From Deltaproteobacteria bacterium (GTDB lineage: Bacteria; Desulfobacterota; Binatia; HRBIN30; JACQVA1), in contig JACQVA010000226.1 of assembly GCA_016210005.1 (NCBI GenBank), positions 1 through 43,614 on the forward strand: a stretch of 43,614 nt of DNA, read 5' to 3'. Under the pieces are notes generated by a model. The model saw nothing but the letters and a program-made list of their open reading frames with translations, searched no databases and was not told the DNA's origin. Shown here in pieces: positions 1 to 43,614 of this stretch (positions are counted from its first letter, which is position 1; every line of letters begins with the position of its first letter). The position numbers were made by a program, and so were the translations under genes.

Positions 1-143
1 CTGCACCCGCTGTGAAACGAAGTCAGCTCACCCTCCTCAGCGTGCCCGCCGCGTCTGCTTCCCGCGAGCGCCCCCCGCCCCCGTGGCGCTACCGCCGCGT
101 CTTCTTGACAACGGAGGCCTTATAGGTGTTCGGCGCGCACGGT

Positions 144-168
144 GCCGAGTCAACTCGGGCAACTCGGC
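144..168. repeat. Small inverted repeat downstream of the peptidase gene
   Basis: A 7-base perfect inverted repeat (144-150 and 162-168) with an 11-base loop lies about 70 bases beyond the stop codon of the minus-strand peptidase gene. No T-run follows it, so it is not a classic intrinsic terminator. The rest of bases 1-236 shows no gene I can support. Confidence 0.35.
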
Positions 169-236
169 CCCACGTCCCCGATTCATCATCGCGTTCCCGA
201 GATTTGGATCGAGGCAGGTACGTCGCCAATTGCAGG

Positions 237-1028
237 TCATACGAGTAGGTCCCTCGTCCGCAAGGCAACATCAATCGACGCCTGAAGCAGCCTCGATTGC
301 GCACCCAATACGAACTTGGCATCGACGGCAATCCCAAGACGAAGCGCTTCGTAACGCTCCACCCTCGTCATGCCGGTAGGTTCTGTCATGGTTTCCTCTG
401 ATTCAAACACAAGCATCTTGGTCTCCGTGTTTCCGATGACGATGCCCGACACCTCCCCATCACTGTTGAGGAGGGGTGCGCCGGAGAGACCGCGAGGCGC
501 CGCAAATGACACCTCGTAGATTGGGAATCCGGGATCATCCCAGCCCATCGGCTTGAAGTCTTGGAGATGGCTGACAACATGCCCTTGAAAGCCCCGCTGA
601 ACTGGTACCGACCTACCGAAAATGCGGCGCATTGCGTATGGAAACCCCAGGGCCCGGACCAAATCGAAAGGCTTCAGGGCTGCTTGCCGCCACTTGGGTC
701 TTTGAAACCAAGACGCGGAATCTGGGAGATCGAACTCAACCTGGATGATGGCTACGTCGCACGGTAGGACCTCGGAGTCGACGATTCGTGCACCCTTGAA
801 ATCTCCGGTGAATGGGTCCGCGAGGCCAACGACGCCAAACCTAGCGCCTGCGGCTCCGATTTCTTTGGCTACGTGCCCGGCCGTAATCATGAACGCGTCG
901 TGCACTGCGAACGCAGTGCCGACGACGTCTCCACTCCGCACAAATTTGCCACCCTCACCTTGCGTGACGAGGAAGATCGGAAAGGTAATGGCGTAACCGA
1001 GGGGACGCACGGGCACGGCTCTCGACAT
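237..1028 (-). CDS. Trypsin-like serine peptidase domain protein
   Basis: This 263-residue protein has the order of a chymotrypsin/HtrA-fold peptidase: TAGH with His52, CDVAI with Asp91, and GLSGAP with Ser182 as the probable nucleophile. The GxVxGIVIGN stretch after the serine is the usual following beta strand. There is no convincing signal peptide and no PDZ domain, so it is shorter than DegP/HtrA proteins. It may be a cytoplasmic housekeeping or conflict-type trypsin-like domain of the kind often annotated only as 'trypsin-like peptidase'. The ATG is preceded by a good ribosome binding site (agaggag, five bases of spacing). It stands alone; no operon partner is visible, and the substrate cannot be inferred. 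Confidence 0.75.
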   Translation of the reverse strand: MSRAVPVRPLGYAITFPIFLVTQGEGGKFVRSGDVVGTAFAVHDAFMITAGHVAKEIGAAGARFGVVGLADPFTGDFKGARIVDSEVLPCDVAIIQVEFDLPDSASWFQRPKWRQAALKPFDLVRALGFPYAMRRIFGRSVPVQRGFQGHVVSHLQDFKPMGWDDPGFPIYEVSFAAPRGLSGAPLLNSDGEVSGIVIGNTETKMLVFESEETMTEPTGMTRVERYEALRLGIAVDAKFVLGAQSRLLQASIDVALRTRDLLV

Positions 1029-1138
1029 TGCAACTCCTCTCTTACCACCGACTGTCTACTCGCCCCGACCGTCAGGTGCCTCATAACCTGGCGCGGCAGT
1101 CATGGCGGGCCTCCCTGCAGCCGAACGTAAAAGGGTTT

Positions 1139-1203
1139 TTCCGTCATCCGGCGCGACACGGGGTTGCGCGAGATGCTGTGGTGGTTGCCGCCGGATGGCG
1201 GAA
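1139..1203. repeat. REP-like imperfect inverted repeat
   Basis: Arms of 15 bases (1139-1153 and 1189-1203) pair with one mismatch around a 35-base centre. The arms read ttccgtcatccggcg and the near-complement cgccggatggcggaa. This is the size and style of REP/BIME sequences. Confidence 0.5.
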
Positions 1204-1204
1204 A

Positions 1205-1238
1205 GGCCTGCCTGCGCCGCGGCTTCGGCAGGCAGGCC
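1205..1238. repeat. Perfect inverted repeat
   Basis: ggcctgcctg at 1205-1214 is answered by caggcaggcc at 1229-1238 around a 14-base GC-rich centre; one further pair closes the stem. It begins two bases after the preceding inverted repeat, so the two form a compound structure. The core resembles the GGCAGGC palindromes at 43054-43105. Confidence 0.55.
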
Positions 1239-1679
1239 CCGTTGAACTGAACCGCTGATCACCGACGGTGCTCCCCACGTGTTATGGGGACTGTAAGGCG
1301 ATTAGGTGTTCGATGGCAAGCGCGCGGGGTGCTCGAAGGCGGGGGCGATCGGGCGCAGAGAGGCGACATCGGAAGCACACCTGGGGTGACGAACGCTGCG
1401 GGCGGACCCGCTCGCGATGGAATGAGGCGCGCGGAGCGGCGCAGGGGCGCATGCGGGCGCACGACGGCGCACCGGTCGCGGCGCGATCGTGAAGACGCAG
1501 GGAGTCGGTGGGTCGCGGAAGCCGCGGGTGATCATGACGTGTCGTTGTCTCTGGTTGCCAGGCTTTGGGCAGCGTCGGGACGGCCGAAACAGGGGACGTA
1601 CTTTAGGGTTTCCCCAGCAGCTGCTTCCAGTAGCGTAGGGAGAGACCTCGTTCGTCGCAATGCTCTTGCCGCAGGGCAC

Positions 1680-2684
1680 TTACTCCGGCGCTTGGTTGAT
1701 CCGGTCGATCAGCTGGCGCAGCCGACCGAAGCGGGTGCGGGTAAACGGCAGCGCCAGCCGCGGCAGCTGCCAGATTTCGGGCTGGTTGCGTTCGACCGGA
1801 AAGGCGGCGCGCTGCGCGACTGCCCCGCTGGTAACGATGTCGGAAAACTCCCTGTTGAGCTGCGACACGAAGGACTCGGGCAGGGGCCGGTTCAGGCGGA
1901 TTACCAGCATGTCCTTCACATAGCGTGACGAGTGGTACACGCGATAGAAGTTGGTGATTTCGTCGACGGCCGCGGCGACGTTGTCGGTGACCAGGTAGAG
2001 CGCGAGGTCATCCCGTGAGATCATGCCGCGCCGCAGGATGTGCTCTTCGACGTAGCGCTGCCAGGTCTTCCAGTACGTACCCCGCGGGCGATCGAGCAAC
2101 ACCAGCGGCAGGGGTTGGTTCTTGCCCGTTTGCAGCAGCGTCAGGGTTTCGAAACCCTCATCGTGGGTGCCGAAGCCGCCCGGGAACAGCACCACCGCGT
2201 GGGCTTCCTTGAGGAAGAACAGCTTGCGGGTGAAGAAGTACTTGAACTCCATCAGCTTGGTGTCGCCACGGATCGACGGATTGGGCTCCTGCTCGAACGG
2301 CAGGCGAATGTTGACGCCGAAGCTGCGCTGGCGGCCGGCCCCGCGCTGGCAGGCCTCCATGATGCCGCCGCCGGCGCCGGTGATCACCATGAAGCCGGCG
2401 TCGGCAATCTGGCGCGCGAACGCCTCCGCCAAGCGGAAGGTGGGATCGCCGGCCTGGGTGCGGGCCGAACCGAAGGTGCTGACCTTGCGCACCCCGCGAT
2501 AGGGCGCGAACATGCGGAAGGCGTCGCGCATCTCCTTGATAGTCGTGGTGGCGATCTTGAGATCACCGATGGTGGCGCCGTCGGCGAGCAATTGCTGCGC
2601 GGTGGCGGCGATGGCCTCGACGTAGCGCTGCCGGTGATTGGCCGGCTGCGCCGCTGTGGTCTTGCTTGCGGGCTCTACTGGCAT
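1680..2684 (-). CDS. LOG family protein (TIGR00730-type Rossmann fold)
   Basis: This 334-residue protein belongs to the LOG ('lonely guy') / lysine-decarboxylase-like family. Hallmarks are GSARTQ at 72-77, the glycine-rich ITGAGGGIMEA at 101-111, and PGGFGTHDE at 168-176, which matches the family signature PGGxGTxxE. Characterised relatives cleave nucleoside 5'-monophosphates to a free base and phosphoribose, releasing cytokinins or clearing damaged nucleotides. It is longer than small LOG enzymes (about 190 residues), with extra N- and C-terminal segments as in the 'large LOG' group. A TACAAT hexamer lies six bases upstream of the ATG with no ribosome binding site, so the message may be leaderless. 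Substrate is unknown. Confidence 0.85.
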   Translation of the reverse strand: MPVEPASKTTAAQPANHRQRYVEAIAATAQQLLADGATIGDLKIATTTIKEMRDAFRMFAPYRGVRKVSTFGSARTQAGDPTFRLAEAFARQIADAGFMVITGAGGGIMEACQRGAGRQRSFGVNIRLPFEQEPNPSIRGDTKLMEFKYFFTRKLFFLKEAHAVVLFPGGFGTHDEGFETLTLLQTGKNQPLPLVLLDRPRGTYWKTWQRYVEEHILRRGMISRDDLALYLVTDNVAAAVDEITNFYRVYHSSRYVKDMLVIRLNRPLPESFVSQLNREFSDIVTSGAVAQRAAFPVERNQPEIWQLPRLALPFTRTRFGRLRQLIDRINQAPE

Positions 2685-2690
2685 GACGCG

Positions 2691-2696
2691 ATTGTA
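2691..2696 (-). promoter_or_regulatory. Candidate -10 box for a leaderless LOG-family transcript
   Basis: On the minus strand tgcTACAAT sits six bases before the ATG. A start site the usual distance downstream would fall at or next to the start codon. No clear -35 hexamer is visible. Two other genes here (38328 and 28402) show the same arrangement. Confidence 0.35.
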
Positions 2697-2738
2697 GCAG
2701 ATCAGCGCGACACCGGCCGCGCCTGACCGCCCCGCCGA

Positions 2739-4790
2739 CTAGGGATGCAGCAAGCGCTCCAGCGCGGCCCACTCGGTGACCGGCGCGGAGCAGGTCCGGT
2801 TGCGGCAGACGTAGGCGGTGGGCTTGCCGGCCAGCACCGTCTTCCCCCGCAACGGCTCCGGCAGCTGGCCGTGATCGGTGCTGTCAACAACGCGCAGTGT
2901 TCGATTGGGGAGGTATGCCCGCCGGACACCCGCTAGCAGCTCGCCGGCCCCCGCTACGCCCGAAGGCGCAACGATGACTACTTCGTGGGGCTGCTGGACG
3001 TAGAAATCCACGGCGCACAGCAGGTTGGCGAAGGCGAAGGGCCGCTCGTTCATCGCGCCCGCCAATGTCCGCAGCAACGCTTCGGCCTTTTCGAGATAGT
3101 CGCCGCGCTCGCTGTAATGGTACAGGCGCAAGAGGTTGCGGGCGGCGACGGAATTGCCCGAGGGCAGCGAGCCGTCGAAGAGCGGCTTGCTGCGCACTAT
3201 CAGCGCCTCGTGATCGTCGCTGGTGAAGAAGAACCCGCCGCCCTCCTGATCCCAGAAGTGCGCGATCATCGAGTCGGTCAAGGGCAGCGCGCGCTCGAGG
3301 TAAGAGCTTTCCTGCGTGGCCTCGAACACGTCGAGCAGTGCAGCGACGAAGCCGGCGTAGTCGTCGAGGTGGCCGTTGAGTCGCGCGACGCCGTCCTTGC
3401 AGGTGCTCAACAGGCGGTCACCGCGCTGGAGCACGCGCTCGACAAAGGCGACCGCAGCGGTCGCGGTCCGGCGATAGCGGGCATCACCCAGCACCTCGCC
3501 GGCTTTGGCGAAGGCGCTGATCATCAGCCCGTTCCAGGCCGTCAGGATCTTTTCATCGCGGCCGGGCTTGGGGCGCAGGGCGCGGGCGGCCAGCAGCCGC
3601 TCGCGGGCGTGGGCCAGGATCTGGCGCACCGCCGTCACCTCGCGGCCAAAGAGTTTGGCCAGAGGTTCGACTTCGAGGCTGACGTGCAAAATGTTACGGC
3701 CCTCGAAGTTGCCGTCCGCGGTAATGCCCCAATGGCGGCACACCAGCTCAGCGTCGGCATCGCCCACGAGAGCGTGCACCTCGGCGGCGTCCCACACGAA
3801 GAACTTGCCCTCTTCGCCCTCACTGTCAGCGTCCTGGCTGGAGTAGAAGCCGCCGGCCGGATCACGCATTTCATTAGTCACGTAATCAAGCGTCTGGCGC
3901 GCAATCTCGGCGAAAAAGTCATCGCCGGTCAGCTGGAAGGCGGCGAGATAGAGCGGGACCAGCTGCGCGTTGTCGTAGAGCATCTTCTCGAAGTGCGGCA
4001 CCAGCCAGCGCTCGTCGACGGCATAACGATGGAACCCGCCGCCGAGCTGATCGTAGATGCCGCCGGCGGCCATCCGCCGCAACGAGTGCAGCGCCATTTC
4101 GAGGTAGCGCGCTTGGCCGGTGGCGCGCTGGGTTCGTAAGAACAGCTCCAGCACCGCCTCGTTGGGGAACTTCGGCGCACCACCGATGCCGCCGTTGGTC
4201 TGATCGTAGGCCTGTCCAAAGGCTGCCGCCGCACGGGCGACCAGGCCAGCGTCCACGGCTTGGCCCGCCGGCGGCATGTTCTCCAAGCCCTGTAACGCCG
4301 CCAGCAGCTGGCCGACGGTCTTCTGCAACTCCTCGGGTTGCTCGCGATACGCTTTGGCCACCGCCAACAGCAGCCGCCGAAAGCACAGCAGGCCATGACG
4401 ATCGTCGGGCGGGAAGTAGGTGCCGCCGTAGAAGGGCTTGCCGTCCGGGGTGAGAAACAAGGTCATCGGCCAACCACCGCGGCCGGTGAGCAGCTGGACG
4501 GCGTTCATGTAGATGTGGTCCACGTCGGGGCGCTCCTCGCGGTCCACCTTGATGTTGACGAAGTGTTCGTTCATCAAGCCGGCGGTGGTTTCGTCCTCGA
4601 ATGACTCGCGCTCCATCACGTGGCACCAGTGGCAGGCGGAGTAGCCGACGCTGAGCAAGATCGGTTTGTTTTCGGCCCGTGCGCGCGCCAGCGCCTCGGC
4701 GCCCCACGGATACCAGTCCACCGGGTTATGGGCGTGTTGGCGCAGATACGGGCTCGACTCGTGCGCCAGCCGATTAGTGTGCTCCGCCAC
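2739..4790 (-). CDS. Thioredoxin domain-containing protein, YyaL/SSP411 (DUF255) family
   Basis: The N terminus reads [21 protein letters not shown], the invariant opening of the family, followed by a thioredoxin-like CHWC pair (Cys53, Cys56) in [14 protein letters not shown]. The remainder is the (alpha/alpha)6-barrel-like domain seen in YyaL and human SPATA20, which resembles N-acylglucosamine 2-epimerases. At 683 residues it is full length. I chose the GTG at 4790 because aggagg lies five bases upstream and the family N terminus begins here. An in-frame start at 4892 would add 34 unconserved residues and has no ribosome binding site. Biochemical function of the family is poorly defined; a thiol redox role is inferred from the CxxC. 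Confidence 0.85.
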
Positions 4791-4980
4791 GCGGACCTCC
4801 TGTTGTGTAGTGGCAGCATCACCTGCGGCCGGCGGTGGGTCAATGGGGGCACCGCCGCTGCTGGACACGCTTGTCAGCTTGCAAGCCGTCATCGGTCATG
4901 AGTGCCGGGGTGCAGGTGCCGCGGTTGCCCCGGTTGATTTAGGCCGAGCACCCTCCTACAGGTGTGGCCGAGGAGTAGCT
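4791..4980. promoter_or_regulatory. Divergent intergenic region
   Basis: This 190-base gap separates the divergently transcribed YyaL-type gene and the acyl-CoA dehydrogenase pair, so it must hold promoters for both. Ribosome binding sites are clear on each side (aggagg for the GTG at 4790; gaggag at 4970-4975 for the ATG at 4981). I cannot place -35/-10 elements with confidence. Confidence 0.4.
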
Positions 4981-6153
4981 ATGGACTTACGACTCACAGA
5001 ACAGCACCGGAAGTTTCGCGACGAGGTGCGGGCTTGGCTCGGCGCCAATGTCGCCCGGCCCTGGCGCGACGAGCTGCGCGACCCCAAGCACAGCGAGGAC
5101 AGTCTGATGGAGCTGCGGCGCAAATGGCAGCGCACGCTTTATCAGGCCGGTTATCTCGGCATGGACTGGCCGACTGAGTGGGGCGGCCGCGGCGCCACCG
5201 AGGTGGAGAAATCCATCCTCGAAGAGGAACTCGCCGAAGCCGATGCGCCACTGATCTTGAACGGGCTCGGCATCGGCCTGCTCGGCCCGGCGCTGATACA
5301 CCACGGCAGCGAGGCCCAGCGGCGGCGCTTCATCCCGCCGATGCTGGCGGGTGACGAAATCTGGTGCCAGGGCTTCAGCGAGCCCGGGGCGGGCAGCGAC
5401 CTGGCTGCGCTGCGCACCAGTGCCACGATCGATGGCGACGCCTTCGTGCTCAACGGCCAGAAGATCTGGACCACCTTCGGCCCCTGGGCCGACTGGATCT
5501 TCGTGCTCTGCCGCACCGATCCCAAGGACCGCCACGGCGGCATCTCGTTCGTGTTGTGCAAACTCGACACTCCCGGTGTGACCGTGCGCCGGCTGCGCCA
5601 GATTACCGGCGAGAGCGAGTTCGGCGAAGTATTCTTTGAAGACGCACGGGTGCCGCGCGACAACCTCGTCGGTAAGATGGGCGAGGGTTGGAAGATCGCC
5701 ATGACCGTGTTGGGGTACGAGCGCGGTGCCATGTCGCTGGCGCTGGCGGCGCGGTACGGGCGCGACGTGCGGTTGCTGGCCGAGGCTTGCAAGGAGAGCG
5801 GTCGCACTGACGGCGCGGCGCGCGAGAAGCTGGCGCGCATCCTGGTCGAGAACGAGGTCATGCGCGCCAACGGCGTGCGTAACCTTGCCAACCTCGCCGA
5901 CGGCAAGAAACCCGGACCCGAGTCGTCGATCGAGAAGCTCTTCTGGAGCGAGTTCGACAAGCGCTTCCGCGAAACCGCCCTCGATCTGCTCGGGGCCGGC
6001 GGCCAGCTGCTGCGCTCGTGCGACGAGGCGCGTGCCGACGTTGACTGGTCGCGCGAATACCTCTGGGCGCGCGCCGGCACGATCTACTCCGGCTCCTCCG
6101 AGATCCAACGTAACATCCTGGCCAAGCGCGTCCTCAACCTGCCGCAAGCATGA
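4981..6153 (+). CDS. Acyl-CoA dehydrogenase, large-type subunit
   Basis: The 390-residue protein shows the full three-domain acyl-CoA dehydrogenase layout: N-terminal helical domain, FAD-binding FSEPGAGSDLAALRT at 132-146 followed by LNGQKIWTTF, and a C-terminal helical domain ending in IYSGSSEIQRNILA. At the place where medium-chain enzymes carry the catalytic Glu of YEGT this protein has Ser (YSGS), so the base must lie elsewhere or in the partner subunit. The start at 4981 follows gaggag; longer upstream frames lack family similarity. The next gene begins 12 bases after the stop and encodes a second, shorter dehydrogenase, the arrangement of heteromeric enzymes such as the actinobacterial ChsE pairs. 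Substrate is unknown. Confidence 0.9.
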   Translation: MDLRLTEQHRKFRDEVRAWLGANVARPWRDELRDPKHSEDSLMELRRKWQRTLYQAGYLGMDWPTEWGGRGATEVEKSILEEELAEADAPLILNGLGIGLLGPALIHHGSEAQRRRFIPPMLAGDEIWCQGFSEPGAGSDLAALRTSATIDGDAFVLNGQKIWTTFGPWADWIFVLCRTDPKDRHGGISFVLCKLDTPGVTVRRLRQITGESEFGEVFFEDARVPRDNLVGKMGEGWKIAMTVLGYERGAMSLALAARYGRDVRLLAEACKESGRTDGAAREKLARILVENEVMRANGVRNLANLADGKKPGPESSIEKLFWSEFDKRFRETALDLLGAGGQLLRSCDEARADVDWSREYLWARAGTIYSGSSEIQRNILAKRVLNLPQA

Positions 6154-6165
6154 ACGGGGTTTGTC

Positions 6166-7218
6166 ATGAAGTTCGACCTCTCTGAAGACCAAGCGCTGTT
6201 GCGCCAATCGACGCGCGACTTCCTCACCAGCGAGTGTCCACTCGAACGCTCGCGTAAGGTGATGGAGGACAACCCCGACGGCTATGAATCCTCCGAATGG
6301 CAGCGCCTAGCGGAGATGGGCTACCTTGGCCTGATGCTGCCGCCGAGCGTTGGCGGCCAAGGCCTTGGCGCCATCGAGCTGGCCATCGTGCTCGAAGAAG
6401 TCGGCCGCGCGTGTATGCCCGGCCCGTATCTCGACGCCGTCCTGACCGGCGCCGTGCTCAACGCCGCCGGCGGGCAGGAGGCCCTGCTCGCGGATATCAG
6501 CTCGGGCAAGAAGCTCGTGACCATAGCCCGCGATGACGCCGCGTTCGCCGGTAACCCGGGCAGGCCCGCCCGATGCGAAGCCGGGCGGGTGCGCGGCACG
6601 AAGTACTTCGTGCCGTTCGCGGCACAAGCGGATGCACTGCTGGTGACGACCCCGGCGGTGATTTGGCTGGTGCAGCGGCCGTTCACGGTCGCGCCGCTGC
6701 CGACCATCGATCTAGCGCAGCGCTTCGGCAAGGTGACGCTTGACCACGCGGCTGAGAAGATCGGCGCCGCCAGTCTGCTCGATCGCGCCGATCAGCTTGC
6801 CGCCATCGGGGCCAGCGCCACTCTGCTTGGCATCATGAGCCGAGCGCTGGAGATCACCATTGACTACGTCCAAACCCGCCGCACCTTCAACCGGCCGATT
6901 GGCTCGTTCCAGGCGTTGCAGCATCGCTTGTCGGAGATGCTGCTGCGGACCGAGTCAACGCGCTCGGCGGCGTACCGCGCCGCCTGGTGCTTCGACACCG
7001 GCGACGCTGACACCGCCTTGGCTTGCGCCAGCGCCAAGGCTTACGCCGGCGATGCCTCGCGGCTGGTCTGCGGCGAGGCCATCCAGATGCACGGCGGCAT
7101 CGGTTTCACCTGGGAGCTGGATCTGCACTTCTATTTCAAGCGCGCCAAGACATTGGAGCAGCACTACGGTTCGACCGAGGTACAGCTCGAGCACGCCCTG
7201 GCGGCGGCTGGTTTCTGA
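6166..7218 (+). CDS. Acyl-CoA dehydrogenase, small-type subunit
   Basis: This 350-residue acyl-CoA dehydrogenase belongs to the divergent class with a weak central FAD motif and a C-terminal QMHGGIGFTWELDLHFYFKRAK stretch from residue 307. Glu317 of FTWE is present, while the YEGT position reads YGST and lacks the usual catalytic Glu. Its middle domain is shorter than in the upstream subunit. The 12-base spacing from the preceding gene suggests co-translation, and the pair may form one alpha2beta2 enzyme like ChsE1-ChsE2 of steroid side-chain oxidation. That is inferred from architecture only. The C-terminal 44 residues align without gaps with those of the dehydrogenase at 18812. Confidence 0.88.
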   Translation: MKFDLSEDQALLRQSTRDFLTSECPLERSRKVMEDNPDGYESSEWQRLAEMGYLGLMLPPSVGGQGLGAIELAIVLEEVGRACMPGPYLDAVLTGAVLNAAGGQEALLADISSGKKLVTIARDDAAFAGNPGRPARCEAGRVRGTKYFVPFAAQADALLVTTPAVIWLVQRPFTVAPLPTIDLAQRFGKVTLDHAAEKIGAASLLDRADQLAAIGASATLLGIMSRALEITIDYVQTRRTFNRPIGSFQALQHRLSEMLLRTESTRSAAYRAAWCFDTGDADTALACASAKAYAGDASRLVCGEAIQMHGGIGFTWELDLHFYFKRAKTLEQHYGSTEVQLEHALAAAGF

Positions 7219-7238
7219 GCGAAAGCTCGGCTCGGAGT

Positions 7239-9275
7239 TCATTCCCCGAAGCGCGGCCGGCGGCCGCGGCCGAGGGACTCGACTTTGCCCTGCTGATTCT
7301 GCGGCCGCTCGAAGTTGGGCGCCGCCTCAACCCGCGGGGCGCGTTCAACGTGCGGCAGCGCTTCCCGCCGCTCGCGCAACTGCTCCACCAGCCCCCGGCG
7401 CTCTTCACTCCGGGTGACCGAGCGGGGTTCCACCTTCTCGCCGGAGCGGTCCGGCTTTTCGGGCCGGATGATCTTGCGCGGTTCCTCCGCAGCTGGCAGT
7501 GCCGGCCGATGCCGTTGCTGCAAGCGTTCGAAGCGCGCACGCGGCTCCGCCGGGGCGCGCGCCGGCCGCGGGGGCGGCTCGTTGGCTGGTGGGGAAGCCG
7601 TCTCGATCTTACGGCTCTCCGCGCCAGCGTGAGGCGGCCGGAGGTGTTCCGACTGCTGGCGCAGCCGCTCGCGCTGGTGCGCCATGGCTGGCGGAGGAGG
7701 TGCGCTCTTGCGCTCAGCGGCAGGGGGCGCAGGGTCGCTCCGCGTCAGCGGCTTCGGTTTCTCAGCCGGGCTCGAGCGCTGGCGCAGTGACTCCTGCGTC
7801 CGTTCGAGGCCGCTTTGAGGCTTCGCCAAAGCCGGCGACGACGTGCTCGGCAAGCGGCCCGGCTTGTGCTCATGCCGCGCCTGCAAGCGCTCGCGCGCAG
7901 AGCGCGCCTCGACAACGGGCCGCAGCCGGTGGCCGGCGGGTTGTTTGAGTTCGGTCAGCACCGGCTTGATCGGCAGCGCTGCGCGCAGCGGCGCCAGCCG
8001 GTGAGCCTCCACGCGCTCGTACTGCGCCGGCGTCACGGCTCGGTTGAAGGCCTCGCGGCGCACGGCTACAACCGCGTCGCGCACGTGGGTGTTGCTGTAA
8101 GTGTGGATCTCGTTCACGTTCACAACCGTTGTGTTGTGCACCACCACCCGGTTAACCACGCGCGGCCCGCACCACCCACCCCACCACGGCGCGCCGATGA
8201 AAGCCGGTGGCCCCCACCACGGAATCAGCGGCTCGCCCCAGCCGAGTGCAACCCAGCCGACGCTGACGTGAATCCCCGGCGTCAGGAACGCCACCAGCGC
8301 CGGGGCGTAGATCGGCGTCACGGCGACCGCAATCGGACCCGGCGCCCACGCCCAGTAGCTGCCGGCATACACCCAGCGGCCGTAATGGAACGGCGCCCAA
8401 CCCCAAGGCGCGTCATCTACCCAGGTCCAACCGTAGTACGGGTCCCACAACCAGTGACCGGCGCTGTATGGCACCCAACCCGCAGCCACAACTGCCGGCA
8501 CCCAGACCCGCCCGTAGGGCGGCACAATGCGCCAACGGCCGTGGCGGTCGAGGTCATCGAGGCCGTACATGTCAGCGGGCACGTAGCGCTCGCTGGCGGC
8601 GCTGAGCACTTGCGCGGTGCGGTCGTAGTTCCAGAAGTCCCAGGCGTCGAGGTCGGGGGCCTTTGACTTGGCTAGGCGACTGCCATCGGTGGCGTCGATC
8701 ACCAACTGCTCGCCGGACTCGATATCGAGGGGCTGGCCGCCCGCCGCCGTGGCCACCGCGTGACCGCCGCGCCGGGCGATGAACGTGGTGGTTTCCTGCG
8801 CGACTTCGATCCGATAGTAAGCAGCTCGCTCAATGGTGAACGCCGCGTGCGGCGTGCTCAGCTCCACGCTGTGGCCGCGAGCCAGCCGGCGGATGTCGAG
8901 CGCCGCACGCCCGGCGGTGACCGTCAATTGCAGGAAACCCGGTTCCTGATTCTCCAGGCCCAATTCGGTGTCGGAGCCGGCGCGCACAAAGGCGCGCGGC
9001 CCGATCTGCAGCTCGAAACGAGCCCCGGCGCCGCTGTAGAGCAGATCGCCCGGTGCCAGCGGCGTGTTGAGGCGGGCAGCCTCCCAATTGTCCAAGCCCG
9101 GACGCCAAAAGGAGACTGGTCCCTCGATCAAGCTGACACGCGGCGGAGTTCGCCCTTCGTCGCCATCGGCCGCCGCGGCGGGCCTACCACTGAGCACCGT
9201 TAGCGCCGCCAGCGCCAGCACAGGCCACCGGCGCCAGTTACGAATCGGGACATGCCCTCGGTTTTTCGGCAGCAT
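7239..9275 (-). CDS. Secreted FecR/DUF6600-like protein with a disordered basic tail
   Basis: The protein has a signal peptide (basic start, hydrophobic VLALAALTVLSG, AAAAD cleavage region), then a FecR-like beta domain (PRVSLIEGPVSFWRPG ... PLAPGDLLYSG), and a Trp/Tyr/Pro-rich DUF6600-type region with repeated W-x-P-Y and YGRW motifs (GWVPYSAGHW, YGWTWVDDAPWGWAPFHYGRW). The last third, about 250 residues, is rich in Pro, Arg, Glu and Gln and looks disordered. I start it at the ATG at 9275, eight bases after gaggag; the GTG at 9284 overlaps that ribosome binding site. It is probably periplasmic or surface associated. Family function is unknown. It converges with the dehydrogenase pair, 20 bases apart. 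Confidence 0.8.
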   Translation of the reverse strand: MLPKNRGHVPIRNWRRWPVLALAALTVLSGRPAAAADGDEGRTPPRVSLIEGPVSFWRPGLDNWEAARLNTPLAPGDLLYSGAGARFELQIGPRAFVRAGSDTELGLENQEPGFLQLTVTAGRAALDIRRLARGHSVELSTPHAAFTIERAAYYRIEVAQETTTFIARRGGHAVATAAGGQPLDIESGEQLVIDATDGSRLAKSKAPDLDAWDFWNYDRTAQVLSAASERYVPADMYGLDDLDRHGRWRIVPPYGRVWVPAVVAAGWVPYSAGHWLWDPYYGWTWVDDAPWGWAPFHYGRWVYAGSYWAWAPGPIAVAVTPIYAPALVAFLTPGIHVSVGWVALGWGEPLIPWWGPPAFIGAPWWGGWCGPRVVNRVVVHNTTVVNVNEIHTYSNTHVRDAVVAVRREAFNRAVTPAQYERVEAHRLAPLRAALPIKPVLTELKQPAGHRLRPVVEARSARERLQARHEHKPGRLPSTSSPALAKPQSGLERTQESLRQRSSPAEKPKPLTRSDPAPPAAERKSAPPPPAMAHQRERLRQQSEHLRPPHAGAESRKIETASPPANEPPPRPARAPAEPRARFERLQQRHRPALPAAEEPRKIIRPEKPDRSGEKVEPRSVTRSEERRGLVEQLRERREALPHVERAPRVEAAPNFERPQNQQGKVESLGRGRRPRFGE

Positions 9276-9460
9276 TGCAGCCACTCCTCAGCTGTGCACT
9301 TCAAACGTGGCCTCACCGGCAAAGTTGCTGCGCACGATCCGGTCACGGGGCGACGACTTTGCATTCCCCAGTATCCGCGCGGAGTTATTGAGGCTCGCCT
9401 GAGCGCGGGCACGCGGGTACAATCCGCCCGGTTCGAGCGCAAAGCGCAGGGGAGGCCGGC

Positions 9461-10795
9461 ATGAACTCCGAGCACAGCGACAAGTCCTTTTGGCTCGCCA
9501 CCTACGGCCCTTATGTACCCAATCCTGCAGTGCAGGGTGACATCAAGGTGGACGTCGCGATCATCGGCGGTGGGTTCACCGGCTTGTCGACGGCGTACCA
9601 CTTGCGCAAGGACAACCCGGGCATGGCGGTGGCCGTGCTCGAGGGCGAGATCATCGGCTACGGCGCCAGCGGCCGCAACGGCGGATTTTCCATGACGCTG
9701 TTCGGGCTCGAACCCGCGATCACCAAATTGCTCTTCGGCCAACAGCGCACCATTGAAGCGCACCGCTACATGGAGCGCGCCGTCGACTACGTCAATACGC
9801 TGGTCAAAGAGCACCACATCCAATCGGACTACTGGTTTCCCGGCTTTCTCCGCACGGCCACCACGCCGGCGCACGTCAAGCGCATCCAGCGCGATCTCAA
9901 GATTCTCTCCGACATGGGTATTCGCGGCATCGAATGGTGGGAGGCAGAGCGCGTGCGCGCCGAGGTGAATTCGCCGGGATTTCTAGGAGCGTGGTGGGAG
10001 CCGCGCTGCGGGCTGATGAACCCGGCCAAACAAGTGCGCGAGCTGAAACGAGTCGCGCAGCAATTCGGGGCGGCGGTGTATGAACACACACCGGTCACCG
10101 GTATCACCCGTGCCGCCCAGTTCACGCTCACCACCCCCGGGGGCCAGGTCACGGCCGACAAGATCGTGTTCGCGACCAACGCCTACTCGCATCTGATCCC
10201 CGAGTTGCGCTCCAAGCAGGTGCCGGTATTCACCCACATGGTGGTCACCGCCCCGCTCACCCCGGAGCAGCGAGCCGACATCGGCTGGAAGAACCGCCAA
10301 GGCTTGGAGGACGCGCGCAACTTGGTGCACTACTTCCGGCTCACCGCCGACAATCGCTTGGCCATGGGAGGGCGCGACGTCACCTTGGCCTATGGGCGCA
10401 ACATGGATCACGACCTCAACGCCCAGACCTTCGCCGAATTGGAGCAAGATGTCGTGCGCATGTTCCCGGGGCTCAAGGGCGTGCAGTTCACGCACCGCTG
10501 GGGCGGTCCGGTCTCCGTGCCGCTGCGGATGGTGCCGGCGATGGGCTTCTTGGGTGATCAGCGCGCGCTCTACAGCCTCGGCTGTATCGGGCACGGCGTC
10601 TCGCTCACGCACCTCAACGGCTGGACTCTGGCCGACCTGGTGCTGGAGAAGAAGACCGAGCTCAGTGACGTTTGGTTCGTCAATCGCCGCCTGATCCCGT
10701 GGCCGCCCGAGCCGCTGCGCTTCGTGGTCAGCCAAGCCGTACGCGGTTACCTGCGGCTCGAGGACCGAGTCTTCGAGCGGCATCTGCTACAGTGA
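9461..10795 (+). CDS. FAD-dependent oxidoreductase, DAO family (PuuB/OrdL-like)
   Basis: This 444-residue protein begins with a short Trp-containing segment and then the dinucleotide-binding VDVAIIGGGFTGLSTAYHL (GGGFTG at 36-41) and GYGASGRNGGF, the paired signatures of the D-amino-acid-oxidase-like FAD family. The overall pattern is closest to gamma-glutamylputrescine oxidoreductase (PuuB) and other glycine/sarcosine-type amine oxidases. Such enzymes oxidise a C-N bond with release of hydrogen peroxide or reduction of an acceptor. The ATG follows a gggagg ribosome binding site. It stands between a divergent secreted-protein gene and a convergent TetR gene, so there is no operon clue to the substrate. 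Confidence 0.85.
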   Translation: MNSEHSDKSFWLATYGPYVPNPAVQGDIKVDVAIIGGGFTGLSTAYHLRKDNPGMAVAVLEGEIIGYGASGRNGGFSMTLFGLEPAITKLLFGQQRTIEAHRYMERAVDYVNTLVKEHHIQSDYWFPGFLRTATTPAHVKRIQRDLKILSDMGIRGIEWWEAERVRAEVNSPGFLGAWWEPRCGLMNPAKQVRELKRVAQQFGAAVYEHTPVTGITRAAQFTLTTPGGQVTADKIVFATNAYSHLIPELRSKQVPVFTHMVVTAPLTPEQRADIGWKNRQGLEDARNLVHYFRLTADNRLAMGGRDVTLAYGRNMDHDLNAQTFAELEQDVVRMFPGLKGVQFTHRWGGPVSVPLRMVPAMGFLGDQRALYSLGCIGHGVSLTHLNGWTLADLVLEKKTELSDVWFVNRRLIPWPPEPLRFVVSQAVRGYLRLEDRVFERHLLQ

Positions 10796-10875
10796 GGCTT
10801 CATCGGCCGTAACCGTACTCCGCGATTCGGCAAGTTCGCCCGGCCATCCTCGCGAGCGCCCTCGAGGTTGGAGTA

Positions 10876-11568
10876 TCATGAGCCCATGAAGGATCTTGCG
10901 CGGGAAGTGGACTTCGGGGCGCGCAGCAGCCGCAGCAGATTGTCCTGCAACACCGCCAGCGGTCCGTCGAAGTCGGGCGCGTCGGTGCGCATGATCGACT
11001 CGACCACCATGCCGCCGAGCGTGGTGAACGTCACGCGCCGCGCCAGCTCCACCTGCTCTTGCGACAGCTGCAAGTGACCGAAGAGATGATCCCAGGCGGC
11101 GATGATCACGTTCCACACCCGCGCCCGGTAGCGCCGCGCCGGGTTGCGCCGCGGCGGCTCGTAGCGGTGACTGAGCATGATCTCGAAGAAGGCCCGGAAC
11201 CCGGGGCGGTTCACCAGCCGCCACGCGCCTTCGACCAGCACCTTGACGCGGTTCTCCAGCGTGTCGGCGGTAGGCGAGATGCGCCGGCTGTCGAGCAGAA
11301 ACTCGTCGAGCGCGTGATCGAGTACCGCCTGGATGATGGCGTCCTTGGTGCCGAAGTGATGCTGGATGCCGCCCCAAGACACCCCCGAACGCTCCGCGAT
11401 GCGGGTGACGCTGGCGTGCTTGTAGCCGGACTCGGCGATGCAGTCGACGGCGGCCGTGATTACCCGCTCGCGAGTGTCGTCGCTGCGCTCCGCCTGCGTG
11501 CCGCGCCCCCGCGTCCCCTTCGCCCTGCGCGTTGCCTTCGAAGTCATTGCCGATACCGTGCGAGCCAT
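10876..11568 (-). CDS. TetR/AcrR family transcriptional regulator
   Basis: The N-terminal part contains a TetR helix-turn-helix: RERVITAAVDCIAESGYKHASV, then TRIAERSGVSWGGIQHHFGTKDAII, ending in the usual HHF-x-x-K-D. The C-terminal ligand-binding domain is all-helical and unspecific. I start it at the ATG at 11568 (230 residues); an upstream in-frame GTG at 11661 and a second ATG at 11547 are possible, and none has a strong ribosome binding site. It is divergent from the large acyl-CoA operon starting at 11763. By analogy with KstR-type regulators it probably represses that operon and responds to an acyl-CoA intermediate; this is inference from position. Confidence 0.85.
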   Translation of the reverse strand: MARTVSAMTSKATRRAKGTRGRGTQAERSDDTRERVITAAVDCIAESGYKHASVTRIAERSGVSWGGIQHHFGTKDAIIQAVLDHALDEFLLDSRRISPTADTLENRVKVLVEGAWRLVNRPGFRAFFEIMLSHRYEPPRRNPARRYRARVWNVIIAAWDHLFGHLQLSQEQVELARRVTFTTLGGMVVESIMRTDAPDFDGPLAVLQDNLLRLLRAPKSTSRARSFMGS

Positions 11569-11762
11569 CTCTTTGAGCCTTTGCCGGAGAAGCAATTCGA
11601 GATGATTGCAAATCGAGCGCGTGACGTCCAGACGCAACGCGCGCGCCGCGGAGGGTGCCACAGGGTGCCACGGCGCGGGTTGACGGGTCCGCTGATTGTT
11701 GCTAGCTCAGCGCCCGGCAGTTCCAATCATAGATAATTGCAACCGGCGACGAGACGTGACCC
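11569..11762. promoter_or_regulatory. Divergent regulatory region between TetR and the acyl-CoA operon
   Basis: About 190 bases separate the two starts and should contain both promoters and the TetR operator. Visible elements are an AT-rich island around 11722-11743 (ccaatcatagataattgc), a short palindrome gattgcaaatc near 11593-11605, and a direct repeat of gtgccacggg-like words at 11655-11672. I cannot say which, if any, is the operator. Confidence 0.4.
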
Positions 11763-12950
11763 ATGGATTTCGAGCTGACGCCCGAGCAAGAGCGGCTCCA
11801 GCGGGAGATCTATGCGTATCTCGACGCCCTGGTGACCCCCGCGCTGCTGGCGGAGCTGCACGAGAAGCCTGAGGGCGGCGGCCCCGACAACGCGCCGGAG
11901 TACACGAAGTGTTTGCGCCGGCTCGGCGACGATGGCTGGCTCGGACTCGGCTGGCCCACGCAGTACGGCGGTCAGGGCAAGGGGCCGATCGAGCAGTACA
12001 TCTTCTTCGATGCCGTGTCCGGGTACCACGCGCTGCCGATTCCGATGCTGGCGCTCAACACCGTTGGGCCGACGATCATGCAGGTCGGCACGGCGCAGCA
12101 GAAGGAGCGCTTCCTGCCGCCGATTCTGAAGGGCCGATTGAACATCGGCATCGGCTACACCGAGCCCGGCGCCGGCAGCGATCTCGCCTCGCTCCGCACC
12201 ACGGCCGTCCGCGACGGCGATTCGTACGTGATCAACGGCCAGAAGGTGTTCACCACGCTAGCCGACTTCTGTGACTACATCTGGCTCGCCGCGCGCACGG
12301 ACCCGACGGCCAAGAAGCACAAGGGGATCTCGATCTTCATGATCGACACCAAGAGCCCCGGCTTCCGCTTCGACCCGATCAAGATCATGGGCGGGTTCCG
12401 CTCCAACATCACGTACTACGACGACATGCGCGTGCCGAAGGACTGCCTCATCGGCGAGGAGAACGCCGGCTGGTACTACATCAACACGCAGCTGGCGATG
12501 GAGCGCATCACGCTGGTGCCGCATTCGCGGGCTGGGCGGCTGGTCGGCGAGATGATCCGCTGGGTCAAGCAGACTACGCTCGATGGGGTGCGGCTGGCCG
12601 ACGTGCCGTGGGTGCGCACCCGGCTGGCCGAGATGGCGCGCGACACCGAGGTGCTCAAGCTCATGAACTACCGCGTGGCGTGGCTGATCGCGCAGGGCAT
12701 TGTGCCGTTCGCCGAGGCCTCGATGGTCAAGATCTTCGGCTCCGAGCTGTTCCAGCGCATCCACGGTTTGGGCATGCAAGTGATGGGATCATTCGGCCAG
12801 CTGGAACCGGGCAACGAGTTGGCACCGCTCGGCGGCAAGCTCGAGCGCGAGTATCTCGCGAAGATGCTGCTGACCTTCGGCGGCGGCGCCAACGAAGTGC
12901 TGCGGGATGTCGTGGCCATCATGGGCCTAGGAATGCCGCGCTCGCGTTAG
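11763..12950 (+). CDS. Acyl-CoA dehydrogenase, first gene of the Ltp/DUF35 operon
   Basis: This 395-residue acyl-CoA dehydrogenase has the FAD-site sequence YTEPGAGSDLASLRTTA from residue 132 and INGQKVFTT, as in full-length 'large-type' subunits. The C terminus reads FGGGANEVLRDVVAIMGLGMPR, so the position of the catalytic Glu in YEGT is a Gly. It is preceded by the divergent TetR region and opens the operon. Its likely partner is the shorter dehydrogenase that closes the operon at 18812, by analogy with two-subunit enzymes of steroid side-chain degradation. The predicted role is alpha,beta-dehydrogenation of a branched or bulky acyl-CoA; the actual substrate cannot be read from sequence. 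Confidence 0.9.
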   Translation: MDFELTPEQERLQREIYAYLDALVTPALLAELHEKPEGGGPDNAPEYTKCLRRLGDDGWLGLGWPTQYGGQGKGPIEQYIFFDAVSGYHALPIPMLALNTVGPTIMQVGTAQQKERFLPPILKGRLNIGIGYTEPGAGSDLASLRTTAVRDGDSYVINGQKVFTTLADFCDYIWLAARTDPTAKKHKGISIFMIDTKSPGFRFDPIKIMGGFRSNITYYDDMRVPKDCLIGEENAGWYYINTQLAMERITLVPHSRAGRLVGEMIRWVKQTTLDGVRLADVPWVRTRLAEMARDTEVLKLMNYRVAWLIAQGIVPFAEASMVKIFGSELFQRIHGLGMQVMGSFGQLEPGNELAPLGGKLEREYLAKMLLTFGGGANEVLRDVVAIMGLGMPRSR

Positions 12951-12960
12951 GAGGAGATGT

Positions 12961-13067
12961 TCACCACCGAGGCACAGAGACCACAGAGAACCGAGTCGGG
13001 GATTTCAGCATGACGCGCGCCGTACACTTGTTCTGCATGACTGATCATCTCTGTGCCTCGGTGGTGA
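12961..13067. repeat. Dispersed-type repeat bounded by a 20-base perfect inverted repeat
   Basis: tcaccaccgaggcacagaga (12961-12980) recurs as its exact reverse complement at 13048-13067 around a 67-base centre. The 'accgaggcacagaga(ccacagag)' word is typical of short dispersed repeats I know from many environmental bacterial genomes. It lies inside the operon, between the first dehydrogenase and the first hotdog gene, and would fold into a strong hairpin in the mRNA. Confidence 0.8.
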
Positions 13068-13115
13068 GTCCTCCTGTGAGAAGCGCAGTCTGCAGCAAGA
13101 AGGAGGAGACTAGTG

Positions 13116-13619
13116 ATGAGTTTCAATCAATCCGAAGCAGCCAAGCTCGTGGGGGCTGAGTCCGGCGCCATCCCAGCGCTCGACCGGGTCACCAAATCCG
13201 ACATCCGGCACTGGTGCGAAGTGATCGGTGATGCCGACCCCGACTACGCCGAGAAGATCAAACAGGGAGCCAAGACCGCGCCACCGGCGATGACGATGGT
13301 GTGGTCGCAGCCGCCGCTGTGGCCCCCCTCGGAGGCGAGCGAACCGCACGAGAAGCTGCTGCGGATGCTCGACGAGGCGGGCTACAAAGGCACCGCCGGC
13401 GTCAAACTCGAACAGGAGTTCCAGCAGCCCATCCGCATCGGCGACCGCTTGAGTTTCACGGTCAAGGTGGCCGGACTCTCCCAGGGCGAGGAGGCCACCA
13501 AGATGGGCAAGGGCTACCTGGTCGATTTGCACTACGCAATCCGTGACGGCCGCGGCCAGGTGGTCAGCACGCAGACATACACGGTGTTCAAGTTCCGCAG
13601 CCTGGAACTACCAAGTTGA
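13116..13619 (+). CDS. MaoC/FAS1-like hotdog dehydratase subunit, catalytic His replaced
   Basis: The 167-residue protein is an N-terminal MaoC-type (FAS1-like dehydratase) hotdog domain: SDIRHWCEVIGDADPDYAEKIKQGAKTAPPAM, then QQPIRIGDRLSFTVKV. Hydratase-2 enzymes use Asp and His in GDxNPxH; here the motif is GDADPDY, so Asp39 remains but the His position is Tyr44. This is the state of non-catalytic or half-site subunits in heteromeric hydratases such as ChsH1-ChsH2. The ATG at 13116 lies nine bases after aggagg; a GTG three bases earlier is an equal alternative. The next gene is a paralogue, and the third is a MaoC protein with the intact pair. Confidence 0.8.
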   Translation: MSFNQSEAAKLVGAESGAIPALDRVTKSDIRHWCEVIGDADPDYAEKIKQGAKTAPPAMTMVWSQPPLWPPSEASEPHEKLLRMLDEAGYKGTAGVKLEQEFQQPIRIGDRLSFTVKVAGLSQGEEATKMGKGYLVDLHYAIRDGRGQVVSTQTYTVFKFRSLELPS

Positions 13620-13647
13620 CGCAGCCGGCGAAGGAGGTTCAGCCAGT

Positions 13648-14259
13648 ATGAGCAGTGCAAACACAGGCGACATTCGGCCGTTCTCGTCGCCCGCGGAGGT
13701 GGCGTTCGACTACTCGCGCATCGAACGCTTCGTCGGCGCCAGCTCCGAGTGGCACGAGGGCCACGACCAGGTCAGCGAGTCGGACATCCGCCACTGGTGC
13801 GAGGTGATGCAGGACGCCAACCCGCTGTATACCGACGAGGCTTACGCCAAGCAGAGCAAGTACGGCGGCATCATCGCGCCGCCGCAGATGGTGCAGACGT
13901 GGTCGCTCGACCCGATGCCGGAAGCGCTCAATCGCTTCGTGCGCAACGACCCGCCGTTCAAAGAAGACCCGCACAACCAGCTCTTCGGCATCATCGACGC
14001 GATGGGCTACCACGGCGTTGTCGCCACCGCGCAAACGCAGGAATACCTGCGGCCCGTGCGCCCGGGCGACACCATCCGCTCCCGCATCACCGTCGGCAAC
14101 GTCTCGCGCTACGACCACTACACCCGCATGGGCGTGGGACGCTACGTTGATCTGATCTACACCTTCATCAATCAACGAGATGAGGAAGTCTGCGTGGCGA
14201 GCTTCCGGGTGCTGAAGTATCGGCCGCCGTTGGATACCAGACGGCTCTACCAGGGCTAA
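13648..14259 (+). CDS. MaoC/FAS1-like hotdog dehydratase subunit, second copy
   Basis: This 203-residue protein repeats the pattern of the preceding gene: SDIRHWCEVMQDANPLYTDEAYAKQSKYGGIIAPPQM, followed by EYLRPVRPGDTIRSRITV. The hydratase motif reads DANPLY (Asp56 to Tyr61), again Tyr where the catalytic His should be. It is longer, with an N-terminal extension and an insertion around residues 88-115. The start at 13648 follows a strong aaggaggt ribosome binding site; an upstream in-frame ATG at 13543 lies inside the previous gene and lacks one. It probably assembles with its neighbours into one heteromeric enoyl-CoA hydratase. Confidence 0.82.
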   Translation: MSSANTGDIRPFSSPAEVAFDYSRIERFVGASSEWHEGHDQVSESDIRHWCEVMQDANPLYTDEAYAKQSKYGGIIAPPQMVQTWSLDPMPEALNRFVRNDPPFKEDPHNQLFGIIDAMGYHGVVATAQTQEYLRPVRPGDTIRSRITVGNVSRYDHYTRMGVGRYVDLIYTFINQRDEEVCVASFRVLKYRPPLDTRRLYQG

Positions 14260-14275
14260 CAGCAAAGGAGACATC

Positions 14276-14704
14276 ATGGCGAAGCTGTATTGGGAAGACG
14301 TGAAGGAAGGGCAGGAGCTGCCCGAGCAGTCGCGGGACGTCGATTCGACGCTGATCATCTCGGGCGCAATCTGGGCGTCGCACGACTTCATGCCGGTGCA
14401 TCACGATCCGAAGTTCGCGCAGGAGAAAGGCGCGCCGGACATCTTCATGAACATCCTGACCACCAACGGACTGGTGGGCACCTACCTCGGCAACTGGACC
14501 GGGCCCGACGGCGAACTGAAGAAGCTCAGCATCAGCCTCGCCGTGCCCAACTTTCCCGGCGACAAGCTGCGCATGAACGGCAAGGTGACGAAGAAGTACA
14601 AGGATGGCGGCTTGAACCTGGTCGAAGTGACCGTCGCCGGCGAAAATCAGCTCGGCCCGCACGTCACCGGCGCGGCCATCATCGCGCTGCCGGCAAAGGG
14701 CTGA
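14276..14704 (+). CDS. MaoC-like enoyl-CoA hydratase, Asp/His pair intact
   Basis: A 142-residue single hotdog domain opening with LYWEDVKEGQELPE. The region ASHDFMPVHHDPKFA keeps Asp37 and His42 in the spacing of the hydratase-2 motif, so this is the likely catalytic subunit of the three adjacent hotdog genes. The rest, including PNFPGDKLRMNGKVTKKY, is the usual second half of the fold. It follows an aaaggag site and lies 16 bases after the previous stop. In the cluster it should hydrate a 2-enoyl-CoA to the 3-hydroxyacyl-CoA that the downstream Ltp-DUF35 proteins could cleave. That sequence of reactions is inferred from known steroid side-chain modules. Confidence 0.85.
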   Translation: MAKLYWEDVKEGQELPEQSRDVDSTLIISGAIWASHDFMPVHHDPKFAQEKGAPDIFMNILTTNGLVGTYLGNWTGPDGELKKLSISLAVPNFPGDKLRMNGKVTKKYKDGGLNLVEVTVAGENQLGPHVTGAAIIALPAKG

Positions 14705-14720
14705 GCGGGAGGCCGGTTCG

Positions 14721-15911
14721 ATGGCCCGAGCAAAGATCACTCTGAAGAACAAGGCCTGCATCGTCGGCATCGGCTCGACCGAGTTCACCCGCAACGCCGG
14801 CCGCAGCGAGATCCACCTCGCGGTTGACGCGGCCATGGGCGCGTGCGCCGATGCGGGAATCCAAAGCGAGCAGATCGACGGCTGCGTCCGCTTCGGCACC
14901 GCCGGCGCGACCGCGATCGAATTTGCCACCGAGTCCGACGTCGCCCGCTGCCTGGGAATTCCCAACCTGCGCTACTTCGTCGAAGCCCCCTGGGGCGGCG
15001 GCGCCTGCTGCGCCACCATCATGCATGCCGCCGCCGCGGTCACGCTGGGGCTGGCGAACTACGTGCTCTGCTTCCGCGCCATCCGCGCCGCCAGCGGCAT
15101 GATGCGCTACGGCCGGCCGGCCAACATTCCCATCGACTCGCACTGGAGCATGACCATGCCCTACGGCTTCCAGAGCCCGACCTCGTGGGTGGCCATGTTC
15201 ACCCGGCGCTGGATGCACGAAACCGGCGCCACCCGCGAGCAGCTCGGCGCCGTGGCCATCGTCAGCAGGGAGAACGCGCTCAAGAACCCGCGAGCGATGT
15301 TCTACGGGCGCCCGCTGAGCATGCAGGAGTATCTTGGATCACCCATGCTGTGCGATCCATTCACGCTTCATGACACGTGCCTGGAAAACGACGGCTGCGT
15401 GGCGCTGATCGTCACCACCGCGGACCGGGCGAAGGACCTCAAGCAGAAGCCGGCCTACATCGCCGGCGTCGGCACGGCGACGGGGTGGGACTCGTACTGC
15501 ATGACCAGCTTCTATCGGCCGGAGATCGGCATTCCGGAAATGGAAGAGGCCGGCAAAGACATGTTCCGCATGGCCGACATGAAGCCGAGCGATATCCAGG
15601 TAGCGCAGCTCTACGACGCCTTTACCTCGCTGGTACCGATGCAAATGGAGGCGCTCGGTTTCGTGAAGAAGGGCGAGGGCGGGCCGTTCTGCGAAGGCGG
15701 TGACCGCATTCGCCCCACCGGACAGCTACCGATCAACACCGCCGGTGGCATGCTCTCCGAGTCGTACATCCACGGCATGAACGGCATAGCCGAGGGCGTG
15801 CGGCAGATTCGCGGCACGTCCACGACGCAGATCAAGGGCGCCCAGCGCGTCCTGGTTACCGGCGGCCTCGGCGTGCCGACGAGCGCGCTCATCCTGACGA
15901 AAGGAAAGTAG
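14721..15911 (+). CDS. Ltp-type thiolase-fold protein, probable acyl-CoA retro-aldolase
   Basis: The 396-residue protein has the thiolase-superfamily layout of lipid-transfer/SCP-x thiolase-like proteins: ACIVGIGSTEFTR at the start, and late motifs VAQLYDAFT, LGFVKKGEGGPF and LPINTAGGMLSE. By hand alignment the thiolase nucleophile Cys is replaced by Gly (EAPWGGGACC segment; the two Cys are three to four residues off register), and the HPxG active-site His motif is replaced by NTAGG. This matches Ltp2-like aldolases rather than ketothiolases. The next gene is a DUF35 protein, the obligate partner of Ltp2. Expected reaction: C-C cleavage of a 3-hydroxyacyl-CoA to a ketone or aldehyde plus acetyl- or propionyl-CoA. 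Confidence 0.82.
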   Translation: MARAKITLKNKACIVGIGSTEFTRNAGRSEIHLAVDAAMGACADAGIQSEQIDGCVRFGTAGATAIEFATESDVARCLGIPNLRYFVEAPWGGGACCATIMHAAAAVTLGLANYVLCFRAIRAASGMMRYGRPANIPIDSHWSMTMPYGFQSPTSWVAMFTRRWMHETGATREQLGAVAIVSRENALKNPRAMFYGRPLSMQEYLGSPMLCDPFTLHDTCLENDGCVALIVTTADRAKDLKQKPAYIAGVGTATGWDSYCMTSFYRPEIGIPEMEEAGKDMFRMADMKPSDIQVAQLYDAFTSLVPMQMEALGFVKKGEGGPFCEGGDRIRPTGQLPINTAGGMLSESYIHGMNGIAEGVRQIRGTSTTQIKGAQRVLVTGGLGVPTSALILTKGK

Positions 15912-15916
15912 TCGCC

Positions 15917-16351
15917 ATGGCGTTGCAACTGAACCGACGATACGTGAAGTACTTCTTCGAGCCCGTCGCCGAGTCGTTCGAGGAGGGGTTTTGGGAAGCG
16001 GTCAAGCGGCGCGAGCTGGTCTTCCAGCGCTGCGGCCAGTGCCGCGAGTGGCTGCACCCACCGCGGCCGATGTGCCACAAGTGCAAGAGCTTCGATCTGC
16101 GCTGGGAGAAGTCGACCGGCAAGGGCAAGATCTACAGCTACGTCACCTTCACCCGCGAGGTGAACCCGCTCTACGTCGTGCCCTTCGAGGTCGTGCTGGT
16201 CGAGATGGACGACGAGAAGCCGGTGCGCATGGTGGCCAACATGCTCGATACCAAGCCGGAGGAACTTTACATCGGCATGCCGGTCGAGCTGGACTTCTTC
16301 GACGTGACGCCGAAGCAGCCGATCCCGATCTTCAAGAAGCGAACCGCTTGA
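15917..16351 (+). CDS. DUF35 OB-fold/zinc-ribbon protein, partner of the first Ltp protein
   Basis: At 144 residues this is a complete DUF35 protein. An N-terminal helix (FFEPVAESFEEGFWEAVK) precedes a rubredoxin-like zinc ribbon with four cysteines (39, 42, 53, 56; CGQC and CHKC) and an OB-fold acyl-CoA-binding domain (GKGKIYSYVTFTREV, PFEVVLVEM). In ChsH2 the DUF35 domain is the C-terminal half of a hydratase subunit and activates Ltp2; here it is a separate gene. It starts six bases after the Ltp stop, so the two should be made together. Possible function: structural and substrate-binding partner of the aldolase. Confidence 0.88.
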   Translation: MALQLNRRYVKYFFEPVAESFEEGFWEAVKRRELVFQRCGQCREWLHPPRPMCHKCKSFDLRWEKSTGKGKIYSYVTFTREVNPLYVVPFEVVLVEMDDEKPVRMVANMLDTKPEELYIGMPVELDFFDVTPKQPIPIFKKRTA

Positions 16352-16378
16352 GTCGGTTGCCAAGATAAGGAGCGAACC

Positions 16379-17146
16379 ATGAGAACATCGCCGCACTTCT
16401 TATACGAGAAGAAGGGCCACATCGCCGTCATGACGTGGAACCGGGCGGAGAAGCGCAACTGCTTCACCCCGGAAATGATCGATGCCTTCTACGATGCCTT
16501 CGGTGACTTCGACAAGGATGACAACCTCTACGTCGCCATCCTGGCGAGCACCGGTGAAAAGGCGTGGTGCGCCGGCGGTGACCTGGACACCATGATCCCC
16601 GCGGTCACCTCCGGCAAGTTCAAGGTCAATGAGGATCCGACCAAGCGGGTCTTCCACGACATCTTCAAGCCGATCATCGCCGCGGTCAACGGCTTTGCCA
16701 CCCTCGAGTTGATTCAGGGGACCGATCTCTGCGTAGCCTCGGAGAACGCCAGCTTCGCCCTCGGTGAAGTGCGCTGGGGCATGATCGCGGCCGGCGGTTC
16801 GCACGTGCGCTTTCCGCGCTACCTGCCGTGGTGGATCGCGATGGAGGTGCTGCTGACCGGCCGGCCCATCAGCGCCCGGCGCGCGTACGAGGTCGGGATG
16901 GTGAACCGGTTGGTGCCGACGGTGGACCAGGTGCTGCCGACGGCGATGGAGCTGGCCGAGATCATTTGTGAGAATGGTCCACTGGCGGTGCGTACGGCCA
17001 AGGAGATCGCCGTGCGCCAGTGGAATCACGAGCCCGCCTACGTGCTCGAAAACGCCCTGTTCCAGCGGGTGCGCAACTCCGAGGACGCCCAAGAAGGGCC
17101 GCGCTCGTACATGGAGCGGCGCAAACCCAACTTCAAGGGACGTTAG
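16379..17146 (+). CDS. Enoyl-CoA hydratase/isomerase (crotonase) family protein
   Basis: A 255-residue crotonase. The oxyanion-hole regions are AWCAGGDLD (63-70) and NGFATLELIQGTDL (104-117). Both catalytic glutamates of hydratases have counterparts: Glu130 in ALGEVRWG and Glu156 in IAMEVLLTG. The second region reads FATLEL rather than the common G-G-G, which may alter substrate shape. It lies between the two Ltp-DUF35 modules and follows aaggag. It could hydrate, isomerise or hydrolyse an acyl-CoA produced between two cleavage rounds; crotonase sequence alone does not settle which. Confidence 0.87.
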   Translation: MRTSPHFLYEKKGHIAVMTWNRAEKRNCFTPEMIDAFYDAFGDFDKDDNLYVAILASTGEKAWCAGGDLDTMIPAVTSGKFKVNEDPTKRVFHDIFKPIIAAVNGFATLELIQGTDLCVASENASFALGEVRWGMIAAGGSHVRFPRYLPWWIAMEVLLTGRPISARRAYEVGMVNRLVPTVDQVLPTAMELAEIICENGPLAVRTAKEIAVRQWNHEPAYVLENALFQRVRNSEDAQEGPRSYMERRKPNFKGR

Positions 17147-17206
17147 CCCGCACCCGCGGGCGGATAGCTTCACCGCCGGGAGCGGGCAACCGAGAAGGGA
17201 AGAGGG

Positions 17207-18376
17207 ATGACTGCTCTGAAAGACCAGACCTGCATCGTCGGCATCGGACAGACCCCGTACACGCGCGCTAAGCAGACGGATGGGACCAACCTCACCATTC
17301 AACTGAAGGCTTGCGAGGCGGCGATCGCCGACGCCGGTCTGAGCAACAAACAGATCGACGGTATCTTGCCGTTTGCCAGCCTCAACATCGCCGAGGACTT
17401 CGCCGTGCATCTGGGCATCCAGGACCTGCGCTATCAGGCGACGTTGCACGTCGGCGGGGCCGCACCCGGAGCTTCCATTGCCACGGCGGCGATGGCGGTC
17501 AACGCCGGCGTTTGCACTTACGCGCTGATTCCGGGCGGCTGGTACGGCTATGCCGGCCGGCGGGTGCGCGAAGTGGTGACCGCCGACCCGACCGTGATGT
17601 CGGGCGGAGTAACGGCGCGTGACTTCTACTTCCCGTACGGCCTGACCGCGCCGGTGCAGTGGTTCTCGTACATGGCGCGCCTGCACATGGACGAGTTCGG
17701 CACCAAGCCGGAGCACTTGGGCGCGGTCGCCGTTGCCTGCCGCAAGCACGCGCAACTCAATCCCGCCGCCCTCATGCGCGGTAAGCCCATGACGATGGAG
17801 GATTACCTGGCCTCGCCGCTGATCTCGGATCCGTTCCGGCTGCTGGACTGCTCGCTGGAAGCGGACGGCGCCTGTGCTTTCGTCGTCACCACCGTCGAGC
17901 GGGCGTGCGACCTGAAGCGCAAGCCGGTCTACATCACCGGGTTCGCCCAAGGCCAACCGTTCCCGGCCGACGACATCGTGACCCGCGAGCACATGTTCAA
18001 TCTCGGGCATACCTCGGCCGCGCCGCGCGCGTTTGCCATGGCCGGAATCACCCCCGAGGACATCGACTTCGCCGAGATCTACGATCCCTTCACCTTCCAG
18101 GTGATCCAGCAGCTCGAGGAGATGGGCTTCTGCAAACGCGGCGAGGGCGGGCCGTTCGTCACCGGCGGCCGGATCGAACTGGGCGGACAATTGCCGGTCA
18201 ACACCCACGGTGGTTTACTGTCGGAAGCCCACGTGCTCGGCATGAACCACTTCGTCGAGGCCGTGAAGCAGTTGCGCTGTGACGCGGGCGAACGCCAGGT
18301 GAAGAACGCCAAGCTGGGGTTGGTGACCGGTTTCGGTGACTTTGGCGATGGCAGCATCGTCATTCTGAGGAACTGA
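17207..18376 (+). CDS. Second Ltp-type thiolase-fold protein, probable acyl-CoA retro-aldolase
   Basis: This 389-residue protein is a diverged paralogue of the Ltp protein at 14721. It shares TCIVGIGQTPYTR at the start, IDFAEIYDPFT, GFCKRGEGGPFV and LPVNTHGGLLSEAH near the end. By hand alignment the thiolase Cys is a Gly in HVGGAAPGAS, and the catalytic HPxG is absent. It is followed ten bases downstream by its own DUF35 gene, so the cluster has two complete aldolase modules. The ATG directly follows a gggaagaggg purine run. I infer retro-aldol cleavage of a different intermediate or a second round on the same side chain. Confidence 0.82.
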   Translation: MTALKDQTCIVGIGQTPYTRAKQTDGTNLTIQLKACEAAIADAGLSNKQIDGILPFASLNIAEDFAVHLGIQDLRYQATLHVGGAAPGASIATAAMAVNAGVCTYALIPGGWYGYAGRRVREVVTADPTVMSGGVTARDFYFPYGLTAPVQWFSYMARLHMDEFGTKPEHLGAVAVACRKHAQLNPAALMRGKPMTMEDYLASPLISDPFRLLDCSLEADGACAFVVTTVERACDLKRKPVYITGFAQGQPFPADDIVTREHMFNLGHTSAAPRAFAMAGITPEDIDFAEIYDPFTFQVIQQLEEMGFCKRGEGGPFVTGGRIELGGQLPVNTHGGLLSEAHVLGMNHFVEAVKQLRCDAGERQVKNAKLGLVTGFGDFGDGSIVILRN

Positions 18377-18386
18377 GGGGGTTGCG

Positions 18387-18815
18387 ATGACACAACAATC
18401 CGACACCACCTACGACAAGCCCTTGCCGTTGCTGCAGGGCATGGCGCAGGAGTTCTACAACCACTGCAAGAACGGCGAGCTGCGCTTCCAGCGCTGCAGC
18501 CAGTGCGGCAAGTGGCGGCACGTGCCCCGCGCGATGTGCGCGGCGTGCGGTTCGTGGCAGTGGGAGTGGGCCAGGTCGAGCGGCCGCGGTAAGGTTTTCA
18601 CCTGGACCGTGGTGCGCCGGCCGATGCATCCTGGCTTCAGTAACGATACCCCCTACGCCCCGGTTGTCGTCGAGTTGGCGGAAGGCGTGCGTATGGTGAC
18701 CTGGCTCGTCGACGTAGCTCCGGACGAGATCAGGAGGGACATGGCGGTCGAAGTGGTGTTCGACGCCGTGACCCCCGAGGTCACTCTGCCGAAATTCAGG
18801 AAGGTCAAATCGTGA
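18387..18815 (+). CDS. Second DUF35 OB-fold/zinc-ribbon protein
   Basis: A 142-residue DUF35 protein with the zinc-ribbon cysteines 37, 40, 51 and 54 (CSQC and CAAC) and an OB-fold with GRGKVFTWTVVRRPMHPGF and APVVVELAEGVRMVTWLVDV. It is the probable partner of the Ltp protein just upstream. The stop codon overlaps the GTG start of the following acyl-CoA dehydrogenase (GTGA), which indicates translational coupling. Confidence 0.88.
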   Translation: MTQQSDTTYDKPLPLLQGMAQEFYNHCKNGELRFQRCSQCGKWRHVPRAMCAACGSWQWEWARSSGRGKVFTWTVVRRPMHPGFSNDTPYAPVVVELAEGVRMVTWLVDVAPDEIRRDMAVEVVFDAVTPEVTLPKFRKVKS

Positions 18816-19942
18816 ACTTCGAACTCGACGAGCAGCAGCAGATGCTGCAAACGACGGCGCGGAATTTCCTCGCCGCCGAATGCGACAAGTCGGTGGTCCG
18901 ACAGATCGAGGCCAGCGACACCGGCCATTCACCGCAACTGTGGCGGCAGATGGCCGCGCTCGGATGGACCGGCATCATCGTTCCCGAGCAGTACGGCGGC
19001 GTCGGTTTGGGCCTGCTCGATCTCGCCGTGCTCTTCGAGGAGATCGGCCGCGCCGCCTACGACAGCCCGCTGTTTGGCACCGTCATGGCAACGCTGGCGC
19101 TCGTAGCCGGCGGAACGAAAGCACAGCAGCAATCGCTGTTGCCCCAGGTCGCAACGGGGGAGCTGATCCTGACCCTGGCAATCGCCGAGCGCGAGGTGTC
19201 CCACGACCTTCGCTTCGTGTCGGTCTCGGCGCAGCCGGGGGGCGATGGTTACGTGTTGCGCGGCACAAAACTGTTTGTCCCTTACGCCACGGTTGCCGGT
19301 GAAATACTCGTGGTGGCGAGAACGGCGGGAGCGGCAGGAGACGAAGCCGGGCTTTCCCTCTTCATGGTGAACGCCAAGGCCGCCGGGGTCCGCTGTCGCC
19401 CGCTCAAGACGATTGCGCCGGACAAGCAGTTTCAGGTCGATCTCGAGGGCGTACCGGTCGCGGTAGACCGGATCGTGGGTCCGCTGAACGACGGCTTCGC
19501 GCTGCTTCAGCCCGTGCTGGCACAGGCTGCCGCGGTTCAGTGTGCCGAGATGGTGGGCAATGCCCAGCACGAGCTGGACATCACCGCGCAGTACACCAAG
19601 GAGCGGGTGCAATTCGCTCGCCCGCTCGGCAGCTTCCAAGCGGTGCAACATCACCTGGCGAACATGTTCACCGACGTGCAAGGGGCGCGCTGGAGTTCCT
19701 ATCAGGCGATTGCTCGCCTGAGCCGCGGCCTGTCCGCCGCGCGCGAGCTTGCCGTCGCCATGGCGTTCACCTGCGACGCCTGCCAGCGCGTCTCCTTCCT
19801 AGCCCAGCAACTCCATGGCGGCGTCGGCGTCGATATGGCCTACGACCTACAGTTCTACTATCGGCGCGCGAAAGCCCTGGAGCTACGCTTCGGCGCCAGC
19901 CCGGTCCACCTGCAAGCGCTCGAAAGACACGTCGGGCTGTGA
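18812..19942 (+). CDS. Acyl-CoA dehydrogenase, last gene of the Ltp/DUF35 operon
   Basis: A 376-residue, small-type acyl-CoA dehydrogenase that starts with GTG inside the previous stop codon. It lacks the strong EPGAGSD motif of large-type subunits. Its C-terminal 44 residues align gaplessly with the dehydrogenase at 6166, but where that protein has GFTWE this one has GVDMA, so Glu317 there corresponds to Ala343 here. The YEGT Glu is also absent (FGAS). It may be a non-catalytic or cofactor-binding half of a heteromeric enzyme with the dehydrogenase at 11763. The first and last genes of one operon encoding the two halves would be unusual; this is inference. Confidence 0.85.
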   Translation: MNFELDEQQQMLQTTARNFLAAECDKSVVRQIEASDTGHSPQLWRQMAALGWTGIIVPEQYGGVGLGLLDLAVLFEEIGRAAYDSPLFGTVMATLALVAGGTKAQQQSLLPQVATGELILTLAIAEREVSHDLRFVSVSAQPGGDGYVLRGTKLFVPYATVAGEILVVARTAGAAGDEAGLSLFMVNAKAAGVRCRPLKTIAPDKQFQVDLEGVPVAVDRIVGPLNDGFALLQPVLAQAAAVQCAEMVGNAQHELDITAQYTKERVQFARPLGSFQAVQHHLANMFTDVQGARWSSYQAIARLSRGLSAARELAVAMAFTCDACQRVSFLAQQLHGGVGVDMAYDLQFYYRRAKALELRFGASPVHLQALERHVGL

Positions 19943-20100
19943 CGGGGCACCCTACCGGCGAGGTCCGCCTGCACCGGCGCCGGTCGCTCGTGCACGGTAG
20001 CTGCGCGCAGGGTCATCGGGCGCCGCGCAGATCCTCGCCGACATAGCGTACACAATGCGCCGCAATTCGCTGGTGCCGAGATGGTGGCGCTCCTAGGTCT

Positions 20101-21699
20101 TCACTTCCCGGGCCGCTTATCCTCGTAGCGCTGTTCGTAGGCCTTCTGCAGGGCTTTGGCTTCCTCGGGCGTCAGCCCGCGCTGCCAGAGGTGCTCATCC
20201 TTGCTCATCAGCGCATCGATCTTGGTCTGCCACTCCTTGCCGCGCCCGTGCCGCGCCGCCAGCTCTTTCACCTCCGGTAAGAACTTGGTGTAGAAGTGTT
20301 TGGCCACTTCATACATGCCGTGCCAGTGGGTGTAGTCGGGACCCATCATCGAGGCGCCGTGGCGGGCGCGCCGCCCCTCGTGGTGCCAGAGTTCGTAGAA
20401 GGTCCACTGCACCTCTTCACCGAACGGCGATTTCGGGTTGAGCAGGCCCTGCTTGGTCAGCTCGTCGATCATGCTCTTGGCCGGCGCCGCAAACTTCTGG
20501 TTATAAAGCGTGACCAGGGAATCGAACTGCTCGTAGAAGTTGTCCACAAAAGTCCGGTTGTGACAGTTGAAGCAGACCGCCTTCATGGCCTCGCGGCGCT
20601 CGTTCCAGGTGATCACTTTGGCCACTTGGCGCGGCACGGTCCGGCTGACAAGCCGGTCGTTCTCGACGTGGTACTCGGTGCTATCCACGGTCGCCCCGGC
20701 CGCGGGCAGCTCGCGGGTATCGGGATAGTCTTCCTGGGTACCGTCCTCGAAACGCACCAGGTTGAGCTTGGTCGAAATGATCGGCCGCAAGGTCCAACTG
20801 ATGCGCTCGCCGACGTCGTGGGAATTGCCTTCCACCACTCCGTTGGGCGAAAGGTAACCGGACATGTGGCAGGTCGAGCAGGTCGGCGCCGCGGCGTAGT
20901 CGCGGCCGAGGATCCAGTCGCCTTCCTTCTCCAGTGCCATGCGGCTGCGATTGGCGGCGAAGGCGATGCCGTGCTTCGACTCGTTGTAGATCTCGATCTG
21001 CGGATGGTCCGGGCCCATGTGGCACTTGCCGCAGTTCTCGGGGCTGCGCGACAACTTCGCCTGGAACTCATGCCGGCTGTGGCAGGCATGGCACGAGCCC
21101 TTCGAGCCGTCCGGATTGAGTCGGCCCATGCCGCTGTTGGGCCAGCTGGTCGGGTCGATCACCGGTTTGTGCTCCGGACCGGCGCGCTCGACGTTGCCTT
21201 GGGCATCGCGTTTGAACTTGACGATCGCTCCGTGACACTGCCAGCAGCCGTTGACGGCGTCGGCCTTATTCTGCGGCGTGCCGGCAATCTTCTCGGCCAG
21301 CACGTTATCGAGGCTGGCGAGAATCTCGCCAGCGCGGGCATGATGGCTGCGGGTGAACTCGTCGTACTCCCGCTGGTGACAAGGCGAGCAGTCCAGTGGC
21401 GTCACCAGCGCGCTGATCCACGTGCCCTGGTGCTTCCAGCCGTCCACGTCCTTCTCGTCCGCGTGGTGGCACTCGATGCAGCCGATGCCGTTCTGGCCGT
21501 GGCGCGAGGATTCCCATTGCATGACCAGTGCGGCCGATTGCCGGCGGTGGCAGCCGATGCACGCCTTGTTGTCATCGCTGACCGCCGCGGAGCCGCCGGC
21601 AGCCTCCCCACCTCCCTTGCGCTCACCGATGACGGCGCACGCAGCAACAAAAGCGAGGCTGAGCAGCATGAGCACGATCCACTTGCTTTTCTGGGACAT
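20101..21699 (-). CDS. Octaheme c-type cytochrome, hydroxylamine-oxidoreductase-like
   Basis: The 532-residue protein has exactly eight CxxCH haem-attachment sites, at residues 47, 74, 104, 152, 203, 223, 274 and 376. The long gap before haem 8, a helical C-terminal part, and ELWHHEGRRARHGASMMGPDYTHWHG (from 436) fit the hydroxylamine oxidoreductase (HAO) superfamily. Tyr456 in DYTHWHG lies where, from memory, HAO has the tyrosine that cross-links to the P460 haem; reductive octahaem relatives lack it. The N terminus is a lipoprotein signal (LSLAFVAAC, lipobox Cys21), so it is probably anchored to a membrane outside the cytoplasm. The ATG at 21699 follows aaaggagg. No haoB or c554 partner is nearby. 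Confidence 0.85.
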   Translation of the reverse strand: MSQKSKWIVLMLLSLAFVAACAVIGERKGGGEAAGGSAAVSDDNKACIGCHRRQSAALVMQWESSRHGQNGIGCIECHHADEKDVDGWKHQGTWISALVTPLDCSPCHQREYDEFTRSHHARAGEILASLDNVLAEKIAGTPQNKADAVNGCWQCHGAIVKFKRDAQGNVERAGPEHKPVIDPTSWPNSGMGRLNPDGSKGSCHACHSRHEFQAKLSRSPENCGKCHMGPDHPQIEIYNESKHGIAFAANRSRMALEKEGDWILGRDYAAAPTCSTCHMSGYLSPNGVVEGNSHDVGERISWTLRPIISTKLNLVRFEDGTQEDYPDTRELPAAGATVDSTEYHVENDRLVSRTVPRQVAKVITWNERREAMKAVCFNCHNRTFVDNFYEQFDSLVTLYNQKFAAPAKSMIDELTKQGLLNPKSPFGEEVQWTFYELWHHEGRRARHGASMMGPDYTHWHGMYEVAKHFYTKFLPEVKELAARHGRGKEWQTKIDALMSKDEHLWQRGLTPEEAKALQKAYEQRYEDKRPGK

Positions 21700-21791
21700 G
21701 ACGCCTCCTTTGCGAAAAGAGCCGTTGCTCGACTGGTTCAACCAGCGCCGCTAGCCTGCTCGCAAGACGCGCGCCAGCTCGCCGGCGACCT

Positions 21792-21813
21792 TGGTATTGG
21801 TCCGGCAATACCA
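21792..21813. repeat. Short inverted repeat upstream of the octaheme cytochrome
   Basis: tggtattg (21792-21799) and caatacca (21806-21813) form an eight-base perfect stem with a six-base loop, about 95 bases upstream of the cytochrome start and 80 bases beyond the carboxylase stop. It could be a regulator site or part of the carboxylase terminator; no T-run follows. Confidence 0.4.
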
Positions 21814-21892
21814 CTTGCTTGCGGGCCTCGCCAAGGCTGCGAAGGTGATCACGCCCTTCTTCCCACAGGCGCGAAGCTTACTTGGCGATAGC

Positions 21893-24800
21893 TCACCAGG
21901 TATCGACGCACGGGCGCTTCTTGTGACTGCGCGGTGCCGGCGGCGGTGCCGAACCTAAGGCCTGGACTATCCAGGTCCGCGAGTCGGCCGGGTCGATGAC
22001 ATCGTCGATCTCGAAATGGGTTGCGGTGTTGAGCGCCTTACCGTGCTCGTAGGCCTTGCCCACCATGTGCTCGAACAACTGCTGGCGCTGCCCGGCGTCT
22101 GCGATTGACGCCAGCTCTTTGCGAAAACCCAGCTTCACTGCTCCTTCCAGGCCCATGCCGCCGAACTCGCCAGTGGGCCACGAGACGGTGAACAGCGGCG
22201 CCTTGTGGCTGCCGCCGCCCATGGCCTGGGCGCCGAGGCCGTACGATTTTCGCAGCACGATGGTGAAGAACGGCACGCTCAGATTCGCGCCGACGACGAA
22301 CATACGGCAGCAGTGCCGCACCAAAGCCGTCTTTTCGGCCTCCGGGCCGACCATGATTCCGGGGGTGTCGCACAGGAACAGCAGCGGAATATCGAAGGCG
22401 TCGCACAACTGCATGAAGCGGGCGGCCTTGTCTGCCGCCGGGCTGTCGATGGCACCGGCCAGATGCTGCGGGTTGTTGGCAATCACGCCCAACGGCCGGC
22501 CTTCGATCCGGATCAACGCGGTCACCATTCCAAGACCGAAATGCCGGCGCAGCTCCAACACCGAGCCGGTGTCCGCCAGCCCCGCGATGACCGAGCGCAC
22601 CTGGTAAACCCGCAGCCGGTTCTCAGGGATGAGGCCGCGCAGCAGGCGCTGGTCGGCACACTGCCACCCGGCGATCGGCCCCTGGAAGTACGAGAGGTAT
22701 TGCTTGGCTACTGCCACTGCCTCGACCTCGTCTTTCACCGCGATATCGGCCACACCGTTGGGCACCTGCACCGACATCGGGCCGACCTCTTCGGGGCGGA
22801 AGACGCCGAGCCCGCCGCCTTCGATCATCGCCGGGCCGCCCATGCCGATGTTGGAGTTCACCGTCGCTATGACCACGTCGCAACAGCCCAGCAAGGCCGC
22901 GTTGCCGGCGAAGCAGCGGCCCGAGTTGATGCCCACCAGCGGCACCCATCCGCTCAGCCGACCGAAGAGATGAAAGGCCATGCAGTCGAGGCTGGCCACC
23001 GCTGGCGCATCGGTATCGCCCGGGCGTCCGCCCCCACCCTCGGTGAAGAACACCAGCGGCAGGCGCAGGCGCTCGGCCAACTCGAACAGGCGATCTTTCT
23101 TGCGGTGGTTGTGAAAACCCTGAGTGCCCGCCAGCACCGTGTAGTCGTACGACAGGACAGCACACTGGGCGCGGGCAGCGCCGAAGAGGTGACCGTTGAC
23201 GCCGCCGATCCCGGCGATCAGCCCGTCGGCGGGCGTGCGCTCAATCAGCTCCTCGAGTGAGCGCCGCTGCCGTTGCGCGGCGATCGCCAGCGCGCCGTAC
23301 TCGACGAACGTCCCCTCGTCGCAAAGGTCGACGATGTTCTCGCGCGCCGTGCGCTGACCGGTCTTGCGGCGGCGCGCGACGGCCTCCGGCCGCGCTGCGT
23401 CCAGGGTGCCGACATGACGGCGGTGCACTTCGGCAAGATCGGCCCGCACCTGATCCGGATCCATTTGCGCCGCATCTTCCTCAGCCGACAGTCCAACCTC
23501 GCCCGGCTCGATGAACAGCAGCGGAACTCCCGCCGGCACGGTATCACCCTCGACCACCGTCACCCGCCGGACCACGCCGCTGGCCGGAGCCTCGATCACG
23601 TGCTCCATTTTCATCGCGTTCATCACCAGCAGTGGCTGGCCCTGTCGTACGGCGTCACCTGTACCCACCGCGATGCTGACGAGCGTGCCCTGCATGGGGG
23701 CGTGCAGGACGACGCAATCCTCAAGCCCATCGAGAGTGATCGACTGGGGTGCGGCACTGGGCAACCCGGGCGTAACCGCGAGCGCGCCCTTTCCGTAATC
23801 CAACACCGCCAGCGGATCGACGGGATCGATCTTGGCGCCAGCAGCCGGCCGCGAGGGCTCGACCTCGACGTGCTCGGGCATACCGGCGGTAAGCTCCGCC
23901 AGGTGGTCTTCGACGAAGCCGGTATCGATGCGATTGGCCAGGAAGTCGGGATGCTGCAGTAGCCGTTGCAGAAACCGGATATTGGTCGGCACACCTGTAA
24001 TCGTGATCTCGCCGAGCGCACGGGCCGTGCGCGCCACGGCATCGGCGAAGCGCGGCGAGGTCGAATGCCCGATGAGCTTGGCGAGCAGGGAATCGAAGTG
24101 GGGATTGGTCTGATAGCCGACATAGGCGCAAGTATCCGTGCGCACACCGTGACCCGAAGGCAACTCCATTGCTCTCAGTGTGCCGCTGGCGGGCCGGGTG
24201 CTGCCGTCACTGCCAACGGTCTCGGTGTTGATGCGCACTTGCACCGCGAACCCACGCGGCGCGGGCGTCTCAGCCTGCTCCAGGCCCAGCTCGGCCAGCG
24301 AACTGCCGGCGGCCAGTTGCAGTTGGATGCGGACGAGATCAAGGCCCAGAACTTCTTCCGTGATCGTGTGCTCCACCTGCAAGCGGGGGTTGGCCTCGAT
24401 GAAGGCGTACCCTGCGGTCCCCTTCGAAAATTTCCCGATGGCGGCGAATTGACCAGCATCGACCAGGAACTCGAAGGTGCCGGCGTTGAGATAGCCGACC
24501 GCCTCGGCCATCCGCACCGCGTCCGCCGTGACGCGAGCGCGCAGCTCAGGTGACACGCTCGGGCAAGGTGCAATTTCGACCAGCTTCTGATGCCGCCGCT
24601 GGATGCTGCATTCGCGCTCGCCCAGATGGCTGACGCGGCCCGAGCCATCGCCGATGACTTGCACTTCGAGGTGGCGGGCATGCGCCCTCAGCTCTTCGAC
24701 GTAGACCTCGGGATTTCCAAACGCCTGCTGCGCCTCCGAGCGGCAGCGCGCGTAGGCCTGCTCGAGTTCGCCCGGGTGACGCACCGCGCGCAGGCCGCGA

Positions 24801-25291
24801 CCGCCGCCGCCGGCCACCGCCTTGATCATCATCGCCCCGCCGTCACCGAGCGAGGCCAGAAACGCCGCTGCCTGTTCGAGCGTGACCGCCGCCGTCGTGC
24901 CTCGCAACACCGGGACCTCGCAGCGCAGCGCCAGCGCCCGCGCCTGGGTCTTGTCGCCGAAGATTGCGAGGGTCTCCGGACGCGGCCCGACAAAGGTGAT
25001 GCCTGCAGCAGCGGTGCGCCGGGCAAACCCGGCGCTCTCGCTGAGAAAGCCGTAACCCGGGTGCAGCGCGTCGCAGCCGCAGGCCTTGGCAGCGGCGAGT
25101 ATCCGCTCGATATCGAGGTAGGCCGCTGCGCCCAGGCCGGGCAGCGGGTAAGCCTCATCCGCTCGGCGAACGTGCAGTGACTGAGCATCGTCTTGCGAGA
25201 ACACGGCGACGGTGCGAATGCCCAGCTCGGCCGCCGCGTGCATGATCCGGATGGCGATCTCGCCCCGGTTGGCCACCAGTAAGCTTTTCAC
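21893..25291 (-). CDS. Single-chain biotin-dependent acyl-CoA carboxylase (BC-BCCP-CT)
   Basis: One 1132-residue chain holds the whole enzyme. Residues 1 to about 460 are biotin carboxylase: LLVANRGEIAIRI, HPGYGFLSE, the ATP loop GGGGRG at 161-166, and EANPRLQVEHTITEEV. Residues about 525-598 are the biotinyl domain with the biotin lysine at 561 (NAMKMEH). From about 610 to the end is a carboxyltransferase with both halves (QRTARENI, SYDYTVLAGTQG, LCDTPGIMVGPEAE, SYGLGAQAMGGG). This is the layout of the single-chain long-chain acyl-CoA carboxylases described from Mycobacterium and Rhodopseudomonas. It starts at GTG 25291. It could carboxylate acetyl-, propionyl- or longer acyl-CoA released by the nearby degradation genes. 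Confidence 0.92.
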   Translation of the reverse strand: MKSLLVANRGEIAIRIMHAAAELGIRTVAVFSQDDAQSLHVRRADEAYPLPGLGAAAYLDIERILAAAKACGCDALHPGYGFLSESAGFARRTAAAGITFVGPRPETLAIFGDKTQARALALRCEVPVLRGTTAAVTLEQAAAFLASLGDGGAMMIKAVAGGGGRGLRAVRHPGELEQAYARCRSEAQQAFGNPEVYVEELRAHARHLEVQVIGDGSGRVSHLGERECSIQRRHQKLVEIAPCPSVSPELRARVTADAVRMAEAVGYLNAGTFEFLVDAGQFAAIGKFSKGTAGYAFIEANPRLQVEHTITEEVLGLDLVRIQLQLAAGSSLAELGLEQAETPAPRGFAVQVRINTETVGSDGSTRPASGTLRAMELPSGHGVRTDTCAYVGYQTNPHFDSLLAKLIGHSTSPRFADAVARTARALGEITITGVPTNIRFLQRLLQHPDFLANRIDTGFVEDHLAELTAGMPEHVEVEPSRPAAGAKIDPVDPLAVLDYGKGALAVTPGLPSAAPQSITLDGLEDCVVLHAPMQGTLVSIAVGTGDAVRQGQPLLVMNAMKMEHVIEAPASGVVRRVTVVEGDTVPAGVPLLFIEPGEVGLSAEEDAAQMDPDQVRADLAEVHRRHVGTLDAARPEAVARRRKTGQRTARENIVDLCDEGTFVEYGALAIAAQRQRRSLEELIERTPADGLIAGIGGVNGHLFGAARAQCAVLSYDYTVLAGTQGFHNHRKKDRLFELAERLRLPLVFFTEGGGGRPGDTDAPAVASLDCMAFHLFGRLSGWVPLVGINSGRCFAGNAALLGCCDVVIATVNSNIGMGGPAMIEGGGLGVFRPEEVGPMSVQVPNGVADIAVKDEVEAVAVAKQYLSYFQGPIAGWQCADQRLLRGLIPENRLRVYQVRSVIAGLADTGSVLELRRHFGLGMVTALIRIEGRPLGVIANNPQHLAGAIDSPAADKAARFMQLCDAFDIPLLFLCDTPGIMVGPEAEKTALVRHCCRMFVVGANLSVPFFTIVLRKSYGLGAQAMGGGSHKAPLFTVSWPTGEFGGMGLEGAVKLGFRKELASIADAGQRQQLFEHMVGKAYEHGKALNTATHFEIDDVIDPADSRTWIVQALGSAPPPAPRSHKKRPCVDTW

Positions 25292-25347
25292 CTACAAGCC
25301 TCGAGCAATGCCGGTGTTGCGGCAGACAGCTGCGCCAACGCCGCCAA

Positions 25348-26142
25348 TCAGCCGCGGCCTTGCCCCAGCACCGCCGTCAGCACTTCAACCATGGCGCCGT
25401 GCACATGGCCGTTGGAAGCCAGGGTCTGCTCGCCGCGCAGGCTGAAGGGGTTGCCGGTGAAGTCGGTCACCACGCCGCCGGCCTCGCGCACGATCAGCAC
25501 GCCGGCAGCGGTGTCCCAGGGCCGCAGTTTCCACTCCCAAAAGCCTTCGAAGCGGCCGCAGGCGACGTGGCAGAGATCGAGCGCGGCCGAGCCGGCGCGC
25601 CGCACATCCTGCGAGTGCTGGAGGAAGCGCCGGATGAAGGCGAGGTAGTAGTCGGTGCGCTCACGGCGATCGTAGGGAAAGCCGGTGCCGAGCAAGGCCT
25701 GGTTGAGATCGCTGACCGGCGAGACGCTGATCGGCGCACCGTTCAGGCTGGCACCGCCGCCGCGATGGGCGACGAAAGTCTCGTCGCGAACGGGGTCGTG
25801 CACGATGCCAAAGCGCAATTCTCCACCCTCCGCAAACGCCAGCGAGACCGCGAAGTGGGGGTAGCCGTGGGCGAAGTTGGTGGTGCCGTCGAGCGGGTCG
25901 AGGTACCACGTCGGCTGCTGGTTGTCGGGCTGATCGGAGGCGGTCTCTTCGGCGACGATCTGATGCGCGGGAAAGGCGCGCCGCAGGTGCCCGATCACCA
26001 GCGCCTCCACCTCGCGGTCGGTCTCGGTGACGAGATCGACGGGGCCTTTGAAGCTGATGACCTTGTGCTCACGCCAGGCCGCGCGCAGCCGGGTGCCGGC
26101 TTCGGCCACCGCCGCCCGCGCTACCGACTCGACTGCGTCCAT
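25348..26142 (-). CDS. Inositol monophosphatase family protein (SuhB-like)
   Basis: A 264-residue member of the Mg-dependent inositol monophosphatase family. Metal-binding residues are all present: Glu65/Glu66 in VAEET, Asp82 and Asp85 in LDPLDGTTNF, and Asp210 in RPWDTAAG. The family hydrolyses inositol-1-phosphate, 3'-phosphoadenosine phosphates or other small phosphate esters; SuhB itself also acts in rRNA antitermination. I prefer the ATG at 26142, which gives the usual short N terminus; a GTG at 26160 is in frame, and neither has a clear ribosome binding site. It follows the carboxylase gene's start by 56 bases on the same strand, so it may be upstream in a shared operon. Confidence 0.9.
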   Translation of the reverse strand: MDAVESVARAAVAEAGTRLRAAWREHKVISFKGPVDLVTETDREVEALVIGHLRRAFPAHQIVAEETASDQPDNQQPTWYLDPLDGTTNFAHGYPHFAVSLAFAEGGELRFGIVHDPVRDETFVAHRGGGASLNGAPISVSPVSDLNQALLGTGFPYDRRERTDYYLAFIRRFLQHSQDVRRAGSAALDLCHVACGRFEGFWEWKLRPWDTAAGVLIVREAGGVVTDFTGNPFSLRGEQTLASNGHVHGAMVEVLTAVLGQGRG

Positions 26143-26202
26143 GGCCGTGACGAGTTTCACAGCGCGGTGCGCGAAGCAAGCGCACCGCGGGGCCGAGTAC
26201 GG

Positions 26203-26868
26203 CTATTCCAACGCCGGTGTGACGCTCGGAGCGCGGCGCGAGCGCAGATACTCGATCACCGGCGGCAACACCGAGAGAATGACTATCGCGACGATGACGT
26301 AGTGGAAGTTGCGCTTGATCGCCGGGACGTTGCCGAAATAGTAGCCGCCCAGCACGAAGGCCAGCACCCAGGCGATGCCGCCGACAACGTTAAAGGCGGC
26401 GAAGCGGGCGTATCCCATCTTACCGATACCGGCGACGAACGGGGCGAAGGTGCGGATGATGGGCATGAAGCGCGCCAGAATGATCGTCTTGCCGCCGTGC
26501 TTCTCGTAAAACTCCTCGGTGCGCAGCAGGTGGCGCTTGTTCAGCAGCCACGACTCCTCGCTGCTGAACACCTTCGGGCCGACACGATAGCCAATGGCGT
26601 AGTTGACCGCGTCGCCGGTAATCGCGGCGGTGCACAGCAACACCAACATCAGCGGCAAGCTCAGCGGCGAGCCCTCGAGCGAGATCAGCGCCCCAACCGC
26701 GAACAAGAGGGAATCCCCCGGCAGCACCGGCGTCACCACCAGCCCGGTTTCGCAAAACAGGATCAGGAACAGCAAGGCATACAGCCAGGGGCCGAGCATC
26801 CCGGCCCATTCATTGAGGTGGGTATCGAGGTGGAAGAAGATGTCAAACAGGTTCTGCAACAACTCCAT
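26203..26868 (-). CDS. DedA family membrane protein
   Basis: This 221-residue protein has five to six hydrophobic segments and the DedA/SNARE-associated pattern: FCETGLVVTPVLPGDSLLFAVG in the first half and ILARFMPIIRTFAPFVAGIGKM in the second, with the conserved Arg and Pro residues. DedA proteins are inner-membrane carriers linked to envelope lipid (undecaprenyl phosphate and phospholipid) transport and pH homeostasis. The start is supported by ggag six bases upstream. It is 60 bases upstream of the phosphatase gene on the same strand. Confidence 0.93.
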   Translation of the reverse strand: MELLQNLFDIFFHLDTHLNEWAGMLGPWLYALLFLILFCETGLVVTPVLPGDSLLFAVGALISLEGSPLSLPLMLVLLCTAAITGDAVNYAIGYRVGPKVFSSEESWLLNKRHLLRTEEFYEKHGGKTIILARFMPIIRTFAPFVAGIGKMGYARFAAFNVVGGIAWVLAFVLGGYYFGNVPAIKRNFHYVIVAIVILSVLPPVIEYLRSRRAPSVTPALE

Positions 26869-27011
26869 GAATCACTCCATCGGCGACCGTTATCGACGTC
26901 CACCTTACACAAGCCGAGCCCGGCCGACAAACCCCCATCCGGCGCCGGCGGCCGGGGGTGTGCGACAAATCTGTGGGTAACGTGCAGCCGACCGGGCAAA
27001 TCCTCACCGGT

Positions 27012-27034
27012 CTGACAGTACTGTGTACTGTCAG
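27012..27034. repeat. Perfect 10-base hairpin
   Basis: ctgacagtac (27012-27021), loop tgt, gtactgtcag (27025-27034). It lies inside the nested-repeat element, between the outer and inner left repeats, and is far more AT-balanced than its surroundings. It could be a protein-binding palindrome or a transposase recognition hairpin. Confidence 0.6.
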
Positions 27035-27116
27035 GCCGAGGCCCATGGCCGAAAGGACGCAATTGTCATTCCCGCGAAAGCGGGAATCCACGGCACCGGC
27101 TCGCTACGACCCGCCA

Positions 27117-27203
27117 CTAGAGGTCTCGCCAGTCCGGGTTCTGAGCTTCGATCAGCTCGATCTTCCAGGCGCGGCGCCACTTCTTCAGCTGCTTCTCTGA
27201 GCG
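27117..27203 (-). pseudogene. C-terminal remnant of a GIY-YIG nuclease family gene
   Basis: Read on the minus strand, this segment encodes SEKQLKKWRRAWKIELIEA followed by QNPDWRDL and a stop. That is the characteristic C-terminal end of small UPF0213/GIY-YIG endonucleases (REKQLKKWNRxWKxxLIExxNPxWxDL). An in-frame stop lies just upstream, so only about 28 codons remain and the catalytic GIY-YIG part is gone. The fragment is bracketed by the inner inverted-repeat pair. Confidence 0.6.
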
Positions 27204-27311
27204 TCACCACCAAACTGGATGCCCGCTTCCGCGGGAAGGACGGCCATAACACCGAACCAAGTTACCCACAAATTTGTCGCGCACCCGCGGCGGAGCCTGG
27301 GCGCGGCAGCT

Positions 27312-27992
27312 TCAAGCGGGACGCTTCTCCACGTACTCGGCGACGCGGTAGGCGCCGCCGCGGCCGATGAACCGCTCGATGTCCTGGCGAATGATCTGCT
27401 CGCCGGCTTGCGAATCGAAGAAGCCTTGCCAGAGGTCCTCCGGCTTGGCGAAGTGGAGTTCGGCAATGCCGTCCCAAGCCTCGCCGGTGGGCGAGAGCTG
27501 CTCGTCGACGACGTTGGTAATGTAGCAGCTCAACGCCGGGTGGTGGCGCAGGGCCAGCGGCACGTGGCGGTTGAGCCAGTGGCCGGCGAACTCGGCGTGG
27601 CTCATGTCCGCACGGCGCATCACCGGGCAAATCAACTTGACGCCCGGCGAGCGCTCGCCCAGCGTGGTCTCGGCGAGCTTGGCCTTGTGCACGTGTTCGG
27701 TGGTGGCATAGGCGTGCGTGGCGGCGATCAACCGGCCGGCCTCCGGCGCCTCAGCCGGCAGTGAGTCGTAGAGATATTCGCGGAAATCGTCCCGGCTATC
27801 GAAAGACAGCTCGTCGATGCTGTCGAGCACCGCCTCTCCCGGCGGCGACAGCTCGACCAAGTTGACGACGTACTTGCGCAGCCGCGAGTGATGGCGCAAC
27901 ACGCGCGGCACGTGTCGGCTTAGCAGCAACTCGGCGTAGCGCTCGTGCGTGATCTCCGCGTGTCGGCGGCAGAAGAAAATCAGCTTGATCAT
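27312..27992 (-). CDS. Tandem EthD-domain protein
   Basis: A 226-residue protein made of two EthD-like dimeric alpha/beta-barrel repeats. The first (about 1-100) starts with IKLIFFCRRHAEITHERYAELLLSRHVPRV; the second (about 117-222) with VKLICPVMRRADMSHAEFAGHWLNRHVPLA. Both keep the F-x-x-H-W/L--H-V-P type helix and a central YVVN/YITN strand. EthD proteins accompany degradation of ethers, steroids and other xenobiotics, often as small dehydratase- or monooxygenase-like helpers; the exact role here is unknown. I see no ribosome binding site at the ATG. Confidence 0.82.
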   Translation of the reverse strand: MIKLIFFCRRHAEITHERYAELLLSRHVPRVLRHHSRLRKYVVNLVELSPPGEAVLDSIDELSFDSRDDFREYLYDSLPAEAPEAGRLIAATHAYATTEHVHKAKLAETTLGERSPGVKLICPVMRRADMSHAEFAGHWLNRHVPLALRHHPALSCYITNVVDEQLSPTGEAWDGIAELHFAKPEDLWQGFFDSQAGEQIIRQDIERFIGRGGAYRVAEYVEKRPA

Positions 27993-28024
27993 ACGGCGAC
28001 GCCGGCGGGCGGCGGCGACTTGTT

Positions 28025-28402
28025 TCAGTCGCTGCTGCCGTCCTCGGCGTGCGCGACGGGCGGCCGCGGTGGCTTGCGCGCCGGCTTGGGCGGCGCCGCG
28101 CTGGCGGCCAACAGGCGATCGAGTTTCATGTTCAGGTTGATCAAGCTGCCCTGGAGGGTTTCGAGCTTGGCCGCCAGCTTGGCGTAGTCCGCCCGTGACG
28201 GCAGGCTGAGCAGCGACAGCACGGTTTGCATGCTGCTGTCGAACTGGCCTTTGGTCTTGGCCGCGCGGTCGATGGTCTTGGCGACCCCGCCGCGATGGCT
28301 GAAGAGTTCATCGAGGATCTGCCCGACGGTATGCTCACCGCGGTCGACGAGCCATTGCAGTAAACCCTCGGATTGTTGCCGGGTGGAGGTTTTGGCCGCC
28401 AT
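28025..28402 (-). CDS. Phasin-like coiled-coil protein
   Basis: This 125-residue protein is mainly helical. The segment LPSRADYAKLAAKLETLQGSLINLNMKLDRLL is typical of the C-terminal leucine-zipper part of polyhydroxyalkanoate-associated proteins (PhaE/PhaF, phasins), and it ends in a Pro/Lys-rich tail. Those proteins coat storage granules or aid the synthase. No PHA synthase is in the window, so the assignment is by local similarity only. A TATAAA hexamer lies eight bases before the ATG with no ribosome binding site, compatible with a leaderless message. The start overlaps the 5' end of a divergent small gene's leader. Confidence 0.55.
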   Translation of the reverse strand: MAAKTSTRQQSEGLLQWLVDRGEHTVGQILDELFSHRGGVAKTIDRAAKTKGQFDSSMQTVLSLLSLPSRADYAKLAAKLETLQGSLINLNMKLDRLLAASAAPPKPARKPPRPPVAHAEDGSSD

Positions 28403-28410
28403 GGATTTGC

Positions 28411-28416
28411 TTTATA
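28411..28416 (-). promoter_or_regulatory. Candidate -10 box for a leaderless phasin-like transcript
   Basis: Minus-strand TATAAA with eight bases to the ATG at 28402. Transcription would begin at or next to the start codon. It overlaps the leader of the divergent gene at 28443. Confidence 0.35.
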
Positions 28417-28442
28417 GTGAGCCGGCGCACGAGGCGTCAACC

Positions 28443-28691
28443 ATGCATTGGGCCGAGGCATTGAGTTCCTTCTACGGGCTGAGCTGGGTCAGCAGCGACC
28501 TCGATCCGGCCACCGTCGTGCGTACGCTGCTGCTGATCAACGCCTGCAACGCCGTTATGTGCCGGCTGTTTGCCCACAACGGCGGCTATCACAAGAATTG
28601 GTGGACGGGGCTGGGTATGGTGTTCGGCATTTGGGCCGTGGCCGTGCTCATCGTGTTGCCCAAACGCAACCACCCCCCACCGGCGCCGTGA
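28443..28691 (+). CDS. Small membrane protein of unknown function
   Basis: An 82-residue protein with two hydrophobic helices: TVVRTLLLINACNAVMCRLF and GLGMVFGIWAVAVLIVLP, separated by a polar loop NGGYHKNWWTG. The C terminus is KRNHPPPAP. The ATG at 28443 has gagg eight bases upstream; an ATG at 28401 in the same frame would add 14 residues. I do not recognise the family. It lies between the divergent phasin-like gene and the convergent acpS. Confidence 0.6.
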   Translation: MHWAEALSSFYGLSWVSSDLDPATVVRTLLLINACNAVMCRLFAHNGGYHKNWWTGLGMVFGIWAVAVLIVLPKRNHPPPAP

Positions 28692-28712
28692 AGCCGGCGG
28701 GCGGCGGGGGTC

Positions 28713-29096
28713 TCACGCCTCCGCAATCACGTAGGCTGCTGCCAGCACCGGCGTGTGCGTCAGCGACAGGTGCCAGCGCGTGATGCCCTGAGCTGCGGCT
28801 TCTTGCCGCGCACGGCCGCTGAGCACGATCTCGGGCCGGCCCCGCCCGCGCACGACCTCGATTTGTCGCCAGCCGATGCCGCCGCCGAGATAACCGCGGC
28901 CGAGCGCTTTCATCACCGCTTCTTTGGCGGCAAAGCGGGCGGCGAAGCTTTCCGCCGCTTTCGCCCGCCGGCGGCAATACGCGATCTCACCCGGCGTGAA
29001 CACGCGAGCCTCGAAGCGGGCACCGGTGCGGGCGTGGTTCAACGCCGCGGCAATGCGAGCAACTTCGATCAGGTCGATGCCGACGCCGACGATCAT
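28713..29096 (-). CDS. acpS: Holo-[acyl-carrier-protein] synthase
   Basis: This 127-residue protein transfers the 4'-phosphopantetheine arm from CoA to a serine of acyl carrier protein. It shows the two family signatures: VGVGIDLIEVARI with Asp8, and FAARFAAKEAVMKALG with Glu59, the Mg-binding residues. The ATG at 29096 gives the classic MIVGVGIDL start; an upstream TTG at 29111 would add five residues. The gene follows lpd on the same strand with about 30 bases between them. Confidence 0.95.
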   Translation of the reverse strand: MIVGVGIDLIEVARIAAALNHARTGARFEARVFTPGEIAYCRRRAKAAESFAARFAAKEAVMKALGRGYLGGGIGWRQIEVVRGRGRPEIVLSGRARQEAAAQGITRWHLSLTHTPVLAAAYVIAEA

Positions 29097-29126
29097 GACT
29101 GCAGGGCGCAAGAGCGCGGCGCGGCC

Positions 29127-30527
29127 TCAGATGTGAATCGCGCGCTTGTCAACGGCAAGCGCGGCTTCCTTGATCGCCTCCGGCAGCGTCGGGTGCGCGT
29201 GCACCGTGCGGGCCAGGTCTTCGGCAGTGGCGCCGAATTCCATCGCCACCGCCGCCTCCGCGATCAGGTCGCTGGCACGCGGGCCGAGGATATGGACGCC
29301 CACGAGCCGATCGTTCTCTTTATCGGCAACGATCTTAACCATGCCCTCAGCTTCACCCAGACAGCGGGCGCGGCCGTTGGCCATGAACGGAAAGGTGCCG
29401 ACTTTGACCGCGACGCCCAGCTGCGCCGCCTGTTCCTCGGACCACCCGATGCTGGCCAGCTCCGGCCAGGTGTAAACCACGGCCGGCATGGCGTTGTAGT
29501 TCACGTGGCCACCAACCCCCGCCATCAGCTCGACCGCGGCGATGCCCTCTTCTTCGGCTCGGTGCGCCAGCATCGGCCCGGCGATCACATCGCCAACGGC
29601 GTAGATACCGGGAACATTGGTTTCATAGATCTCGTCCACCACGATGCGCCCGCGCTCGTCATAGGCTACGCCCAGCTCGCGTGCCCCCAGGCCGGTGTCG
29701 TACGGGCGCCGCCCGACGGCCACCAGCACGACATCGACCACCTCCTCGCTCGCTTTGCCCTCGCAGTCGAGGGTGACGTGCACCTTGTCGCCTTTGATCT
29801 CGGCGCGCTTGGCCGAAGTGCGCAGGTGAAAGGCGAAGCCCTGCCTCTTCAGCGCCTTCTGCAGCTCGTCGCCCATCTGGTGGTCGGCACCCGGAACGAT
29901 GCGGTCCATAAACTCGGCCACCACCACTTCACTACCCAAGCGGTTCCACACCGAGCCGAGTTCCAAGCCGATGGCGCCGGCACCGATCACCAGCAGCCGC
30001 TCGGGCACGGCCGGCAGCGCTAGCGCCTCGGTCGAGCTGATGATGCGCTCGCCGTCGAACGGCAGCTCGGGCAGGTTGATCGGCGTGCTACCGCTGGCAA
30101 TCAGGATGCGCTTGGCGGCAACTCGCTGCACACCGCCGGCAGCGTGGACCTCGACTGTACCCGGACCGGCAATCCGCGCCACGCCTTGCAGCCGTTCGAT
30201 TTGGTTCTTGCGGAACAAGCCCGCGACACCGGTGGTGAGCAGCTTCACCACCTTGTCCTTGCGCGCCAACATCGCCGGCAAGTCGAGCGCCACCGAACCC
30301 AGCTTGACCCCGTGCGCCGCCAGCCCATGCTGGGCCTGCGCGAACAGCTCGCTGGAATCCAACAGCGCCTTGCTCGGAATGCAGCCGAGGTTGAGGCAGG
30401 TGCCGCCGAGGGTGGCCTCCTTCTCGACGCAGGCCACGCGCATTCCCAGTTGCGCCGCCCGAATCGCGGCAACGTAGCCGCCGGGGCCGGCGCCGATCAC
30501 GACGAGGTCATAGGGTTGCTCGCTCAT
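29127..30527 (-). CDS. lpdA: Dihydrolipoyl dehydrogenase
   Basis: A 466-residue flavoprotein of the pyridine nucleotide-disulfide oxidoreductase family. It has the FAD site VVIGAGPGGYVAAIRA, the redox disulfide GGTCLNLGCIPSK (Cys44, Cys49), the NAD site VIGAGAIGLELGSVW, the second FAD motif YAVGDV, and the C-terminal HAHPTLPE His-Glu dyad. It reoxidises the lipoyl groups of 2-oxoacid dehydrogenase complexes or the glycine cleavage system. The ATG at 30527 is six bases from ggag; the ATG two codons earlier abuts that site. No E1/E2 genes are nearby, so which complex it serves is open. Confidence 0.95.
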   Translation of the reverse strand: MSEQPYDLVVIGAGPGGYVAAIRAAQLGMRVACVEKEATLGGTCLNLGCIPSKALLDSSELFAQAQHGLAAHGVKLGSVALDLPAMLARKDKVVKLLTTGVAGLFRKNQIERLQGVARIAGPGTVEVHAAGGVQRVAAKRILIASGSTPINLPELPFDGERIISSTEALALPAVPERLLVIGAGAIGLELGSVWNRLGSEVVVAEFMDRIVPGADHQMGDELQKALKRQGFAFHLRTSAKRAEIKGDKVHVTLDCEGKASEEVVDVVLVAVGRRPYDTGLGARELGVAYDERGRIVVDEIYETNVPGIYAVGDVIAGPMLAHRAEEEGIAAVELMAGVGGHVNYNAMPAVVYTWPELASIGWSEEQAAQLGVAVKVGTFPFMANGRARCLGEAEGMVKIVADKENDRLVGVHILGPRASDLIAEAAVAMEFGATAEDLARTVHAHPTLPEAIKEAALAVDKRAIHI

Positions 30528-30649
30528 AACCATCTCCGTTGCCGTTTCAGGTCACAACACAGAGCATAGATGCGCCGGCCGAAACAAGGCCCGCGGGCCG
30601 CGTGGGTGCACTTCCTTTTTCCCACCGCATCCGATAAGCCCGGGGCGCG
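30528..30649. promoter_or_regulatory. Divergent region between lpd and ccmA
   Basis: A 122-base gap with promoters for the two divergent genes. The lpd side has a good ggag site; the ccmA ATG has only a weak ggggcg purine stretch. I cannot place promoter boxes. Confidence 0.35.
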
Positions 30650-31375
30650 ATGGCGGTGCCGGCAATCGAGACGTGCTGCTTGACCAAGTCGTTCGGCAAC
30701 GTGTACGCGCTGCGCGATCTCGACTTCCGACTCGAAGCCGGCGAAGCCGTGGCGCTGTTCGGCCCCAACGGAGCGGGGAAATCGACCCTGCTGCGCCTCT
30801 GTGCCACGTTGCTGCGTCCGTCGCGCGGCTCGGTCCACATCTTCGGAACCAAGGGCGGCGACGGCGATCCCTCCATCCGGCGCAGCCTCGGCTTCCTTTC
30901 TCACCAGAGCTTTCTCTATCCCGACCTGACGCCGGCTGAGAACCTGGCCTTCTACGCCCGCATGTTCGCCATCGCGCACGCCGAGCGGCGGGTGGGCGAC
31001 CTACTCGAGCAGGTCGGCCTGCTGGGTTGGGCCAATCGGCCCGTGCGCACGCTCTCGCGCGGGCTCGAACAGCGTTGCGCGCTGGCGCGGGCACTGCTGC
31101 ATGAGCCCGATTTGCTCCTGCTCGATGAACCCTTCACCGGGCTGGATCTCGACGCCAGCGCTACACTGCGCGCGGTGCTCAGCGCGGCGCACCAGCGTGG
31201 GGCGGCGGTGCTCATGACCACGCACGATATCAGCCAAGGGCTCGCCAGCTGCCGCCGCGCCATCATTCTGGCCCGCGGGCAGCTGATCTGGGACGGCCCG
31301 GTTACCCCCGGCGGCCGCGAGGCCTTCGAGCAAACCTACCTGGCCGCGATCCACGCGGGCCGGGCCGCGGCTTGA
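30650..31375 (+). CDS. ccmA: Haem exporter ATP-binding protein CcmA
   Basis: A 241-residue ABC ATPase with Walker A GPNGAGKST at 38-46, signature LSRGLEQR at 135-142, Walker B LLLLDEPF at 155-162 and the switch His in TTHD. On its own it could be any ABC-2 type ATPase; the assignment to cytochrome c maturation rests on ccmB, ccmC and ccmD downstream in order. CcmA and CcmB release CcmE from the CcmC complex by ATP hydrolysis. A 515-base repeat-filled gap separates it from ccmB, which is unusual. Confidence 0.85.
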   Translation: MAVPAIETCCLTKSFGNVYALRDLDFRLEAGEAVALFGPNGAGKSTLLRLCATLLRPSRGSVHIFGTKGGDGDPSIRRSLGFLSHQSFLYPDLTPAENLAFYARMFAIAHAERRVGDLLEQVGLLGWANRPVRTLSRGLEQRCALARALLHEPDLLLLDEPFTGLDLDASATLRAVLSAAHQRGAAVLMTTHDISQGLASCRRAIILARGQLIWDGPVTPGGREAFEQTYLAAIHAGRAAA

Positions 31376-31551
31376 ACCGAGCACATGCCCATCTGCCGCG
31401 GCGCCGGACTTGAGTTCCGCAGAGTGTTCGTGGCCTGCGGCCGTATCGGGACCATGGACCACCGGTGCCAGATCGGTTCCCGCATCCCTGACCTGAAGCT
31501 CGGCCGCTGTCTCGGCGCCACCGCTGTACCGGCATCCGTTCGCGGGTTGCT

Positions 31552-31583
31552 CCCTCTCCCCGCATCGTTGTGCGGGGAGAGGG
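31552..31583. repeat. REP-like hairpin, copy 1
   Basis: ccctctccccgca at 31552-31564 pairs perfectly with tgcggggagaggg at 31571-31583 around a six-base loop, and is followed by ctggggtgagggg. This is a common genomic REP type. Confidence 0.85.
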
Positions 31584-31657
31584 CTGGGGTGAGGGGATCG
31601 TCTTTCGACCACTTCGTGTCCCGTGGTGCCGAAAAACGCACGCGCCCCTCACCCCGA

Positions 31658-31689
31658 CCCTCTCCCCGCAAAAACATGCGGGGCGAGGG
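31658..31689. repeat. REP-like hairpin, copy 2 (inverted relative to copy 1)
   Basis: ccctctccccgca at 31658-31670 pairs with tgcggggcgaggg at 31677-31689 with one mismatch. It is preceded by cccctcaccccga, so it is oriented opposite to copy 1 and together they make a larger inverted pair. Confidence 0.85.
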
Positions 31690-31808
31690 AGGCACTTTCT
31701 CCGGTCGGCCCCCTGAGCTGAAGCACGCCCGCTGTCCCTCAGCCATGTCCGGTAATTCCTGCCGAGTTTCACCCTTGAAGGGTCCACGTCGCAGACGCGG
31801 GGGCATCG

Positions 31809-31836
31809 CTCTCCCCGCATGGTTCTGCGGGGAGAG
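31809..31836. repeat. REP-like hairpin, copy 3
   Basis: ctctccccgca at 31809-31819 pairs perfectly with tgcggggagag at 31826-31836, followed by ggctggggtgg as in copy 1. It ends about 55 bases before the ccmB start. Confidence 0.85.
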
Positions 31837-31890
31837 GGCTGGGGTGGCAGGCGTGAGGGCTCCGAATTCTCAAGGAGGTTGTTACCGGCC

Positions 31891-32550
31891 GTGATTGCGC
31901 TGCTGTGGAAAGATCTGCAGATCGAGTTCCGCACCAAGGAGACCTTGGCGTCGCTGTTGATGCTCGGCCTGCTGACGTTGCTGATCTTGAGCTTCGCTTT
32001 CGATCCGATGAGCGAGCTGCGCGGTGAAGCCGCGCCGGCGGTGTTGTGGGTGGCGGTCATCTTCGCCGGCGTGCTCGGCATCAACCGCTCGTTTCTCACC
32101 GAACGCGACAACGAGTGCATGCAGGGCCTGTTGCTGGCGCCGGTGGATCGGGGGACGATCTACCTCGCCAAGGTGCTGGGCAACGTGCTTTTCATGGCTG
32201 CGGCCCAGCTGATCGTGGTGCCGATCTTCGTCTTCTTCTTCAACCTGCCGTTGACGATGGCGCTGGCGCGCTTGGCGCCGGTGCTGGCGCTCGGTCTGAC
32301 CGGCTTTGCCGCCGTCGGCACGCTCTTCGCCGCCGTGTCGGTACGCACCCGGGCGCGCGAGGTCATGCTGCCGTTGCTGCTGCTGCCGCTGGCCGTGCCG
32401 GTGCTGATCGCGGGCGTGAAAGCCAGCGCCCAGATTCTGGCCGGCAAGCCGCTAGGCGAGGCCAGCCAGTGGCTGCACTTGCTAATCGGCTTCGACGCCG
32501 TCTTCCTGGTTGTCGGTTGGCTGGTGTTTGAATATGCTGTCGAGGAATGA
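31891..32550 (+). CDS. ccmB: Haem exporter membrane protein CcmB
   Basis: A 219-residue, six-helix integral membrane protein of the CcmB family. Typical features are the N-terminal WKDLQIEFRTKE, LGINRSFLTERDNECMQGLLLAPVDR in the cytoplasmic loop, and a Leu-rich LPLLLLPLAVPVLIAG helix. It is the membrane partner of CcmA. I start it at the GTG at 31891 because it gives the conserved N terminus; aaggaggt lies 11 bases upstream, a somewhat long spacing. An in-frame TTG directly abutting that site is unlikely. ccmC follows 20 bases after the stop. Confidence 0.9.
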   Translation: MIALLWKDLQIEFRTKETLASLLMLGLLTLLILSFAFDPMSELRGEAAPAVLWVAVIFAGVLGINRSFLTERDNECMQGLLLAPVDRGTIYLAKVLGNVLFMAAAQLIVVPIFVFFFNLPLTMALARLAPVLALGLTGFAAVGTLFAAVSVRTRAREVMLPLLLLPLAVPVLIAGVKASAQILAGKPLGEASQWLHLLIGFDAVFLVVGWLVFEYAVEE

Positions 32551-32569
32551 AGCGGGCGGAGAGAGGCGG

Positions 32570-33328
32570 ATGGCGACTGAAGCGAGCGGCGTACTAGCTG
32601 GCGAGCCCCCAACACCGGGACGCGTATCGGCCGCGCGCCGGGTGCTGGAGCTTGCCCTTGGCCCCTTCACCGGACTGGCGATGCTGACCGCCATCTTCAT
32701 GGTGTTTGTGTACGTCCCCAGCGACAGTGTGCAGGGCATCGTCCAGCGCATCTTCTACTTTCACGTGCCGGCGGCGATCATGGCCTTCGTCGCATTCGGC
32801 TTGGTGGCCGTGGCCAGCGCCATGTTTCTGTGGCGCGGCACGCGCTTCTGGGACCGGCTGGCGCACTCCGGCGCCGAGGTCGGCATGTTGTTCTGTACCA
32901 TCGTGTTGGTCACCGGGCCGATCTGGGCGCGCCCGATCTGGGGCACCTGGTGGACCTGGGATGCGCGGCTGACGACCACGCTGATCCTGTGGCTGATCTA
33001 TGCCGCCTATCTGATGCTGCGTGAGTTTGCCGGCAGCAGCGAGCAAGCGGCGCGCTACGCCGCTGTGCTCGGGATCGTCGGCTCCATCGACATCCCGATC
33101 ATCAATCGGGCGGTGTACTGGTGGCGCACGATTCACCCGGCGGTGTTGGTCACCCGCGAGGGCGGCTCGGGCTTGGCCGACCCGCGCATGAAAGCCACCT
33201 TGTGGCTCTGCTTCCTGGCTTTTGCCGCTCTGTTCAGTTGGCTGCTCTGGGTGCGCAACGAAAATGCGCGGCTGCGCGACGAGGTCGAGCATCTGCACCA
33301 GCAGCTGATGACCGGTCACCTCGAGTAG
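32570..33328 (+). CDS. ccmC: Haem exporter/chaperone membrane protein CcmC
   Basis: A 252-residue membrane protein with six helices and the tryptophan-rich WWD haem-binding motif WGTWWTWDARLT at 124-135. The two haem-ligand histidines of CcmC have counterparts at His65 (FYFHVP) and His189 (TIHP). It loads haem onto CcmE in the periplasm. I start it at the ATG at 32570 after gagagg; an in-frame ATG at 32534 inside ccmB is the alternative. The N-terminal 25 residues are an extension relative to E. coli CcmC. Confidence 0.93.
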   Translation: MATEASGVLAGEPPTPGRVSAARRVLELALGPFTGLAMLTAIFMVFVYVPSDSVQGIVQRIFYFHVPAAIMAFVAFGLVAVASAMFLWRGTRFWDRLAHSGAEVGMLFCTIVLVTGPIWARPIWGTWWTWDARLTTTLILWLIYAAYLMLREFAGSSEQAARYAAVLGIVGSIDIPIINRAVYWWRTIHPAVLVTREGGSGLADPRMKATLWLCFLAFAALFSWLLWVRNENARLRDEVEHLHQQLMTGHLE

Positions 33329-33381
33329 GTGAATTCCATGCGCCGTCGCAACCGCCAGCCAGTTTCGGGGATCGTGCCGCC

Positions 33382-33555
33382 ATGAAAAATCTATCCTTCT
33401 TGTTCGCCGCCTACACCGCGATCTGGGTGCTGCTGTTCCTTTACATCACCAACATCGCGCGGCGTAATCGCCAGCTGCAACGCGAGATCGAGGAGCTGCG
33501 CGAGTTGCTTCAACGACAGGCGCCGGCGCCCCCCCGGCGCTCGGCGCCGTCGTGA
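33382..33555 (+). CDS. ccmD: Haem exporter small subunit CcmD
   Basis: A 57-residue protein with one hydrophobic helix (LFAAYTAIWVLLFLYITNIA) followed by a charged helix RRNRQLQREIEELRELLQR. Both the size and the place directly after ccmC are those of CcmD, which holds CcmC, CcmE and CcmAB together. ccmE, ccmF, ccmG and ccmH are not in the window, so the rest of the system must lie elsewhere. Confidence 0.82.
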   Translation: MKNLSFLFAAYTAIWVLLFLYITNIARRNRQLQREIEELRELLQRQAPAPPRRSAPS

Positions 33556-33625
33556 GCGGCCCCACCCCGCGTTACCAAGTCTCCTCTTGACGCAGCACTG
33601 AGATCTCGCGCCGCGAAGCAGTCCG

Positions 33626-34369
33626 ATGGCGGTGGATTCGCAGTTCTTCGTCTTGGCCGTGATCATCTTGGTCGCCTTCACCACCGAAGCCGCCACCGGC
33701 TTCGGCAGCACGGTTATCGCGGTCACTCTCGGGCTCCATCTCTTCCCGATCCAATCGCTGCTGCCGCTGCTGGTGCCGTTGAACCAGATCCTGACCGCGT
33801 ACATCGTTTACCGGCACCATCAGCACATCGCCTATGGCTTGCTGCTGCGCGGCATTCTGCCGGTGATGGCCATCGGCCTGGTTGCCGGCCTGGCGCTCTT
33901 CCACTTGGTCTCGAACGAGGCGCTACGCGTGCTGTTCGGTCTGTTCGTGGTGGCGGTGGCCGCGCGCGAGTTGCTGGCACTGCTGAGCGCGAGCGCCCCG
34001 GAGGCGCGGCCGCTGTTACCTGCCGCGGCGCGCAACGCCGGGGTGCTCGCCGCCGGCGTGGCGCATGGTCTGTTCGCCTCCGGCGGGCCGCTGTTGGTCT
34101 ACGTCCTCGGCCGCTCGAATCTCGACAAGCGCACTTTTCGCAGCACCTTGGCCGTCGTCTGGCTGACCCTCAACATGGTGCTGACGGCGGTCTACTTCTC
34201 CACCGGCCGGATCAACGCCGACACCTTGTCGGCGCTGGGGCTGCTACTGCCGGCGGTGATGCTCAGCATCGTGCTGGGCGAGTGGGTGCACCCGCGCTTG
34301 GACGAGCAGCGCTTCCGGCTGGCGGTCTTCGGCCTGCTGGTCTTTGCCGGGCTGACCGCGCTGCTGTGA
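33626..34369 (+). CDS. TauE/SafE family permease
   Basis: A 247-residue protein with about eight hydrophobic segments in two similar halves, as in the sulfite exporter TauE/SafE (DUF81) family. The first half holds FTTEAATGFGSTVIAV, the second AGVAHGLFASGGPLLVYVL. Members export sulfite, sulfoacetate or other organic anions, but the substrate here is unknown. It follows ccmD by 70 bases on the same strand and converges with the GMC oxidoreductase gene. Confidence 0.87.
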   Translation: MAVDSQFFVLAVIILVAFTTEAATGFGSTVIAVTLGLHLFPIQSLLPLLVPLNQILTAYIVYRHHQHIAYGLLLRGILPVMAIGLVAGLALFHLVSNEALRVLFGLFVVAVAARELLALLSASAPEARPLLPAAARNAGVLAAGVAHGLFASGGPLLVYVLGRSNLDKRTFRSTLAVVWLTLNMVLTAVYFSTGRINADTLSALGLLLPAVMLSIVLGEWVHPRLDEQRFRLAVFGLLVFAGLTALL

Positions 34370-34380
34370 GCGGCGGCGGA

Positions 34381-36153
34381 CTAGCCCGCCGCCGAAGCGC
34401 AGCCGAGGACGTGCTCGGGCGAGCCCGGTGACACCAGCGCGCCGGCCAGGCGCAGGGCCAGGGCGATGATCGTCAGGGTCGGGTTGTAGCCGGAGCCGGT
34501 GACGAAGACGCCACCGTCGGCGCAATACAAGTTGTCGAGGTCGTGGAACTTGCCGAAGCGGTCGCAAACCGAATCGGCGGGGCTCGTACCCATGCGCAGG
34601 CCGCCGAGAATATGGCGTGACGCCGGCGGCACCGCCGGATCGAAGGGCTGGAAGAAGCCGTAGGCGGCGCCCGCGGCTTCGAGCAGCTCCAGCATCTTCG
34701 GCTTGTAGAACTCCGAGGCGTTCAGCTCGAAGGCGTGGTTGCGGTAAGTCAGCCGCGGCACCGGCAGGCCGAAAACATCACGCACGGTGGGGTCGAGGTC
34801 GACGCGATTGGCCGGCTGCGGCGCGTCTTCGCCCTGCATGATCAGCACCGCGATGTGGGCGTGGAACGGGCTTTCGACCAGCAGCTGCTTGAACGAGACA
34901 TTGAACAGCCGCGCGAAGCCCACCGCCTCCGGCCGCAAGCTTTCGCGGGCGGCGATGATCGGTTGCGAGGAGGTGCCGAACTCGACCACGCCGGCGAGGT
35001 GCGGCCAATCGCTGCGCAACTCCGCGCCCCCCGCTTTGACGCCGCGGAAGTCGCTGATCACGTGCGTCACCGAGCGGCCACGCTCGCCGTGCAGGCGCTG
35101 CTTGAAGATGCCGACGCCGGTGGTCTGGAAGTGGAACATCATGTGCCGGCCGAGGTGGCCGCCGGCATCGGTGATGCCCGACAACCAGCAGATTCGGGCG
35201 CTTTCAATCGGGCTGGCGGCCAAGATTACGTGATCGGCCGCCGCCGATTGCATCTGGCCGTTGTCGTCGATGTATTCGACGCTGACCACGCGCCGCCCGC
35301 TGCCGTCGCGCACCAGCCGGCTCACGTGCGCGTGGTAGCGCAGCTGGCAATTGCCGGTGAGCAGCGCCCGGCGCAGGGTGGTGACCGCCGGCGAACCCTT
35401 GGCGTTGCGCGGGCAGCCGTAACCCGAGCAAAAACCGCAGCTGACGCAGGGCGAACGGCCATCGTACGGTTGGGTGTTGATGGCCGACTCCAAGTTGTAG
35501 GGGTGATAGCCGAGCTGTTTGGCACCGTGGGCCAACACCCGGGCCACATACATCGGCGGCTGCGGTGGCAACGGCAACGGCCGGCTGCGGGGCGGAGCGA
35601 AGGGATTGTCGTCTTCACCGGTTGTGTCGCCGGCAACGCCGGAGAGGCACTCGGCTTCGGTGTAGAAAGGTTCGAGTTCTTCGTAGCTCAACGGCCAGTC
35701 GGCGAAGCTGGTGCCCGGGTAGTTGCGGCCCGCGGCACTCAAGGCCGAGGCCATGCGGAAATCGACCGGGGTGAAGCGCGGGTAGGCGACGCCCGAGATG
35801 ACCGCGGCGCCGCCGACGTTGCGCGTCAGGATGTTCACGTCGGGGTGCGCCTGCGCCGTTTCACTCTCGCTCTGGCGGAAGGTGCGGGGTTCGAGCAGCG
35901 GGTCTTGATAGACGAAGTGGCGGAGCGCGTTCTTGATCTCATCGTTGCTGAACAGCGGCCAGGGGATGTGGCCGGAGTGATCCAGGCCCGGGAACGGGTT
36001 GACGCCGGCTTCGAGCACCAACACCTTCCAGCCCGCTGCCGCGAGCACGTGTGCGGCGGCCGAGCCCCCCGCGCCGCTGCCGACGATCAAGGCATCGAAA
36101 CGGTCGAGGCTGGTGTTGCCGAGAACGCCGGAAACACTGGCGGGCAGGCTCAT
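34381..36153 (-). CDS. GMC family oxidoreductase
   Basis: A 590-residue FAD enzyme of the glucose-methanol-choline family. It has the FAD loop GSGAGGSAAA from residue 25 with Glu48 at the end of strand 2, and the C-terminal active-site segment RHILGGLRMG plus ADGGVFVTGSGYNPTLTIIALALR. A Cys cluster CVSCGFCSGYGC (Cys 236, 239, 242, 247) recalls the motif of membrane-bound gluconate- or sorbitol-type dehydrogenase large subunits. The start ATG overlaps the stop of the upstream gene (ATGA), so the two are translationally coupled; that partner is a gluconate 2-dehydrogenase subunit-3-like protein. Substrate is probably an alcohol or sugar acid. There is no obvious signal peptide; export may be by co-transport with the Tat partner. 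Confidence 0.9.
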   Translation of the reverse strand: MSLPASVSGVLGNTSLDRFDALIVGSGAGGSAAAHVLAAAGWKVLVLEAGVNPFPGLDHSGHIPWPLFSNDEIKNALRHFVYQDPLLEPRTFRQSESETAQAHPDVNILTRNVGGAAVISGVAYPRFTPVDFRMASALSAAGRNYPGTSFADWPLSYEELEPFYTEAECLSGVAGDTTGEDDNPFAPPRSRPLPLPPQPPMYVARVLAHGAKQLGYHPYNLESAINTQPYDGRSPCVSCGFCSGYGCPRNAKGSPAVTTLRRALLTGNCQLRYHAHVSRLVRDGSGRRVVSVEYIDDNGQMQSAAADHVILAASPIESARICWLSGITDAGGHLGRHMMFHFQTTGVGIFKQRLHGERGRSVTHVISDFRGVKAGGAELRSDWPHLAGVVEFGTSSQPIIAARESLRPEAVGFARLFNVSFKQLLVESPFHAHIAVLIMQGEDAPQPANRVDLDPTVRDVFGLPVPRLTYRNHAFELNASEFYKPKMLELLEAAGAAYGFFQPFDPAVPPASRHILGGLRMGTSPADSVCDRFGKFHDLDNLYCADGGVFVTGSGYNPTLTIIALALRLAGALVSPGSPEHVLGCASAAG

Positions 36154-37337
36154 GCCGGCACCTCGAAACAATACGGGGCATCAAACGTCCGGCCGCCGGT
36201 GACGCTGCTGATGGCGCCGAGGAATTGCTTGATGTTGGCACTGAAACCGCGGCAGTCTTCTTCGGGGTTGGGGCCCGAGTTGGGTTTTTCCGAACGTTCG
36301 CGATAGCCGGGGATGGATTCGTCGTAGATGGTATAGCCCAAGGGCTGGCTATCGCCGTCGAAGCCGATAAGCTGCCAGCCGCGGCGGTCGCGGTTGCCGC
36401 CGTACTCGGGCGCGCACAGCATGCCCTCGATGGTGTGGTAGCGCAGCAGGGTGACGAAGTCGATATCGGCCTGATCCAGCACCGTGCCTTGCTCATCGGT
36501 CGCCAGCTCCGCGAACGGCTTGCCGAAGATGTCGCGGCTGATTGCTTCGAGCGACGCCAGCCCTTCGCGATAGCGGCGGCGCATATCGGTCTCCAGCAGT
36601 GTGGTTGCCAGCGGGTTGGCGGCGGCCGCCGGCACGGCCGCGGCGCCGAGCATGCGGATCTTCCAGCTCAACGCTTGCAGGCGGGAGAGCGGGAGGAATT
36701 GGCGGAAGAACTCGGGCGGGTAACTGAGGACGGTGGTTGCCGCTACCCGGCCGGAAGCCGCGGCGCCAGCCGGCGCCGGTACGACGTGGCATGACACGCA
36801 CGGTGTCGCGCCGGTGGGAAAGTGCGGCTGCGGCTGGCGTCCGCTGAACGGTCCGCCGGCGAGAATCGGCCGGGCATTGAAGACGGCGGTCTCGGCGCGC
36901 GTTATGTCGGAGGCGTCGATGATGCCGTCACCGTCCACATCGCCGGCGTCACGGCAATTGCCCTGAGCACCGTTTGCCTGAGCGACCGTCGCGGTGAGAT
37001 CGGCGGCGGTGACATAGCGGTCGCAGTTGGCGTCGGTGCCGGGGGCGAAGGCCAGCATGGCGCGGATATACGTGACCACGCCACACTCGCGCGCCCCGAC
37101 GCCCAGGCTATCGGACGGTACAATGCGGGCGGTGGCGGCGTCGAGGATTGCGAGTTCCTCCTCGGTGAGCAACCAGGCATCGGTGGTGGCCCCCGGCGCA
37201 CCGCGGCCTACGGCCCGCGCCAGTGGCAACGGCAACAGTGCAGCGGCAGTGCCGGCGGCGAGCAAGCCGAGCACCTGACGGCGCCGGAGTTGGGTGGTGA
37301 CGAGCGCAAGCGCCTTGGTCGAACCGGCGATCTCCAT
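36150..37337 (-). CDS. Gluconate 2-dehydrogenase subunit-3-like protein with dockerin-like loops and a CxxCH site
   Basis: A 395-residue protein. It begins with a Tat signal (LRRRQVLGLLAAG at 17-29, then a hydrophobic stretch and AXA). The subunit-3 family part is split: TEEELAILDAATARIVPSD at 58-76, and DIDFVTLLRYHTIEGMLCAPEYGGN from 291. Between them is an insertion with two dockerin-like calcium loops, DANCDRYVTAAD (102-113) and DVDGDGIIDASD (133-144), and a haem-c motif CVSCH at 180-184. Usual subunit-3 proteins are about 200-250 residues without these. It is coupled to the GMC gene by the ATGA overlap. It probably escorts that enzyme through Tat and may hold a cytochrome-like electron acceptor. 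Confidence 0.82.
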   Translation of the reverse strand: MEIAGSTKALALVTTQLRRRQVLGLLAAGTAAALLPLPLARAVGRGAPGATTDAWLLTEEELAILDAATARIVPSDSLGVGARECGVVTYIRAMLAFAPGTDANCDRYVTAADLTATVAQANGAQGNCRDAGDVDGDGIIDASDITRAETAVFNARPILAGGPFSGRQPQPHFPTGATPCVSCHVVPAPAGAAASGRVAATTVLSYPPEFFRQFLPLSRLQALSWKIRMLGAAAVPAAAANPLATTLLETDMRRRYREGLASLEAISRDIFGKPFAELATDEQGTVLDQADIDFVTLLRYHTIEGMLCAPEYGGNRDRRGWQLIGFDGDSQPLGYTIYDESIPGYRERSEKPNSGPNPEEDCRGFSANIKQFLGAISSVTGGRTFDAPYCFEVPA

Positions 37338-37386
37338 GGGCGTGGTCTATGGCACAGGCCATGTTCCCGCTGCAACTGCTGCGGCT

Positions 37387-38328
37387 TCAGCCGGCGCGAC
37401 CAAGACGCTGTGAGCGTAACTCGTGCATGCCGGCAAACATCGCCGGGGCGTCGATCGGGGCGTCGAAGGGCTCGCCGCGAAATTCGCGGTAGGCGCGCTC
37501 GACGTTGAACACGATGCGCTCCGGCTCGGTCCAGCCGGCGTAAGGGCCGAGGTCGATCTGCTTGGCCGCGGCCAGCGCCGGCAGTCCGGCATCAAAGGCG
37601 CGGCGGGCCTCGGCGCGCACGTACGCGAGATACGCCTTCATCTCTCGCGCGCCCTCGACGCCGCAGACTGGCCCATGTCCGGGCACGATCACCGCCGGTG
37701 CCAGCGCGACGATGCGGTCGAGCGCGGCCAGCCAATGGGCGTAAGTACCTTCCCAGCCGATCGGCGTGCACAGCCGGAACAAGACATCGCCGGCGAAGAG
37801 CACGCGCTGCTCGGGCAGGTGGACAATGACATCACTGTTAGTGTGCGCCGGTCCGACGTAGATCAGCTGCACGGGTACGCCATCGAGATCGAGGTCCAGC
37901 CGCTCGTCGATCAGCGTGGTCGGCGGCGTCAGCTCGATGCCGGAGAAGTCCCACTCGGCCAGCGCGCGTGCCAGCGCGGCCATTGCCGGGATGTCGCTCT
38001 CGGTGGCCGCGCGCAGGAACTGCATTGCTTCCGGCTTTTCCTTTCCGAAAGCGGCGGCGCACAGGCGGTGGCCGATGATTTGCGCACCGCGAAACAGCTG
38101 GTTACCCCAGCAGTGATCGCCGTTGTAATGGGTGTTGACGACGCGCCGGGCCGGCTCGCGCCACACCCGCGCGTAGTGCTCGATCAGCCGGCGGGTGTGC
38201 GGCAGGTCCCAGAAAGTATCGATCACCAGGCCGCCGCCGTGATTGATGAAGCCCGAGTTGCTGGTGCCGAGCCCGCGATCTGCTTGCAGACAGGCGTAGA
38301 CGTCCGTGGCTAGCTGGCGTAGTTCCAT
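37387..38328 (-). CDS. Metallo-beta-lactamase fold hydrolase with substituted metal motif
   Basis: A 313-residue MBL-fold protein: GLVIDTFWD, the metal motif NTHYNGDHCWGN (His67, Asn69, Asp71, His72), GPAHTNSD, LFAGDVLF and VPGHGP. The classical HxHxDH has Asn in place of the second His. Some groups of MBL proteins keep this form, so it need not be inactive, but one zinc site should be altered. A TATATT hexamer six bases before the ATG suggests a leaderless message. It lies next to a CoA-transferase gene; function is unknown. Confidence 0.82.
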   Translation of the reverse strand: MELRQLATDVYACLQADRGLGTSNSGFINHGGGLVIDTFWDLPHTRRLIEHYARVWREPARRVVNTHYNGDHCWGNQLFRGAQIIGHRLCAAAFGKEKPEAMQFLRAATESDIPAMAALARALAEWDFSGIELTPPTTLIDERLDLDLDGVPVQLIYVGPAHTNSDVIVHLPEQRVLFAGDVLFRLCTPIGWEGTYAHWLAALDRIVALAPAVIVPGHGPVCGVEGAREMKAYLAYVRAEARRAFDAGLPALAAAKQIDLGPYAGWTEPERIVFNVERAYREFRGEPFDAPIDAPAMFAGMHELRSQRLGRAG

Positions 38329-38334
38329 GATGCC

Positions 38335-38340
38335 AATATA
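38335..38340 (-). promoter_or_regulatory. Candidate -10 box for a leaderless MBL-fold transcript
   Basis: Minus-strand TATATT with six bases to the ATG at 38328 and no ribosome binding site. It is the best of three similar arrangements in the window. Confidence 0.4.
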
Positions 38341-38367
38341 TCCGAGAGTAGCGCGGCTTGCATTGGC

Positions 38368-40743
38368 CTACCAGCACACCCCCTCGTCAGCGAGTCGGGC
38401 GATTTCGGCGGGCGATAGGCCGAGCACGCGCGCGAGCACGGCTTCGGTGTGTTGGCCGAGCAGCGGGGCGGGACCGGCGGGGAACAGGCGCGAGCGGCTC
38501 AGGCGCAGCGGGTTGCCGCTGTGGCGCGCGGCGCCGACTTCGGGATGTTCGAGCGTTACGATCGCCCCGCGGGCGGCTAGATGACGATCGGCGCGGAGGT
38601 CGTCCGGGCTGAGCACCGCCATGGCCGAGACTCCGGCCGCTTGCAACACCGAGGCGGCGTGTTCGGCGGCGCGCGCTCGGGTCCATTCGCTGACGCGGGC
38701 CTCGATGGCCTCACGGTCGGTGAGGCGGCCGGCTAGGGTCACCCACCTTGGCTCGGGCGCCCACCCGAGACAGCGCTGGAATCGCGTCCAGGCGTCGTCG
38801 CCGACGACGGCGATGGCACACCAGCGGTCCTCGCCGGCACAGGGGTAGACGCCGTGCGGCACGGCGTAATCCACGGCATTGCCGCGCGCGGTGGCCGGCC
38901 GGCCGGTGCACGCGCCCTCGAGGTAGAACTCGCCGAGCAGGTAGACGCCGGCTTCGGTTTGGGCCAGGTCGATGAATTGGCCGGCGCCGGTGCGGCGGCG
39001 GTGGGCGAGCGCGGCCAGCACCGCCACCACCCCCAGCTTGCTGGCGACATGGTCGGGGTGGTTCAGCGAGCAGCCCGCCGGATACGGCACCGTGTCATGA
39101 TTCCACAGCCAGTGCATGCCGCTAAACGCGGAGTTCATCGGCCCGAAGGCCTGCTGCTCGGCCAAGGGGCCGGTGTGGCCGTAGCCTTGCGAGGAGAGAT
39201 AGATCACGTCGGGCCGCGCGCGCCGGACATCCTCGTAGTCGAGTTGCCACTCGCGCATGACGCCGCCGCGGTTGTTCTCGGCCACGATGTCGGCGGTGGC
39301 ACACAGCTGTAAGGCGAGTTCACGCCCGCGCGGCGTGCGCAGGTCGAGGCAGACACTCTGCTGGCCGCGGCACTCGTCGTTGAAAGTGAAGGCCTTGTTG
39401 GGCGCGTCGGGTTCGAGGGTGACGGCGCGCAAGGGGTCGAGCTTGACGTGTGATTCGATCTTGATCACGTCGGCGCCGAGCTCGGCCAGCAGCCACGTCA
39501 TCTCGGGTACCACCGCCACGACGCCGAAGTGCACCACGCGGATGCCCGTCAGCGGTCCGCCCGCGACCGTCCCCGCCGGCGGCTCGGCTGAGCGCGGGGC
39601 GAAGCCTTGGCCATCGTCCTCACCGGGAATGGGCGCCGGGCGGCGCACGGCGGCGGGAGTGGCCGACAGGCGAAACGGGACACCGGCGAACGGGGCCTCA
39701 CCGACGTGGGGAAAGCCGGTGGCCTGGAAGGTGCCGCGCGCGCGGCTCTGCTCGGTGGCCACGAACTCATCCGGGGTGTTGACCGGTGCCAGCGGAATGC
39801 CCCGCCGGCGCGCTTCGGCGAACACCTCGGCACGGGTGCGCGGGCGCAGCGCCGCGGCGGCGATCTGGCGGATCGTCTCGCCCATCAACACGCGGTACAT
39901 CAGCACTTCGTACGCCGGCTCAGCGAGCTCGGGCGGACTGCCGAGCAACTCGACGAAGGCGCGCCAGTGGCGGGTGGTCGCGGTCAGCACGCGCACGTAG
40001 CCGTCGGCCACCGGCAGCACCGGGTAATTGCCGTCGGCGTTGCGCGGTGGTGACGGCGCCAGCATGGGATAGACGCGTGCGTAGTCGGCCAGCGGAATCG
40101 ACCACGGATTGGTGCCCGCCAGCGCCGCCTCCTGCACCGAAATCTCGACGGATTGGCCCTGGCCGTGGCGCGTGCGGTCGAGTAATGCCGCGAGCGCACC
40201 GGCGACCCCGAACACCGAGGCGCAGTCATGCGCCAAGTAGCCCGGCAGCCAGCACGGCGGCCGATCGAGAAAGCCGGCTTGCGAGAGCGCGCCCGAAGCC
40301 GCCAGCGCCGGCAGCGCCTCCAGCCGCCAGCCGGCGCGCGGACCGGACAAGCCGAAGTCGGCGATGGCTAGGTGAATCAGCTGCGGGTGGCGCGCGCGCA
40401 CCGCCGCCGGCGTCAGGCGGCACTGGCGCTGGCCCACGGGCCCGAGATTCTCGATCAAGATGTCGGCGCGATCGCACAACTCCACGAAACGGCGCCAGCC
40501 GTCGTCGCTGTGCAGGTCGATGACGGCGCCGCGCTTGTTGGCGTTACGGTAGAGGAACGGCAGCGAGCGGTCCGGCGCAGCCACGTTGCCGGCGAACGGC
40601 GGCCGCCAGCGGTCGGGATCACCGCCCGGCGGCTCCACCTTGATCACGTCCGCCCCGAGGTCAGCGAGCAAGCGGCCGGCAAGCGCAGCGCGGATGTCGC
40701 TGAGGTCAACAACGCGAAGGTGAGCCAGCGGCGGTGTGGTCAT
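38368..40743 (-). CDS. Tandem class III CoA-transferase (CaiB/BaiF family)
   Basis: At 791 residues this is two CaiB/BaiF domains in one chain. The first (about 1-370) starts LRVVDLSDIRAALAGRLLADLGADVIKVE; the second (about 398-791) starts IRVVHFGVVAVVPEMTWLLAELGADVIKIE. Both halves keep an Asp at the position of the catalytic aspartate: Asp173 in LAHDCASVFG and Asp564 in NHPDHVASKLG. Class III CoA-transferases move CoA between carboxylic acids through an aspartyl thioester. Duplicated forms of about 800 residues exist. Flanked by two MBL-fold genes on the same strand, it may activate an acid that those enzymes release or protect. Confidence 0.9.
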   Translation of the reverse strand: MTTPPLAHLRVVDLSDIRAALAGRLLADLGADVIKVEPPGGDPDRWRPPFAGNVAAPDRSLPFLYRNANKRGAVIDLHSDDGWRRFVELCDRADILIENLGPVGQRQCRLTPAAVRARHPQLIHLAIADFGLSGPRAGWRLEALPALAASGALSQAGFLDRPPCWLPGYLAHDCASVFGVAGALAALLDRTRHGQGQSVEISVQEAALAGTNPWSIPLADYARVYPMLAPSPPRNADGNYPVLPVADGYVRVLTATTRHWRAFVELLGSPPELAEPAYEVLMYRVLMGETIRQIAAAALRPRTRAEVFAEARRRGIPLAPVNTPDEFVATEQSRARGTFQATGFPHVGEAPFAGVPFRLSATPAAVRRPAPIPGEDDGQGFAPRSAEPPAGTVAGGPLTGIRVVHFGVVAVVPEMTWLLAELGADVIKIESHVKLDPLRAVTLEPDAPNKAFTFNDECRGQQSVCLDLRTPRGRELALQLCATADIVAENNRGGVMREWQLDYEDVRRARPDVIYLSSQGYGHTGPLAEQQAFGPMNSAFSGMHWLWNHDTVPYPAGCSLNHPDHVASKLGVVAVLAALAHRRRTGAGQFIDLAQTEAGVYLLGEFYLEGACTGRPATARGNAVDYAVPHGVYPCAGEDRWCAIAVVGDDAWTRFQRCLGWAPEPRWVTLAGRLTDREAIEARVSEWTRARAAEHAASVLQAAGVSAMAVLSPDDLRADRHLAARGAIVTLEHPEVGAARHSGNPLRLSRSRLFPAGPAPLLGQHTEAVLARVLGLSPAEIARLADEGVCW

Positions 40744-40772
40744 GCGATAAGCACGCGGCGCGGGCGAAGCCT

Positions 40773-41534
40773 TTAAGCGATGGCGGTCGGTGCTTGCGGC
40801 ACGCTCGCCCAGAACTCCGGGTCGTGTCCGTAGAAGATGCGGGCGCCCCGGTCGCGCAACGCCCGCAGGCGGCGTAGCGAATCGAGCATGGCCTGCTCGT
40901 CGAACACCACTGACGGCAGGTGCAACTGCTCGAGCGTGCGGCGCAGGTAGCAGGCGTCGCCGGTGAGCACGACTTCGCCGCTGTCTAGCTGCAGGCGCAG
41001 CGATTGGTGGCCGCTGGTGTGGCCGAACGTCGGCAGGCAGAGCACGCGCCCGTCGCCGAAGAGATCATGCTCGCCGTCGACCAGCAGCCGATCGTGGCCG
41101 GTATCGAAGTCGGCGCGATCGAAGAAGTTCCGGCGCGCCAACTCCTCGTCCTGAGCCGCCTCCCACTCAGCGCGCTGCACCACCAGCTGTGCGTTGGGAA
41201 TCGTGGCATTGCCGCCGGCGTGGTCGAAGTGGAAGTGGGAGTTGACCAAGTAGCGGATCGCGCCGGCATCGACGTCGAGGGCCGCCAGCCGCGCCGCGGC
41301 TTCTTCGCCGGGATGGAATTCGATGTCGAAGAGCTTGGCCACTACCCCGAGGCGTCCGGCCGGATCGGTTTGCGCCGCCGGGTGCATGCCGCTGTCGAAG
41401 AGCACCTTGCCTTGCGGATGGTCGATCAAGAAACAGGGGATCGGCACTCGCAAGCGGCCCGGCTCACCGGCCAGAAAGCCTGAGGCGCTGCCGGTCACCC
41501 AGCCGCAGGTCATCGCGAACAATCGCACCGCCAT
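40773..41534 (-). CDS. N-acyl homoserine lactonase-like metallo-beta-lactamase fold hydrolase
   Basis: A 253-residue protein of the AHL-lactonase branch of the MBL superfamily. The zinc motif is intact: SHFHFDHAGGN with His100, His102, Asp104 and His105, then FGHTSGHQ, TGDACY and YGHDPEF. LIDHPQGKVLFDSGMHP and the overall size also fit. Such enzymes open acyl lactone rings, including quorum signals, but the family also contains other lactonases. In this acyl-CoA-rich setting it may hydrolyse a lactone intermediate. The ATG is preceded by aagga at eight bases. Confidence 0.85.
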   Translation of the reverse strand: MAVRLFAMTCGWVTGSASGFLAGEPGRLRVPIPCFLIDHPQGKVLFDSGMHPAAQTDPAGRLGVVAKLFDIEFHPGEEAAARLAALDVDAGAIRYLVNSHFHFDHAGGNATIPNAQLVVQRAEWEAAQDEELARRNFFDRADFDTGHDRLLVDGEHDLFGDGRVLCLPTFGHTSGHQSLRLQLDSGEVVLTGDACYLRRTLEQLHLPSVVFDEQAMLDSLRRLRALRDRGARIFYGHDPEFWASVPQAPTAIA

Positions 41535-41546
41535 GTGGCTATTCCT

Positions 41547-42858
41547 TCAAGTTACATTAACCGTCTCATGCGCGGCGACCTCGAGCGAGAGGCCGCGGGT
41601 CTCGTCGACGAACAGCCCGAACAGAATCGCACTCGGCACTGACAGCAGCGCCAGGTACCCGACCACATTGGAGAGGCCGCCCAGCCGTTGGGCCAGCAAG
41701 GCGATCGTCGTTTGCGAGCTGACCGCGGCGAGGGCGTTGATCAGGGTGAACCAGCCGATCATGGTACCGCGCAGCTCGGTCGGGAAGAGTTCGGTGGCGG
41801 TGGTGTTGCCCGCCACCATGGCGGCGTTAACGGCGACGGTGAACCAGGCATAGGCGGTGCCCAGCCACAGCGCGGCGAGGGCGAAGTCGGCCGGCGGCCC
41901 CCAGTAATACCACAGCGCTCCGATGGCCGAGAGCAGGCCGGAGCTGACCAGCGTCGGCACCCGCCCCAGCCGCTCGCAGGCCCAGGCGCCGAGCGGAAAG
42001 CCGGCCATGCCGACGCCGCCGCCAAGTATGAGCACGACCACGCTGGTTTGCCCGGGCGTGAGGCCGACCACCGACACCGCATGATAATAGCCCCAGCCAT
42101 TGGCGGCCGTGCCCGCCATCGTAGCCAGGAAGGCGCAGACCAGGATCGGCATACTGCGGCGCCGATGCTGAACGGCGAAGACGTCGTAGAAGCGGGTGGT
42201 GCTCGTGGTACCGCGCGGCGGCACGCTGCCAGCGCTGGCTTTCCGGCAGCGCACGCGCCACTGTGGGGAGCGCCGCCAACCCAGCTACCACTGCCGCCAC
42301 CAAGAGCCAGCGCCAGGAATAGCCGGCATCGGCCAACAGCGGCATGGCGATTATGCAGCCGCCGCTACCGAACGCCATCGCCAACCCGCCGTAGCTCTGC
42401 CCCTTGGCGCGCTCGGCGATCGGCAACTCCTCGGCCAGCATCACCACCGAGCCGGAGAGGCAAGTACCGATACAGGCATAGAGCAGAATCTCCCAGAACG
42501 TGAATAGTGGCAGGCTGAACGAAGCGGCCGCCGCCAAGGCGCACAGCGGAGTGGCAGCCATGCTGCCGAGCAACACCCGGCGGCGGCCGATCCGATCGGT
42601 CAGGCGCGACAACACCAGGGCGCCGATGGCCGAGAGCGAAATCCAGGCGTAGAGCGTGGCAATCCCCGACTGCCCGAGTCCGAAGCTCTTCTCGATCCAA
42701 GGGGCCGAGACGCCGTTAATGGCGATCGCAAACCCCTGGTAGTACATGACGGCGAGAACCGTACGCAGCAGCCGCCGCGCCCGCGCCGCCGACTCCGGCG
42801 TCGCCTGGTCTACAGTTGCGGCTCTTGCGGGTGCAGCTGGGGTGTTGAGATCAATCAC
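41547..42858 (-). pseudogene. MFS transporter gene interrupted by a frameshift
   Basis: Two overlapping minus-strand frames encode halves of one major facilitator superfamily transporter. The N-terminal half (GTG at 42858) contains the MFS motif LSRLTDRIGRRRVLLGS and six helices to ALPESQRWQRAAAR. The C-terminal half, in the next frame, runs from TTRFYDVFAVQHRRRSMP with six more helices to the stop at 41547. Moving one base resolves the break, which I place at about 42185-42225 in the central loop. The first frame stays open into the second half without making sense. It may be a true mutation or an assembly error; the sequence alone cannot tell. The best relatives would be metabolite:H+ symporters. 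Confidence 0.75.
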
Positions 42859-42921
42859 GTTTACGGCACAGCTCAGCGGCCTGCACCCTTCACATACCTT
42901 GCAGGCCGGAGCAAGGGGCGC

Positions 42922-42941
42922 AGCGCCGCTAATCCGGCGCT
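42922..42941. repeat. Short hairpin
   Basis: agcgccg (42922-42928) and cggcgct (42935-42941) with a six-base loop, about 65 bases upstream of the MFS start. No T-run follows. It may be a remnant of the repeat family seen to its right. Confidence 0.35.
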
Positions 42942-43053
42942 AAGAGCAAGCCGCCTTGCCTTGCAGCGAGCTCCCAAACCGGCGGGTGGAGCAAGTTCCG
43001 CTGTGCGCAGTAGCTCTTGCGCCGCCGCGTTCTGCGTTCTGGGTCCAGTAGTA

Positions 43054-43105
43054 GGGCAGGCTGTGCCTGCCATCGAAGATGGACGGCGGCAGGCACAGCC
43101 TGCCC
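43054..43105. repeat. Double palindrome
   Basis: gggcaggctgtgcctgcc (43054-43071) recurs as its exact reverse complement at 43088-43105 around a 16-base centre. Each arm is itself a palindrome, ggcaggc-tgt-gcctgcc and ggcaggc-aca-gcctgcc. It lies in the ragged tail of the DUF1998-like fragment. Apart from this and the hairpin at 42922, I see no gene between 42859 and 43209. Confidence 0.8.
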
Positions 43106-43209
43106 CAATCCGCTTGAACGCGAAACGCGTTGCACCGACGCCGCACCGCAGGGCTGCGGCCGCTATTCCGCGAGTCACTCATCGCCCCGCCCCCGACTCG
43201 GTTCCCTCG

Positions 43210-43440
43210 ACGCCCGGCCCGTAAGCCGCCGAACGTGACCTGTTGCCATCCGGGCATCGCCGCGAAGTAGGGTGCGGCGGCCACAGCATCGAGCCCTTGC
43301 CAGTAGGGCACCGCGAAGTCGATCGGCGCGGCTGCATCCAACGCCAGCCTGGCCAGGTCAAGTCCGAGGCGCCAGTCGAGGATGCTGTGGTAGGGTAGAT
43401 TGCTGAAATCGCGCAGACAGTCGGGACAGGACGTCGTGCA
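43210..43440 (-). pseudogene. Fragment of a DUF1998/DrmB-like helicase C terminus
   Basis: On the minus strand this encodes CTTSCPDCLRDFSNLPYHSI, then LDWRLGLDLARLALD, APIDFAVPYWQGLD and VTFGGLRAGRRGN. CPxCLRDYxN and LDWRLxLDxxR are hallmarks of the zinc-binding C-terminal DUF1998 domain of DEAD/DEAH-type helicases, including DrmB of DISARM defence systems. Before and after this stretch of about 75 codons the frame shows no family similarity, and the tail runs into palindromic repeats. The open frame continues to the window edge (43608). I therefore call it a remnant; a real gene continuing beyond the window is possible but the upstream text argues against it. Confidence 0.5.
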
Positions 43441-43614
43441 GGCGTTGGGCCCCGGTCCGGCGTGCTGCTGGCTCACCTGACCCTGCCCGACTTGTGGCCT
43501 CTGGACACGGAGGTTGGATTGCGGTAGACGTACATGCGTGACGGCGGTGGTGGAAGCGGCGGGGTTGGTTTTTCCGGTCGGTGCGATCGATGCGATTCGC
43601 ATGCGCATCGAGGC

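Follow-up and report, generated by a model that had tools for sequence, protein, structure and literature searches.

The window, by which we mean the whole 43,614-nucleotide stretch of DNA analysed here, comes from a bacterium known solely through metagenomes and carries an operon closely related, and almost complete, with respect to the enzymes by which other bacteria remove the end of the sterol side chain. Its genes and neighbouring features are given below; their order is as an earlier sequence-only reading of this DNA had described it.

10876..11661, minus strand: TetR-family regulator, divergent from ACAD1; start codon uncertain; PF00440 at 42.8 bits (cut-off 24)
11763..12950, plus strand: ACAD1, acyl-CoA dehydrogenase subunit resembling 4x28_A/Tcur3483, with Glu247
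12961..13067, unstranded: perfect 20-nt inverted repeat between ACAD1 and HD1, its arms 67 nt apart, separate from the enzymes
13116..13619, plus strand: HD1, ChsH2-MaoC-like hotdog protein with Tyr for the catalytic His, presumed non-catalytic
13648..14259, plus strand: HD2, ChsH2-MaoC-like hotdog protein with Tyr for the catalytic His, presumed non-catalytic
14276..14704, plus strand: HD3, ChsH1-like hotdog protein with an Asp37/His42 dyad
14721..15911, plus strand: LtpA, Ltp2-like retro-aldolase with Tyr298 (base position), Tyr349 (acid position) and a YDAF motif
15917..16351, plus strand: D35A, stand-alone DUF35 protein (zinc ribbon and OB) with four Cys, likely partner of LtpA
16379..17146, plus strand: ECH, crotonase missing three residues of the oxyanion-hole loop, with Glu110 and Glu130 kept
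17207..18376, plus strand: LtpB, Ltp-family protein with Tyr292 kept, YDPF (Pro294 for Cys) and His342 at the Tyr344 position
18387..18815, plus strand: D35B, DUF35 protein with four Cys, likely partner of LtpB
18812..19942, plus strand: ACAD2, Tcur3481-like acyl-CoA dehydrogenase subunit with the flavin motif ERxQFxRPLGxFQ, overlapping D35B by 4 bases

Several lines of evidence indicate that this arrangement is not due to chance, namely best PDB E-values from 2.7e-14 (HD1) to 2.4e-104 (LtpA) across nine of the ten structural proteins (all but ECH), recurrence of the 11-gene set in identical order in a second genome of the class (G008, where ACAD2 is cut by the contig end), and low dN/dS between these two copies (0.034-0.191 across the operon; values for loci L041 and L085 include paralogue matches and were left unused). 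Apart from the 165 bases between ACAD1 and HD1, no intergenic gap exceeds 60 bases, and by eye a purine stretch resembling a ribosome site precedes the start of nine of the ten plus-strand genes, that of ACAD1 being weak. Pfam names agree for all ten proteins scanned; ACAD2, which lay outside that scan, was identified by NCBIfam and PDB matches. The TetR protein is 79% identical to its G008 copy over 210 codons, and between its gene and ACAD1 we found only weak inverted repeats as candidate operators, differing in form in G008. The 18-nt core of the repeat downstream of ACAD1 had no exact match among the 108 loci compared.

The core module

Judged by its sequences, the core (ACAD1, HD1-3, LtpA, D35A and ACAD2) is a ChsE/ChsH/Ltp2-type set, since the best PDB match of each protein is a chain of that machinery. 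ACAD1 matches 4x28_A (3.6e-103) and 6wy8_B (3.2e-96), and its Glu247, which we take to be the catalytic base, aligns with Glu247 of 4x28_A and is kept in 8/8 aligned homologues. ACAD2 matches 6wy8_A (1.9e-52), to which its segment ERVQFARPLGSFQ aligns, such that base and flavin motif appear to be divided over two subunits as in the ChsE alpha2-beta2 enzymes.

The three hotdog genes had been read as three hydratase subunits; the genes are indeed there, but the His/Asp dyad is found in HD3 only (4wnb_B, 1.9e-21), where it is conserved in 9/9 aligned homologues. HD2 matches 4w78_A (4.2e-19) and has a DANPLY motif, while 4w78_A and 4wnb_A were the sole PDB matches of HD1 at E <= 0.1, its motif being reduced further in Chloroflexota copies. 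The residues point to the ChsH1-ChsH2 pattern, with HD3 predicted to be catalytic through Asp37/His42 and HD2 inert through its Tyr for His. HD2 and D35A are separate genes by Pfam, with no fusion of DUF35 to the MaoC domain, and we interpret them as a split ChsH2 and HD1 as a second, dyad-less ChsH2-like subunit. Counting against this reading, no hydratase made of three such hotdog proteins is, to our knowledge, characterised. The roles of ChsH1 and ChsH2 in the hydratase are treated in passages of PMC11321319.

LtpA has 6ok1_A as its best match and D35A, with its four-Cys motif, matches 6ok1_B (1.8e-26) far better than 9myr_B (3.5e-11). Although LtpA scores barely above the curated PRK07855 cut-off (472.7 against 469 bits), its Tyr298 and Tyr349 match Tyr294 and Tyr344 of TcLtp2, and Gly replaces the thiolase Cys. 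Counting against an Ltp2 mechanism are this narrow margin and the absence of the TcLtp2 oxyanion His296, LtpA having YDAF (Ala) instead of YDHF; YDAF is also present in other Ltp2-like rows of the alignment, for example in canonical gene sets (L044, L090). Passages of PMC12329534 name Tyr294/Tyr344 of TcLtp2 and Cys304 of CtSal as key residues and put the cost of replacing His296 at about 14-fold. In the tree, LtpA falls within an Ltp2-like group of 39 rows (100/98), at an unresolved fork beside 30 rows that contain TcLtp2 (95/87). The Ltp alignment kept 50 of 57 rows after removal of near-identical sequences, with 11 loci skipped as parts of longer ones, and a later version dropped one fragment (L053 7391); the tree was built from the 405 C-terminal residues per row, has duplicate entries for three genes (L025/L091, L029/L092, L028/L090) and came with long-branch warnings. 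In the motif alignment, L041 lacks ACAD1 and HD1 (contig end), paralogue rows were left uncounted (L041 for ACAD1, HD1 and D35B; L010-L012 for ACAD2 and D35B), and canonical operons supplied the homologues in the rows L044, L090, L061 and L038.

The second cassette

ECH, LtpB and D35B look inserted into the core operon, because D35A directly precedes ACAD2 in one Chloroflexota MAG (L010) and in a third genome of the class (G014, L009/L041). The best NCBIfam model for ECH is EchA19 (232 bits, under the cut-off of 400), LtpB falls short of the PRK07855 cut-off (335.5 against 469 bits), and D35B matches 6ok1_B (5.9e-25) and 9myr_B (7.4e-24) and has the four-Cys motif. Both catalytic Glu residues of ECH are invariant in 13/13 sequences; the oxyanion-hole Gly that precedes the first Glu by three residues is absent, with a three-residue gap and Ala at the position. 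The oxyanion-hole Gly-Gly was kept in 15/15 other near ECH homologues (148 class genomes) and YDCF in 32/32 other near LtpBs (58 genomes); two of the surveys of the cassette scored at most 18 and 12 candidates per genome. In the window, G008 and G014, by contrast, the ECH loop is missing and Pro or Ala replaces the LtpB Cys. AlphaFold models of ECH and LtpB have crotonase and thiolase folds, LtpB lying closest to 6ok1 chains (mean pLDDT 67 and 64), and were given no weight because confidence is low in and around the active-site loops.

With regard to function, two aldolase modules had been proposed; that of LtpA is supported, whereas an active second aldolase is doubtful, as the crotonase has lost its oxyanion-hole loop and the aldolase its Cys. 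One reading, conceivable but less likely than not, is that of a neofunctionalised or pseudo-enzyme cassette, jointly changed and strongly selected (dN/dS 0.034 for ECH and 0.061 for LtpB between the window and G008) and so far seen only in those class genomes that have this LtpA as well, that might scaffold or gate the LtpA complex or carry out a reaction new to the family. The ancestor of the cassette would have been a standard module whose crotonase loop was intact and which had a Sal-like Tyr/Cys pair, both later lost, and with these lost the cassette probably does not perform standard hydration and retro-aldol cleavage.

Also less likely than not is a pair of active hydratase-aldolase modules, working in series or on two substrates, with His342 of LtpB as the acid and ECH still hydrating. 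Both Glu residues of ECH and the Tyr of LtpB are retained, purifying selection is strong, and His occupies the Tyr344 position in 35/35 near LtpBs (14, L048 and 20 across three alignments). However, this His is also present in YDCF LtpBs and so did not arise as a replacement for Cys, and passages of PMC12329534 state that no activity could be detected in CtSal once Ala, Ser or His stood in place of Cys304. In the case of ECH, a passage of PMC6048173 lists four conserved ECH residues and describes complete conservation, among ECH enzymes, of the Gly that corresponds to Gly110 of Ms3HPCD; this position falls inside the loop that ECH has lost. A Cys-less, His-bearing aldolase-fold protein beside a loop-deleted crotonase, with intact relatives elsewhere in two of the three genomes (G008 and G014), constitutes a natural test of the residues that Ltp2-type chemistry needs.

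Steroid genes and distribution

A steroid degrader in which the operon strips sterols or bile acids of their C3 (isopropionyl) side chain would account for the finding that every core protein best matches steroid-side-chain enzymes, as well as for EchA19 as the top model for ECH. The sequence-only reading was right that no steroid ring genes are in view, as none occurs among the window genes scanned, and had called for a search of the whole genome, whose outcome was mixed. For this search we used curated families because a Nonomuraea record (L036, unannotated), whose ORFs showed no obvious ring cluster on visual inspection, gave no reference genes. The window's genome encodes three KstD-like proteins (594-627 bits, cut-offs 788-789) and, on another contig (C99), a canonical ChsE1-ChsH2-ChsE2-ChsH1-Ltp2 operon with a fused ChsH2. 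However, KshA_C (PF19298) had no match in this genome (97.6% complete), in G008 or in three Chloroflexota carriers, although it was found in 42/145 class genomes (41 above the cut-off); among the six carriers tested, G014 was the sole positive (108.9 bits). TIGR03213, a BphC model used as a proxy for HsaC, likewise had no match in the window's genome or G008, while exceeding its cut-off in 3/8 genomes (full-length in G108, G122 and G140). These missing matches and the presence of a canonical Ltp2 operon in the same genome count against a steroid system proper, which we regard as unlikely.

Six core genes occur in conserved order in 3/3 Chloroflexota MAG loci, and no ECH of the operon type was found in these three LtpA carriers. 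Within the class, the operon-type ECH and LtpA were found in the same three genomes (the window's, G008 and G014), a coupling that rests on three genomes, two of them of one genus, and in G014 involves different contigs. Beyond the class, only the window's genome was positive for this ECH among 395 drawn phylum genomes, G008 and G014 being outside the draw. The operon type was not described in the titles and abstract openings searched. For SAR202 Chloroflexi as a whole, sterol-like substrates are proposed in a passage of PMC5395668, a paper whose main text nowhere contains the terms 'thiolase', 'lipid transfer' or 'acyl-CoA dehydrogenase'.

Proposed function and comparison with known systems

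We propose that the operon probably uses retro-aldol cleavage to take a short, branched acyl side chain off a bulky acyl-CoA, with the ECH-LtpB-D35B cassette a later addition to the same pathway. Gene order, family assignments, residues, conservation and co-occurrence are read from sequence; from these we infer the complexes, reactions, substrate class and direction of changes, the individual steps by homology. ACAD1 and ACAD2 would form an alpha2-beta2 flavoenzyme, with the Glu base from ACAD1 and the flavin-binding motif from ACAD2, that yields an enoyl-CoA. HD3, the only dyad-bearing hotdog protein, would hydrate this product, while HD2 (and HD1), themselves non-catalytic, would provide space for its bulky part. 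With the separate D35A holding it, LtpA would then cleave the beta-hydroxyacyl-CoA: Tyr298 would take the hydroxyl proton, the C-C bond would break to give a ketone (or aldehyde) and the enolate of propionyl- or acetyl-CoA, and Tyr349 would protonate the enolate. Counting against the proposal, the operon contains no CoA ligase, and some DUF35 complexes, BbsAB and PhlABC among the structure matches, are true thiolases or acyltransferases. That the Ltp-DUF35 pairs are themselves ketothiolases or C-acyltransferases (of the BbsAB, PhlABC or archaeal thiolase-DUF35 type) is very improbable despite the common fold and DUF35 partnership, and we rejected it on residues and tree, as both Ltps have Gly for the nucleophile Cys (ACASG in the thiolase reference 7yvy) and the tree suggested by the earlier reading separates the two from 7yvy (100/99; 7yvy drew a long-branch warning). 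In the literature cited here, Ltp2-type retro-aldol machinery has so far been characterised for steroids; here it occurs in metagenome-known genomes, and since KshA was not found in five of six carriers tested, such chemistry may also serve other bulky branched acids.

Overall, the earlier interpretation is partly supported, most clearly in its ChsE/ChsH/Ltp2-type LtpA module, for which both best PDB matches and residues speak, and in its separate DUF35 genes. The igr-type operon (ChsE1-ChsE2, ChsH1-ChsH2 and Ltp2; M. tuberculosis, T. curvata and C. testosteroni TA441 ORF40-44) has the same enzyme set, and igr-type or related ChsE-type chains are the best PDB matches. Both catalytic Tyr residues of Ltp2, the ChsH1 dyad and the Tyr-for-His of ChsH2 are kept, whereas the window operon differs in its split ChsH2, the extra dyad-less HD1, Ala for the His of YDHF and the inserted cassette. 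Two plasmids, one from Rhodococcus and one from Sphingopyxis, also carry DUF35 as a separate gene, and a passage of PMC12502768 describes a C. testosteroni mutant that expressed ChsH2 as separate MaoC and DUF35 portions and had both activities. Compared with the genome's own canonical Ltp2 operon (C99, locus L044), identity is 50% for ACAD1, 36% for ACAD2, 46% for HD3 and 45% for LtpA; that operon has a fused 334-aa ChsH2, no separate HD1 and no second cassette, and the PRK07855 score of its Ltp is 630 bits, compared with 473 for LtpA.

Sal/Shy, which the earlier reading cited as doing the same on bile acids, did not emerge as the nearest system. A thiolase-fold retro-aldolase with a DUF35 partner is common to both, and the ordinary LtpB lineage has YDCF like TbSLP. 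Nevertheless, LtpB of the operon has YDPF in place of the Tyr302/Cys304 (YDC) motif of Sal, D35A and D35B have four Cys rather than the Cys3His1 zinc site of the Sal partner, the hydratase is not Shy-type by best match, and the tree puts LtpB among Ltp2-like rows, apart from CtSal, whose own place is unsure because of its long branch. Sal/Shy as the nearest system is unsupported by the PDB matches of D35A, the residues or the tree.

Closest to the cassette are the LtpB-D35B-ECH modules of the class (L078-L084, L086 and L089), which consist of the same three genes (LtpB 59-67% and ECH 55-60% identical) and mostly lie behind molybdenum-hydroxylase and amidohydrolase genes. Their order is LtpB-D35B-ECH rather than ECH-LtpB-D35B and, unlike the cassette in the window, they keep both YDCF and the AGG loop.

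Operon composition and core residues

Gene positions and family searches confirmed all eleven genes that the sequence-only reading had described: a divergent TetR gene (window 10876-11661, minus strand) and the operon (within 11763-19942). We compared nine of the ten structural proteins (ECH left out) with sequences in the PDB. The acyl-CoA dehydrogenase ACAD1 matched 4x28_A best (3.6e-103) and also the T. curvata chain 6wy8_B, and the top match of ACAD2 was 6wy8_A (1.9e-52). The hotdog proteins HD1 and HD2 both matched the ChsH2 MaoC chain of 4w78/4wnb, and HD3 matched the ChsH1 chain 4wnb_B (the ChsH1/ChsH2 chain labels are opposite in the two entries; those of 4wnb are used). LtpA matched T. 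curvata Ltp2 (TcLtp2; 6ok1_A, 2.4e-104) and D35A the ChsH2 DUF35 (6ok1_B); 6ok1_A and 4u4e tied as matches of LtpB, and D35B was about equally close to 6ok1_B and the Shy DUF35 9myr_B. The operon is a variant of the known ChsE/ChsH/Ltp2 retro-aldol type.

ACAD1 keeps Glu247, which aligns to 4x28_A and which we take to be the catalytic base, and ACAD2 keeps the flavin motif. Alignment places Asp37/His42 of HD3 at the catalytic dyad and a Tyr in HD1 and HD2 at the dyad His position, and the HD1 motif is still more reduced in the Chloroflexota HD1 proteins. Because only HD3 has the dyad, the hydratase would, judged from residues, combine a single catalytic hotdog protein with two inert ones; ChsH1 is likewise described as sole bearer of the His/Asp dyad, with ChsH2 having Tyr for His (PMC11321319). 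Tyr298 and Tyr349 of LtpA align with TcLtp2 Tyr294 and Tyr344, reported as base and acid (PMC12329534), and Ala replaces His296. Both D35A and D35B carry four Cys. When the MaoC and DUF35 parts of C. testosteroni TA441 ChsH2 were expressed separately, both activities were reportedly retained; the same source holds DUF35 essential for the aldolase (PMC12502768), in disagreement with an earlier view, cited in PMC11321319, that it is apparently dispensable.

Further features of the window
12961-12980 and 13048-13067: arms of a perfect 20-nt inverted repeat between ACAD1 and HD1
6166-7218: further acyl-CoA dehydrogenase, top NCBIfam match IpdE2 (162.7 bits, cut-off 450)
34381-37337: GMC oxidoreductase and gluconate-2-dehydrogenase subunit 3-like gene, near the CoA-transferase
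38368-40743: double CoA-transferase family III protein, 790 aa

The repeat may be a small mobile or REP-like element; its 18-nt core had no exact match among 108 loci, and no such repeat is visible in the ACAD1-HD1 gap of G008, another genome of the class. The window's own genome (G000) is rich in thiolase-fold/DUF35 systems: it has 19 OB_ChsH2_C (DUF35) matches at 19 places, and other contigs encode several Ltp-like proteins.

Distribution of LtpA and gene order

The LtpA subtype of the window also occurs in class genomes G008 (94% identity) and G014 (91%) and in three Chloroflexota MAGs (75-78%); the six proteins, that of the window included, form one clade (support 100/99). Since relatives in the next-closest class members are at most 50% identical, high identity across phyla and low identity within the class suggest horizontal transfer, in whichever direction. 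In the Chloroflexi SZUA-161 protein (locus L010) the motif reads YAAF, the Asp of YDxF being replaced too.

All three Chloroflexota loci retain the order ACAD1-HD1-HD2-HD3-LtpA-D35A. D35A is followed directly by ACAD2 in L010, where a contig end breaks ACAD2, and in the G014 locus (L041, with L009 taken to be the same), whose contig starts at HD2; L011 has other genes after D35A, and L012 stops there. In the window and G008, ECH-LtpB-D35B separates D35A from ACAD2, and we therefore read this cassette as an insertion. Downstream of the operon, L011 (11801-17276) encodes three phytoene-desaturase-like FAD proteins, which score under family cut-offs, and a DUF6125-like protein slightly below its own; these possibly hint at an isoprenoid or alicyclic substrate.

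The altered cassette

Among 35 LtpB matches (E <= 1e-90, 58 genomes), 32 carry YDCF; those of the window and G008 (YDPF) and of G014 contig C137 (YDAF) form one clade (100/100). Gly-Gly ahead of the first Glu is kept in 15 of 18 ECH matches (14 by pattern, the fifteenth being L114; E <= 1e-75, 148 class genomes), and the matches from G000, G008 and G014 lack three residues at this site. Among the remoter LtpB- and crotonase-like proteins, which were inspected in part, some (e.g. L043) have YDAF and, close by, a crotonase whose loop is intact. Replacing Cys304 of the C. testosteroni Sal aldolase (CtSal) with Ala, Ser or His is reported to leave activity undetectable (PMC12329534), and the Gly of ECH enzymes that corresponds to Ms3HPCD Gly110 is reported to be invariant (PMC6048173). 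Between the window and G008, dN/dS is 0.034 for ECH, 0.061 for LtpB and 0.061 for LtpA, values that give no sign of decay. Because dN/dS is low, yet the CtSal-type Cys and the conserved ECH Gly are missing, we think that the cassette has probably changed role.

Of 148 class genomes, three have the altered ECH, and precisely these three have the window-type LtpA, on different contigs in G014; chance alone would give this overlap with a probability of 1 in 529,396, a figure that overstates the association, as two of the three share a genus. Tight coupling is argued against by the three Chloroflexota carriers of this LtpA, whose top ECH hits are just 42-46% identical, with the loop intact in the two read.

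Elsewhere in the class, LtpB-D35B-ECH is a separate module, its genes adjacent in 9 of 11 ordinary loci fetched; ECH lies about 5 kb further along in L088 and is absent from the fetched stretch of L087. LtpB has a molybdenum-hydroxylase large subunit nearby in 10 of 12 loci compared, and the count for an amidohydrolase is likewise 10 of 12 (Pfam names from one example locus, L081). In G014, a CoxL/xanthine-dehydrogenase-family large subunit, of the type near these modules, immediately follows ACAD2 (L041, 3-2249).

Substrate and relation to known systems

One reading is that the operon acts in non-steroid degradation. Profile searches found no KshA_C match in G000, G008 or any of the three Chloroflexota carriers and no match to TIGR03213, our proxy for HsaC, in G000 or G008; because these genomes are incomplete, such absences are not proof. 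G014 has KshA_C and one weak partial TIGR03213 match. Two features of G000 count against a non-steroid role: contig C99 carries a canonical Ltp2 operon, and there are three KstD-like proteins, one of them adjoining a DUF35/acyl-CoA dehydrogenase cluster on contig C262. These three proteins also reach 336-380 bits with models for dehydrogenases of 4-oxocyclohexanecarboxylate and related compounds. The substrate that would fit best is a bulky acid, possibly alicyclic, whose side chain is alpha-branched. The CoA-transferase and GMC oxidoreductase genes of the window could serve in acid activation and oxidation.

Across the class, KshA_C occurs in 42 of 145 genomes (41 above cut-off). In G108, G122 and G140 the TIGR03213 matches are full-length, and scores are high both for KshA_C (260-264 bits) and for the BphC/HsaC type (367-373 bits); these genomes are candidate aerobic steroid degraders of the lineage.

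Compared with the ChsE/ChsH/Ltp2 type, the operon differs in its split ChsH2, its additional hydratase subunit without the dyad, and a conserved cassette with altered catalytic features.
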